Of a stretch of DNA of 64,000 nt, positions 1 through 64,000 are shown piece after piece. Each line of letters starts with the position of its first letter. Position 1 is the first letter of the stretch. Made by a program: the position numbers and the translations under genes. Below the pieces are notes generated by a model. The model was not told where the DNA came from. It ran no database searches and saw only the letters and a program-made list of their open reading frames with translations. The stretch spans positions 14,380,198 to 14,444,197 of the forward strand of contig NC_087377.1 of NCBI RefSeq assembly GCF_963675165.1, given 5' to 3'. The DNA comes from Halichondria panicea. Taxonomy: Eukaryota; Porifera; Demospongiae; Suberitida; Halichondriidae.

Positions 1-1
1 A

Positions 2-2523
2 GTAAGTGTAATTACGGATGATGGAAAAGATACACTTTCTGGTTTGTACTGTTCTACTACTGTTAAACTTATCTGCAATGTTACAAATCTTCCTTTTGTG
101 CAATGGACATACAATACCAGCAAACAAGTAATTGTTAGTTTTCAACCTGATAGTGTAGTACGTAATCTCGACCCAATCGTAGCATTTCCATTTTACCAGT
201 TAACACAGTTCAATGCATACAAAAACCAAATGAATCAGTCACGAATTAACGCTTCAACAATTCTCACTGTTGATCTCTCAGAGCTCTACAACCAGAATAT
301 TAAAACTATTTCTTGTGGTTCTTTTGTTTTAAACAAGACAGTGCCAGTGAATATCAGCATCTTGCAGCCATCCTTTCCTTCTGTTAGTCCTCAAGTTTAT
401 ACAGCTGTGATCGTACGCTATAACTTCGGACTTATATTTAGTGTAGATGTATCATGGAGGAAATTTCAGGTAAGTATAGTGCTTAAGACATAAAGATTTG
501 AATGCGCACTGCACGGCTGCTATAGCAACCAGATTGTCCTGAATACGAAAATTTCCAAGAATACCTCATCAATGTCACTGGATGTGGGTGGACGTGGATC
601 AACCCAAGCACCTGTCAAGATAATATTTGCTCGTCAGTTTTCAGTAATTGTACAGATAATATGAGTGAAATTACCCTACAAGCCAAGATTGCTGACACTG
701 AGAGTGAACCAGTAGTTTACCCCACATCTATTGGTGAGAGCTTTAACTTGGTAGTATTACATTTATTGATCGTTTTTATTTATTTACAGATTACTATAAT
801 CAATATTTCCGACCTGCTGTTAATCAGTCGTCGAAATGCCAAGTTCATGTTCAGTGCTTACCTATTCATAGATATGTTAGAGGAAATCAAACGTGTACCA
901 TTCGATACACTACAGATCCCAAATATGGAAATCTATCAAATCCTATCATGAATCCTGTTGGCACAACACCTGTCTTACTTTCACACATCACACCTGGTTC
1001 TATGTACTACTTTGAGTTCTCAGTGTTGGTGAATGATACCTTACTGATCGCAGAGAGAATTGAGTACGTTACAGAATCAGGAGGTACGGGAAGGAATTTT
1101 TCTTGAGATAATAATTTAGAGCCACTTCAATTGGCAAGATCTTGTCTCATAACATGTGTGCATGCATGCTCATTTTCTACAATATATACTGCACACACCT
1201 ACAGAATCGTTCCAGTTGGGTGGAAGAGAAGGCGTCATCATTGCCATTACATCAGGTTTCTTAGGATGCTCTACTGTACACACTATAATCGTAATGTGCC
1301 AATTAAAATTGAATAGTAAGTATAATTATTATATATATACGTTAATTTTTGTCACTCATATCAGTATTGGTATAATAATAATTATAGTATTATGATAATT
1401 ATTGCAGAGGGTCATCCTACAGTTTCCAGGTTCATTTCTAACAAACACATTCAAATCTTGATGGCACTGATCCTCTTCATGTTCTTTATTGCGTGTGGAA
1501 CTCTGTTGACAACCTTTGCGATTATTTCAAATGGTGCGTATTGCCAACTCTCATTTGCAATACTTTGTGTGACATTGTTTTTAATACAGATGTGTGTTTA
1601 TTGAATCAAGAAGTTCCCAACAGTTTGCTTGATGCAATGTTAGTAATTTCATGTGTTGGGATAGGAATCCTTCTCCTCTATTGGGTCTTCAGACGATATA
1701 AAATATATAAGCAGCCCACTAAAGGTAACTTGGAGAGAGTAATTAATGTTGTATACATCTTTTCATACATCTTATTTTGTGTATAGGAACCCAAAACAAG
1801 CCTGAAAACATGACGTATGTTCTTCCTTTATCATGCAGTACAGTTAATTATGTAATATAGGTCTCATTGCGACTATGCTCTTCGTTCGAACATCTCTTCA
1901 CAAAGAGCTCAATATAACACTCAAGAGTCACCTGAGGTAATTAAATTGTGTTTCAAATTAAGACAATTTATTTTGCTATTCAGAAGACACCTGATTCTCA
2001 GGAGTGCCAACAATTACATACCGAAGGCGTTAACGAAATGGTTCCAATACAGAAGAAGCTATCGAATGACAGCCAGCTAATGACGACACCTAGTAGAAAA
2101 AGCCCACCCTCTACACTTCCCAAACAAAGAAAATCAGGTCAACATTCTAACAGTGTTTTGTACGACAAGGTTGGTTTAGCGAAAGTCAAAGGCAATGTCT
2201 CGGATATAACAGAAGTCGAGTTGAAAGCTAACGAGTCTTACGGGCACACAGACAAGAGGTTTTCAACTGCCAAGAGCAACGTGACTGCTTGTCCATTATG
2301 TTCAACACCAGCCAGCAAAATCCAGCAAGATTTGTCATTACGTCATCAGTACAGTGAGATCAAAGCGAAACCGAAGGGTGAGCATCCTGAGCTGAATGCT
2401 ATTGAGCAGGAGCAGATAGAGTTGAAGTCTAATCAGTCGTATTGTCAGCTAACAAGTGCTGTGGGTCAGATAGGGGGATGTGAACCACTGCACGAGTACG
2501 ACTATATATACGTGGACTCCTAA
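2..2523 (+). CDS. Partial Ig-like/FN3 three-pass receptor with NxSY-rich cytoplasmic tail
   Basis: The 5' end (signal-peptide exon) lies outside the window. Nine phase-consistent exons give 661 residues: 2-469, 526-733, 790-1083, 1205-1315, 1408-1533, 1590-1724, 1787-1814, 1861-1936, 1984-2523. Exon 1 is the Ig-like domain (Cys pair, W, NxS/T sites). Exon 2 is an FN3-like domain with several Cys. Exon 3 is a third domain ending in the YYFEFSVLVND pattern shared with two other genes here. Exons 4, 5 and 6 each carry one hydrophobic segment, so N-out topology would put the tail in the cytosol. The 180-residue last exon holds repeated tyrosine motifs ANESYGHT, SNQSYCQL and a terminal YDYIYVDS. 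Role inferred: cell-surface recognition with phosphotyrosine or PTB-type signalling. No enzyme domain is seen. Ligand unknown. Confidence 0.8.
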
Positions 2524-3274
2524 TAATGAGGGATAAGAACCACTGCACAAGCATATCATAAATGGCTATATATACATAATTGTACTATGGTTGCACCAAA
2601 GATCAAAGGCTTCAGTTGTAGTTTATACTACTTATACAACCTGTCTGACCACAGCCATGGTATATGGCTGTTATACCCTAGTGTATAATAGCCATATACC
2701 ATGGCTTGTGGTCAAACTACATGTACAGCTAGAACTGAATACAGTATCCCACCTTTGCAACAAAATTGGGTTTTTTGACACACTGTTTCAATTAAAACAA
2801 TGACACACTAGATCTACTCAATTCAATCAATATTAGAGCTAGAGTGAATTCAATACAAAAAAGGGTCTACTAATGTTTTAGTCAACATAAAAAGAGCCAA
2901 GTTCGAGCGATGAATAGTTCCAAAAAGGAGGCAAATTTAGAAGAACTCCGTGAACCGAACGATACTGGTTTGTTTGTGTTGCTTTTTTTCAACTTTCAAC
3001 ATTGGTTGTCACAACCTGCTTATTGCATTGCTGCATGGGACCAGGAGCAGTAAGAAGGGTCCAGACTGCCAAGTGTTTCTCAGACTAAAGAGACTGCACT
3101 GCACTGGGCCAGTACAGTAGGCTTGTGGAATGATATTTTCGGGTACATTTGCACTCTTTGTAGACAAGTAGCACCAGTGTACTTTCTTGAAGTGCCTTCT
3201 ATAAAGATGCAGAAATACAGCCTTCACAATTGCTTGCTTGAATCATAGACGCTTGCTTGAATCAGCCATCGCGC
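2524..3274. other. Intergenic stretch with one hairpin
   Basis: Apart from the palindrome at 2647-2712 I see no coding signal: short reading frames lack recognisable domains and splice partners. Confidence 0.5.
2647..2712. repeat. 66-bp near-perfect palindrome
   Basis: The arm beginning GACCACAGCCATGGTATATG returns inverted as CATATACCATGGCTTGTGGTC around a 5-base centre. It is probably a small MITE or foldback remnant just downstream of the receptor stop. A transcribed hairpin is possible but unsupported. Confidence 0.75.
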
Positions 3275-3374
3275 TTTTTAAAACACTGTGACTATTCTTA
3301 CGGCACTGTAAAGGCTGCTTACCTTGCTATATTTACGGCATAGTGAACTTTCACCTCTGGCTCTGGCAACTTCC

Positions 3375-3410
3375 TAGCCTCGATTCAAGGCCGGCCTGGG
3401 ATAGAGGCTA
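3375..3410. mobile_element. Minimal 36-bp TAGCCTCG-type element with 9-bp target duplication
   Basis: TAGCCTCGATTCAAGGCC faces its inverted partner GGCCTGGGATAGAGGCTA with no internal sequence. GCAACTTCC flanks it on both sides (3366-3374, 3411-3419). The termini match four larger elements in this window, so this is the shortest member of that Mutator-like family, reduced to its ends. Confidence 0.8.
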
Positions 3411-3447
3411 GCAACTTCCTGTAGCAAGTTACCCGGGTATAATCAAT

Positions 3448-3707
3448 ATGGCGCTAGACTTGCTCCATCTACAGAATGGCCAGGAGTTCTGCTCTTTCGA
3501 GGAACTGGCCGAAATTATTAAGAAGTGGGAAGAGGTTAATTTTGTTACTCTTTACACAAGAAGCTCTAGGAGTATTGAAGCAGCTAGAAGAAGGGCTCCA
3601 AAGAGAACTTTTCTCGACAAACTGAAGTATTCAGAAATTGATTATGCATGTGTACATGGAGGCAGAGAATATAAGTCCCAATCTACACAGAAGAGGCTGT
3701 GCCAAAA
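3448..3707 (+). pseudogene. FAR1/ZSWIM-like N-terminal fragment of a Mutator-type transposase
   Basis: The ATG opens an 86-residue frame with the pattern F-S-EEL..I..WE..NFV.LY.R.SRSIE followed by KYSEIDYACVHGGREYKS, a basic zinc-binding-like start typical of FAR1/ZSWIM3-like proteins derived from MULE transposases. It ends at a GTAAG donor. The downstream catalytic DDE region is absent from the element, so the gene is broken. The joining exon could not be placed in phase with the PHD piece. DNA binding to the element's ends is the inferred ancestral role. Confidence 0.5.
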
Positions 3708-3912
3708 GTAAGAATTCTGACTGCTAATTAATTTTGTCTAGTGTACTGTACCAGTAGACTATAGTTCTAGCATATTAATACTCTCTGCATTATCAGCTAT
3801 CAATGCTTTGATAGTGACTATAATTATGACGTCCATGACCTCGTGTACTGGATGTGCATCATTGCATGCATGGTGTGCAATAGGCGTATAATTATCCCTT
3901 CTCCTTCTGTAG

Positions 3913-4286
3913 TTATGCTCAACTGGTTTGTCGATGAAGAAGTCACTGAACGAGCAGTGAGAGGTGGGGACCTTATTGAAGAACATGAAGTGGAATGTTG
4001 CCCTGAGAAAATACCCAGAAAGTGCTTGGATGACAATTTTTGCATTGCTCAAATCAAAAAATACTTCACTTTTGATGGCTGGAGTTTACTTCAAAATAGC
4101 ATAGATACTTTGCTTGTTCATGGGAATTGGACTTGCTCAATATGCTGCATTGATTTATCTACAAGTGAAAGCATTGGCTGTGATAGTTGTCTTGGATGGT
4201 TTCACTTGAAGTGTGTTGGATTGAAGAACGCTCCTAAAAGCAAGCACTGGTTTTGTAGATCCTGTCATTTAATTTTTATGTATTGA
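3913..4286 (+). pseudogene. PHD-finger C-terminus of the same transposon protein
   Basis: After a TTCTGTAG acceptor the frame runs about 120 residues to a stop. It contains C-S-I-C..., CDSCLGWFHLKCVGL and HWFCRSC, i.e. the Cys4-His-Cys3 pattern of a PHD finger in the last 55 residues. The preceding segment FDGWSLLQNSID is shared with the decayed copy at 40504-40728, so both belong to one repeat family. PHD fingers read histone tails. Here it was probably the C-terminal module of a transposase. Without the catalytic core it is a remnant. Confidence 0.55.
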
Positions 4287-4427
4287 TTATTAACTCATCT
4301 ATTATAGCGCATGCGCATAAATTATTATTATGGTCAGAGGTGAAAGTTCACCATGCCGTAAGAATAGCAAGGTAAGCAACCTTTACAGTGCCGTAAGAAT
4401 AGTCACAGCGTTTTTAAAAAGATAGCA

Positions 4428-5794
4428 AATTCATTGCATAGCTATAGCAACAGTGACGTCAAACAGTAGTTATAAGCATATTCATTGAAGAAGCATGACA
4501 GGAAGTAGCTAAACATAGTAGTACAGTTCTAAACATAGTACAAGCCAGTTAAACTATGGCCTCTCGTGGTATATTTGCTTTACACGCTCGAGTAATCAGA
4601 TAAACCAACTCGGCTGCGCCTCGTGGTTTATCAGATTACTCTCGCGTGTAAATCAAATATACCACTCGAGGCCATTGTTTAACTATAACTTATACGGACG
4701 GCACCTATATATAGTAACTAGTCAATCACACACAATTTCATAAAGAATTTCAATTAATGTATAGTACAATTCTGTCATCGTAACATCTGAGTGTATTGCA
4801 TGCGTATTATCATAATTATATTTGTTGGGAATAATTAAGCTGCTTAAAATAGCCCCCTAGAATTCTTTAGATGCACAGTACAGTACTATGTTTAGCCAGC
4901 ATTGTTTGTCCATTGCAGACACTCATACGTTCACCACACACACGAACACGATAACATGCACACATGTCTAATTGGGTTGGACGCAAGGAAACTGAGGCAC
5001 CAACGCAAAACAAAGATGAAACATATCATGCCCAAGAGAAATGTCATGACTCACCCATTTCTAGGACTAAAATTAATATACTTTTTCAAACGAGCACTAT
5101 AAGCTGTACTTTGTGCTGGACTATGTGCATGCATGGGTTCTTCAGAGAAGGCTTTACCCACTTCCCTGAGTGAAGTGCGGCCTGGGATCGAGGCTAATCA
5201 CATTATGGCTATATAATACCATTAACCCACTGTGTATATTCTTGGCTAAATATCTGTAGAGCTGGACTCTCAGTACTATATAAATAAGAGAGATATTCGA
5301 GTGCAAGTTGAGACCTGGCCTTTCATAAGTATCAGTCAGTCCACTCACTGACAATGCATGTATATAGGGTCCTGCTATTTTGAGGTCATTTCTGCCCTTA
5401 TAGGTATATGCACACGTACTAGGACACATGAGCTTGCATGCTTGAGACCTATTCATAATGCAAGGACGTTTGGAATAGACTCATGCAGGAACTGGTGATG
5501 TTGAAAACATCGAAGTGCACCAGTTTTTTAGTTTATCACCTCCAATGACTCAATTGCATGTTATAATAAGAGCCTCCCTCATTCAACTTCCTGGTAAAGA
5601 TTCCCTCCATTACCGAGAGATTGACTCGGATCGATCTCATCGGCAAGGCTATTTCTAACACCCCTTCCCTTTGAAATACGAGACAGTGGGCATGTCTGTG
5701 AGCGTTACAGACCACACTTTACTTCAGGTTAATAAGATTATTTTATATCCAAGTATCCATGACGTGCATGTATTAAAATGTATTGTAACTCCCA
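4428..5794. other. Non-coding stretch with repeats
   Basis: Contains the palindrome at 4548-4684 and a solitary TAGCCTCG-family right end (GGCCTGGGATCGAGGCTA, ending at 5196) whose left partner I cannot find. The short reading frames carry no recognisable domain. Confidence 0.5.
4548..4684. repeat. 137-bp foldback palindrome
   Basis: The left arm GTTAAACTATGGCCTCTCGT matches, inverted, the right arm ending GAGGCCATTGTTTAAC, with a GC-rich loop near 4605. It looks like a short MITE or hairpin element. No target duplication is clear. Confidence 0.75.
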
Positions 5795-6370
5795 CACACC
5801 TACAGAATCGTTATATACAGTTGAGAAGGTGTCATCCTTGCCACTAATATTATTTTAGGATACTTTACTGTCCACATTATAATTATACGATGATAATGTA
5901 CCAAATTAAGTTCTGTCACTCAGATCAGTATTGGCAATGGCACCATAAAGGTGGTGAGCATACTGTGTTCTAACTTCATGTTCATTATATGAAACGCATT
6001 CAAATCTCAATCATCACACTGATTCTCTGCATGGTCCTGTTTATTGGATGTGGCACTCTGTTGACAACCTTGGTATGTTGAATTGGTATAATTATACCAA
6101 CTTACATGTTTTTTTTGTGTGTTTCACAAACTAACAAGTTCCCAACAGCTTGATGCACTGTTATTAACTTCGTAGCATCTTAATGGGTCTCGGTGGGATA
6201 CAAAGTTATAAAAACAACTAGAGTAAACAAAAGGTAAGTAAACCATTTACATTGGAAGGTTACAGTTGTTTATCTGTTGATTGTGTGACATACAATAGGT
6301 CTGGTTGCGATATAACAATCGTCAGAACAGCAAATCACAGAAATGTAATATCCAAGAATTGTCAGAGATT
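5795..6370 (+). pseudogene. Relic of the three-pass receptor membrane exons
   Basis: Blocks match the first receptor in order: 5795-5890 its exon 4, 5930-6075 its exon 5 (including the CTCTGTTGACAACCTT stretch), 6130-6235 its exon 6 and 6300-6365 its exon 8. Stops and small indels interrupt every block and no ectodomain is left. It is a tandem copy in decay, about 4.5 kb downstream of the parent. Confidence 0.7.
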
Positions 6371-6591
6371 TTTGCCTTAGCCATGAAGATTGTGTTTACA
6401 GTGTCGAGGATACAAAGAAATGCATTAATGTGTACCTGGCCATGAATTTTTATAATTTAATTATAGCCTCTGGAGCACACACCGACTTTAACCATTAATT
6501 TTACCAGCTGAATGATTGTAGAAAAAATTCAATATCTGCATGCTATACCTCGCCTGATTCATGTGTAGATTTCTACAACAAGCTGTCACTA

Positions 6592-6899
6592 GGCCCTGAT
6601 AAATTATGTTTTTTTTCTCCCATTATTCTATTCTTTAATTCTTGCCTATTATTCCGGCATAAAAAATCCGCATAAAAAAATTCTGAAAATGTGACATAAT
6701 AATTATAGAAAATTAAGACAAAGACATAAATACAGCACACAACTGACACACGACATAATTAAATGATTTTCTCAGTGTTATAATTATCTTGCTGACTTGT
6801 TTTTGCCATGAAACGTCGTTATGCATGTAATGATCTTTACCAAAAATGGACATAATAGACACCATTATGCTAAAAATTGAGCATAATTTGTCAGGGCCT
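6592..6899. mobile_element. MITE with GGCCCTGATAAATTATG termini
   Basis: GGCCCTGATAAATTATG at the left end is matched by CATAATTTGTCAGGGCC at the right. The interior is AT-rich without coding potential. A relic of the same right end is at 31040-31095. Confidence 0.6.
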
Positions 6900-7902
6900 T
6901 AGCTGTCACCCACTGACCTCAATTTTCAGGTCACTTTTTTCCTATTGGTAACCCAATCCAGCCACACCCAGTACCCCAGTGAAATCCCTTCCCTTTTCCA
7001 CATAATAGCCGGAATGTGCAGGGGATTCTTGATGTTTTCGGCGTCCTCAAAGTATTCTTGAAGCTGCAGGATGACACGTATATATCAGAACATGATGAGG
7101 TTGGTACCAAACTGTAGCGTACACCCTCAGCTAGCTGCCAAATTATGTCTCAGGAGTTCTGAAACCTTAAAAGTGTGGAACCAAGGAGATCGAACCCCGG
7201 TTAGGGAGGGCTTTTGCGCCCTCTTAAAATTCCTCCATACATGTTTGGGCAAGAGGACGCGCCAAAACGCGGGAGAATAATTTCACTTCACTACACGTGG
7301 TGATTTTAGCAATTAATTTTGTGCACTCTCTGCATGTGCCACATCTGATGGACGCAGTGCAGACCACGCGTTTTTGGCTCATCGAGTCATGCAATGGGGT
7401 TAATTAAGTCCATCAAACAGACGTGGCACACAGGATGACTTTATGGAAAACTTGAAGAGGTTATATCACTTACACACCAGAACTACGTCAATTTCCATTC
7501 AAGAGTATAAAGCTGGATAATGTTGAGTTGTATATGTATTCGCATTGATAGAAACATTGCAGCTATAATGGTCTACTGATTGTAAATTCAGTATACTTGT
7601 GACACAATGTGCTGTGTGCATGTACGTGATGCCACTTCACTATTATTAGTGCATGTTTGTCATAATAATTAAATCTCAACTTATCTACACTTTGCTATTG
7701 AGACTAGCGATCAATTTAAAAGTACGCAGTAATTATGATAATCAATTACGTTACATTGATTGTATGCATGAGTGCATGAAGGGTTGTATAATTGGAAGTG
7801 TGATATACACATACTGTTACAAAATATCCGATAAGGTACAACGTTGTGATACTGCACTAAACTGACATGCTTGCATGTGCTAGATCTAAATGGGAGACTC
7901 TA
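6900..7902. other. Stretch without recognised gene
   Basis: No domain-bearing frame. A tRNA B-box-like GGTTCGATC on the minus strand near 7188 is isolated and has no A box or cloverleaf that I can draw. Confidence 0.4.
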
Positions 7903-9428
7903 TTTGCAAGATTGAAGCAGTTCATTGTCAACGTAATCGTACTCCACTTTATCCTCTGGGTCAGTGGATACTCTTGCCAAACCATACGACTGATTCGCTT
8001 CCATGTTCATCTTGCCTCTTCTAGCTCCACTTCTTTTCAAAATTCCCACTTTATCGTAAGATAGGTTAGCTTTTAATCTCATTTCTTCATCTGGTCGGGA
8101 ACGTTCTTTCTTTGGCTTTCCATAAGACTCGTTAGGAATTGGTTCCTTTGAACTTACACTCGACTTTGTATAAATACTACTGCCTATTATTGGATCATCG
8201 GCTTCACAATAAGAGTGAGTCAGGTCTTCATTTTGCTGTGCTGTTTCTGGATTCGAATAGATAACCTCCCGATAAATTTCCCTTGATTCTTGTATTCGTA
8301 TCTCCGGTGCATCCTCTCTCGGTTGCACTCCAGACTCAGTTTCTCTTTTCAATTTTATGATGAGTAATTTTTTCAGCACAATATAGTATGTACCAACTCC
8401 CGTGACGAAACCGAGTACCAAAGAGAATATGAATACAACAACAGTAGTTGCTACGGTCACTCCGATAGATACACCATTGGAACTGCTGTCTGTCACTAAA
8501 ATTACAGCTGATGTAAAGGCTCATGCATTAATAGAACTCACCTATAACAATATTATGTAGGACAGGATCACTTCTCCCCACGTCGTTGATAGCTTGGAGC
8601 TCCAACACGTAATTACCATCTCTGGAAAGCGGGACAGTGAATGTGACGCTGCACACCATTGTACAGGTACCACTATTAGTAGTTGAGATGTGATGATAAT
8701 CATTCCCAGTTAGGGTGGCCTCATAGCGTATTTGTTGTCTAGAAGCAGGGCATGCCACAACCTGTGATTGACAATCATGCGTGGATCAGATAAGGTATAA
8801 ATGTATATAGCCCCTGGGCCAGTATTGCATGGTAAAAATGGTATGGCTTACTGGTGGTTCCCATGAAACTGTCAGCATAACAGAAGCAGAAGATTTAAAG
8901 GATTTGGCAATATTGATTTGTTGAGATGCATGCATGTTGCCTTACCTGAACATCAATTGTGATTGTCTGGTGCGTTACCGGATCGCCGCATCTGATTTCA
9001 TTAATGTGCTGCTCCTCAAGCTCTGAGATGTCGAGGGTAAGAGTTGAAGAAAAGTTTCCAAAATTCCATTGATCACTCTGCATAACTGAGCTCAACTCAA
9101 CAGAAATAAAGGCTGGATTTGGTACAGTTTGAGTAGAAATCATACTGTCAGGATAGAATGAATGAATTTCTTCCTTAGTGACATTGTAACTCCAACGCAA
9201 ACTAGTGAGGTCCACTCCCTCACAAAACAGTCTGACAGTTCCAGGACAGTGTTCACCAACCAGATCACTCCTCCCTCGACAGTCAGAGAAACACCTGCAA
9301 CATGATTACATGCACTCAATGTTGCATAGCAAATCATGAAAACATGCAGGGATCTTACTAATTGCTCCGATTTGTCCAACAGTGAAACACAGTAAGACAA
9401 TACTCATTACCAAGTGAAATACTGCCAT
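7903..9428 (-). pseudogene. Ig/FN3 single-pass receptor with NxSY tail, frameshifted
   Basis: Exons on the minus strand: signal peptide 9428-9359 (MAVFHLVMSIVLLCF...), Ig-like 9294-8946, FN3 about 8761-8542, and TM plus tail 8495-7903. The last exon is fully open: a 24-residue hydrophobic segment, then about 150 residues with NPETAQ, THSYCEADD, NESYGKP, ANLSYDKV, ANQSYGLA and YDYVDN, closely matching the tail logic of the first receptor. The Ig exon is one base short at GGAGTGATCTGG (about 9270), where paralogs read GGAGTGAGTCTGG. Its 3' end also changes frame near 8920. It is therefore probably a recent pseudogene. Assembly error or unusual splicing could rescue it. Confidence 0.65.
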
Positions 9429-11164
9429 CCTATTAATATATATAATAGCTACTTGCAATTGAGGCAGAACAATAATGGCTATTACTATGATTCTTTTACT
9501 AAAAACAAATATACATCACTATAGCTATCTCGTAGTTCACGTGCAGTCTCTCATACTTCAATTCACATGTTGATGTGGATTAGATCTATTTGAAGACAAG
9601 GTTAATATCAGTTGCAAAACATTGCTTTCTATGTACCTGGTTATAGTGTTCAGTTATAACTTCATATTATTTTCATAATCTGGATCACCTGGAGAGTATA
9701 TAGGTCTTACGTTAGCTGCCCTTCAGATTTCAGTAGACAAAGTATAAGCCGCCCTGATAAATAATGCTCGGAATAATCTGTGTAATAGCATGAACAGTAT
9801 AAATTTGTCCTCTTTCTTCCTACAGTGGATTGCAACCTTTCTCTTGTGAGATTTGATGCTTGAGGCAAGGCTTGAGGAGCTTTGAAGACTTCAAATTAGA
9901 TGATCTTGCTGTTATAAATATTTGTATTTAGAGCCATTCTGTGCATGCTCAATAGTATTTAAATTTGCGGTTAATTTTGCCTATATATTTCAAGATGCTG
10001 CTTATATCAAGTGTATAATTAGCTCAGGCCTAGCATTGAGCGTGAACAAAAACTTAGTCAACAAGTTCGCTTGAAATCCATCGCTAAACGAAAAGGCACC
10101 CAAAAAACCTGATAATCGAGTAGTAATCACTGCATGTGTATACTTACGTAAACTATAAGAAATCATGCATTATATAATAGCTAAACTATTCAGGAATGTT
10201 GTGCAGACCTTAAGTTATAGCCGACAACGATTGGTCTTTCCATTTTGCTAAGAGATTGTCCACTATATAGAAAAATCCGTTGCTGTTTTATAATTAACCA
10301 TCACATATACCCACCACCTTTGGTTACCATGGAAATCTTTTTTTGGATCGTTCTCTACTTACACAATGGTATCAGCAGTATTACTTAGAAATTATTTTGT
10401 GATTGTAGCTAATAATTAATTATTATACCAATACTGAGGAGCAAATATTGCGTTTTTTTACTCTCTAGACTAAAGGCACTGTAATTATCAGTGGAAATGG
10501 GTGGCTTGGTCGACCTCGCCCACAGAAAAAAGGCGTTATATGATTATCGGGATGTTTGCAGGGACATTTTATACTGGGACAAACACCAGGGGAAAAAGCT
10601 AGGAATCTAATACTCTTCCTCCATAAACTCTGCTGTACTGGGTATATGACCAGGAGCACTCCTGCATGGTATGACTAATATTAGAAATGTTGTGAACCTT
10701 TTTATAGACAAACTACTGTGAAAAATTAAAAAAGGTGATGACACTGCAAATAGTTGTGGCTCAGGTGCTGTTGCAGGAAAGTGACCGCCTAATACTAGTT
10801 GGGCGGAAGTCCTGTCACGGCAAAATCTGTCCCTCTTAAAATTAGTCCAGGGGGACCGATTTTGGCAGCAAAAGTGGTCCCCCCGGACTGGTTTTGATTG
10901 CCATAATTGGTCTTACCCTGCCAAAAACGGTCCGCCGAAGTTTTGTATCATAACTTGGCCATTATGAATGCTGTGAGGATGCAATCCTCTGAGCCTCCTT
11001 CTTTTGGACTGTAGATAGTGTCTCAACTGTCTATTTCAACAACACATCGCGAGCCATCAGCAATATTAAAATCAGGCTAGTGTATACTCACAATAAAGTA
11101 GATGAATGCATCAGTTAGATCTATGCAGTAAATGAGGGCTTAGCCAACTGTAAATTACTTTTTG
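9429..11164. other. Long stretch without recognised gene
   Basis: Upstream region of the minus-strand receptor, then AT-rich sequence. A low-order repeat of GGACCGATTTTGG/CCAAAAACGGTCC elements lies at 10840-10945. No coding exon with a domain was found on either strand. Confidence 0.45.
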
Positions 11165-11940
11165 CAGTTTCTACAGTACCAGCGTTTATTGGTGTTCAGT
11201 ACTTCTTCATCGATTTTCTCGCAAGTGTCGTGATACCACTGCACCATACCACCCTGTCAGACGCAGCTCCTGAATCTGTCAAACGACAGTGACAATATAC
11301 ATCAAACGACTCTGTTTTGCTGGGGCGACTAATAGCTCTTCTTGAGCGATTAATTGGAAAGTGGTCTAGTTTCCCGCTCTCAAGACACTGGATCAAGTGG
11401 CTTCTCATCTGTATCTGCATGGCTATAAATTAAACCACACTAGTAGGATTGATTGCGAGACATAAGGAAGTTGCAAAAGCCAAAGCAAACAGACCACAAT
11501 CTGAAGCACCGATTTGATGCTGTACGTTCATATACTGAATCGTTATGGTATCTTTGCTTGTGTGAAGTAGAGCAGCAATTTCTTCTTTGTTTCGACTTGT
11601 TGTGCATCTGCCACCACTATCATACACTTTCACGAACTATGCCAGGAAGACAATTAATGGTAGAAATCAGAATCCAGTGGCTATCGGCAACATTAAGAAC
11701 CTGCACAAACTCTGCAGTTTCTATATCAATAGAGAGGGTACGAGTTTTGCAAACATCCTGTAAACCTGAGACTAGATGACCAAACTGAGAATGTAGTAGA
11801 TGTTGCCCGGTATCAATCAAATTATCAGTGAGCCATCGATGTGGATGTTCTAAGATGTCTTTGTCGGCCTTGAATAGCTTCAATGATGGACACCAAACTG
11901 AGAGGCCTTGACTCAGAGTTGTCTTCGCTCTTGTCATCAT
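11165..11940 (-). pseudogene. ULP1-like cysteine protease plus PHD finger, transposon-derived
   Basis: Read on the minus strand: 11940-11632 contains WLTDNLIDTGQHLL and ADSHWILIST, and after a frame change 11633-11430 contains GASDCGLFALAFATSLC. Together they give the His (SHW) and Cys (DCG) of the C48/ULP1 SUMO-protease fold. Next, 11420-11165 encodes YCHCRLTDSG and, in another frame, a WYHDTCE...WYCRNCKK pattern typical of a PHD-like finger. At least two frameshifts break it. Its position downstream of an integrase tail on the same strand suggests one retroelement polyprotein, as reported for some gypsy-like elements in lower animals (family knowledge). The protease is unlikely to be active. 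Confidence 0.6.
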
Positions 11941-12239
11941 CTTGCATTGCTTTTCATATCTTTAAAGCATTCCTTTTCTGTCGTCGTTTTGAATCTCTAG
12001 CAAAGCTTGTTCATTTCGAGATTTCTTGCATGGGGGAAGAACAGCAGGTGTTTCCTTTGTCATAATTATTATGTCTTCGTTTTAAATGTAGTATGCAATT
12101 TTTTGAGAGCTTGACAATATTGGAAATGGGTATTGCTTGCTTGTACTTGATAATAAGTTCAAAGCAGGTGCTGGAGCCGTTAAGATAAAAAAATATCTTC
12201 ATCAAGAAAACTTAAGTTTGGCTCTGGAACAATCTCAGT

Positions 12240-12905
12240 GTTTGCAATGATGGGGAAATATACGATAGCTCCAGTGGCGGAGAGGTAGGTGGGTTGGGAG
12301 GAGATGAGCTGTGGGGCGGGGAGGTAGGTGGGTTGGGAGGAGGAGATGAGCTGTGGGGCAGGGAGGTAGGTGGGTTGAGAGGAGGAGATGAGCTGTGGGG
12401 CTGGGAGGTAGGTGGGTTGGGAGGAGGAGATGAGCTGTGGGGCTGAAAGGTTGGGAGGAGGAGATGAGCTGTGGGGCGGGGAGGTATAGGTGGGTTGGGA
12501 GGAGGAGATGAGCTGTGGGGTGGGGAGGTAGGTGGGTTGGGAGGAGGAGATGAGCTGTGGGGCGGGGAGGTAGGTGGGTTGGGAGGAGGAGATGAGCTGT
12601 GGGGCTGGGAGGTAGGTGGGTTGGGAGGAGGAGATGAGCTGTGGGGCGGGGAGGTCAGTGAGCTGGGAGGAGGAGATGAGCTGTGTGGTGGGGGAGGAGA
12701 TGAGCTGGGAAGAGGAGATGAGCTGTGTGGCGGGGAGGTAGGTGGGTTGGGAGGAGATGAGCTGTGTGGCGGGAGAGGAGATGATCTGGGAAGAGGAGAT
12801 GAGCTGTGCATGGGGCTGGGAGGTAGGTGGGTTGGGAGGAGGAGATAAGCTATGGGGCGGGGAGGCAGGTGGGTTGGGAGGAGGTGAGCTGTGGGGAAGA
12901 GTTCT
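12240..12905 (-). repeat. About fifteen 42-bp repeats encoding a Ser/Pro linker
   Basis: The unit GAGGTAGGTGGGTTGGGAGG...GATGAGCTGTGGGGC repeats with small variants. On the minus strand it stays open and encodes NPPTSPPHSSSPP-like repeats joining the integrase C-terminal domain to the ULP1 region. Unit loss and gain (30, 36 and 42 bases) shows replication slippage. Confidence 0.9.
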
Positions 12906-13110
12906 AGTTAAGTATGGCTTTAAGTGGGAACCATTGACTCTTTCTGCTTTGACAGTAGGATTCTCAACTAGTTGAAGGAAGTACAGTTCCTTTCCAAGCG
13001 TTTTTGTAATAGTGAATGGACCCAAGTACTTGGCATCCATTTTACCGCCAGCCCGTTTTTTTCGTAAAAAATCTTTCTTTAGTACTTTTAACCCCAATGC
13101 ATATGCTGAT
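12906..13110 (-). pseudogene. Gypsy integrase C-terminal (GPY/F) segment
   Basis: The minus frame reads KKDFLRKKRAGGKMDAKYLGPFTI...LGKELYFLQL, with the GPF motif that ends Ty3/gypsy integrases and binds DNA or chromatin. The frame then runs straight into the Ser/Pro repeats. The upstream integrase core, RT and gag are not visible; the sequence before about 13130 is degraded or replaced by an oppositely oriented retroelement. Best reading: 3' part of a gypsy-type polyprotein, broken. Confidence 0.65.
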
Positions 13111-13254
13111 GGATTAGCTTTTCTTTTGTCATAGTCTTTTTTTGACGTTTTTGGGCCTTGAGTATGTTCTCCTTAGCCTCCCCCAATAGTTGTTGTCATC
13201 GATTGGTGATAGTCTCCAATGCCGAGCTTGAGAGCTCAGTCGAAAGTGGTTCAA

Positions 13255-14393
13255 TTTGATCGTGACAGTCCAACAGTGTTTGGCTCCCCCATTGGAAAAC
13301 CAGAATTTATCGCAAACTTTGTGAATGAAAAAGCGAAAGTATGTGTGAAGAAATTGTGAAGCTTTCAGAAATTGCCAATAACCAACCACATGCTGTCTAC
13401 GCCTCAATGACACATAGATTCACCAGCAAATGGGCGTACCTCACTATAGAACAACTCCAAACATATCATGCTTTTAAACCCCCTAGAGCAAACCATCAGG
13501 TGTCGCCTAATCCCAAAACTCACTGGAAGAGAAGCCCCCAACGACACAGAAAAATAATTGTTCGCATTACCAACAAGACTTGGTGCGTTAAACCTCCCTG
13601 ACCCTGCCGCAACAGCCGGAGAACAGTTTATTATGTCTAAGTCAATTACAAAACCCCTTGTGGATCAAAGAACATGACGTACCCATACGACACTCTTGTG
13701 GAACAAATGGAGGAAAAAATAAGTGTCAGAGAGAAAAGAGGTGAACATGCAAAACAATCTGCAATTATAGTTAGAGATTCTCTGCCTCAACCTCAACAAC
13801 TAGCGATGGACCTTGGGAGCGAGAAAGGTGCCTCAAGCTGGCTATCTGCTTTACCATTGGAAGAGCACAAATTTACCCTACACAAAACTGCCTTTCGTGA
13901 CGCAATAGCCCTGAGGTATGGTTGGCCCCCAGCAAACACACCATCCCACTGTGTTTGCATGTGGACATGCAGACGTTCTCCATTCAACACGCTCTCTCAT
14001 ACCCCAGAGGAGGCTACCCCAGTATGAACTGAGAGACATCACTGCCTCTCTGCTGAAAGAAACCTGCCACAGTGTCGCAACAGAACCCACCCTATACAAC
14101 CAGTGACAAGTGAAACCTTTGAAGGAGCCTCAACAAATAAACAGGATGGTGCCTGCCTTGACATGGTGGTGGACGGATTCTGGGGAAGTATACCTTTGAA
14201 ACTTGAGAAAGAACACTCCTCATTCTCCCCCCTCGTGTTTTCGTTGACCGGAGGACTGGCCCCAATCGCAACCACTTTCTATAAAAGACTTGCCTCCCAA
14301 TTATCAGAAAAGTGGAAACAACCCTATGGCCCCACGATGCGCTGGCTGAGATGCCGTATCTCGTTCTCCCTACTGAGATCATGCATCATGTGA
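13255..14393 (+). pseudogene. Retroelement reverse-transcriptase C-terminal region, decayed
   Basis: Successive frames spell one protein end: FGSPIGKPEFIANFV, NNQPHAVYASMTHRFTSKW, EKGASSWLSALPLEEHKF, FRDAIALRYGWPP, CHSVATEPTL, DGACLDMVVDGFWG and LVFSLTGGLAPIATTFYKRL, closing with RCRISFSLLRS. This conserved tail is one I recognise from multicopy retroelement ORFs in cnidarian and sponge genomes. I cannot assign it firmly to a non-LTR or DIRS-type clade. Stops and at least four frame changes are present. It abuts the DUF6589-like gene at about 14395 and probably truncated it. Confidence 0.6.
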
Positions 14394-14394
14394 G

Positions 14395-17300
14395 CAAAGA
14401 GTACTGTTCTCCACAAAAAAGGAGGAAATTACAGAGTCCCTCTACAGAGCACATTGTTCCTATACTTCAAGAGCTGCTCCCAGAAAGAGTGCATGTGAAG
14501 TTGACAACTGCCTCTGCCTGTATACCTTGCTTCAGAAGTGCTGACAAGTTGTTAAAGCTTAGAAAAGAAGTAAGAAAGAAGGAAAAGGAACTGCAACAAC
14601 AGGTGAATCATCGAAAGGATGGTTTGATTTACTATCTATGGTTTAATATATGCTGTATAGGGTCCTATTAGCACTGGACAGTGCATATAATCCTAATAAA
14701 TGACCTGTATTAGGTTGAGCAAACATATGGACCAGGAGAGAGACCTGAATCACCACCAACAGAAGAGGGTACCCCAAGAAGGATAAGAAAGAGAACTCTC
14801 GCTACGAACATAGGGACACCTAGGAGTAAGCGTATATGTCTCGATACCCCAACAAGACGGTCACTGCAGTCAATGATGCCCACAGAATCTTCACCTGCAG
14901 TTGCTGTAAGTTTTATTGGTAAATGACTGACTTAATTTATTAACTATATTTATAGATCTTTGTCAAGGGGGAAAAAAAGTCTCGAGCCTATATTATCAGC
15001 AAGGCATCAGGTTTCAAGAAACTGGTGTGAGGTGTAGCTCGAAGGGGGCATGCTACCATTGCTAGACAAGTTTTAGTAAACATCGATGTTTTGTAATAAA
15101 ATCGCTCAGAAAGTACATCCAGAAAGAAATGACCTTCCTTTGCTCGAAGAAAGAAAATTCATTGCTAAGAGGAAGATCTGTGGAGAGTGTGAAACGTTTC
15201 TCGTGGAATTTGTTGGCTAAAGAGCTAGAGAGCAAATTAAGCTCCTACACTCTATGGTATTTTGAGTGTTTGTGTGGACGTTAGGCGGAGGAAACGAAAG
15301 AGAAAGACTACAAAACAGAAATCATCATCAAATACTGCTATGCTGGGTGTATGTGCTGCTATATTGTTACGCCATCGCAATCAGAAAATGAATCTGCTCC
15401 AGCGAATCATCACATTGATTTTCCACAGTGGACACGCCTCAAAACAGGTGTGTATTTATTATAATTATGATGGTTAGTTATTATTATGTTTAAAACAGGT
15501 ATACAAAAGACTACAGAAGTTGCAGTTGACCATGTCACGAGACAGCACACTATCTTTCTTAGATGAGATTGGGTTAGATTATGATTCACCAGTGATCGAA
15601 TGGCGGGGGTGCATAGAGAATGAAATGAAGACAAGTCAGGTATGACCATGCATGCATGCATGCATGCAAGTGTTACAACAATACATATTATACTTATACC
15701 TTCACAGAGCACACTAGACGAAGATGCACATGTTGTACACTCTCCTGTACATGAAGTTTGCAATGATTCAGAAGCATCTCAGCAAAGCCATGACGTGCTT
15801 TCCGAAAGTGATGAGTCACAAGGTACCAATGGGTCTGATTCGGAAACAGATGCCTCATCACCAGACAAATCTTCTTGTTCTTCTTCTAGCTCCAGAGATG
15901 TTCTATCCACTACATCATCAGAATCATCATCAATAAATCTTGATGATATTCTAGGACCTCTGCCTCCATCATACCCTCTCACTTTCCCTTCGTTCAAACT
16001 GGTTGGCGATAATATCGACAAAGAAGTGAAACCACGTGATATGAGAAGTGATCATCAAACCAAGTCTCTGCACTATTTCCATTCTTATGCTGTTCTTGAT
16101 CGAATAGATCTATCCGGTGTGAGTGATATCGTGACCATACCAGAAGTAAGCGAAGTAAATTTAACCGACCTCCTCCCAACATCAAGTGACGATGAAGCAC
16201 TCGTGTCAAATTACGCAGTGTTTATGTTTCGTGTTTTGAAAAGGCACATGCCCTTTTTTAAATTCCGAGGAGTAGTGGAGAGACATATACAACATGAGCA
16301 TTCATATGAAATGAGTCAGAAATCAACAGTTGTAAGCTTATAATTCAACATGCATGCAAATTTTTTCACTATATACGCAGGTTCCTACAGGAATTGATCT
16401 CAAATCTGAACAAAAATACGAGGAAATGATACCTTTATGTCAAAGGCTGCAGGAGCAATATGTCCCAAGACTTGAAACAATTGAGAATGTGAGCATTCTA
16501 AATGAAGAAGACCAGCAGTTACTGATACCAATGTACCATTTTCATCCGATACTATTTGGTGAGCATTACAATTATACTTTGAACAGTTGTTGACCCTTAA
16601 ATGCAAATAATTGTGCTATAGGGGGGGACCAACTGACAGTTGCACGCATCAGAGGTTGTCGGAGAATAATGAGTAATTCTCAGACTGATCTACAACGACT
16701 GAAAGGCCTCATACCTGTTGTAGAAGACTGGCATGCCAAGCAATCATTTTTGGGGGTAAGACGTGTTAATTGGTGCTGTATTATGCATTTAATATATATA
16801 ATTATAGTTATACATGCAGACAATAATCATTATTAATCACATACATGCATGCATGCACATGCAGGTTGCATGGATCCGCCTGTACTCTGCTTCCTCTGGT
16901 ATCGATGGAGGAACACTGTTTCAATTGAGGAATCTCATAAATAGAAGAAATGTCAGAAAGCTGCCCCAAAATGATTTGAGTGCCTGTGAAGATTTTTTTA
17001 ATGCGGTCACCGATGCGCATATCTTGACCGCTGCAATGACATTCTTCAATATGTCATCTCTTGATGATCGACCTTCCAATACATACTTTCCTGAAGGGTT
17101 CAACGACTTAACATCTCTTGAAAAAAGAAAAGTGCTGATGCTTGCAATTAAAAAATTGACAAAAAAGTTTGTAAATGTGTCATTGATGAACAAGAAGGAC
17201 GAAGAGCAACAGATGGATGGTGTGTACGAGTATGCCTCTGAAACTCTTTCACTTGGTTTGCTTTATGCAGAGTTCAACGATGCCATTAAGGAGGGTGACG

Positions 17301-17866
17301 GGGAAAGAATAATCAGATGTTGGAGATATTTTCTTCTTATATTCAAATCAGCTCGGAGGAAAAACTACGCCATTGAAGCATTCACTCTTCTTGCTCAAGA
17401 ACAATACTTGCTCAGTCCACGCCAGGCACTTCAGCTGAAGTGGAGTCGAACAATTAATACTCATGGATTTCCGGGAAAAAACATACCTTGTGATTTACAT
17501 ATGGAACACTTAAACCGAGAATGCAAAACGGCTCTCTCTGGACTAGGTTCGAACATAACTGACAAGTCAATTCAAAGAATTGGTCAGTCAATTGGGAAAA
17601 CTGTCGAAATGTTAGAAAACTTTGACGAGATCAACCTAGTAACTAAGCAGTCCGGCTTTCACACCAGTCGATCTTCTAAAAAAGATGTAGAGAAATTGGT
17701 AGGACAACTGTTTGAAGTATCTAAAGTCTTCACAAATCAGCCTGCAACTGACCGTTGTCACCAAAATTTCAAAACCTTTAAGAGCAATATGGTTCAGTCT
17801 CTCAAACATGATAGTCTAAAACAGTGGATGATTGAACAGTTTAACAAACTACTATATATATATTAA
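14395..17866 (+). pseudogene. DUF6589-like protein, 5' part broken, 3' part open
   Basis: Pieces: 14395-14602 (zinc-binding-like CSPQ...CIPCF with a basic coiled coil), 14714-14905 (Ser/Pro-rich basic), 14956-15075, 15100-15447, 15499-15639, 15708-16331, 16381-16558, 16622-16755, 16865-17866. The last five are open and phase-consistent for about 690 codons and include GDNIDKEVKPRDMRSD, FGGDQLTVARIRG and DLHMEHLNRECKTAL, patterns I associate with the DUF6589 family of repetitive animal and fungal genes. Frame changes near 15028 and 15090 and a stop near 15283 break the front. Its 3' end is 20 bases from the convergent helicase gene. Possible transposase of an Academ-like element (inference). 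Low-complexity SSCSSSSS lies at 15870-15900. Confidence 0.6.
15643..15667. repeat. (ATGC)n microsatellite
   Basis: Short CATGCATGCATG run inside an intron of the DUF6589-like gene. ATGCATGC runs are common across the window. Confidence 0.85.
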
Positions 17867-17885
17867 AACATCATTAAATTTTACA

Positions 17886-19219
17886 TCAAAAAGAGCACTT
17901 GGCACACATACATACACACTCACAAATGTCACAACATTGGCACAGTTCATTTCCAGCATATAAATGTTCAGTATATCCATTAAACTTTTTAAAAAGCATA
18001 GTCCTTCTACATACACTCTTGTTAATGCAATATTCTTTCATATCTTCGGATAGATCCCTTGTAACTACATCTGGAACTTTATGATAAAGAATAGCATGGG
18101 CTAAGAGATGATCCCGCCCAGCACGTCCTGATTCTTGCAAATACTGTTCTACATCGTCTGATGCTCCCCAGTGCATAATTCTTCTGACATTGGAGCAGTC
18201 AATGCCCATTCCAAAGGCTATTGTGGCAATCACAACTCTAAGTTGTGAATTAGGGATTGAAAACGAGCGTATGATTTCCTCCTTTACATCAGGTTGAGTG
18301 CAAGCAGAGAACATATCAATAAGTCTAAATTGAGCCATATCAGGAGCACTCATAGGGTTTAAAATCTCTTTTCCAAGCCGGTTCTTAAAATACAGGTAGA
18401 TGTGTGTCATGCTGTCGTATGTTCGGCAGAAGATTATAGCTCTGTCTGTCAATTGCCTGTATCTCCTGACTTCTTCTATAAGAGGGGCAAATGTTTCTTC
18501 AATCGGTGGAGGGTTTACTTGAACTATGTATTTGATGTTGGGTTTGTGAGGGGACTCGGAGATTATAACAGGGTTGATTAATCCAACACTCTTACAAATA
18601 GCTTTTCGTGTTTTGATTGTGGCGGTAGCAGTTAGACTCATCACTTTAACACCTTCAGGCACCAAACTGCAAACTTCTCCAAGGTTGGCAAATTCAGTTC
18701 GAAAAGCTTTACCCCTAAAAATGTAAGAGGTATAATTTATAGTGAGTTACATTATGTGAAACTCACCATTTTGTTACACAGTGTGCTTCATCGATAACAA
18801 GGGCAACAAGATTTGCTTGGAATACAGGACTTTGAATATTATCTCTCCACTGTAAATCTGTGAGCAGGTATTCTGGACTCATGTATATGAGTTGCTTTCT
18901 ACCACTGGATATTTCGTTGAGCCCTTTTTCATCACAATTTCCCACATAAACTGTCAGTCATGGCTTTCACTTGATCTTTCATCAGTGCCACAAGAGGGCT
19001 CACTACAATGACTAATGAAGAGCCAGGTGATTTTCTGATCTCGTCGAACACTCCAGGTAGGACACAAAAACATAGAGATTTCCCACTACCAGTAGGTAAG
19101 CTGACAAACACGTCTCTACCATCTACTAAGCTTCTTACAGCTAGCTCTTGACTGGGTTTCAGCTCCTTATATCCTAGCTTTATAGTAGCGACACGAATTG
19201 CAGCAGTTAATACTTCCAT
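17886..19219 (-). pseudogene. RecQ-like DNA helicase core
   Basis: Exon 1 (19219 to about 18957) has the Q-motif region KPSQELAVRSL, the P-loop PTGSGKS and VVSPLVALMKDQ. Exon 2 (about 18945-18772) has YMSPEYLL and DEAHC. Exon 3 (about 18715-17886) has SLTATAT, IIFCRTY, IATIAFGMGID and QESGRAGRD, then a Cys cluster (CRR..LF...CQCCDIC) like the RecQ zinc site. That is a 3'-5' SF2 helicase core without HRDC or WRN extras, about 430 residues. Between exons 1 and 2 the frame slips by one base near 18955, with an apparent small deletion, so the copy is probably inactive. Its tail-to-tail arrangement with the DUF6589-like gene suggests both belong to one mobile element rather than being a host repair gene. 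Confidence 0.65.
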
Positions 19220-20138
19220 CTATACTCCCATGGCAACAATAATGATAAAGTGTTTCCTTTCTTACAGGTACGTCAGAGCACATAGCAACCCCTCCCACAA
19301 TGTTTAATTATTAGTATTCTGGCAATCTGATTGGTGCGACAACATTCCGAAACAGGCCCATGGAAAACCGGCCACTTCGACCAGACGTCCTTCCCCCTTC
19401 GACGGCTGCTCGCGAGACTAGCCGAGTGTCTCAAATTACAGCAGACAATGTAGACCTGATGAGTGCTTATCTGCAGGTATTATTTTCGTATCCACTATAG
19501 AGCTGGTTCTACTGCCAGAAAGTTTCCAAAAGGAGCAGAACCTCTAAAACTACTACAATAGGATTGTACGACTATGGAATTGACTAGACCCTATCGATCC
19601 AATATCAATACAATCTATTACGAACTAAGGGAAAATTCGACATTGGTGCTCGTGCCCCTGTGAAAACTGTCTCATGCACACAATCGCAAATTAGTATGGT
19701 TTAGTCTCACTCTGTCAGTACTTATGAGATCACAACCTTGCAACATTGTCATGTCATTCTCAAATACACTGTTTCTAGACTAGACTACTGCTCAATAATA
19801 ATAACTCAAGCCTCAATTTGAGGCTTGAGGATAGGCTCAAAGATAGACCTTTAGTCTTCAGACTTCACTATGCTAGGTATTGCGTCTATGATAATATCTC
19901 CAGACTTGCATATAAAGTAAGTCTGCAATGTGTAGGCATCCTGTGGCTTTGTTGCCTGTCAGGCTCCGCCCATCTACTGAAAGCCCACGCTCATTTTCAC
20001 TGTTGTGCCACCACTGTGCCACTGTCACGCGACTTAGCGAGGCAGGCTCTCCTTTTTCTTAGACAGTTCGTTCTTTCTTTCTTTGTTCCTCCAATTCTTA
20101 CCGTATTTTATCTTTATATTGACGGTGTGACAAAGAAC

Positions 20139-20205
20139 TAGTTGGGTGTGGCCCCACCCTGGACCGAACCTACGTTCGCGTCCAGGGTGGGGCCACGCCC
20201 AACTA
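20139..20205. repeat. 67-bp GC-rich palindrome
   Basis: TAGTTGGGTGTGGCCCCACC is answered by GGTGGGGCCACGCCCAACTA around CCTACG. It is much more GC-rich than its surroundings. Confidence 0.8.
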
Positions 20206-20516
20206 ACAAAGAACAGAAAAAGGAGAGGCTCTCTGCGAAGGAGGCTAGGCTAGCCTAATACCGTGCAAGAAAGAGTAGACAATGAAAACGGCTAAAATGA
20301 AGGTAGAGTTTTAATTGTATGTAGTAGATCTCTATTCAGTTATATAGATCTATGATAAGATCATTGAGATTTCTGATTGAACACCATGCATAGCATGGAC
20401 TAACAGTAGAGCAGTCTCACAACCCTAACCCTAACCCTGGTCTCCAAAGTATGTCACCTTGAATACCGGTACGCGGTATAGTTTTGTTTGGCACAGATGC
20501 TAGCTTGATTTTTTTT

Positions 20517-20628
20517 GCACAAAACTCGCCCTGAAATGCGGCCAGGCCCACTCGCTATTTCGTAATCAGTTAAAATTAAAATGCACCAGCAATAGCAAGT
20601 GGCCGCATTTCAGGGCGAGTTTTGTGCA
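20517..20628. mobile_element. MITE with TGCACAAAACTCGCCCTGAA termini
   Basis: TGCACAAAACTCGCCCTGAA and its inverted copy TTCAGGGCGAGTTTTGTGCA bound a 50-base interior. One end of the same family recurs at 57596-57640 inside a receptor intron. Confidence 0.75.
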
Positions 20629-21171
20629 GGCTAGCAATCCGTGCCAAACTGCCAAATGGCCAGTATAATATTGGAGGTGGCCGTACTTCAGAGAGCCAGG
20701 AGAGCCAGTATACTGTACACTTACCATAATGATTCATTATCTTCGAGACAGAGCCGCAAAATAATTAGTCAGAGTAAAGATGCTTTTTAGCAGCAAATAC
20801 TTTCTGAAATTCAGCCTATTCCGACCAAACTACACTGTTCCAAGGCATGCATATTAACAGGAATCTACAGTACATCTAGCTAGCTATAAGATCGATCCTG
20901 CACTCATGATCGTATTATATTGACCGACTGATGCGGAAAATAGGTCCATTGTGGTGGCTAATTCATTCCTCTATCAGTAAGATACTGTATCAAGCTGATT
21001 GACAGCTGCATGCAGAGGGTCATTCCCAGGGAATTTCCCTAAGTCATAATGATAAGGGCCATGGTCACAGTGCATGGCTTTATCCCACGATCTGTATAAA
21101 GGGGCTATTCCCAGGGAAAATCCTTAACCACAATATGCATTGTTATGTTCACACCATGCACACAGAAACTA

Positions 21172-24100
21172 ATGTTTCATCTGGGCTGGATCGTACTAAC
21201 TGCCACTTCAGTTTTAACAACTCAGTCTGAAGGTGATCCTCCTATGTAATAATATTGTCACAAATGGCGCAAGCTAATTGGTTACCTTATTTCACTTAGG
21301 GACTCAGCATGCAGATCAAGGTCTTCTATATGTTGTGCTTATATATAGCTAGAGTCATAGTAATGATGATGCAGTGCATCATTATAAATTAAGCTTTTAT
21401 CTTGCTCTAGCAGCTACCAATAGCTAGTACTCTAGTGCAGAAATAACTACTAAGTAAATCAGTTGCAGGCCTCCTCCAACGGTAACTATATGAGATTGCG
21501 AGACTTCCTCGGGGTCTCTAGAGACCTTGGACTCCTGTAACTATGGTATAGTGTAATTCACATTGCTGTTTGCTTTTGAAGGTGCAGATCCATCAGTGTC
21601 TCTGACTGTTGAGGGAGGAGGGAGTCTGGTTGGTGAACAATGTCCTGGAACTGTCAAGATTTTGTGTTATGGAATAAATTTGTCACTTTTACGGTGGAGG
21701 TACAACGGGAACATAGATATATTAAGGTCTGCCTTTCCCTCAGATACCACAGCACCTTCTTCTGTTAATACTAATAATCCAGCGTTCGTAAGAGTGGAGC
21801 TGCTATCAGTAGCACAGGATCCAGCTAATCTAAATTTTGCTAACTTTTCATCTGAGCTTGTTGTAAACGTGTCAAATCTAAGAACAGAGAGTGTAACAAA
21901 TATTACATGTGGGGATCCAGGAACTTCCAAAATGATTCCAGTGGATGTTGAGATTATACAACAAACTGAGCCTGAGAGTCCCATTGGAATGAATGTGACA
22001 GCTCTCTATGAATTTGGATCCTTGACTGATGCCATTGTCTCTTGGAAAAAGTTGGTGAGTAAGATACATCAATGCTCATGTAAAATTGTAAATATCTCGT
22101 ATAGGAAACACGATGTCCAGAATTTCAGACCTTCTTGATCTATCAAGTCACACTGTTGGGCTCTGGTATTGTCACAGTAAATCACACAAGCTGTGGAGAA
22201 GTGTGCATAGTCAACTTTCAGAACTTTTCCGATGCTATTGAAGTGTATAGGGTGTCACTGTTTGCTGTTAATGCCATCGGGGCAAGTGAACTTGTGGAAT
22301 ATCCAGCCATTATCGGTATGTCAAAATTAATTATGTCTTCAATTATAGGGACCGGCAATTTAATACATATGTAAAAGCTATGAAATACCCTAAGGCCATA
22401 ATTATAATTATCTTACTATTAGCACAAACTTTTTTCAGTGAAACAAAGCAGCTTCTACTTCACACCTACTTTCCTCTCAAACGATTGTCTGTTTGTTTGT
22501 GAGTGCTTCTCAAATGGAAGTCTGGATACAGACAGTTGCAATGTGCTGTACGCAACTGACTCGATGTACAGGGATCCAATGATGATTGTTTCTCCACTCA
22601 ATACGCAATTTGAAATAGCTGAAATAACTACTGACAGAGTCTATTTTTTTGAGTTCTCTGTGTCTGTGAATGGCACTCTGGTTGTTAGGAACAGGCTTAC
22701 TGAAAAAGCGATATCAAGTGAGTATCACACAATTATAGACGTTAACTAATCTTCACTGTTTCAGGTCCGAGGTTCAGTACAGTGGTTATTGTTTTCCTTG
22801 CTCTAACCATTTTGCTTATCACTGTCGGAACAGCATTTGGTATAGGTACATTAAATTTCCTAAACTATGTCTTGCACATTAATTTTTGCAGTTATCTGTG
22901 TTGCTAAGCAATTGCAAGGGGTTAAAGCAAAGATTGTTTTGTTTATGGTATGTCTCTTTGGAATGTTGAGCTTGATTTGTCTAATTGTTTTCTTCATTAT
23001 CACTGGTGTTCAACAAGGTAAGTTCTTACTGAGTTGAATTTACTTTCTAAGATGTTTCTCTGTAGACACATGCAGTCTGGATTGGAGCAGAGCACGTGAT
23101 GCATTGGTCATTGTAGCCTTTCTGTTTGCTCTATTTGGAAATGCTCTTCTGGTCTGTTTCCTGCTTGTCTCTTGCCAACAAAAAAGTAAGGCATCTTTAA
23201 TTCTCAAATTAATAGCAATCAATTTAATTCGTGCCTGTGCCTGTTGTCAGAGTCTGGCCGGATGAATTTGCAGTTTAGTAAAGATTCCCAGACCAACATG
23301 TATAGGTAATAATTATAGTATAGTATAATATTAATTACAATTAATATTTTTGATTTCCTCAGTATCTCAGAACAAACGGACGCAATAGCTGAGGTTAGTA
23401 GTTGCTTTTCTATCAAATATAATAATTGTGCATGCGTTGCATATAGTAAAAACAGATTCGTTATAATAACTCAAATAAAATGCATCATTTGAAATTTAAT
23501 GTACTATAGAAATAACATAAATTTCTGTCATTTTAACTAAACTGCGACCCATAATAACATATGTTTTTTTACTGTGTATAGGGTTTGACTAGCAATTCTA
23601 AAGCAAATCCTGAGAAGACAAATACCGCTTCAGGGGCCAAGGATGTAATAGCACCTTCAGAGAATATGGAGTCTAGTAAAAACAAGAAGAGTGAGTCTAA
23701 GAAATTCACTGTCTACAAAGTTGTGGTCAGACTTGAGGATAGGTGGTACCTTGTGTTCAGAAGGTGATCAATGCTGTCCTTTGTTTGATCATGATGTATA
23801 AGGTGTTGTCACTGCAGGTACCCTGAATTTGAAACTCTTTTTGGCGAAATTAAAAAGGTGTACCCATCCTTGGATAAATTGCCAGGGAAGAAAGTCTTAA
23901 AGAACAAATTTGATCCGAATTTCATCGACGAACGTCGCATTGGGCTACGTGATTTCATTATCAACCTCATGAATGTATGCTTCAGTGTAAAATAGACAGT
24001 ATAGTGACTTGTAGGTATGTAAGCATATTCACACTCCCAGATCCCCGACATCCTAGAGTTTCTCCCAGTCCGTGAATTCCTGGCCATCAACGACCCACGT

Positions 24101-27100
24101 TCAGCACTCCCCATCAACGACGAGCCGGTAGACGAACAGAGAGTACAAGAGGCGGACAGGGTGAAGCTTGGTGAGAAGGAGGACACCACTGCCAAGATCA
24201 CTGACCTTGACCTGCTCAAAGTTATTAGGAAAGGAACCTTCGTGAAAGTAGATCCGGTCCTTTATAGAGCTTACAAACCTATTATGATGTATATCTTGCT
24301 ACAAATCACCTATCACCAGGTTAAATTATCTATAAGCACACAGTCATGTATAAGGTATAGCACGTGCTAGACCTAGCTACAGCAGGGAACTATTAATATG
24401 AGCCTGTGCATTTGGTATCCATGTTGATATGTTGCTAGCTCTATAGTTAGCCAATGAGAAGTGAGATGATTATATGCATTCAGCTATAATTATATGGTTA
24501 TATAGTGTCCCTCGTGCAGCGCCCTATAGGCCTTGTGACACTATAACATAACACATGAACCAAAAGCATGGTGCAAGGTCCTCGCTCATAGTCCATCTTC
24601 GTGGCTTCTTACTCATTCTGTATATGTCTCCCTATTTTATGATTGGCACATAAGCAAGCCAGGTTTGTTACGAATTGTGTATTCGAAATTTGCATGCAGT
24701 GGTCCAGAGAGTTTGTATTATTGATGTAGACTATACATTCATTATTTTGACGCGCTAGGGGCAGAAGCAGCTATAGCTGGAAATTAATTTTGCATTACCG
24801 TATAGCGGGGAGGTGCAAAATTCCGAGGGCAGTTATAATTACGCGAAAATGATAACAGGATAAACTCCCACACACCAGTATTTCACATGCAAAGCTATAT
24901 TGGTGGGTGTGATTCCTGCATGGCATTGAAACACGAATACTATAGAACCCACGAACATTTCGGCTGGAGGGCTCTGGAGCCAAATAGCAAAAATTTGCAT
25001 TTACCACGAAAAATTTCTCGCTATACAATAATTTATTACTCTTGTGGCATGTCATCACTGCACATGCATTAGTCGCCGTGTGCATGTATATAGAGCTTCG
25101 CTGTGGGATGAGAAGTTGTTCAGAGTCTTGTGTTCATGTTGAGTACCCAGGGGCGTAGCTATATACATTTACCAAAGGGGTTTCTGAAGGGATAAGGCGG
25201 CGCAGCGCGAATAATTTGGGGACCACGCCCATTTCCGGTTCCACACCTCTTAATTATACTGGTTACACCCCATATGGCTGGAGGGAAGCATTTTTGATAA
25301 GTCGTAGCTTCAGCTCTCCTCATGATCTCTTAAACTTTTTAGTGTAAGTACAAATGTACTACCAGGATCAGTACTAGACTCACTGGCCACTCCCATCATC
25401 ACTATCTTGAGGATTGGGACTGGTCAACTGCCAATCTGCGAGTTGTTTTTGTTGAATTTTAATTAGTTGCATGACATCATCTTGTAGTTTGTGCGGTTGA
25501 CCAAAGTTGCGTAACTATCAAGTGAATGTGGGTTATGTCCCGTGGTTTATCTAACACAACATAAGACCCAGCCCAACTACAACGAATTACGTGGGCGAAA
25601 TATGTCACATGACATTGCTTCTGCACTGTGATTGGTCATTACCGATTTCAGTAATGAGAACAACTCGCAGATTGGCAGTTGACCAGTCCCAATCCTCAAG
25701 ATAGTGATGATAGGAGTGGCCAGCGAGTCTAGATCAGTATCATTGACATTGACAGTGGGTATGAGCTTAGCCTCGATCCCAGGCCGCTCTTCCTCGAAAA
25801 GAGGGCCTGGTATCAACTGTTTGCGCATGCGCCACATAATCCCCATAAACTGGGGACTCCGGATATCATCGTATAATGCTCAGTAAAACAATGACGTCAC
25901 AACAAACGGAAGTGGATTGAAGAAAGTGGATAGAAGCGCGATTGTGAAGGTTTCTAGCCCGTGTGATAGCATTCTATATAATAGCTACCCTTAGTCTGCT
26001 ATGTTAACAAAGGACTCACAGCCTGCAACAGTGTGGATAACAATCCTCTGAACGGAAGAAGGCTGACAATAGCCTATATGGATAGGCCACGCCCATCTGA
26101 CACTAACCTTGGTGAAAGTCGACTCTATCAGAAAGAAATTGCTGCTGTAACCAATACAGCTCTGTCTCTAGCTAGCTAGCTAGCTATATACAGTAGAACC
26201 TCGATTATCCGGACACCTTGGTTCCAGAAGCAGGCTGGATAAGTGAATATGCCGGATAATCGAATAGATAAACCACGCCTTGATCCACCCACTTTATTGA
26301 TAAACAGCAGTGCCGCATGGTTGTCTGCGCATGCGCAGAAGATAAGCAGGCATGTCTCCATGGTAACAGCTGCAACGCGCATGCGCGTTTGAGGGACACG
26401 CCCATTTTCTGATCTGATAACAAGAAAACTGCCAAGCCGGATAATCGAGGTTCCGGATAATCGAGGGCCGGATAATCGAGGTTCTACTGTAGCTCTGTAT
26501 CTGACTTTATAAACTGAGTATTCTTTGTCTGTATGTGTTATTCAGGATATAATTCGGGTAAAAATTCAGTGTAATGGGAAATTACGGGGAAATTATCCAA
26601 TAATTTTGCGCATGCGCAAGCAGTCAGTAGCAGGCCTCTTTTTTGAGGCCTTGTGAAGGAGGCTAGTATGAGCTCTGAGGTTGGTGGCTGAGAATCAGAT
26701 TGTGGTGAGACTGCATGTACATGCAGTCTGGAGTCTGAGCATGCAGTAGAGGAACTGGGCTGACAATTAGGTCTCTTATCTTGGATTGCAGAAGCTAAAC
26801 TATAGTATTAATAATAGGCATTGAAATAAATCCAGGCTAGATATCAATCAATACTCTTGCTATAGTCTCCAGCCATTAGCTATAGTATAGTATATACACT
26901 GTAATTAAAATACAGTCTGGTGTCTGACTCTGAGCAGTAGTAGAGGAACTGGGATGATCTTCCATGGTCTCTTATCTTAATTGGATTGCAGAAGCTGAAC
27001 TAGTAATAGGCAGAATAAATACAGACTGGATCAATCTACTCGTGGTCAATATTAGCTTGATTCCAGGCCGATTAAAATACGGCCTGTTACCTATTTCATG

Positions 27101-30014
27101 GTGATAATGCGCATGCGTTAGTTCATTAAACTGAGGATGCCCTTTTTTTCTCTAGTCTATTTTCTATATATCTTTGTACATCAGCTTAGCTCTCTATTGC
27201 GTTGTTCCAGAAGGCTTTCACACTAGTCTGAAGCCAGAAGAGGCTCTCATCTACCTCTATGACGGTTGTATAGTCAGGATGTCTTACCTTGGATCTGTAC
27301 AGGATATATGGGAAGTGTATGGTGCCTCAAACTGCTACTTGCGAAGACAATCCGGCTATAGTACCATCCTAGACGTAGATGAGAGCCTCTTCTGTCTTAA
27401 AGCCTTCTATAGACCAACGCAATAGACGGCATAAGCCACAGCTTCACAGAACTCAGTCATATAGAGATAAAGTATTACGGAACGTAATATTATTCTTAGT
27501 AAACGGACTAATTTCTGGTGTAATTTACTAAGGTTTTACATTCGTAGTACGATTACCCATATTCTGTGTAATTTGAAGCGCATGTGCACTATCACCCCTG
27601 CAATAGGTACCAGGCCGTATTTTAATTGGCCTTGAATCGAGGCTAGGTCAATATTAACTTCAGCACATGATTAGTCCCACCCATTTTTCAGCAAGCAAGG
27701 GGGTTTCTGGGCAACTAGGAATCCATTAAGCTACTCCCCTGGTACCTTTACTGAGTGTATAGAGCGGAAACGCTGCAGTGGAGAGCAGCTGGAGCATATT
27801 TAAACCAATAAGATCGACTCATTATACCACCAAAGTTAATGATTAAAATAGCCTCGCTTAGTTTTGTTCGAAATAATAACAGTGCCAGACTAATCTTGCA
27901 GATTAGGGACTCGCTTTATTCATCCCAATCGCATCATAATTATATATTCTTATTCACGTCTTATTCACTATATAGCTGCACACACAACCACACACTCTAA
28001 CCACACATGCATACCTTCCCCATGCTTTCACAGGTCTACCTGGGTCGACACAAGGAAACTGGTGCTTTCTATACCATCAAAGTCCTGCAAAAGGAAGCAA
28101 TCAGTGAGGTTGAACTCACAATGGCCAAGAGAAATATCGCGATCCACCCGTTTCTAGTAGGCCTACATTACTCCTTTCAGACGAGGACTAAGCTATATTT
28201 TTTGTTGGAATATGTGAACGGTGGAAAGCTGTTGTTTCATCTGCAAAGACAGAAAAATAATGCTTTCGATGAGCCCAGTGCAAGGTGAGTAGTCAGACAC
28301 CATTTTTATGCTAAGCGGTTTATTTATGTAGCTGTATAAACTGCAAATCGGTCTGTCTGTTAGCTCTATAGTATATTATTTAAACTCCCAATCCTCAATG
28401 TACATAAAGTGTAGATGCCTCTAAAACTGCTCTGCATAATATTATAGTTCAAGCCAATCTAGCAATCAAGTTATTACCATTGATCCCACCACCGTATGAG
28501 TTGTTCCTAAGTCCATGGTGTGTGTTACACAGTAAAAACATATTCGTTATAGTAACATGAAACGCATCTTTTGAAATTTTGTTATACATTACTGAAAAAG
28601 TACCGCGGGTGCTGAAGGTGCCAAAGCTACACACATTATAATAATTATCATGATGAACATTTTTGCATTAATTAATTTTGGTGCATGTATAGGCAGAATC
28701 CAGATCACAGGAAGATCGCCCACGATTGTTTTTAAAAACGATCTATGCCAAAAGTTCAAGTCTAACTGCATCAGAGCCTTCAGCTCTCTTCTCACTCTTG
28801 CAGCTATATATATACCAATAGCTAGCGTTCTAGTGCAGAGCTATAACTACTAAGTAGAGTAGCAACACTCGGTGAACAAGTTTTGCTAAGCACTATTCTG
28901 AAAAGGCTGCAATGGCATTCCAAGTAAGCAAAACTAGGCATAACTCGAGAACGAAGCATTATTTTACAAATCCACGAATTAAAATCCAAGAAAACATGGC
29001 TAGAAGCCTATATATACAGAAACTCTTACTTGCACTTCATTAATAATCCTTGAGCAGTCTACATATACTCACACACACATGCACATGCACACACAAACAC
29101 ACTACCGTATACCTCGCTAGCTTGCGCATGCGCACCGATCGAGGCATAATGACACTAAAATAAGATGATGCATCTAAGTGTTTTTGCTGCAAAAACAATA
29201 TTCTTTTTCTGATTATAATGTAAGTGAGCAAAATATTATTCAAGTGGCCCTATCAACTCTGGTCAGCTTACATTTGAGACTTTAAATTAAACCTAAAAAA
29301 TATAAAGGTGCATACAGGACTATAACATTGCTTGAACATGTAATTACCCGTTACAGATTCTACGCTGCTGAGATCACCTCTGTCCTCGGGTACCTACACA
29401 GTCTCAGTATTATCTATTGGGATCTCAAACTTGAAAATATTCTGCTGGATGCTAACGGGCACATCATGCTAACAGACTTTGGACTCTGCAAGGAAGAGGT
29501 CAAATTTGGAGAGACAGTAAAAACTTCTGGCACTCCCGAATATCTAGCCCCTGAGGTGCTCAGAAAGCAAGAGTATGGTTACAGTGTCGACTGGTGGTGT
29601 CTGGGCGTGGTAATCTACGAAATGATGTACGGGCTGCCACCGTTTTTTTCTGAAGATGTTACTCAAAGGCACACCAATATTATTCAGAAGTCTCTAAAAC
29701 TGCACACTCACATTTGTATCACTTCCAGTGCTCAAGACCTGCTCGAAAGTTTGCTGCAAAAAGACAAAAATGTTCGATTAGGCGATCATAACGACATCAA
29801 GTTTCACTCATTTTTTAAGTCTATCAACTGGGATGCCCTGTTTAATAAGCGATTGAAGCCTCCGTTTATCCCTTCTCCGGTAAAGGATGCCCTCAAACTT
29901 GGACATTTTGGATCCGAGCTTACTGCCGTGGCTATTTCTGACGCGCAGCTACACGGGACAGAGGGTGTGCCATGTGTGAGCATTGCTGACGACACTTTTA
30001 ATGTAATGAACTAG
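21172..30014 (+). CDS. Ig/FN3 three-pass receptor fused to PX domain and SGK3-like kinase
   Basis: Fourteen exons, all splice phases agreeing, give 961 residues: 21172-21232, 21582-22054, 22105-22315, 22439-22717, 22765-22839, 22892-23017, 23066-23185, 23251-23305, 23363-23393, 23582-23763, 23818-23974, 24041-24247, 28034-28284, 29357-30014. Order: signal peptide (MFHLGWIVLTATSV), Ig-like (about 25-130), FN3-like, third domain (FFEFSVSVNG), membrane segments near 345, 380 and 420, Ser/Lys linker, PX domain about 518-608 (FTVYKVVV, FRRYPEF, RRIGLRDFI), then AGC kinase about 640-961. The kinase keeps the VAIK-type Lys (TIKVLQK), catalytic Asp, DFG and APE, but has RKGTFVK for the Gly loop, YWDLKLEN for YRDLKPEN, no T-loop Thr before SGT and no C-terminal hydrophobic motif. 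The odd number of membrane passes puts PX and kinase in the cytosol. PX would bind PI3P on endosomes (family knowledge). Confidence 0.75.
24798..25030. mobile_element. MITE with TACCGTATAGCGGG end
   Basis: TACCGTATAGCGGGG at the left and CTCGCTATAC at the right bound 230 bases. The interior (CCAGTATTTCACATGCAAAGCT, CTGGCATTGAAAC) matches 30348-30486. A better-preserved relative is at 54613-54814. Confidence 0.6.
25375..25731. mobile_element. Mutator-like MITE with 75-bp TIRs
   Basis: TAGACTCACTGGCCACTCCC... returns inverted as ...GGAGTGGCCAGCGAGTCTA. The flanks GATCAGTAC and GATCAGTAT form a 9-base duplication with one mismatch. It sits in the large intron of the fusion gene. Confidence 0.75.
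25768..26665. mobile_element. TAGCCTCG-family Mutator-like element, 9-bp duplication
   Basis: Starts TAGCCTCGATCCCAGGCC and ends AGGAGGCTA. Perfect GTATGAGCT duplication at 25759-25767 and 26666-26674. It carries a nested pogo/Tigger MITE and no transposase. Confidence 0.8.
26191..26489. mobile_element. Pogo/Tigger-type MITE nested in the Mutator-like element
   Basis: Termini CAGTAGAACCTCGATTATCC and GGATAATCGAGGTTCTACTG with TA on both sides match the Tc1/mariner pogo-Tigger pattern. Extra GCCGGATAATCGAGG copies near the right end form a short internal repeat. Confidence 0.85.
26718..27040. repeat. Imperfect direct repeat of about 130 bp
   Basis: The block around 26718-26855 (CAGTCTGGAGTCTGAGCATG, TAGAGGAACTGGG, GGATTGCAGAAGCT) recurs at 26907-27040 with small indels, still within the fusion-gene intron. 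Confidence 0.6.
27053..27645. mobile_element. TAGCCTCG-family element with internal hairpin
   Basis: Begins TAGCTTGATTCCAGGCCG and ends GGCCTTGAATCGAGGCTA, with perfect 9-base GGTCAATAT flanks at 27044-27052 and 27646-27654. Inside, 27198-27255 and 27365-27424 are inverted (AGAGGCTCTCATCTAC), making a second foldback. The apparent open frame there is a by-product of the hairpin. Confidence 0.8.
28925..29035. repeat. Dispersed repeat, second copy at 61108-61205
   Basis: Shares CATAACTCGAGAA...AAGCATTA, CCACGAATTAAAATCCAAGA and GGCTAGAAGCCTATA with 61108-61205, same orientation. A shorter trace is at 59325-59350. Interspersed element of unknown type, in the last fusion-gene intron. Confidence 0.6.
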
Positions 30015-30222
30015 TTATACCCACAAAAAAGTATATGTGTGTTCTAGCGACTGTGTATCATCAGTCTTGATTATTAACGTTTTCGTCATTGTTTGTGTAT
30101 AATTATATATAGATCTATGTTCAAATGTGACTCGTGTTTACCTATAACTGAAAGGAAAACATTCAATCTGCAACAGGAAGCACAAAAACATATAAGTGTA
30201 CTGTTGCAAGTATATAGAAGAT

Positions 30223-30296
30223 TAGCCTCGTTCCCAGGCCGATCCGTCTCCGACTTAGCGTTCAATTGGAGACGGATCGGCCTGGGAACGAGGCTA
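30223..30296. mobile_element. 74-bp TAGCCTCG-family element with perfect 9-bp duplication
   Basis: TAGCCTCGTTCCCAGGCCGA and its almost exact inverted copy flank a 16-base centre. ATAGAAGAT repeats at 30214-30222 and 30297-30305. Confidence 0.9.
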
Positions 30297-30347
30297 ATAG
30301 AAGATTAGGTAATCAGTGTATGTATATACTCATGCAATTTGAAATAC

Positions 30348-30486
30348 CATATTTTTATATAGCGAGTAACGCAAACATTAAAACTGGCCCACACACTGGT
30401 ATTTCACATGCAAAGCTATTGGGTATATGGTTTCCTGGCATTGAAACGCAAATATTAGAACCCATGAACATTTTCCGCTATACTGT
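30348..30486. repeat. Degraded copy of the TACCGTATAGCGGG MITE
   Basis: Shares CTGGTATTTCACATGCAAAGCTAT and CTGGCATTGAAACGCAA-type blocks with 24798-25030 (each quoted in part). Ends are worn. Confidence 0.55.
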
Positions 30487-30629
30487 AACTGATCATTATC
30501 TACTAACGCTTTAGGTTCTATAGTCTCTGTATATTCTACTCCAATCATTCTCAAAGCATTGTTTGTAATAGTTGAGTTGTAGTAAAACAAAGTCCATAAC
30601 ATTAAGATTGCATTCTCATTTTATCATCA

Positions 30630-31025
30630 CGACAAGGCTCTTACCTCAAGAACATCAATTCACAAACAGCTCAATGTAACATTCAAGAGCTAGACTAGTC
30701 ATTTGAGGTGATAAATACAGTTTAATTTTATAATCCAAAAGCTTCAATGAAATGGTTCCAATGCATAATTGTGATGAAAAAGCTATCCAATGACAACCTG
30801 CTATTTACGACACATAGTAGAAAAGTCCACCCTCCACACTCCCCAAACAAAGAAAGTCAGGTCAGCATTCCAACAGTGAGTGTTTGAGGTTGGTTTAGAA
30901 AATTAAAAGCAATGTCTCGAATATGACAGAAGTTGAGTTGAGTCTTACGGGCACACAGACAAGAAGTATTCAACTGCCAAGAGTAACGTGGCTACTTGTC
31001 CATTATGTTCAACTCCAGCCAGCAA
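30630..31025 (+). pseudogene. Decayed copy of the NxSY tail exons of the first receptor
   Basis: Corresponds to 1880-2310: CAACATCTCTTCACAAAGAG-like, ATGGTTCCAATGCA, AAGCTATCCAATGACA, CGGGCACACAGACAAGA and TTGTCCATTATGTTCAAC blocks in the same order. Frames are lost through several indels. It marks the left edge of a duplicated segment that continues at 31572 and 31805. Confidence 0.75.
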
Positions 31026-31111
31026 ATTATTGTTGCCCATTATTCTTTAGACACCTATTATGCTAAAATTATTATTATTATTTTATCAGGGCCTAGCTGC
31101 AGCAATACCAC

Positions 31112-31235
31112 TACTGAAAGAGGTTTGACTGATAATCCGGAATATACCATCCGTATAATTATGACCGTCCGACGTCTGTCTGACAATTGAGGTAAATGGC
31201 CGACATTCTGGATTATCGTCAAACCTCTTTTAGTA
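31112..31235. mobile_element. Small MITE with TACTGAAAGAGGTTTGAC-type ends
   Basis: TACTGAAAGAGGTTTGACTG and an inverted GTCAAACCTCTTTTAGTA end bound 124 bases. The subterminal GATAATCCGGAATAT is also mirrored. Pogo/Tigger-like by its DATAATCCGG core. Confidence 0.6.
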
Positions 31236-31571
31236 GTATACTGTATGCAGCTGGGTTTGTTCTTTTTGTTCAAATTTGGTGTATAGCTGTAGGACAAACA
31301 TTATGATGCACAAAGGTTGAAAAGTTTGCTATGCAGATTGTTTTGTGAGCATCTGATTTTTAGAGACGGCCGAATATTGATCAGCTATATACTCTAGCCA
31401 TAAAACTTTGGCATCAGCGTACGCAAACCATATGCAAATCGGTAGTAAGTATATTAAGGAAAATTTGCAGCGCATGCACCCTATAGCTGAACAAAATTAC
31501 GTACTCAACTATAATTATAGGAAATCCTTGAAAACTTCTCTAGCTGTATAATAATTATCATACACCGTACC

Positions 31572-31660
31572 CATGACCACCTCTGTCCTCGGGTACCTAC
31601 ACAGGCTCAATATTATCTGGACGCTAACCGGTCACTTCATACTTTCGGATATTTCAAGGT
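31572..31660 (+). pseudogene. Fragment of the SGK3-like kinase exon
   Basis: ACCTCTGTCCTCGGGTACCT plus the following CTACACAG.CTCA.TATTATCT and GCTAACCGG.CAC.TCAT match 29375-29470 of the fusion gene, with a deletion removing the YWDLKLEN region. It shows that the kinase part was duplicated along with receptor segments. Confidence 0.75.
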
Positions 31661-32023
31661 TTTTGATCATAAGATAATAGTGAGAATATAATTCTGCTTT
31701 TTTGTTATTTCTTCTGCATGCTGGAATTTCAAAGTGTGTCTGAGATCAATTCAAGAGCTGCATGGCATTGGACTTATTGTTGAATAAAAAAGAAGTGTGA
31801 CTGTGTCAACGTAATCATACTCCACTCTCTTATATCCAGGTCAGTGGTTTCTCTTGCCAAACCATACGAATTATTCGCTTCCATTTTCACCTTTGTAGCT
31901 CCATTACTTCCCACTTTATAATAGCTCAGTTTTAATCTCATTTCCTCATTTGGTCGGGAACGTTGCTTCTTTGACTCTCCATAAGACTCATTAGGAATTT
32001 GTTCTTTTGATTTTACACCCGAC

Positions 32024-32402
32024 TAGGGGTTGGTAGATTATGCTAGCATAATTTTGAGCATAATAGGTACATTTTTTGGTGAGAATTATGCTGGCATAGT
32101 AGGCACATTTATAACAAATGAGAATAATAGGCAGGTTTCACAGAAATAAGGTCAGTACGAGTCATAGTATAAACAATTGGAATTACTGGTGGTTAATATC
32201 TCCTTGCAATTCTACATTATAGATAGAGTCACGTGGCAATTATTTATAGTTTGATGTTATACTTGTGCAACGACATGGGTCGATCCTATATTGTGCTTTG
32301 GAGAAATTATGTGGGAATAATAGGCGATTTGAAAGGTTGTTTACTTGAGCATAAAAGAATAGCATAATAGGTAATATATCGAACATAATCTACCAACCCC
32401 TA
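32024..32402. mobile_element. hAT-type MITE with 8-bp target duplication
   Basis: TAGGGGTTGGTAGATTATG and CATAATCTACCAACCCCTA are perfect inverted ends. CACCCGAC repeats on both sides (32016-32023, 32403-32410), as expected for hAT insertion. The intact receptor tail at about 8160 shows the empty site. Interior AT-rich, non-coding. Confidence 0.92.
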
Positions 32403-32436
32403 CACCCGACTTTGTAAAAACACCCGTTCCTTTTAT

Positions 32437-32524
32437 CAGGAGCCCATAAATAAAATAACTACGAAACGTGATCCCCGAGTATACGTTGAAGTTAGCCGCT
32501 CCTTCTCTTATTTATGGGCTCCTG
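32437..32524. mobile_element. 88-bp MITE, CAGGAGCCCATAAATAA termini
   Basis: CAGGAGCCCATAAATAA and TTATTTATGGGCTCCTG are inverted ends. CTTTTAT flanks both sides (7-8 base duplication). The related receptor at 8180 lacks it, an empty-site control. A second copy is at 58284-58336. Confidence 0.8.
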
Positions 32525-33095
32525 CTTTTATCGACTTCACAGTAAGAGTGAGTCAGGTCTTCATTTTTATGTGCTGTTTCTGGATTTAAATAGACAACCT
32601 CCCGATCAACTTCCCTTGATTCTTGTATTCGTATTTCCGGTGCAGTCTCTCTCGGTTGCACTCTAGTCTCCGTTTTACTTTTCAGTTTTATGATGAGTAA
32701 TTTTTCAGGAAAATATAGTATGTACCAATCCCGTGGCAAAACCGAGTAACATAGAGAATATGAATATACAACAACAGTAGTTGCTATGGTCAGATACAAA
32801 TTCATTGGAACAGCTCCCCGTCACTATACAGTTACATGTACAGCTGCTGATGTAAAGGCTCATGCATTAATAGAACTCACCAATAAAAACATTTTCTGTA
32901 ACAGGATCACTTCTCCCCACGTTGTTAATGGCTTGGAGCTCCAACACGTAGTTACCATCTCTGGAAAGCGGGACAGTGAATGTGACCCTGCACACCATTG
33001 TACAGTCACCACCATTAGTTGTTAAGATTTGACGATCATCACTCCCATTTAGGGTGACCTCATAGCGGTTTTGCTGTCCATAATTAGGGCATACT

Positions 33096-33242
33096 TGTTG
33101 TGGTTTAGTTTACTTCCTGTTCTATGTGTACTATTTATGTACGTGTGTTCTCAATGTTTTTAGTCTCTATTAAACTGTCAACTGTAAACCAGTACTGAGT
33201 TGGTAACTTAGCGGTGAGTCCAGACCTAGCTAAGTTACGACA
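33096..33242 (+). repeat. 5' LTR of the gypsy element
   Basis: 147 bases, identical to the 3' copy, with TG...CA ends. Contains the element's promoter by analogy; no clear TATA box seen. Confidence 0.95.
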
Positions 33243-33270
33243 TAAATTGGCGACAAGGAGTTAGAACTCT

Positions 33271-36200
33271 ATGATGGCTACAGGACTGCTTGGGCACCTC
33301 GAGCAATTCGATCCAGCGTTGGAGGAATGGCCGCAGTATGTGGAGAGACTCGAACAGTTTTTTGTTGCGAATGATATCACTGGAGATGGTAGTGCTGTGA
33401 AGAAGAGAGCTACTTTTCTCGCCGTAGTGGGCCGTAGTGCCTACAATCTGCTGCGAAGTCTAATTGCACCAGCAAGGCCTGCAGAGAAAAGATTTGAGGA
33501 GCTGGTGGAAGTGCTTACTGCACACTACAGTCCGAGGCCTACCGAAGTCATGCAACGTTTCCGATTCAACTCTAGAGCGAAGAAAGAAGGAGAGTCTATT
33601 GCTGACTATGTAGCTGCGCTGAGGAAGCTAGCCGAATTTTGTAATTACGGTGCTGCATTGGACAAAGTGCTACGTGACAGGCTAGTGTGGGGAGTCAAGG
33701 ACACCTACATACAGAAGAAGCTGCTAGCAGAACGAGAGCTGACATTGGCTACGGCTATTCAGATTGCTCAAGGTTCTGAGACTGCAGAGAAGAACCTTCG
33801 TGAGATGGGAAGCGAATCCCATAAAGAAGGAGTACATTACGTCCAGAAACAGACGCCGAAACCGATTAAAACTAACTCGAAGTGTTATCGATGTGGCAAG
33901 ACGAGTCACAGTGGAAATGACTGCCCGTACAAGGACTTTGTGTGTAGAGGATGTCATAAAGTGGGACACTTGCAAAAGATGTGTCGAGCTGCCAAGGGAC
34001 GCCCAAACCCGAAGAAGTTCCCTCGACATGACAAGTATAAGAAAAGGGCTGGAATAAACCAAGCAAGAGAGTCTGGAGAATCAGATGACGAAGACTTCCT
34101 GCTGATGGTAGAAGAAGTTGGAGGAATCCACAGGATCTACCAGCCCCCAATAAAAGTACCCGTGAGTATAGAGGGTACTACTGTGTGTATGGAACTAGAC
34201 ACAGGTGCCTCAGTATCTCTAGTATCAGAGTCACAGTACAAACAGTTGTGGCCAGGGAGGAGCTTAGACCCATCTGATATCAACTTACAGACCTACTCAA
34301 AGGAACCCCTTGTAGTAATGGGAAGTTTTGATGTTGAGGTTGTGTATGATAACAAAAAGGTGACCTTACCTCTTGTTGTTGTTCAAGGGAATGGACCTTT
34401 GTTGTTTGGCAGGAACTGGCTAAATGCTATTAAGTTGAATTGGTCTAACATTCACTATACCCAAGCTCCAGGTTTACAGGACTTACTGGCCAAGTACCCC
34501 GATGTGTTCCAGAAAGGACTGGGTACGTACCAGGGACAAGAAGCCTCCCTTGTAGTGGACGCTGATGCTGTTCCCCGTTTTAACAAAGCCAGACGTCTTC
34601 CATATGCTATGCGAACGAAAGTTGAAGAGGAACTGGAGAGGCTGGTTCAGGAAGGCACTCTGAAGCCCGTGGACTATGCTGAATGGGCCGCACCAATTGT
34701 GGCAGTGTTAAAGAGTGATCGAACGAGTGTGAGAATATGTGGCGATTTCCGAATGACAGTTAACCCCGTTTCTAAACTCCATCGTTACCCCCTGCCGAAG
34801 GTGGAAGATTTATTTTCAACCCTGGCTGACGGAAAGATCTTTACTAAATTAGATCTGACACAAGCTTATCAACAGTTAAAGCTTGACACCCAATCTCAGA
34901 ACTATGTGGTAATCAACACCCTAAAAGGGTTGTTCCAATACACGAGATTACCTTTTGGAGTGTCATCAGCCCCTGGCATTTTTCAGAAGACCATGGAGAC
35001 CCTGCTACAGGGTATTGCTGGGGTAGTGGTGTATTTGGACGACATTTTGATCTCTAGTGCAACCGAAGCGGAGAACCTGAAATCACTCGAGGAAGTGTTG
35101 AAACGCCTATCCGAAGCTGGTTTGCGAGCCAAACGAGGCAAGTGCACGTTCATGGCTCCATCTGTCGAGTTTTTGGGTCACCTGGTTGACGCTAAGGGTA
35201 TCCGACCCTTACCTGAGAAAGTCCGTGCTGTCCAGCAAGCACCTACCCCTACCAATGTGACGGAACTGAGGTCCTACATTGGATTGATTTCTTATTATGG
35301 GAAGTTCCTACCGAATCTAGCCACTCGCTTAACACCATTGTACAAGCTGTTAAACAAAGATGTGCCATGGGAATGGTCATCTGAGCAAGAACTTGCTTTT
35401 AACAGGTCGAAACAGCTGCTGACATCAACAAATCTGTTAGCTCATTACAACCCCCAATTACCTATTGTTCTGGCCTGCGATGCCTCTGCATACGGAATTG
35501 GAGCCGTACTTGCTCACCAAATGCCTGATGGTACCGAGAGACCGATAGCCTATGCTTCTAGGACTTTGAATTCGGCTGAAAGAAATTACTCGCAACTTGA
35601 AAAGGAAGGACTGTCCTGTGTTTTCGGAGTAAAGAAATTCTATGCATACCTATTTGGTCGAAAATTCACTCTAATTACGGATCACAAACCGTTATTGAGC
35701 CTGCTGAGTGGACAGAAACCAACCTCATTACAAGCCTCCGCAAGGATTCGTCGATGGTCATTGGCACTGTCGATGTACGAGTACGAGCTGAAGTTCCGAA
35801 ACACTACAGCTCACGGTAACGCAGATGCTTTGAGTCGTCTGCCCTTAACTGACACTGTTCCTGATGACCGAACACCACCAGAACTGGTGCTCTTACTGGA
35901 ACATCTCGATTCCTCACCGATCACGGCTGCACATATCAAAGAGGCTACCAGACGAGACCCAGAACTCTCTACTATTCACCAGTATGTGCAACAAGGATGG
36001 CCACACCGTTCCGCCATGGAAACCAGTCTAATGCCCTTTTATGAGCGACGAGAAGAACTTTCAGTACATGATGGTTGCTTGCTGTGGGGAAATCGTGTGG
36101 TGGTACCCAAGACCTACCGAGGTGATGTGCTCGTACAACTGCACGAAGGACATCCTGGCACCACTCGCATGAAAGGACTATCGCGTATGTATGTGTGGTG

Positions 36201-37263
36201 GCCTGGTATTTCGAAAGACGTCGAAGAGACGGTACAAGATTGCATTCCCTGTCAACAACAACAGTCAAAACCACCTGTTGCCCCACTCCATCCTTGGGCT
36301 TGGCCTACACGCCCGTGGGCCAGATTGCATATCGATTATGCTGGTCCCATTCACGGACAAATGTTTTTGATTATCATTGATGCCCATTCAAAATGGATTG
36401 AAGCAATTCCAACATCTGGCTCGACATCCCGAGTAGTGATCGAAGAACTACGGTTTTTGTTTTCTCAATTTGGCCTACCAGAGTGTGTTGTGTCTGACAA
36501 TGGCACATGTTTCACTAGTGCAGAATTCAAAGGATTCCTGAAGAAAAATGGTATCAACCAAATTCTGTCTGCCCCTTATCACCCCTCTACAAATGGCCTG
36601 GCTGAACGAGCAGTGCAAGTAGTTAAGAAGGGACTTAAGAAGGAAACAAAAGGTTCGATGCGCAGTAGACTTGCAACGGTGTTATTTGCTTACAGGTTAA
36701 CTGCACAGTCAACCACTGGACAATCCCCAAGTGAACTTTTGTTAGGTCGTCGACCACGATCTCGTCTAGATCTGCTTAAACCGAACACAGCAGAGAGAGT
36801 TGAACGTCAACAAGCAAAACAGGTGAAACAACACGACAACCGTGCTCGCGAAAGAAGTTTTGAGCCCGGAGATCTGGTGTATGACAGAAATTACCAGTCA
36901 GGAAATCGTTGGTTACCGGGTGTGATACAGGAAAAGACAGGACCAGTATCGTTTCGAGCGAAGATGCAGAATGGTCAAGTGCGAAGGTGTCATGTGGACC
37001 AGGTTCGGAACCGAACAGTAGACGAACCTACCGAGCCAGAAGAGGTCCCTATTCCGAATGCAATTCTTCCTGACGAATTGACCACACCGTATGCACCTCA
37101 AGCTGATAGTACTCCTGGAAACAGCTCCCCGTCACCTGAAGTTGGTGTAGAACCACCTGTCGACGTCCCTAGTCAAGGTGTTGTCTCAAAACCTGCAACT
37201 GCGATTAAAGTATACCCTAAGCGTAACCGTAAGACTGTGGATCGATATGAACCTAAATGGTAG
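33271..37263 (+). CDS. Gypsy gag-pol polyprotein (single 1330-aa frame)
   Basis: Capsid-like gag occupies about residues 1-195, followed by two CCHC zinc knuckles (about 205-218 CYRCGKTSHSGNDC, 224-237). The aspartic protease has LDTGAS at about 309; reverse transcriptase has YLDD at about 588; RNase H has ACDAS at about 735 and TDHKP at about 803. Integrase follows: the zinc domain HEGH...CIPC (about 957-990), catalytic Asp in HIDYAGP (about 1021), Asp in SDNGTCF (about 1076) and Glu in GLAERAV (about 1112), then a C-terminal module. Every catalytic residue I can check is present and there is no internal stop. Gag and pol are fused without a frameshift signal. Product: reverse transcription and integration of the element. 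Confidence 0.95.
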   Translation: MMATGLLGHLEQFDPALEEWPQYVERLEQFFVANDITGDGSAVKKRATFLAVVGRSAYNLLRSLIAPARPAEKRFEELVEVLTAHYSPRPTEVMQRFRFNSRAKKEGESIADYVAALRKLAEFCNYGAALDKVLRDRLVWGVKDTYIQKKLLAERELTLATAIQIAQGSETAEKNLREMGSESHKEGVHYVQKQTPKPIKTNSKCYRCGKTSHSGNDCPYKDFVCRGCHKVGHLQKMCRAAKGRPNPKKFPRHDKYKKRAGINQARESGESDDEDFLLMVEEVGGIHRIYQPPIKVPVSIEGTTVCMELDTGASVSLVSESQYKQLWPGRSLDPSDINLQTYSKEPLVVMGSFDVEVVYDNKKVTLPLVVVQGNGPLLFGRNWLNAIKLNWSNIHYTQAPGLQDLLAKYPDVFQKGLGTYQGQEASLVVDADAVPRFNKARRLPYAMRTKVEEELERLVQEGTLKPVDYAEWAAPIVAVLKSDRTSVRICGDFRMTVNPVSKLHRYPLPKVEDLFSTLADGKIFTKLDLTQAYQQLKLDTQSQNYVVINTLKGLFQYTRLPFGVSSAPGIFQKTMETLLQGIAGVVVYLDDILISSATEAENLKSLEEVLKRLSEAGLRAKRGKCTFMAPSVEFLGHLVDAKGIRPLPEKVRAVQQAPTPTNVTELRSYIGLISYYGKFLPNLATRLTPLYKLLNKDVPWEWSSEQELAFNRSKQLLTSTNLLAHYNPQLPIVLACDASAYGIGAVLAHQMPDGTERPIAYASRTLNSAERNYSQLEKEGLSCVFGVKKFYAYLFGRKFTLITDHKPLLSLLSGQKPTSLQASARIRRWSLALSMYEYELKFRNTTAHGNADALSRLPLTDTVPDDRTPPELVLLLEHLDSSPITAAHIKEATRRDPELSTIHQYVQQGWPHRSAMETSLMPFYERREELSVHDGCLLWGNRVVVPKTYRGDVLVQLHEGHPGTTRMKGLSRMYVWWPGISKDVEETVQDCIPCQQQQSKPPVAPLHPWAWPTRPWARLHIDYAGPIHGQMFLIIIDAHSKWIEAIPTSGSTSRVVIEELRFLFSQFGLPECVVSDNGTCFTSAEFKGFLKKNGINQILSAPYHPSTNGLAERAVQVVKKGLKKETKGSMRSRLATVLFAYRLTAQSTTGQSPSELLLGRRPRSRLDLLKPNTAERVERQQAKQVKQHDNRARERSFEPGDLVYDRNYQSGNRWLPGVIQEKTGPVSFRAKMQNGQVRRCHVDQVRNRTVDEPTEPEEVPIPNAILPDELTTPYAPQADSTPGNSSPSPEVGVEPPVDVPSQGVVSKPATAIKVYPKRNRKTVDRYEPKW

Positions 37264-37365
37264 TTATTGATTGGAAACTGGTATTTTATTGGTATTGTTT
37301 TGTCATTAGTTGGATGATTTTTGTCATTAGTTAATTTTGTGAGTCCTCACTAAAGGAAGGAGGAA

Positions 37366-37512
37366 TGTTGTGGTTTAGTTTACTTCCTGTTCTATGTGTA
37401 CTATTTATGTACGTGTGTTCTCAATGTTTTTAGTCTCTATTAAACTGTCAACTGTAAACCAGTACTGAGTTGGTAACTTAGCGGTGAGTCCAGACCTAGC
37501 TAAGTTACGACA
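37366..37512 (+). repeat. 3' LTR of the gypsy element
   Basis: Identical to the 5' LTR, preceded by a purine-rich tract and followed by ATACT. Confidence 0.95.
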
Positions 37513-38407
37513 ATACTAAAACCTACAAGGAAATATAATAATATATGTGTAGTGCCCTGGCCAGTGCTATCATGAAATGCATGGTGATTCCCATGAAATT
37601 AGTAGCAGAATATAAGCAGAAGATTCAACAGATGTTTGAATATTGAATTGTTGAGGGTCTTTTGGTTGCGACTGTTGTCTTATCTGAATATCAATAGGGA
37701 TCATCTGGTAGTTTGCTGGATCTCCGCATCTGATTTCATTAATGTGCTGATCCACAATCTATGAGATGTCGAGAGTAAGAGTTGAAGAAAAGTTTCCGTA
37801 AATTGGGTTATTCTGTAAAACTCCTCTCAACTCAACAGAAATGAAGGCTGAATTCAATGCAATTTGAGTAGAGATCACACTATCAGGGTAAATTGAATGG
37901 ATATTTGTTAGTGACATTGTAACTCTAGCGCAAAGTAGTTAGCTGCACTCCCTCACAGAACAGTCTGACAGTTCCAGGACAGTATTCACCAACCAGAGAC
38001 TCACTCCTCCCTCAGCAGTCAGAGACACACCTGCAACATGATTACATGTAGCTGATCACAATAAACAAGGAATCTTACTCATTGCTCTGCTTTTTCCAAC
38101 AGTGAAGGACAATAAAACAATATTCATTAACAACTGAAGTACTCCCATCTTACTTGAGGTAGAATACTTAACTTAGCTAACCAAACTTTGTGCAGAGTTT
38201 CCAAAAAACAAGCGATACAATTCAGGTGCAGTTTACTCATGCAACTATATCAATTAATTGATGTGAGTTATATTTATATGAGTGAATAGCTGAAGAAATT
38301 ACAGTTGCACAAACTTCAATATAGTTTTGCTTTCTACATGGTTATGATGAATTTTATAAGTATACACACTAGTAAGCAACAGCACACAGCATGTCTTCGA
38401 TTTGTAT

Positions 38408-39865
38408 TTATAAGTTAACACTGCATGGTCCATAAGCTTGGTTAGTGTTCATTTCAATCTTTTCTTTGGGTGACACCTCCTCATAAATAGGATCAGCTGG
38501 TACAGTGGGTCCTACATTTATTTGTCCTTCAGCTGCCGGGGAGAACACTGTCTTTTTACGCATGACCCAGTATGTCAAGAGAGCACCACCAGCACAACCA
38601 GAAACCATTGCCACAATGAATGTTACAGTTGTACATATCACAGCAACTTGATTGATAGTAAGAGAAATTTCTTTTACAGAATCTGTGGATGCAGTAAAAC
38701 GAACAGTTATCATTTCATAATTATACTGGGCAGTACATATACCTTCTCTTTTTCTACACACAAACTGGGAAGGATCTGGAATCCACTTTGCTTCTCCCAG
38801 AACATTGCTACAGGTGCTTATTTTCTCCTCGTTAGGAATCAGTCCATCATTGCACTGATAGCTGACGTTAGTACCCAACCTGAGAGAGTTTGATGAAGAG
38901 TTATCATAATTGATTAGTCTGCCATTGGCTGTTGACTCGGGAGTATCACAGAGCATCAAATCTTCTGTAACTGATTAACAAGCACCCTCATCATGTGTAT
39001 TACATTCATTTTAACATGACATCACCTGATAAAAGGTAATCGTGGAAGACAGAAAAACTGTCTCCCTTTGTATTCCTAGCCTTAATAGTGAGGAAATAGC
39101 AACTTGTCTCTCCTCTTGAAACCGGGAGCTCCACTACTGTTTGGCACTTCATGGAGCAAGTCGTACCATTGACCCACTTTGTTACTATTGAGTTGGCTAT
39201 AATTACAGTGATCATGTAATCAGTCTGGCAATCCGTCTAAATTAATAGAATTTGAAGTTAATTGTTATACTGATATGACTTCACTCACAGATGGTGTCCA
39301 TGTAATTATAATGCCTTTTGGATTATCAGTTGTGTTTACTGTAATCAACTGAGATTCTTCTGGTTCTTTAATGGTCACATTCACATTGAGACTTTGATAA
39401 ATTTCTGGATCTCCACATGTGATGTCAGTTACGTTGTGCTCCTGTAGCCGTGATAATTCAACAGTGAGAACTGAAGAGAAGTTACCAAATCGCTGGTCTG
39501 CCAAGCTTCGTGATGCATGTGTTAGCTGGACATATTGGAAAGGGGACTCAAGGCTCAGATGTATAGGAGCTGTGATGGTATCGTCTGGTGCAAATGAATG
39601 AATCACATGCCGGTCCTCTCCATTGTATGACCATGTCAAAATAGTGAGGTCCACTCCCTCACACAACAGTCTGACAGTACCAGGACAGTGTTCACCAACC
39701 AGACTCACTCTTCCTTCAACAGCCAGAGAGACACTTGTAAACACTAACCCTAAGAATTTTGTTAGTTTTTAGGCCATAGCCAATAATAATCTTACCAGTA
39801 GTTGTTGAAAATATTAGTCTGAGAAGAAGAATGAAGAAAATTATCAAATGTACAGTGCCCGTCAT
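38408..39865 (-). CDS. Ig/FN3/CCP single-pass receptor with YEEV and NQAYG tail
   Basis: Minus-strand exons: 39865-39796 signal peptide (MTGTVHLIIFFILLL), 39743-39289 Ig-like, 39236-39026 FN3-like, 38970-38408 CCP, membrane and tail. Splice phases agree; 432 residues, or 412 if the 60-base in-frame GT...AG segment at 38742-38683 is removed. The CCP domain has LCDTPE..NG, YQCNDG, TCSN and FVC. The membrane segment is followed by a stop-transfer VMRKK and a 45-residue tail with DPIYEEV and TNQAYGP, candidate SH2 and NxxY/PTB sites. The CCP domain right after FN3 suggests complement-control-like adhesion. Intact; likely expressed. Confidence 0.85.
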
Positions 39866-40503
39866 CTCTTAACTTGTTTTCATACAACCTGACATGTAGC
39901 AACAGAGTTTTACAAATTTTGTTCACTTAATTATGCTTGAACAGTTCTATGAAAGAATAATTAGTTCAAACTGTTGGGTTATCTCTGAAAGTTTGTGACA
40001 ATTCTTGTAATTAGTGGAACAATAATAAATTTATAGTTTCAGTGTGGTTGTGCTGTACATGCAGGTAGTCATAATACGGGATAGATCTAGTGTGTGAATA
40101 ATATTTATGACCTGTTTGTATACAATAGTTAGAAAGAAAATCACTTTCTGTGATGCATTCTTTGAAGCGTTTTTACACTCAATTTGATCAAATACTGTAT
40201 CGCTGTGGCTGCTGCAACGGCGCCGGGATGGATTAGATTCACCATGCACTACCGGCAACGGGACGATTAGCCTGCGTTCACGGTGAGCTGCTCTCTTTCC
40301 CTCATGGCCTCAAGACAAACCTGTGCGGCCTAGTCTGGAAGATAGCTCCGCCCCCACACTTACAGTTCACGAAGTAGGAATATACACTGTAATACTTATA
40401 CAATAACAAAGTCAGTAAAAACGCAAGCATAAACTGTTAATCAGATGATATCTCATAGCTTTGCTTGTGCATAGCATTTCCTATAAACCTTAATTTGGGT
40501 TGT
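39866..40503. other. Upstream region of the CCP receptor
   Basis: No gene seen. The block 40030-40200 (TAGTTTCAGTGT, GATCTAGTGTGTGAATAATA, GATGCATTCTTTGAAGCGT) recurs at 41290-41500, 43040-43130 and 45665-45790, i.e. upstream of several receptor copies, so it was duplicated with them and may hold the promoter. Confidence 0.5.
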
Positions 40504-40728
40504 TTAGTAAGTCCTACACACTTGAAGTGGTACCACATGCAATAAGCAAGACTCGCAAGTAATAGACAGATCTGTATTGAGGTCATGGTGACATGATGTG
40601 CAAGTCCAGCACATTTTCTTCAGCTTCTGCTTATATACATTTTCAACAAGCACCCAAGCATCTGAAGTAAAGTGTCTTTGCAACAAGAAAATATTGACAT
40701 CATTTTCATCAGCAATTGAGTTAGGCAC
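40504..40728 (-). pseudogene. PHD-finger transposon fragment, frameshifted
   Basis: The minus frame reads FTSDAWVLVENV...CWTCTSCHHDL...ITCESC and, after a one-base shift, WYHFKCVGLTKQPK. It parallels the PHD fragment at 3913-4286 (FDGWSLLQNSID, CDSCLGWFHLKCVGL). A second broken copy of the same transposon gene. Confidence 0.6.
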
Positions 40729-41030
40729 TCTCTCTGGTATGCACTAGCTCCACTTTATCAAATCGTACTCAGAAGAAGAGGGAATGAAAGTACCATGCGT
40801 GTATACACACAGTCTGGTATCATTGGTATAGTATCGTCAAAATTGAGCTCAATGGGAACAGTATAGCACAGTCTGATAGTGCCAGGACAATATTCACCAC
40901 AACCAGACTCACTCCTTCTTCAACAGTCGGAGTACTTGTATACACTATAATTATTGCCTTAAATAATAAAGAGTGCCCATCATCTCATTAACGTTTTTCC
41001 ATACAACCTGACAATGTTAGTGAATTCCAT

Positions 41031-41122
41031 GCGCATGTAGCACCAAAAAGCCAGAAATCGGAAAAGGCGGAAGTAAAGGGTTCCGCCTTTTCCGATTTCT
41101 GGCTTTCTGGTCCTACATGCGC
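41031..41122. repeat. 92-bp palindrome
   Basis: GCGCATGTAG...AGCCAGAAATCGGAAAAGGCGGA and its inverted copy ending CTACATGCGC surround AGTAAAGGG. Short MITE, ends well preserved. Confidence 0.85.
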
Positions 41123-41289
41123 AGTCTGTTAGCTATTGCATCATTTTCTAAAAGTGTATCACATGTATAACCAGCCCCCTCATGCAATCCTAATTCTATG
41201 AAAGTATAAGTTTTCTATTCAAACTGTCTCTTGCTATTATTATTATTATTTAATAATTATTATGACAATTCTCGTAACAATAATATACA

Positions 41290-41500
41290 TATATTTAGTT
41301 TCAGTGTATATGAACTGTTTGTAAACACTACTGTCTTAGAAAGCGAAGCATTTCTGTAATGCATTCTTTGTAGCGTTTTTACAGTTTTAGTGTATGAACT
41401 GTTTGTAAACACTGTTTGTAAACACTAAATACTAGTCTGTCTTAGAAAGCGAAGCATTTCTGTAATGCATTCTTTGTAGCGTTTTTACACTCAATTCGAA
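41290..41500. repeat. Tandem duplication of receptor upstream sequence
   Basis: The block containing TGAACTGTTTGTAAACACT, GTCTTAGAAAGCGAAGCATT and GTAATGCATTCTTTGTAGCG appears twice head to tail, about 100 bases apart. Confidence 0.85.
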
Positions 41501-42539
41501 GTCAAATACTTCATAGAGCAAACTTTTCGAGGGGCTTTGTTTTCTGGCATTATAGCCTCCACGAAAAGTAGGTCCATGAAATGCCTGAGCTATATCGGAA
41601 GACACACCACGAATTTATTTAACGAAATGCTTTTAGAGGCCATTCCGCTATATACGGTAGTCTGGACAAATGCAGTGTGTATATAACCAGGGTATTACAC
41701 TCTGTTTTTGTCTTCATCCTCCATTGATCTAGGTAGATATCATTATGAGTATATACAGTGCATGCATGGGAAGCTCAGCTGATAATTATATGCACGTTAA
41801 CCATGTGCTGTGCGCTGTCACCGAGCGGGTAGGTATAGGACGCTATTGGTAGCTTGACTTTAACAGCAAGATAAATCCCAATCACCAGGCTTATATGCTG
41901 TCCATGACTGTAAGAGGTAACAAAACCCATCAGAACCACATAAACAAGTAGACTAGTACATCTATCTATAAGGTAAAAAAAAGTAAAAAAACAAGTCGTA
42001 ATTTAAACACATAATTATATCTGTCCCCTTCTCCAGCATGAAACAAATAAGAATAGTGTGTCACATAATTATAGCACTTGGCCATTCCATTGGCTTCCTG
42101 ATTACTTCACTTTAAAATTGTATAGTTGAAGAGCTAGAACTAGAATCCAACGACTCAGTTGAAGGTTGTTCTCTTTCAATGATGTAACCATAATATTATT
42201 ATGAAGGCATCATAATTATATATACATTTGCATGCTTTGGGAGAGTTTTCTTCGTCAAATCTGAGCCGACAACGGAGTTAATTATATATAAAATGGCTGC
42301 TTTCCGCTTCAAAGACTTATTGAATCACTCTACATCGATCTGTGGGTGATAGTTGGATAAACGTGCTGCATCTGGTACGTAGAAGTTAGCACTTTGGTCA
42401 GTTGGGGTACACAAAATCTCAAACAGTTAAAAAGAGAAGTGTGACTAGATCTAGATCTATAGCTAATTTGTGCATTGAAGCTGGCATAATTGTTATGTTA
42501 CGTATTAGTAACACTAGCTGTGTTACATGCATGTGTCTT

Positions 42540-42815
42540 GCTTGGGACTCAAGGCTCATGATCAGACGTATAGGAGCTGTGATGGTATAAATTGTGCCAT
42601 TTTCATTGTATAACCATGTCAAAATGGTGAGGTCCATTCCATCACAGAACAGTAAGGAAAGTGTTCACCAACCAGACTCACTCCTCCCCTAACAGTCAGA
42701 GAGACACTTGTAAACACTAGCCCTAAGAATTGTGACAGCTTATAGCTTCAAAATTAACCAGTATTTGTCGAGAAAATAAGAAGAAAAACTAAGTAATTTC
42801 AGTGCCCATCATCTC
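42540..42815 (-). pseudogene. Receptor 5' relic (signal peptide and Ig start)
   Basis: On the minus strand an ATG exon at about 42812 (with an early stop) and a VSLTV..GGVSLVGEH-like exon with a deletion at the CPGT motif, followed by DLTILTWLYN, copy the start of the 38408-39865 gene. No downstream exons follow. Confidence 0.75.
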
Positions 42816-43249
42816 TTAACCTGAGTAAGCCATCAATGTTAGTGAATTGCATTAATGTTTTTTGGCAAAACAGAATTCATTACTTTCTTGAATAAGTGAT
42901 TCGTCAACTTAATTTGAGTTTGCTATATAAATCATAGTTTAACTAAAACTGTATCACATGTAAAGCCGGCCTCTCATAGCAAAGTTTTCTATTGGGGTAT
43001 CTCTGGCTATTGAAAGTTAGTGACAATTCTCGTAAATGATGGCAACAATTAGTTTCAGTGTATGGAAAGTTTGTGACAATTCTTGTTAATGGCAACAATT
43101 AGTTTCAGTGTATGTGATTGCACTGTAAACGGGTGATTGAGATAATGGTCAATTCAGCTCAAATCAGTGGATGGAATACTATCTGACTCGTCAAATGTAC
43201 CACAATAATAATAATTGGCTGGAATATTAGTGTAACACAGTCATGTTTT

Positions 43250-44702
43250 TCATACTCCTAATGGTCCATACGCCTGGTTAGTGTTCAGTTCAATCTCCTC
43301 TTTAGGTAACACCTCCTCATAAACAGGACCAGCTGATGCAATGGGTCCTATGTTAGCTTGTCCTTCAGCTATCGGGGAGAACACTGCCTTCTTACGAGAG
43401 AAAAGGTACATCACTAAGAGTCCAGAGAGGAATCCAAGGAGGGTTGCTATTAAGAACGTTATGCCTGTGCTCATTCCTGTAATCTCAGCATTTGATAAAG
43501 AGTGGCCATCTTTCTCTGATACACAAGACGTATTGATGTGAACTGATTCGTTAGTAATGGGTGCTGTACATTGAGACAAAAATAATTATAATGTCATGAT
43601 TCAGAAGCTATCTTGTGTAAGACACCTTCACAAAGTAGGTCAGCAGAATTAGGCACCCACTCTCCTCTTCCTGAAACTTTAACACAAGTTGCTGTTCTTG
43701 GGTAACTGGGAAGTAGACTATCGTCACACAGGAGCAAAATTTCTGACCCCTCCGTGAAACCAGATTCAACAAAAAAAATTCTAAGGCTCCCGTTGATAGG
43801 AGTAGAAGGTGTATCACACATAATAGCACCAGCTTGGGGAGAAATGGGGATCTAATTAGGATTATGATTTATTTGATCTAATACCTGGTATGATACCGCT
43901 GTATGTAGTGATATTACTAGTCCCTATGCTGTTTCTAGCTTGAAGGGTGACAACATAGATCTTATCATTTCCAGTCACCGAAACTTCAAAGGGGACAAAG
44001 CAAGTTGGTGTACATACACTACTGCTCACACTTTTGCTATAGCTTGTATCTTCATAGAGAAGAGAAATATTGTAAAGGATGTCCTCCTGATATTGCGAAC
44101 ATTCAACCTGCAAAGTGCACTTGACTTGCAACAAAACCAATGCATTACAAACTTACGTATTGTTTCCAAGTGACAGCCAGTATAAATATAGAGGGGACAG
44201 ATGATGTATTGATTCTTACACTGAAGTTAGAGACATTGGGCAGTGTTTCTTTCACTATTGAGATGTTCACCATGGTGTCATTGGTAGTTTCTGGGTCACC
44301 ACAGCTGATCCTCGTAATGTTTTGTATCTCAATGGCTGTTTGAGAAAGTTCTAAAGTAAGAATTGATGAGAAATTCGCAAAAACTTTAGAAATTCTGTCT
44401 TGAGACACTCGAACAAGTTCAACAGATGCAGAGGCTAAAATTGATACATTTCTTGTCTCATTCAAACTATCAGGCGAAAAGATCTTGAAAAAATTAATGT
44501 TTTCAACATGGTACAACCTCCACTCCAACTGTGTAAGGTCCACTCCCTCACAGAACAGTCTGACAGTTCCAGGACAGTATTCACCAACCAGACTAACTCC
44601 TCCCTCAACAGTCAGAGACACTGATGATGAGTACACCTCTTCACTTATCATTGAAAATAAGATAATTAGTACTGCATTTGGCCTGCAGACACTTGTCATC
44701 AT
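43250..44702 (-). CDS. Ig/FN3/CCP single-pass receptor, intact
   Basis: Four minus-strand exons with agreeing phases, 429 residues: 44702-44157 signal peptide plus Ig-like (the leader is fused to the Ig exon here), 44107-43885 FN3-like (SSSVCTPTC, ARNSIGTSN), 43832-43626 CCP (MCDTPSTPINGS, LCDDSLLP, TCVKVSGRGEWVP, LLCEG), 43563-43250 stalk, membrane helix (STGITFLIATLLGFLSGLL) and tail. The tail has GPVYEEV and TNQAYGPLG, nearly the same as the 38408 gene. Upstream repeats and the Ig are most like the Death-domain receptor, so this gene looks like the tail-short sister of that one. Confidence 0.9.
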
Positions 44703-47700
44703 GTTTAACGACTATAGAAGTTGTATTTGTTCACAGCGTATGCGCATTGCATTGAATGATAAATAAACTTTGGGATGATTAAAAGTTCAGTCATGATATC
44801 CGAGGTGCATGTGATAGACTGTAAACAAGTTTTTATGAATAGTAAATTATCGACAAACACGAGTCCATTATTTGGCAGATAGCTGAGGATGTATAGGCAA
44901 CATGTATTGATATAGGTGTCGTCCTGCACTTCCAAGAGTACTTTGAGGCTGTTGAAAACATCAAGGGTCCTTCACATTCCGATCGATATTTGCAAAAGGG
45001 GAGGGATTCATAAGGTATTGGGTGTGGCTAGGTTGGGTTACAAATGGGGGAAAATGACCAAAATATTGATGTCAGTGGGTGCACGTGCATGTATACAGCG
45101 ATATTATTTTTACGAAAATTATTTGGCATGTAATTTATTAGTTAAGGAGCTATTAATTATTAATATTATTCACATTCAAATGGGAGACTATTATTATATA
45201 ATTATAACCAATTGATATGGCTGGTATGGGCTTGTATTTCAAGGATACCAAGGTATTAGTAATTACACTCACTGACAGAAGAAGAGGGAACGAAAGTAAC
45301 AGTCTGACAGTTCCAAGACAGTGTTTACAAACCAGACTCACCCCTTCTTCAACAGCGATATTTCTTAAATATAGTGCCCATCTCTCTTAACTTATTAAAT
45401 TTTCTGAAATGTTAGTGAATTGCATGTAGTTTGTTGGCAACAGAGATTTACAAATGATTATTGCTGACTTGCGCTTGAACAGGTTGATTCTGTCAACTTT
45501 GAATGACACAATCATAATAGTATATATTTTTAAGCATCATTCGTATCACATGTTTAACCAGCCCCCTCAATCCTAAATCTATATATGAAAGAATAAGTTT
45601 CTATTCGAACTGTTGGTTATCTCTTGCTGTTGAAAGTTTGTAACAATTCTCATAATTAATAATAGATTATCTACATGTATTTAGTTTCAGTGTATGATTG
45701 CGCTGTAAACAGGTAATTGGATCTAGTTTGTGAATAATATGTTATGAACTGTTTGTAAACACTAAATACTGAGAAGCAAAGCATTTCCTTTTATAGCGCA
45801 TAAAGGTACAAATCACTAGGCCTTGGCGGATTATGCGAGCAGCTTCAAGGACAAATACTGTATAGCTGGTTACTTTCGAGGTTTTCGAGGATTAACCTTG
45901 AACCTTGAGCCTTGAAAGTTGGTTTACTTTCTCTCTACTGTAATTTGAACCTCTATCTTTGAAAAGAAGATCCGCAAAATGTTTAGTTTGAACCATCTGC
46001 GAAAAAATGTAGTGCCTCGAAAATAATGTAGAATAATGCTGGTGTTCACAGTCAAGCCTGCTCGCTTGAGTTCGAGAATGTTTGTTCTAGGTGAAAAAGG
46101 TGTTCGTTCCAAGTATCACTGTACACGAAATTAAGGTAATCTAGTAAGCATCATATCAATTGAGATTATATACCGAGTTGGTTTTAGACCAAATGGCATC
46201 ACCGTAAACTGACCAAGAAAAGCAGTACATATGGTGTGTAATCAATGACAAAATTAGCCCAGTGTAAAATTTAGATAGACCGTACCAAAACTGTACCCAA
46301 AAATGCTGACAGAGCAGAAAGTGACCCTTGTTGGATATTCGGGAGCTGTGCACTGCAATCCTTCGGAATTATTCACATCAGAGGGGGATAGACGGATGAG
46401 ACTCTTAAATTAATTTTCCTTTCGGGGCAGTGCTCTACATGCACTCACCACACAAGTCTTCATGATTTTCACCACATCCGCAAAGAGTCAAGGCCAATAA
46501 AATCTCTGGAATATACATTTAATGTGCGTGGCCCTTCCCAAATAGCTGGCAAAGAGAGGCCAAGTGATTACCTTGAGACGACATGGCCGACAGCATGCAC
46601 CAGCTATTCCACGTAGTCAGTCCTTCGTTGGGAAACCAGCTTATATAATATATATACAAACCTGTCTGTGAGCGCGACCTTTCATAAGTTTTATTTCCCT
46701 CCTGATTTAATTGCAGACATCTCATGACAGGGTTTTTCGTCTTCTTCTTCTTTAGTTCCTTTTTTTGTCGGTACTCATTTCAAGTGTATACTTGCACCTT
46801 CTCTTGGCCTGTAATAAACAGATTATATCAAACTTGTAATTGTTTGTACGCGTATACGTAATTGCTTGCTGTATCCCGAAACTTAAACTAGAAATATATA
46901 TCAGTTCTGAAAACTACGTGTATGAGAAAATACACATGCACCCATTTTCAAGCAACTCGAAGGTATAAACACATTTTTCTAGTCCAGGAGTATACTTCAA
47001 TTAAATTGTGTTAGGTCTACAGTTCACCGCATTCTTCTATATACTTGGTGTTTGGGTTCAAGTTGGTATTATTATCAACATGTTATAAACCTTTTTCTTT
47101 CCGACCAAATGCACTGCCCCATGCAAGAGTCTGACTTATTTCAATCACAGCAATCCCATGCATGCAGTAGCCACATGCAACCGCCAGCTATTATATATCA
47201 TTCACTATAAACATTATTTTGGAAAGTAAACAAGTGTAATGATTTTGATGAAATGAAAGTTAACGTCACAACAATCACTCAGCCACACAATAGTAAACAT
47301 TCCAAAAATGTACATATATGGCGAGATTCATAACTGTATGACTGACTGTACAGTCAGAAATCAGGAGTGCTGCTCCACGTATATACGTCACTGACTACTG
47401 TCATTACACTCATTTGTCATTTGCTGTATAATGTTGATCATATTTATATAGGGTGTAAATGTTTCCAGTTTTCGTTGATTGCAAACATTATAATTTATAC
47501 ACCTGAATTGCATGCTGCAAAAAAGGCTAATATTCTGCAAAAATTAAATCCGCAAAAGCCTTTCTAACGGGCATTCCGCGAAAGTTTATACCCTCGAAAT
47601 ATACGTGCATTTTATAATTATTATTGTGATCAGCAAACTTTTATGTCGTCCTAATTGATGATATAGGTAGCCTTCATGTGCATGTCATACAAACTGTGAG

Positions 47701-48009
47701 GCTGGTGCTACCGTGCATGTGCATGTATATAATTATACTGTCTATATAATATTATACATGCAGTATATATTAACCAGCTGTCAGCAAAAGATTAGCCAGC
47801 TCCCTATAACGTTGCATGGGTTATCTCTTGTTGCAATGAGTTTGGGTAATCAGAATGGTGTATGTGATTGCGCACTATAAACAGGTTGTTGGGAAAGTAT
47901 ATTTGAATAGTAAATTATAAACATTATGTCTGACAAACACTAAATTCTTGGAATTCGAAGTCAAAGCACTTTCAGTTGTCTGAGTATGTTTTTCTCGCTA
48001 ACACTATAG
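44703..48009. other. Spacer with relic of a receptor
   Basis: At 45160-45385, minus-strand traces match both the last exon (TTCACATTCAAATGGGAGAC) and the Ig start (GACAGTTCCAAGACAGTG...) of the Death-domain receptor family, compressed into 225 bases by deletion. 45665-45790 repeats the shared upstream block. The rest shows no gene. Confidence 0.5.
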
Positions 48010-51000
48010 TTAAAGGCATTCTCTCTTTTTAGCTTTAGGAGGGAGCAGCGGTGGAGCATTTTCACATTCAAGTGGGAGACCAGCCAATTGATCTGGATAA
48101 CTGCAGTTACTGCATGTAGTGTAATAGGTTTGTATTTCAAGGAATACCAAGAAAATTAATTAATGCATAGACTCACACTTCTGCTGGTTTGGAGCAAACT
48201 GATCTGGTTGGAATAGGTGGGGGAACAGAAGCCTCATGCTTGTACATACAGTCTGGTATGTCATCAAAATTAAGCTCAACTGGAAGACAACCTATTATAA
48301 GTATATAAATAATCAGTAAATGACGTATAACTATAACTATAATTATAATTATGCATGCATAATGAAATGGATGGATGCACAGAAATTGTTTGTGGACATA
48401 ATAAGGTTAGCTCACACCTGTTTCATAGACTTCCATAAGCAAGTTAGCAAGCTGTTCTTGTCCCACACTCTTTAAGGCATTGGCTAGCTCCCTCCATGTT
48501 GGCTTTCCACCACAATTCCTCATCCAAAAGTCAATCACTTCAGTGATTCCCTGAACGTCATTGCCAGCACAATAAGGCTCCACTTGCTCAATGTGAGTCT
48601 CCGGCACATTTAGAGCCTTTCCAATCTCTCTCCATTTGCCTTGAACTGACTTCAACTGTACCAAGACTCGATCAATATCGACTAACTTGTCAGCTTCAAT
48701 GCCTATGCAATAATGCCATATGCATGCAGTCATTAATACATGGTGTGTACATAATTATGCATACCCTTTGCGACATTTTTCTGAACTGGCTTTGGTTTAG
48801 GCATGGCTCTTGCTCTTGACTTAGTGGCTTCAAAGTCTACTGTTGTATAGTCCACTATCTTGGGGTCAAGCAAGTATCCAGTTGACTGACTGGGAAGTGT
48901 ACTAACTTCAGAGTAAACTGGACCTTGTGTCTGGTAGCACGTATGTGTGAAATCGTGAAATAATTATAACTGAAAAGTTACTCACCTGTGATCGAGGGAT
49001 AAAAATTCTATCATATTCTGATTCAGTCGTGGCAGTGGTGGAATTTACAGGAATCTGAATAATTCACCATGGATGCATTATTCATAGCAATTTATGTCTT
49101 ACTTGTGGGAAGTGTCTCAGTTGATCAAAAGTTGGCTCATTGACGACTGGAAGTTTACCTGTGATTGTCCATTAATTCAAAACTATTACACTCTAATTAT
49201 TTACCTGTTTCATAGACCTCGAGGAACTGTTTGGCTAGTTCTTCTTCACCCACTAATTTCAAAGCATTTGCTAGCGCCATCCATGTTGGTCGTCCACTGC
49301 AGTTCTGCATCCAAAAGTCAATCATTTCTTTCAATCCAGCACTTGAATTGTCTTTATAGTGTTCTTCCACTTGTTCAATGTGAGTTGCCGGAATGGAGAG
49401 GGCAAACCCAATTTTTTTCCATTTTATTTGTACTGTCTTCAGTTGTAACAAAATCTGATCCAAATTTAACAACTTGTCAGCTTCTGTAAGTGCATGTAAG
49501 AAAGGATTATTGTACCGCACATTCATAAGAACATTTCATTTTGCGAATATTATTTTTCACCTCTTTCCTTTGGCACCAACACTGCTCTACTTTTGGAAGC
49601 TTCAATATCCACCATAGCGTAGCTCACAGAATGATTGTCATATGGGTTTTCATCGACTTCCTGTGGACAACATTGATATCATGTGAGGCACTATAATTAT
49701 AGAGTCTACAATTTTACCGGTTCATCTGAAGGCTGTGGCTTTGTTCTCTCTGCATGCATGTAGAAAAATAATTCAGTGTAATGCAGTTGGTAAGACATTC
49801 TTACTCTTTTTTGTTTTGAAATGTTTAGAGTACATTTTAAGCAGTACGATCAAAAGAATGACCACTATGATCGCAACAGCGATTCCCCCCACAGCACCGA
49901 GTATCGATTGTATCAATACTCTTGAATTTGCTGTAGTTTAAACAATAATTATGTTATAATTATTTGTGTTATAATAATATAGACATGATCATGAATTGAC
50001 TGACTTGGACTAACATTTACCTTCTCCTAAACAATTTAGGTCTTCAAGGTCTGAACTCCACTGGTACGTACTAGTATTACAGGCAATGAAATTTGGTCCA
50101 ATGAGCTCGTATCCTTCTTCACACCAAAATGTGATAGTTAAATTTTCACCAGTGCTCGTGTTGGAATATTTGAGTAACAAGCTGCTGGTTAGTCTTTTTG
50201 GAAGAGCACTGCATTTCCCTGCATAACATTATTACAAAACACTACGCTATTATAATTGAGGGACCTAACCCACATAATTATATAATAGTGAATTTCCTCC
50301 AGGAGATAATTTTAGAAATCTAATTTTCTGACAGCATTTAATTAATTTTGGGCTCTGCATGTCTTCAATTTTATTATCCTTATGTAGCTATATTTTGTGT
50401 AAGATACCTTCTTCACAAAGTAGGTCAGCAGGATTTGGCACCCACTCTCCTCTTCCTGAAACTTTAACACAAGTTACTGTTCTTGGGTGACTGGGAAGTA
50501 GACCATCGTCACACTGGAGCACAATTTCTGACCCCTCAGTAAATTTTTGACCAAACTCATTGAATAAAATTCTAAGGTTCCCGTTGATAAAAGTAGAAGG
50601 TGTATCACACACAACAGCACCAGCTTGGGGAGAAAATGAGAAACTAATTAAATATGGTTATTATTAAATACCTGGTATGATGCCGCTGTATGTAGTGATA
50701 TTACTAGTCCCTATGCTGTTTCTAGCTTGAAGGGTGGCATCATAGATCCTGTCATTTCCAGTCACCAATACTTCAAAGGGGACAGAGCAAGTTGGTGTAC
50801 ATACACTACTGCTCACACTTTTGTTGTCATTTGTATTATCGAAGACAATCGAAACGTTGTAAAGGATCTCCTCTTGGTATTGTGAACATTTAGCCTGCAT
50901 GCAAAGTATTAAAATACAGTTGACTTGCAGCATTACAAAGTTATGAGCTTACGTATTGATTCCAAGTGACCGTCAGTATGTCTATAGTAGAGATAGAGGT

Positions 51001-51519
51001 ATTGACGCTAACACTGAAATTATAGACATTGGGTAGTGTCTCTTCTACTATTGAGATGTTCACTAAGGTATCATTGAAGTTTAGTGCATCACCACATCTG
51101 ATCCTGAAAACATTGTGTATCCCAATGGGTATTTGAATGTTTAAAGAAAGAATTGATGAGAAATTTGCAAAGGTTCTCGAAATTCTGTCCTGGGACAACT
51201 GAACAAGTTCAACTGATGCAGAGACCAATGTTGAGTCATTAAAAACTTTTGTTGTATCATTAACACTATCAGTATCAAAGTGTTTGAGCTTATACTCGTT
51301 GTCATCATGGTAGAACCTCCACTCTAGCAGTGTAAGGTCCACTCCCTCACAAAACAGTCTGACAGTTCCAGGACAGTGTTCACCAACCAGACTCACTCCT
51401 CCTTCAACACTAACAACAGTCAGAGACACTGATGATGAGTACACCTCTACATTGATTATTGAAAATAATATGACTAGATCTAGTAGATCTATTGCACTTG
51501 GCTTGTACAGAGTCATCAT
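48010..51519 (-). CDS. Ig/FN3/2xCCP receptor with two cytoplasmic Death domains
   Basis: Fourteen phase-consistent exons, 836 residues: 51519-50953 leader and Ig-like, 50894-50672 FN3, 50623-50408 CCP1, 50218-50021 CCP2, 49930-49805 membrane helix, 49749-49718, 49660-49561, 49483-49205 Death 1, 49158-49103, 49054-48986, 48930-48765, 48702-48418 Death 2, 48279-48177, 48100-48010. Each Death domain shows W..IG.AL..P..HIEQVE, FWM.NC.G.PTW..LANAL and an E.LA..., typical of Death-fold signalling modules. Ahead of each lies a tyrosine block: NPYDNHSVSYAMVDIEASKSR-like before Death 1 and VYSEV...DYTTVDFEATKSR-like before Death 2, so a Tyr-Death unit was duplicated. The C-terminus has VPPPIPTR and PPLLPPKAKKRE, SH3-ligand-like. 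Inferred: a surface receptor that could couple recognition to apoptosis or NF-kB-type signalling. Confidence 0.9.
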
Positions 51520-52315
51520 GCTTTTATTATTTAGACTTAACTGAGTATTATTATGTTAGTTGCTAGCTAGCTATAGATCTCCTTTATATGAAACATGCAT
51601 GCAGTCATGCCGTCATGCGCATTGACTTAAAATGATCATGTTTTTCCTGCTACTAATAGGATGATTACGCCGTTATAATTTCTATGATCTACATGTATAG
51701 CCTATTAGCCACCAACAGAACTCACCCACAACAAAATATCTCAGGCCTGACAGTTGGAAATGAAGGTAAATGACGGTAGACACAATCTTGTACCTATATC
51801 TGATGATAAAAGTGTCACTGTTTTACGATACAATAAATCGCCTTATACATACTGTTTCACACTCTCTCCGGCTCCCAGCCTGTCTTTGGCATGCATAGTC
51901 AGTCGTGCATCATGTTACTGCATGTGTACTGTGGCCTGGTCTAGGTAAAGTTGGTTTCAATCAGCAATGGACAGATTGGCGATCTATTTTTGTGACACAA
52001 TAAACAATAAAGCAGGGGCGTAAAACTACAGAAAGGAGGCTGACCAGGGCGCTTGCACCCGGAAAAAAGCATCACCGGAAGCCACGAGCGGTAAATAGTA
52101 TAGTAACCGCTCTATAACCTGCTCTTTTCATATCTTTTCTTCATCAGCAAGCTTAAGTTTGAAGAAGGCAGTGAGATTGAGCTCCTTTTCTGCTCTGGCA
52201 GAGTTAGCTAGCCAGAGCTATTAAAAGCAGTAGTGAGGTGATTCACATGACATAATAGTTCAGGAGGCAAGAGCCTCCTCTGCCTATAGTTATACGCCCC
52301 TATATTGCTCTTGGT
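51520..52315. other. Spacer with a MITE
   Basis: Holds an element at about 52013-52301 with AGGGGCGTAAAACTA and TAGTTATACGCCCCT ends, hAT-like termini without a clear target duplication. No gene recognised. Confidence 0.5.
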
Positions 52316-52918
52316 TAGTCTCGAATACCCGCCTCAACCTAAAAGCTTGAGTCTGGTCAAACTCACATATGAACTTTGTTCTGCACAGTCAGCAAAGTCA
52401 AGTGGGCTACACGCCCACAAGCATAGTGATAAAGCCACCGCATGTTAGGGACAGAACATACACGTACACAGAGGGCTATATCAGACAGTGTATCAATTAA
52501 GGCTAGGAGTTGAAAGCCTACAAGAAAAACACTGAGCTTGAAGCCATCATTGCACAGAGCTAGAGGGCCATGAAACCATGGTCGACGGTCACATTCACAT
52601 AAATGAGCATTTAGGCTGTTAATTTCGACAAGGTGTTCCAAAGGTCCTGTTGCTAGTCTGGAGAGTTCTAGTATCACATCCTTACAACTCTATCCATCTA
52701 CGTCGCCTTCTGTCAGGGGCTAATTCTTCTACTAGTAACAATCCATGCTGCGTGGCGGTTAGCTATAATGATTTCATGTAGACTATAATTTTATTCATGT
52801 TCCACACCCACTTGTGGTCAATTAAATGTCCAAGAAATTCCTGGACACACTTGAACCAAACCTCAATGTGAGTTTGACCAGACTCAAGCTTTTAGGTTGA
52901 GGCGGGTATTCGAGACTA
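52316..52918. mobile_element. Mutator-like element with 54-bp TIRs and 9-bp duplication
   Basis: Starts TAGTCTCGAATACCCGCCTC and ends in its exact inverse. GCTCTTGGT repeats at 52307-52315 and 52919-52927. The 600-base interior has no transposase. Different TIR sequence but same TAG...CTA end and duplication length as the TAGCCTCG family. Confidence 0.9.
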
Positions 52919-53802
52919 GCTCTTGGTATTATTTGTTATTTCAATTTTCCATCCATCATTCTTAGCAGATAATTATAATAATATGCGCGCACATAATTAT
53001 AATTATATGCAACACTATCAGTTGAGATGGTGGTTGTTGTTGATAATGGTATATACATGTAATAGTGATTCATTAGCATTCACATTGTGTGTGCAACTCT
53101 TCAATACAGAGTATACAAGCAGCAACAGGGGGCTTCCCTGGGAAAATCCCATGACATGCACATGTTGAACCCATATATATACCCAGTATATAGATAAACA
53201 TTGTGGGCTAAACGGTTATCAGTGGCCGCAGCACACTATTATTATTACGAGTGCGAGTAAAAGTGGGTGGGTTCATAGGTGCACATAGGTTCATAGGTGC
53301 TAGCTTTTTCATGCATAATTTCAATGTTCAAGTACACACCGCCCCCCACATAGAAAGGATCCACCAATAGCGGCTCTGATCAAACTGTCAATATAAATAT
53401 CTCTAGCTGCAGAGATCATGCCACAAATTATCTGGAAACTGACTTCACAGTTAGTTTATTCCGAGGCGCGCGGTGTAGTTGTGTGATGATGTGAGTCTAC
53501 TCACTTGGATGCCATGGCACTGCGTTTACATGCAGTTTACAGCATGGATAGCCTCTACACAACAGTTTTTAATAGTGCAGATTTCGAGTTAAAACTTCGT
53601 TATCGTTATAAAAAGCGAGGAAAAGCTAAGAAGTTTGAACTTGTTGCTTGCACGTCGACTAGCTCTACACGCGACTTTTATTCGAGGTAGATCATATTTG
53701 CAGCTGAAGTGATCCTTACTGGTCTCTATTAAAAGTTAGATTGTAGGCTTTTTTATTACTGAACACTCTCTGGTTTTCTTGTCAACAGCTGGAGGGTTAG
53801 GG

Positions 53803-54522
53803 TTAAGCAGAGATAGAGTAATAGAGGGATTGGCAACGGGAGTAACTCACGTGATCATTTCACATTGATTTCATATTGATTTCCTCTGAACCATCCTTGA
53901 TGCGCATTATTTCCCGGCAAAACGCCCGCGAAACGGAGTAATATTACTTTTAGTTAGTTATTAGTCTCACGAGACTTTAGAATTGCGTATAGTAAGGCTA
54001 TACACGTGTCCTGTGCTTTATTTAAAGTGAAGTCCAAGCGTGGAAGAATTGACTGTGGTGCTCTAGAGCTTGAAAACTAGTTATTATTAGTCTGTGCCCC
54101 CTTTTAAGAAGCACTGCCATAGCCAAATGATGTTTTGCCTACAGATCCTGCTTATTTGTGTCTATGTTGACAAACTGGCCTGCATACATTTCCTTGGTTA
54201 AATCTCTTTTGTATGTTTTTTACCAAAAATGCTAAAATGGAGGCTGTAAAAGACGAGAAAGTGTTATATTAGTTTGTGCCCCTTTTAAGAAGCACTGCTG
54301 TAAGCCTATGATGTTTTACCTACATATCTTGTTTTGTTGTGTCTCTGTTGATCAACTAGGCTGCATAAATTCTTGATTTTGATTTCCTAAAGCATGTTTT
54401 TTTACCTTTAGCTATAAATGGAGGCTACAAAAGATGAAAAAAGTCGATGACGTAGCGCATCATGGATAGTCACATTTTTTCGACCGTTGCCAATCCCTTT
54501 CCTTACTTTATCTCTGGGTTAA
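53803..54522. mobile_element. TIR element with internal 180-bp tandem duplication
   Basis: GGGTTAAGCAGAGATAGAGT...GGGATTGGCAACGG at the left is matched by CCGTTGCCAATCCC...CTCTGGGTTAAG at the right. Inside, 54091-54268 and 54269-54445 are a head-to-tail duplication (TGTGCCCCTTTTAAGAAGCA). A related end (GGGAGGGATTGGAAACG) lies at 61265. Confidence 0.7.
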
Positions 54523-54612
54523 GTAAGCCTTCTTTCTCGGCTGTAATAAACGATTATAGAAAATGGTTAAGAGTGAAAAAGGGATTCATATAACAAGCAC
54601 TGGCAAGATAAA

Positions 54613-54814
54613 TACCGTGTAGCGGGTTAAGTTTCGTGGGGTAAAAAATTTGTTCAACTCGAGAAACGGTGGTTTTCGTGAGTAAAAATTTCGTTTAGTC
54701 TCGTGGCTGCACTACGTTCCGATAAGCCACGCCTACGTTAAAATTTCGTGGAGGCCAGCCTGCCCACGAAAATAACGAATATTTTACCCCACGAAAATTA
54801 CCCGCTATACGGTA
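54613..54814. mobile_element. MITE, TACCGTGTAGCGGG termini
   Basis: TACCGTGTAGCGGGTTAAGT and ACCCGCTATACGGTA ends with TTCGTGGGGTAAAA/TTTTACCCCACGAAAA subterminal inverted repeats. Best copy of the family seen at 24798. Confidence 0.85.
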
Positions 54815-54868
54815 GCACTTATACTAATTATTCACACATGCATGCATGTAGTTTTACTATATAAATGA

Positions 54869-57800
54869 ATGTGCCATTTACAGACTGCTGTGCACTTCCA
54901 GTGTGTACTACACATGCTGATCCTATGTTTTCTTATAGTGAAAGGTCAGTTAATATCATTTCCTCCTATTAAGATTGTATACAATTTTAGACTTTCAATT
55001 CATTACCTCGCTTGACCTCTTTGCTATGTTGCATGCCTAGCCTCGATCCCAGGCCGAGTTTTCGCTTTTATAACGGTTAGGCGAACAACTAGGCCTGGTA
55101 CTAGTTGTCTGCGCATGCGTCAAATTTTCATTGTATTTGTGGTCGGCAAAAATACTTACTCTGTGCATTTTCTGTGTACAAATTTCGATTATTGATTTAT
55201 TAAGTATTTTTGCCGACCACAAATACAATGAAAATTTGACGGAGTGAGTACACAAAAGATGCACAATAGGGAGCTGCTTCACAAGGGCCTGGGGAGTTGC
55301 CAGTTGTGCTGCAGCACGATTACAGTGACCCAGGGCAACTTCAAGATGATTGAATGCCTTCAAATTACGTTTCAAAACGATTTAGCAGGCTGCTGGACTT
55401 CTCTGATTCTAGGCCCCAACTCGTAACTCAGTTAAACTTTGCTTGAGAAAACGTAGATTCTCTTGATGCCTCTGAGCTACCCAGCAACGCTCGAACGAGC
55501 AGGTCATACTCCAGTCCTGTAAGTATAGGACAATATTAAAAGAAACCAAACACGGTTAAACCCTTACCTCAAACTGTCCAGTCTCGTCCGTTAGTATAGC
55601 CAAGAGGAACAATGTTGGGATAGCTGGATAGTAGCCATTGCTCTGTGTACAGAGAAGTAGACATTCAAAATACGTGTAGATCTAATTTCTCGTATTAAAC
55701 AGGTTATAGTGTCATTGTCGACGAGCTGATGATGGCAGCACCAAGTTCTCTAGCTCACACTCTTCACTTGATCCACCATATTAATGATGATACTATAGTC
55801 TACCTAGATCTTTAATACCAAACATAAAACAAGACTTGATAGCATAGGGCCCACACAAAAATATCTGACCTTAACAAGCTTGACAAAGCTTTATACCTCT
55901 TCCCTTGTTGTTCAGTCTTCAGAATAATGTTTTCTAAGCTTCAGAGAAGAGAGAAGCTTCAGCTAAGAGCCATTCCCAATAATGATAAAACGGGAACTGA
56001 CTTCTAGTACACGATAGTACACGAATATAAATGTCACGAAAGTGAACGAGAATATCCATTCGTCAGAATCTGACGAACGATTGACGCATGCGCAGACAAC
56101 TAGTACCAGGCCTAGTTGTTCGCCTAACCGTTATAAAAGCGAAAACTCGGCCTGGGATCGAGGCTATTGCATGCCATGCACATATAATTACCATGACAAT
56201 TATGTGTATAGGTATAACACCTTTCGTGTCTCTGACTGTCGAGGGGAGTCTGGTTGGTGAACACTGTCCAGGAACAGTCAGACTGTTCTGTAAGGGGATG
56301 GATCTGACTATTTTAAGATGGAGATATAATGGTGGAAATGGAATCTACTCGTTTTCGACGACTGATCTGCCAATGATCCCAATTCTGTCTAGTCAAGGAC
56401 CTTCTTTTGTGTCTGTAGAGTTACTTAATGTTACGCAAAATCCGAAAGATCCAAGATTTGCACAATTTACTTCAGCTCTATTTGTGGATATTGCTCAACT
56501 TCAAGCTCAAAATGTAGCAAGTATCAATTGTGGGGACCCTGGAACAATTACTACCGAACCAGTTAATGTGATTACTCTCCAACCGTCTGTCCCTAATAGT
56601 CCTGTGATTACTGCTGTGACTGCTACCTATAAGTTTGGCCTTTTGATGACCCTTGAAGTATCATGGATGGAGTTGGTTAGTACAACCATTATGCATATGC
56701 ATGCATGCTAATTGAGTCTTTACAGGAAGAAGTTTGCCTGGAATTCAAGGACTCGCTTGTATACATGCTGAATCTAACTAGTCCACTATCACCACCGACT
56801 GTCGTTGAGGCTGACCGAATTAGTTGCAGAGGCGGAATGTGCGTTGGACTATTTTCAAATATTTCAGAGAATGTAGTAGAGGAGTACACTCTGTCACTGA
56901 GTGCTAGAAATGACATGGGATTAAGCGAAGACTCTGCATATCAAAACACAATACGTAAGTCACTTTTATATAGCTGTGATTATTTTCATGCTTATGTAAC
57001 TGTACTCATAGAGCAACAAAGTGATCAATATTTTACTCCTGAAATCTTGAATTCTACCAGCTGCGAAATATTTGTTCGATGTGTGTCAAGAGATACAAGT
57101 CTAAACAATGCTACATGTTCTGTGTCATATGGTATGAATGCCAGCACTGCCACTTTTCTACTTAACACAAAATTACGTATTAATGAACTTCATCAGTCAG
57201 CTGCAGTATCACACTTGTTCGTATTCTCATTGATGGTTGATCACATTTTAAGAATAAATGTCATCAAAGAGACGAGTATTTCAAGTAAGATCCATATAAC
57301 TTTGCGAAAATGTGCATATGGTGCATGCATAATGATTGACATTCGTAACAGGTTGTGAGAGAAAAATAAATAACGCTGATATCGCCACTACAATATTGGT
57401 CGCAATTTCCACATCAATTTTCATGGGTGTCATGATGGTGCTTATAATGTGCTTCGTTGGAATTAAGGTAAAAATGCATATAGTTTTGTGTATGTCTGTA
57501 TATACAGTGGACTTTCGTTATTATGGCTGGCCCTCTGATATACGGTCACCCATGCATGCACCTCAAGCCGTTTCGTTTTGCACGAATTACTATACTGTAC
57601 AAAACTCGCCTTGAATTACAGCCACCTCGCTATTCTGTATAATTATTATAATTATGGTCAGTTCTGTCAGCCCAACTGAATGATGGACATTAATTTATGA
57701 TTGCTTACCCTTTTCTAATAGCACTGTAACAACAGCAAGAAGTCTAAAAAGTGTCCCAACAGTGTCCTAAAAATGGCAAGGTATCATGATAACTATAATT

Positions 57801-57877
57801 ATATATGTAACTATACCAAAAACCCCACAAGCACCCTAGTGTACAGAAGAAATTCAAATTTTGTTGCAATTGGTTGA
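54869..57877 (+). CDS. Ig/FN3/third-domain single-pass receptor
   Basis: Six phase-consistent exons, 437 residues: 54869-54944 signal peptide (MCHLQTAVHFQ...LILCFLIVKG), 56212-56675 Ig-like, 56726-56954 FN3-like, 57012-57284 third domain, 57352-57467 membrane helix (ILVAISTSIFMGVMMVLIM), 57722-57877 tail. I chose the upstream ATG because the in-frame one at 54914 would leave only 10 leader residues. The tail starts with a basic KKSKK and has RYHDNYNYICNYTKN, several close tyrosines, but no NxSY motif. The first intron contains a 1.1-kb Mutator-like element; the last contains a MITE remnant. Ectodomain order equals that of the fusion receptor and the first gene. Confidence 0.75.
55038..56166. 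mobile_element. Largest TAGCCTCG-family element, 87-bp TIRs
   Basis: TAGCCTCGATCCCAGGCCGA...TGCGCATGCGTCAA returns inverted at 56079-56166. TTGCATGCC duplicates at 55029-55037 and 56167-56175. A nested hairpin at 55117-55243 (CAAATTTTCATTGTATTTGT) is a second insertion. No transposase frame is visible, so it moves with help from elsewhere. Confidence 0.92.
57596..57640. repeat. One end of the TGCACAAAACTCGCC MITE
   Basis: GTACAAAACTCGCCTTGAAT and the following CAGCCAC.TCGCTATT match the left half of 20517-20628. The right half is missing. Confidence 0.65.
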
Positions 57878-57974
57878 CATAAAGCCATGTATATGGTGCG
57901 GGCGAAACTAAGAAATTATACCGGTCATTAACCACACTAGCTGGTGTTTGAGTGTGTTTGTAGACTGAACCACT

Positions 57975-58985
57975 TGAGTGGCTACTAGTAGTTGACATTC
58001 AAAGTAGGTAGTTTGCTTAGCTACTTAGCTTTCGAAGTAGGTATTGGCTACTTAACTTAGCTTTCAAAGTAGGTAGTTGGCTTAGCTACTTAGCTTTCGA
58101 AGTAGGTATAGTTCAATTTATCTTAGCTACTTAGCTTTTGAAGTAGGTAGTTCGCTTTAGCAGCATGCTAAGCGCAGCCTTTTGAAGTTGATAGTTGGTG
58201 ACCTTTAAACTCTAGCTCTAAGATTACAGAAGAGGAAATGGGCGGGGGACTGTCTGTAGGGTACGGAATTTACTGTGTTATAACAGGAGCTCATAAATAA
58301 AATAATAAGCCCTTATTCTCTTATTTATGGGCTCCTAGTTAGATGCAATCACACACAGAGAACATGCTATATAAGCACTGTGGTTCAGCTGAAACATGTA
58401 ACAGTATCACAAACACACTGTAGATTTTCTAATAAACACTGAATGTCATTTGTTCACTCATTCGGCTTCTTATTATCTGTGTGTTCTTGTGTTCAGCATA
58501 CAGTGCTTCAAAGCAAGCAGTAATAACCTGCAAGACAAAGATCTAGTTTATACACTGATGTAAACGGAACAATTTGTACTGTTAAATCCTCCCCCACCCA
58601 CAGCGATTAATAAGATTACAAGCACACCCCTTACTGCATGTAAGGCTTACATTTACTGTTGTGAGGGGAGGGATAACTATACAGTTCCTTAAATACCTTT
58701 CCAACTCAACTCGGTCAGCATCTTGCAAGGATGTTACATGCTTTGTAGCATGCGCACTACATGCTGACATTCTCTCAGCACAAACACCATGACAAGCGTT
58801 TAGCAACGAGCTAGAGCTAGAGCTACATTTAAATGGGCATGAACATGTTCTGTTTAGAGTTTAAAGGTTACCGACTACCTACTTTGAAAGCTAAGTTAAG
58901 TAGCGAAGGCCAACTATACCTACTTCAAAAGCTAAGTAGCTAAGCCAACTACCTACTTCGAATTTCAGCTACTTGTAGCTCTCAC
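57975..58985. mobile_element. Foldback element with repetitive arms
   Basis: Left arm 57990-58160 is four to five copies of about 38 bases with GAAGTAGGTAGTTGGCTTAG. The right arm 58868-58975 carries the same units inverted. Outer ends TGGCTACTAGTAGTTGACAT and a matching inverse. Between them lie unrelated sequence and a MITE at 58284-58336. Typical foldback architecture. Confidence 0.75.
58284..58336. mobile_element. 53-bp copy of the CAGGAGCCCATAAATAA MITE
   Basis: CAGGAGCTCATAAATAAAAT and TTATTTATGGGCTCCT face each other across 10 bases. Same family as 32437-32524. Confidence 0.8.
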
Positions 58986-61818
58986 GGCCACCGTAGATAT
59001 GGATGTTTTACACACATAGTATGACAAACTCAGACAACAGGTTGTATGGGCTGAGTAGTTGCTTACTCTCCTTCATTCATGTACTCCTGCATATGATGAT
59101 AGATATTATATAGGTGCGTTTCATGTGTCAATTAAATTTTTAATCAGTAATCTGCCGAGAGTTCAAAATTCAAGTGCAGTGAAGGCTGTTGCTCTGGCAG
59201 TACATTTTCTCGCTCCTGTAGCTCCAAATTTAATAGCTAGCACTTTTGTGCAAGGCTAACTCATAGAAACTGTGTGCCGGCGAACTGATTCTACGAACAT
59301 TTCTGAAGATACCACAACAGCATCCATAACTCGGATAAAGCTTTAGTTCGTACCTTTTTGCTGCATGTGACCGATTAGTGTAAATAATTCATTGTAGAGT
59401 CTAACATGTATATATATATATGCATGTGCATATGACTTTGGTTTTAATCCTAATTCCTCTCTCTCTCTCTCTCTCTCATACCCTGAATAGTCTTTGAGCA
59501 AACTGTGATTTGCTCCATGGACAAAGAATCCTCATGTACGAAACAATTTGTATGACTACACCTATATTTAGCATATTTTTCTATAAATATTTTTTGACCG
59601 TAGAGACTTGTGTCTCAATATTTTCTATTTCTATATTGCTAAATCCATGATACACATTCTGCAGGCTTCAATTTCATGGTCTTTTGACTCTATATACTAT
59701 ATAAAGTATAGTATAGTATAACAAAGTTATGACAACTTTATATGTCAAACTCAACACAAATAGACTTTAACATGTAAGTTACGTACAAAAATTGGACACT
59801 TACCTATCAAATATATACTGTTACAGTAACTCTTTGCTAGTATATACAACTACAGCGTTAGCTATAAGCTTATATATATGGAGTATGTTGACACAATGAG
59901 GACAATGCTCAAGTTGACCACTGTCCATCCTGTTTGTCGTTTCTCAATGATAAATAAGTTGGTTCCCCAATTCACACAAACTTCACCGACAAAAAGTGGT
60001 AGGGTAGACAGTACAATTTATACTATAGGGGATGCTGTCACGATTCATGAGTGGCTATAGCTTCTTCCAACGCAAAACAATCCGACAGCCAATATATATA
60101 CATAATGCATACAGATACATAACTGGACATGCACTTTCAATTCATAGTGTTAATTTGCATGCACAACGACAAAGATGCTGGTGACATAATTATACACTGT
60201 ACACACGAATGAACCAACAAGGATGGTAGTGGAAGTGGACAGTGTTTGCAATTGACCACATTCCTTGTCAAAGTTAAATTGCGTGTTACCTGACACAAGC
60301 ACTGGGCATTTATTTTTGGCCAAGAGCTGATTGTGCACAGTTTGGTTATATCTATTAGCTTAACTCAGTGGATAGTCTATAGCAAATCAATGTATGCAGA
60401 GGTATTTTTTTCCCAAACAAAAATCTGAAGGGAGGTGCATTTCGAAACACAAGTTATACTGTAAAAGATCCACTTCTAGACTATTAAGTTCTCACAATTC
60501 AATTCAACAATCTTCATTTAACAACATCAATTCCACAACATCGCATAAACTTTAACATCACAAAAACAACTAAAACTCAAAATCTAACATACTGTCCTTT
60601 TATACACTCCTGAACACTTCCTGTTTGTCAGGTTCTAAAACTGGTTTGACGGGATCTTACAGGGCAGGAGAGAGGGATTAACACCTTGGGTGTACAGTCG
60701 TATACTATTGCACAACATACCAAATAAGTGAATGTAGTCTATTTAACACTATAACAGCTATAATCAAGCTAAGGCAAGAATCCTTGCCTGGCATACATGA
60801 ACAGTAACCCTATACAATAACGAACAAAAGCACAAACAATAACCAACTAAGAAACATAGTCTTTCACATATACCACTTATGAATCCTGAGCTAAAATCAG
60901 TTTTTCATGTTTGTATACACCACTTAGATGACAGCTATAATAACTAGTGTTCAAGCTGGCGCTGTGCTAATGCCTCTCGCCATGTTTTTGCTTTCGCTCA
61001 AAAGTATTAGAGTGTTATATTAGTTCTATATAATTATAATGAATTTTATATTAAAGTTAGCTTATCTATATAAAGTCGCTGAGAAGAAAAGACTTATTTA
61101 CATGCAAACTAGCCATAACTCGAGAAAGAAGCTTTAGTTTGCTAATCCACGAATCAAAATCCAAGAGAACGTGGCTAGAAGCCTATAGAAGCTGTTAGCT
61201 TTCGTCGCATTGCAACCGTTGAGCAGTTACAGCTGGAACAGACACACAGACCATAGATAGAAAAGGGAGGGATTGGAAACGAACGGCAGTTGCAATGATA
61301 TCCGTTGAAACACTCCTTGTCTTATTACGTAATCACTTTTTGGTGGGATTGCAACAAAGATTTTTTCTGACTCTGTTCGTTTGCAGACGTTGTTAGACTT
61401 CTGGGTTAGGCCAGTGTCTTTGGCTTAACTGTATTCATACTTGGTAAGTTAGAGCGTCATTATAACTCACTTCAGTAGAATTGAAGCAGAATAATAGGCC
61501 AGTTTTGTAGGTAGTAAGGTGATAGCCAAATTATGTCTCCCTCTAGCAGATATGTAAAGCTGATTTGCAGTTTGTAATTGTGTCAAACTGTATACTTGGG
61601 TCCTAGGGTTTTGCGTAAGCAATACTTTTTGAATGATACAAGTGAAACTTTAATACTAGATCAATAAATAAGTATTTTTAGGAGTGTTTTTTGTCTCCTT
61701 CTTTCATCTCTAAAAAGGGCTAGTTGAGTATATTCTGCTAATATACTGTTAGAGGAGTATTTGAAGTTTTGCATAGTCTTTGTTTCTTTTTGCATAGTCT
61801 TTGTTTGCACTTACAGAA
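58986..61818. other. Long stretch without recognised gene
   Basis: Contains a (CT)n microsatellite at 59457-59480, a copy of the dispersed repeat (61108-61205) and presumably the 5' flank of the transposase gene. No domain-bearing exon found on either strand. Confidence 0.45.
59457..59480. repeat. (CT)n microsatellite
   Basis: Eleven or so uninterrupted CT units. Confidence 0.95.
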
Positions 61819-64000
61819 ATGCCCCGAAAATTCAGAATTGCGGTTCACCGCAAGAATGAATTTAGGAAGTTGAGAGCAAAGAAACTCTCATTGCCCATCG
61901 ATATCAGTGAATTGAAAGTTAGCATCCCGAGAATGATATTTGCGGATACTCCGTTATCAACAATTGCCACCCTCAGGCAGAGGCTAAAGATTGCCATTGT
62001 GCTTCCTGAAGGTACGTAACTTAATTATGTGAACGGTTTTTCATTTAGTTACATGTACACTCTATACTTGAATAGGATGGTTGAATGTATCGGACTCAGA
62101 GGATGTCCATATTTCCAAGCATGCTCAGTTGGCCGTCAGCATAGTGATACACAGTGATCTTTCTTGGCATGCTCTTGCCAATGGTTGCAAAGTACCTAGC
62201 AACAATCCTGAATTATCAATGAAGCATCAAGTAATTGCGTCTGTGACTGATGTACAAGACATTATCGACTTCTTGGACTCATGCACTGTTTGTGTTGGGA
62301 ATGACGACGCCAAGTATGCTGCCTTAGTAACTGACAGAAATGGGACCTTTGTGGATGTTTCAGGTACGTATACATGTAGTGTACTGAGTGCATGTGCTCT
62401 TGCCAAGAATGAAATCTGCTATTACAGTTAATTAATTTTGTGTATACAGGGAAAAATCGTGTGGCATTTTACGATGATAAGCTCAGCCACGGAACAATCC
62501 GATGTGATGGATGTCAGATTCTTGTGCCTGTGGAATTAAACCAGTGCAATGTATGCCATGCCTACAGACAAACACTCAATCGAATGTTCCTTCGTTTTGA
62601 AGATTCCACTAGAGACACGTGTACCGAGTTAAACAGGGTTAATCCTCAGAGTCATACTATCGATACTTGTCATCACTTGAAAAGGACAAACGAATGAAAG
62701 TTCTACATCAACAGAGCAGAGTGGCACAACAACAGATAAATCGCCTTAAAAAGAAACTCAAAAAGGTAATTGAACAGAGAAGCAACTTCGTTGAAGAAGA
62801 GCTCCCATAATGATCTGTCACAGATCATAAAGGATAATGACGATTCTGTTAAGAAAACCTTCCCCCTGGAAGATTCGTTTCAACGAGTGTTTTGGGAAAG
62901 CCAAAAGCGAGCTTCCTCTCTCAAAAATGCCAAATCGATGAAGTGGGATCCCTTAATGATACGTTGGTGTCTTTATCTTAGACATCTGTCGAGTAGTGCA
63001 TACCAAATGCTGCGAGAGTCTGGTGTTATTTGCCTTCCCTCGCAGAGGACATTGCGTGATTATACCTATCACATCCAAAGCTCCATTGGCTTCTCCGAAG
63101 AAGTTGACAAGTACTTGATGGAAGTCGCTAAAATCAGCTTGTGTCCAGAGAGGGAGAAGTATGTGGTTCTTTTAATGGATGAAATGCACATAAAAGAAGA
63201 CTTGGTGTATGACAAACATTCAGGTATTTACACAAATGCATGCACTAGGTGTGAAGGTAATTTATGCATTACCTTTTTATCTCTATAATTGTAGGTGCTA
63301 TCATTGGCTTCACCAATATTGGCGATATCAATTCCCACTTGTTGGCTTTTGAAAGATCTCTAAACAACGATATGGACCAAAGCACTCCACTGGCACATTC
63401 TATGCTTGTACTACTTGTGAGGGGACTCTTTAGCAAGTTACAGTTTCCTTACGTTCAATTTCCTTGTACATCATTGACTGGTGACCAGATGTTCGAGCCA
63501 TTTTGGGAGGCGGTTGGTCGGTTGGAATTGTGTGGATTTAAGGTACTTGCACTCACTTGTGATGGCCTAGCAGCAAATCATCGTCTCTTTAAGTTGCATA
63601 AGCCTGGTTCGAAGTCTTTGGTCAACAAAGTTGGTAACCCGTATGCCAGTGACAACAGCAGGTCTCTGTTTTTCTTTTCTGACCCACCCCACCTCATTAA
63701 GACTGTCAGAAACGGCTGGGCTAGCCCTAAGAGAAAATTGTGGGTGAGTGCTTGCGTTTATAGATTTACTGTCTAAGACTCTTGTTGTACATAGCTACAC
63801 TTACAATATTCTAATTGTAGAACATGTATGTATTATTCACATTTCCACAGTGCAAAGGGAAAGATGGTCTCAACTGAAGCTACTGTATATGAAGAATCGA
63901 TCTCAAGAGACCCCTGGACTAGCATTGATACCGAAGCTTAAGTATGAGCATGTTGAGTTATCCAGCTTCTCCAAGATGCGAGTAGATCTGGCAGCTCAAG
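61819..64000 (+). pseudogene. P-element-type transposase, truncated by window and frameshifted
   Basis: Exons 61819-62011 (basic N-terminus), 62076-62363 (THAP-less domain with DIIDFLDSC), from 62450 (zinc-like CDGCQILVPVELNQCNVCH), a coiled-coil stretch to about 62765, then the catalytic part: LMDEMHIKEDLVYDKHSG, IGFTNIGDIN, ALTCDGLAANHRLFKLH, FFSDPPHLIKTVRN. This is the RNase H-like plus inserted GTP-binding layout of P-element/THAP9-type transposases. I see three one-base slips, near 62660, 62812 and 63875, so this copy is inactive unless sequencing errors caused them. The 3' end and any TIR lie beyond the window. Confidence 0.75.

Follow-up and report, generated by a model that had tools for sequence, protein, structure and literature searches.

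A very probable receptor-PX-kinase fusion within a recombining cluster of Ig-like exons in the sponge Halichondria panicea

We analysed a window of 64,000 nucleotides from the demosponge Halichondria panicea (positions 14380198 to 14444197 of NC_087377.1, hereafter C1; genome of 131 Mb), and the receptor-like gene that it contains is called copy W. Rebuilding W from the raw DNA returned the fourteen exons listed by the initial annotation, running from 21166 to 30014 with canonical GT/AG borders, matching splice phases and no stop, and encoding 963 residues when counted from the first shared exon. The domain order is a signal peptide, an Ig-like head, two more extracellular domains, three membrane helices, a PX domain and a kinase. 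The public annotation presents W as a single fused protein, LOC135351084 isoform X2 (P0001, 994 aa), in which Pfam profiles matched the PX domain and the protein kinase. Public entries for the Halichondria receptors carry only the name "uncharacterized protein".

The coding start need not be at 21172, where it had been placed: the public model begins in an extra upstream exon and runs into 21172 in frame, and the MKK-like start of P0001 resembles that of a paralog, A. In the public model E5 ends at a position that leaves the chain without "GI" at that point. Isoform X2 also extends E12, which inserts 24 residues into the kinase N-lobe of W. The W DNA past the E12 border is unlike that of A and of a further paralog, B.

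Table 1. Exons of copy W and tails of neighbouring genes, in window coordinates
Feature	Position	Strand	Evidence or remark
Start exon, public model (MKTAKMK)	20282..20302	+	P0001 starts MKTAKMKKLMFHLGW; DNA match, then GTAGAG
E1, signal peptide, ends in phase 1	21166..21232	+	N-terminal helix in model of F; D copy 97% identical
E2, Ig-like domain	21582..22054	+	Invariant positions in paralogous exons; weak fold matches
E3, second extracellular domain (previously FN3-like)	22105..22315	+	Beta-rich, low-confidence model
E4, third extracellular domain	22439..22717	+	Recombination switch at intron 3/E4
E5, membrane segment 1	22765..22839	+	Hydropathy; end taken from public model
E6, membrane segment 2	22892..23017	+	Hydropathy
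E7, membrane segment 3	23066..23185	+	Hydropathy
E8, juxtamembrane	23251..23305	+	Exon alignment with paralogs
E9, juxtamembrane, final receptor-side exon	23363..23393	+	B identical; A in same phase
E10, linker and PX start	23582..23763	+	Reading frame continues over the join (phase 0; W, A, B)
E11, PX core	23818..23974	+	Pfam PX, E 3e-10; Sgk3 PX (1xte), E 1.6e-22
E12, PX end, hinge and kinase Gly-loop	24041..24247	+	Profile and structure-database matches
72-base extension of E12, public isoform X2	24248..24319	+	P0001 reads FVKV-DPVLYRAYKPIMMYILLQITYHQ-VYLG
E13, kinase N-lobe	28034..28284	+	Motif alignment with Sgk1
E14, kinase C-lobe to stop codon, without hydrophobic motif	29357..30014	+	Tail Pkinase, E 7.2e-58
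Tyrosine-rich tails of neighbours	1945-2520; 7903-8520; 38411-38974; 43253-43585	+; -; -; -	By eye
Two Death domains behind a membrane segment	49200-49535; 48410-48754	-	Pfam, E 2.4e-5 and 7.9e-7

Four positions of the Ig-like exon (C28, W38, L92 and C109) were invariant across 22 paralogous exons. A Pfam search with E2 gave no match, and the predicted structure of E2 alone (pLDDT 64) yielded weak fold matches that were nearly all Ig domains among the best 50 entries of each list. The conserved C..W..L..C pattern and these fold matches lend some support to the earlier label "Ig-like" for the head, whereas Pfam profile searches gave no confirmation of an FN3 identity for E3 or of a known identity for the third domain. 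Hydropathy and the predicted model of paralog F indicated a signal peptide and a membrane anchor. The hydropathy of W, A and B agrees with the three membrane segments proposed before, and the F model shows three long helices. This model covers 551 residues with a mean pLDDT of 48, and a PDB search with it returned nothing at an E-value of 0.001 or better. From the predicted membrane topology, the PX domain and the kinase would be cytosolic.

Two full paralogs, at distances of ~164 kb (B) and ~375 kb (A) from W, have the same exon order and splice phases. Paralog A (C1 ~14.0118-14.0254 Mb) has all 14 exons and an open frame of 978 residues, and its public protein (P0003, 980 aa) shows the same architecture as W. 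Paralog B (C1 ~14.2240-14.2369 Mb) also has all 14 exons, with an open frame of 965 residues. Between W, A and B the lengths of all 14 exons differ by multiples of three alone. Every gap run in the exon alignments (28 of 28, counted per sequence and hence not independent events) was a multiple of three, including those in the linker exons E8-E10.

These copies bear on whether a receptor gene and a neighbouring PX-kinase gene had been wrongly joined by the exon chain, the annotation or read-through. The initial annotation had seen no obvious separate start before PX, but an in-frame ATG exists at 23668, from which a soluble PX-kinase could plausibly start in W. Paralog F (C1 14.472 Mb; public protein P0002, 551 aa) could be read in the same direction, as it contains the receptor and the first PX residues and then terminates. 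However, the ATG hinges on a 12-base indel between W and the paralogs A and B, and no Met occupies its position in A, B or F. The first Met past the start of the PX exon is found at tail residue 120 in A and 103 in B, towards the distal end of the PX region, which argues that ATG 23668 is no conserved start. Furthermore, the intron between E9 and E10 measures 188, 55 and 53 bases in W, A and B, respectively, the frame across the join is retained in three copies despite indels, and the public annotation also models both W and A as fused. Neither the gene models nor the paralogs indicated a soluble protein beginning just before PX. Given the unshared ATG, the introns of 53 to 55 bases and the kept frame, we set aside the two-gene model as very improbable, and an annotation read-through artefact is unlikely. 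The fusion of receptor, PX domain and kinase is, judging from the compared copies, very probably real, in line with the earlier proposal that the kinase is the tail of a receptor in one gene. The tail can be lost, as seen from the early stop of F and from paralog D (C1 14.070 Mb), which has kinase remnants only, ~6 kb downstream.

SGK3/CISK is a soluble endosomal PX-AGC kinase that binds PI3P and acts downstream of PI3K. The PX domain of W had been assigned to the SGK3 type, and this assignment held: its best solved relative was the Sgk3 PX domain, and equivalents of both PI3P arginines were retained. We take these arginines to be the equivalents of SGK3 Arg50 and Arg90, matched by manual counting on the human numbering. 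The R50A/R90A substitutions in SGK3 are reported to abolish PI3P binding and endosomal localisation (PMC4209782). The PX motifs FRRY and ERR.GL were retained in W, A and B. The dN/dS values of the PX region were 0.22, 0.40 and 0.26 for the pairs W-A, W-B and A-B, the lowest among seven regions in two of the three pairs. Genome-wide, 24 PX matches were obtained, and the three inside the receptor cluster were those of W, A and B.

The best solved relative of the kinase was Sgk1 (354.5 bits), the next family being AKT2 (272.8 bits), and by sequence the kinase is of the SGK type. Relative to Sgk1, the alphaC Glu is replaced by Lys or Arg in W, A, B and a fragment, C; all four also carry Trp in place of the HRD Arg (YWD), lack 4 residues after alphaC, have a shorter activation segment and no longer possess the hydrophobic motif. 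The third Gly of the Gly-loop is Val in W, A and B, where this loop was readable, and the first Gly is also changed in W and B. The reading is DLG in A and C, and the GTPEY segment of A, B and C has changed. The catalytic Lys, Asp, Asn and DFG-Asp were retained in W, A, B and C where readable. The intact SGK switch (Gly-loop, alphaC Glu, HRD Arg, TFCGTPEY and hydrophobic motif) was found in none of W, A and B. A second SGK at C1:17682073-17685738, readable in its C-lobe and tail only, has intact YRDLKPEN, DFG, TFCGTPEY and FAGFSY motifs and is the likely unmodified relative. The motif losses common to the copies suggest that decay preceded the duplications or was spread by conversion.

The dN/dS values of the kinase region were 0.38, 0.42 and 0.58 for W-A, W-B and A-B over 351 to 356 codons. 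Those of the linker were 0.60, 0.52 and 0.56, and those of the membrane exons were 0.67, 0.63 and 0.46; the intervals here extend across 1. As far as sequence comparison can tell, the kinase region is degenerate, yet selection still conserves its coding sequence. A comparison of the kinase exon with phage sequences gave 21 records with distant kinase matches; identity stayed under 60% throughout, no match spanned 80% of the query, and the comparison was uninformative.

The initial annotation pictured a receptor fused to a working SGK3-type kinase, in which ligand binding would raise AGC-kinase signalling at the membrane or the endosome. Its support lies in W itself, where the catalytic Lys, HRD-Asp, Asn and DFG-Asp remain together with GTPEY and the presumed T-loop Thr, and in the purifying selection on the kinase region. 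However, the changes in alphaC, HRD and the Gly-loop, the 4-residue deletion, the residues lost from the activation segment, the missing hydrophobic motif, the altered DLG and GTPEY motifs of the other copies, and the extra N-lobe residues of the public isoform all speak against direct feeding of recognition into an AGC kinase. We consider a working kinase unlikely, and catalysis by the tail is probably impaired. A second possibility is that the tail serves mainly in trafficking, with the PX domain keeping the receptor on PI3P endosomes after uptake while the kinase lobe persists only as a folding or autoinhibition remnant. The retained PI3P arginines, the low PX dN/dS and the degenerate kinase fit such a role, but the conservation of the kinase coding sequence in three pairs does not, and we regard it as possible but rather doubtful. 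The tails could also be functionless pseudogenes in progress within a decaying family, considering the truncation of F, the remnants in D, the lack of any intact receptor or PX exon in the C copy and the decay of the catalytic motifs. Against this stand three open frames of 963 to 978 residues, the in-frame gap runs and PX and kinase dN/dS values below 1, which make general decay improbable.

The explanation that we favour, and hold to be fairly probable, is that W is a fast-changing cluster gene whose product combines an Ig-like head, three helices, a PI3P-binding PX domain and a kinase lobe that is a docking platform or a very weak kinase. The head would bind a ligand on own or foreign cells or on microbes. 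Upon uptake of the receptor, the PX domain would bind PI3P on early endosomes, and the receptor would be held or sorted there. PI3P binding may also free the PX domain from the kinase lobe as in SGK3, where the PX domain autoinhibits the kinase and PI3P relieves the inhibition (PMC8318898). The kinase lobe would act mainly by docking or as a very weak kinase, not as an AGC kinase switched by PDK1/mTORC2; because the switch motifs are gone, it more likely docks partners than phosphorylates them. A recognition role for the receptor seems reasonably likely, and PI3P gating of its output, by analogy with SGK3, is close to an even prospect but somewhat short of it.

Comparison of W with its paralogs showed that the two ends of the gene resemble different copies. 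From the upstream region to intron 3, W was 71-97% identical to D, with lower values for A and B, and introns 2 and 3 were 90% identical to D as opposed to 46-60% for A and B. The relationship was reversed from E4 onward: intron 4 was 98% identical to A and 54% to D, and intron 5 was uninformative for A versus D. W agreed with D at 213 of the 242 informative sites 5' of E4 (213 versus 29), and with A at 158 of the 185 in E4-E7 (158 versus 27). The Fisher p-value of this mosaic switch was ~1e-56 against A and ~1e-51 against B, for sites that are not independent. Judging from these site patterns, W is a recombinant of two paralog types, with the switch near intron 3/E4. As W is D-like before E4 and A-like after it, a receptor head was exchanged onto a tail of the PX-kinase type. 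F is W-like before the switch as well as after it, so the exchange either arose earlier than W alone or involved F. Swapping of heads and tails is more notable than a single fusion.

The initial annotation had missed this recombinant nature, as well as the place of W in a cluster whose members carry different kinds of tail. Within C1:13.88-14.54 Mb we counted at least 56 Ig-like exons that reach 100 residues (plus strand, 26; minus strand, 30), eight of which fall inside the window. The genome search with the receptor query scored 89 of 120 candidates and gave 99 matches. The cluster count was drawn from 69 Ig-exon matches, 61 within 13.88-14.54 Mb (56 of them with at least 100 residues) and 8 outside, and it omits four short Ig-exon pieces and 26 matches on other exons. 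In the one genome examined, the receptor family is thus physically clustered.

The tails of the neighbours were linked to heads by strand and order only. Some contain repeated tyrosine motifs (e.g. NESYG, NQAYG and YEEV), which are possible SH2-binding sites, and the minus-strand frame at 38411-38974 has a Sushi domain ahead of its membrane segment (Pfam E 4.5e-4). The region 48410-49535 (-), together with the Ig exon at 50956-51432 (-), may encode a second unusual receptor, in which the Ig-like head is combined with exons judged sushi-like by eye, with a membrane segment and with two Death domains. Death-domain matches numbered 148 genome-wide and are thus common in the Halichondria genome. 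A public relative, P0004, has a long repetitive tail. The assortment suggests that one receptor-head family was fitted with several signalling tails. Only tentatively, one kind of Ig-like head may be recombined onto tyrosine, Death or PX-pseudokinase tails in a recognition-receptor complex, of which the PX-pseudokinase members could be a new PI3P-gated class of animal receptors, possibly serving self/non-self recognition in the sponge.

Protein-database searches found no described receptor of the W build outside Halichondria. The receptor part of W had 4 protein matches among the 8000 best word-sharing candidates, all from Halichondria, and the truncated paralog F matched itself and one other protein (4257 candidates). 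With the PX region as query, W and A were the sole matches among 635 candidates, within a length limit that leaves out ordinary SGK3 proteins, which have ~490 residues. Titles and abstract starts in the open-licence PMC literature contained no description of an Ig/PX/AGC-kinase receptor or of such a Halichondria cluster.

The W tail resembles SGK3/CISK in placing the PX domain before the hinge and kinase, with PX closest to Sgk3, the kinase closest to Sgk1 among the solved structures and the PI3P arginines kept. Unlike SGK3/CISK, it is anchored in the membrane behind a receptor and has lost the HRD Arg, alphaC Glu, Gly-loop Gly and hydrophobic motif. To our knowledge, known receptor kinases carry tyrosine or TKL-type kinases. 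Transmembrane receptor-like kinases elsewhere in eukaryotes also pair a receptor with a cytoplasmic kinase, which in some is catalytically inactive. In the Phytophthora infestans kinome, all transmembrane kinases are reported to be TKL and none AGC (PMC3019232). Among sponges, the receptor tyrosine kinases of Geodia cydonium likewise have Ig-like domains outside and a kinase inside, as cited in PMC12018476; theirs is a tyrosine kinase, whereas W carries an AGC-derived PX-kinase. Clusters of Ig-superfamily receptors are already known, the Hydractinia Alr genes among them; Alr1 and Alr2 are described as single-pass (PMC11067881), in contrast to the three membrane segments and PX-kinase tail of the Halichondria receptor. 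The Botryllus fuhc histocompatibility locus is comparable in idea, as a recognition locus in a sessile invertebrate. An AGC-derived PX-kinase receptor tail, present in three copies, would wire surface recognition to endosomal lipids in a different way. The cluster with its recombining heads and tails is a mappable 0.66 Mb candidate for sponge recognition, of which the molecular basis is poorly known.

Further kinase sequences are scattered through the cluster. The stretch just upstream of the window (C1:14367001-14379523) carries kinase exons that belong to this degenerate family, at 14377419-14379523. Over the 9 kb upstream of them, neither a receptor exon nor a PX exon was found intact; an Ig-exon fragment and a plus-strand kinase remnant were all that was present, and the kinase exons are apparently a decayed or orphan copy. 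Five short plus-strand kinase remnants, at C1:14077639, 14099133, 14159617, 14168451 and 14493423, share 67-69% identity with the beginning of E14, and all lie 1-2 kb from a minus-strand Ig exon, probably as traces of a duplicated unit. The cluster also contains a retroelement, with reverse transcriptase, RNase H and integrase domains in an open reading frame at 33265-37260 (+). P-element-like transposase pieces were found at 62770-63773 (+), and a DUF6589 frame adjoins a RecQ-like helicase frame at 16808-18746; these are possible mobile elements and may aid rearrangement of the cluster.
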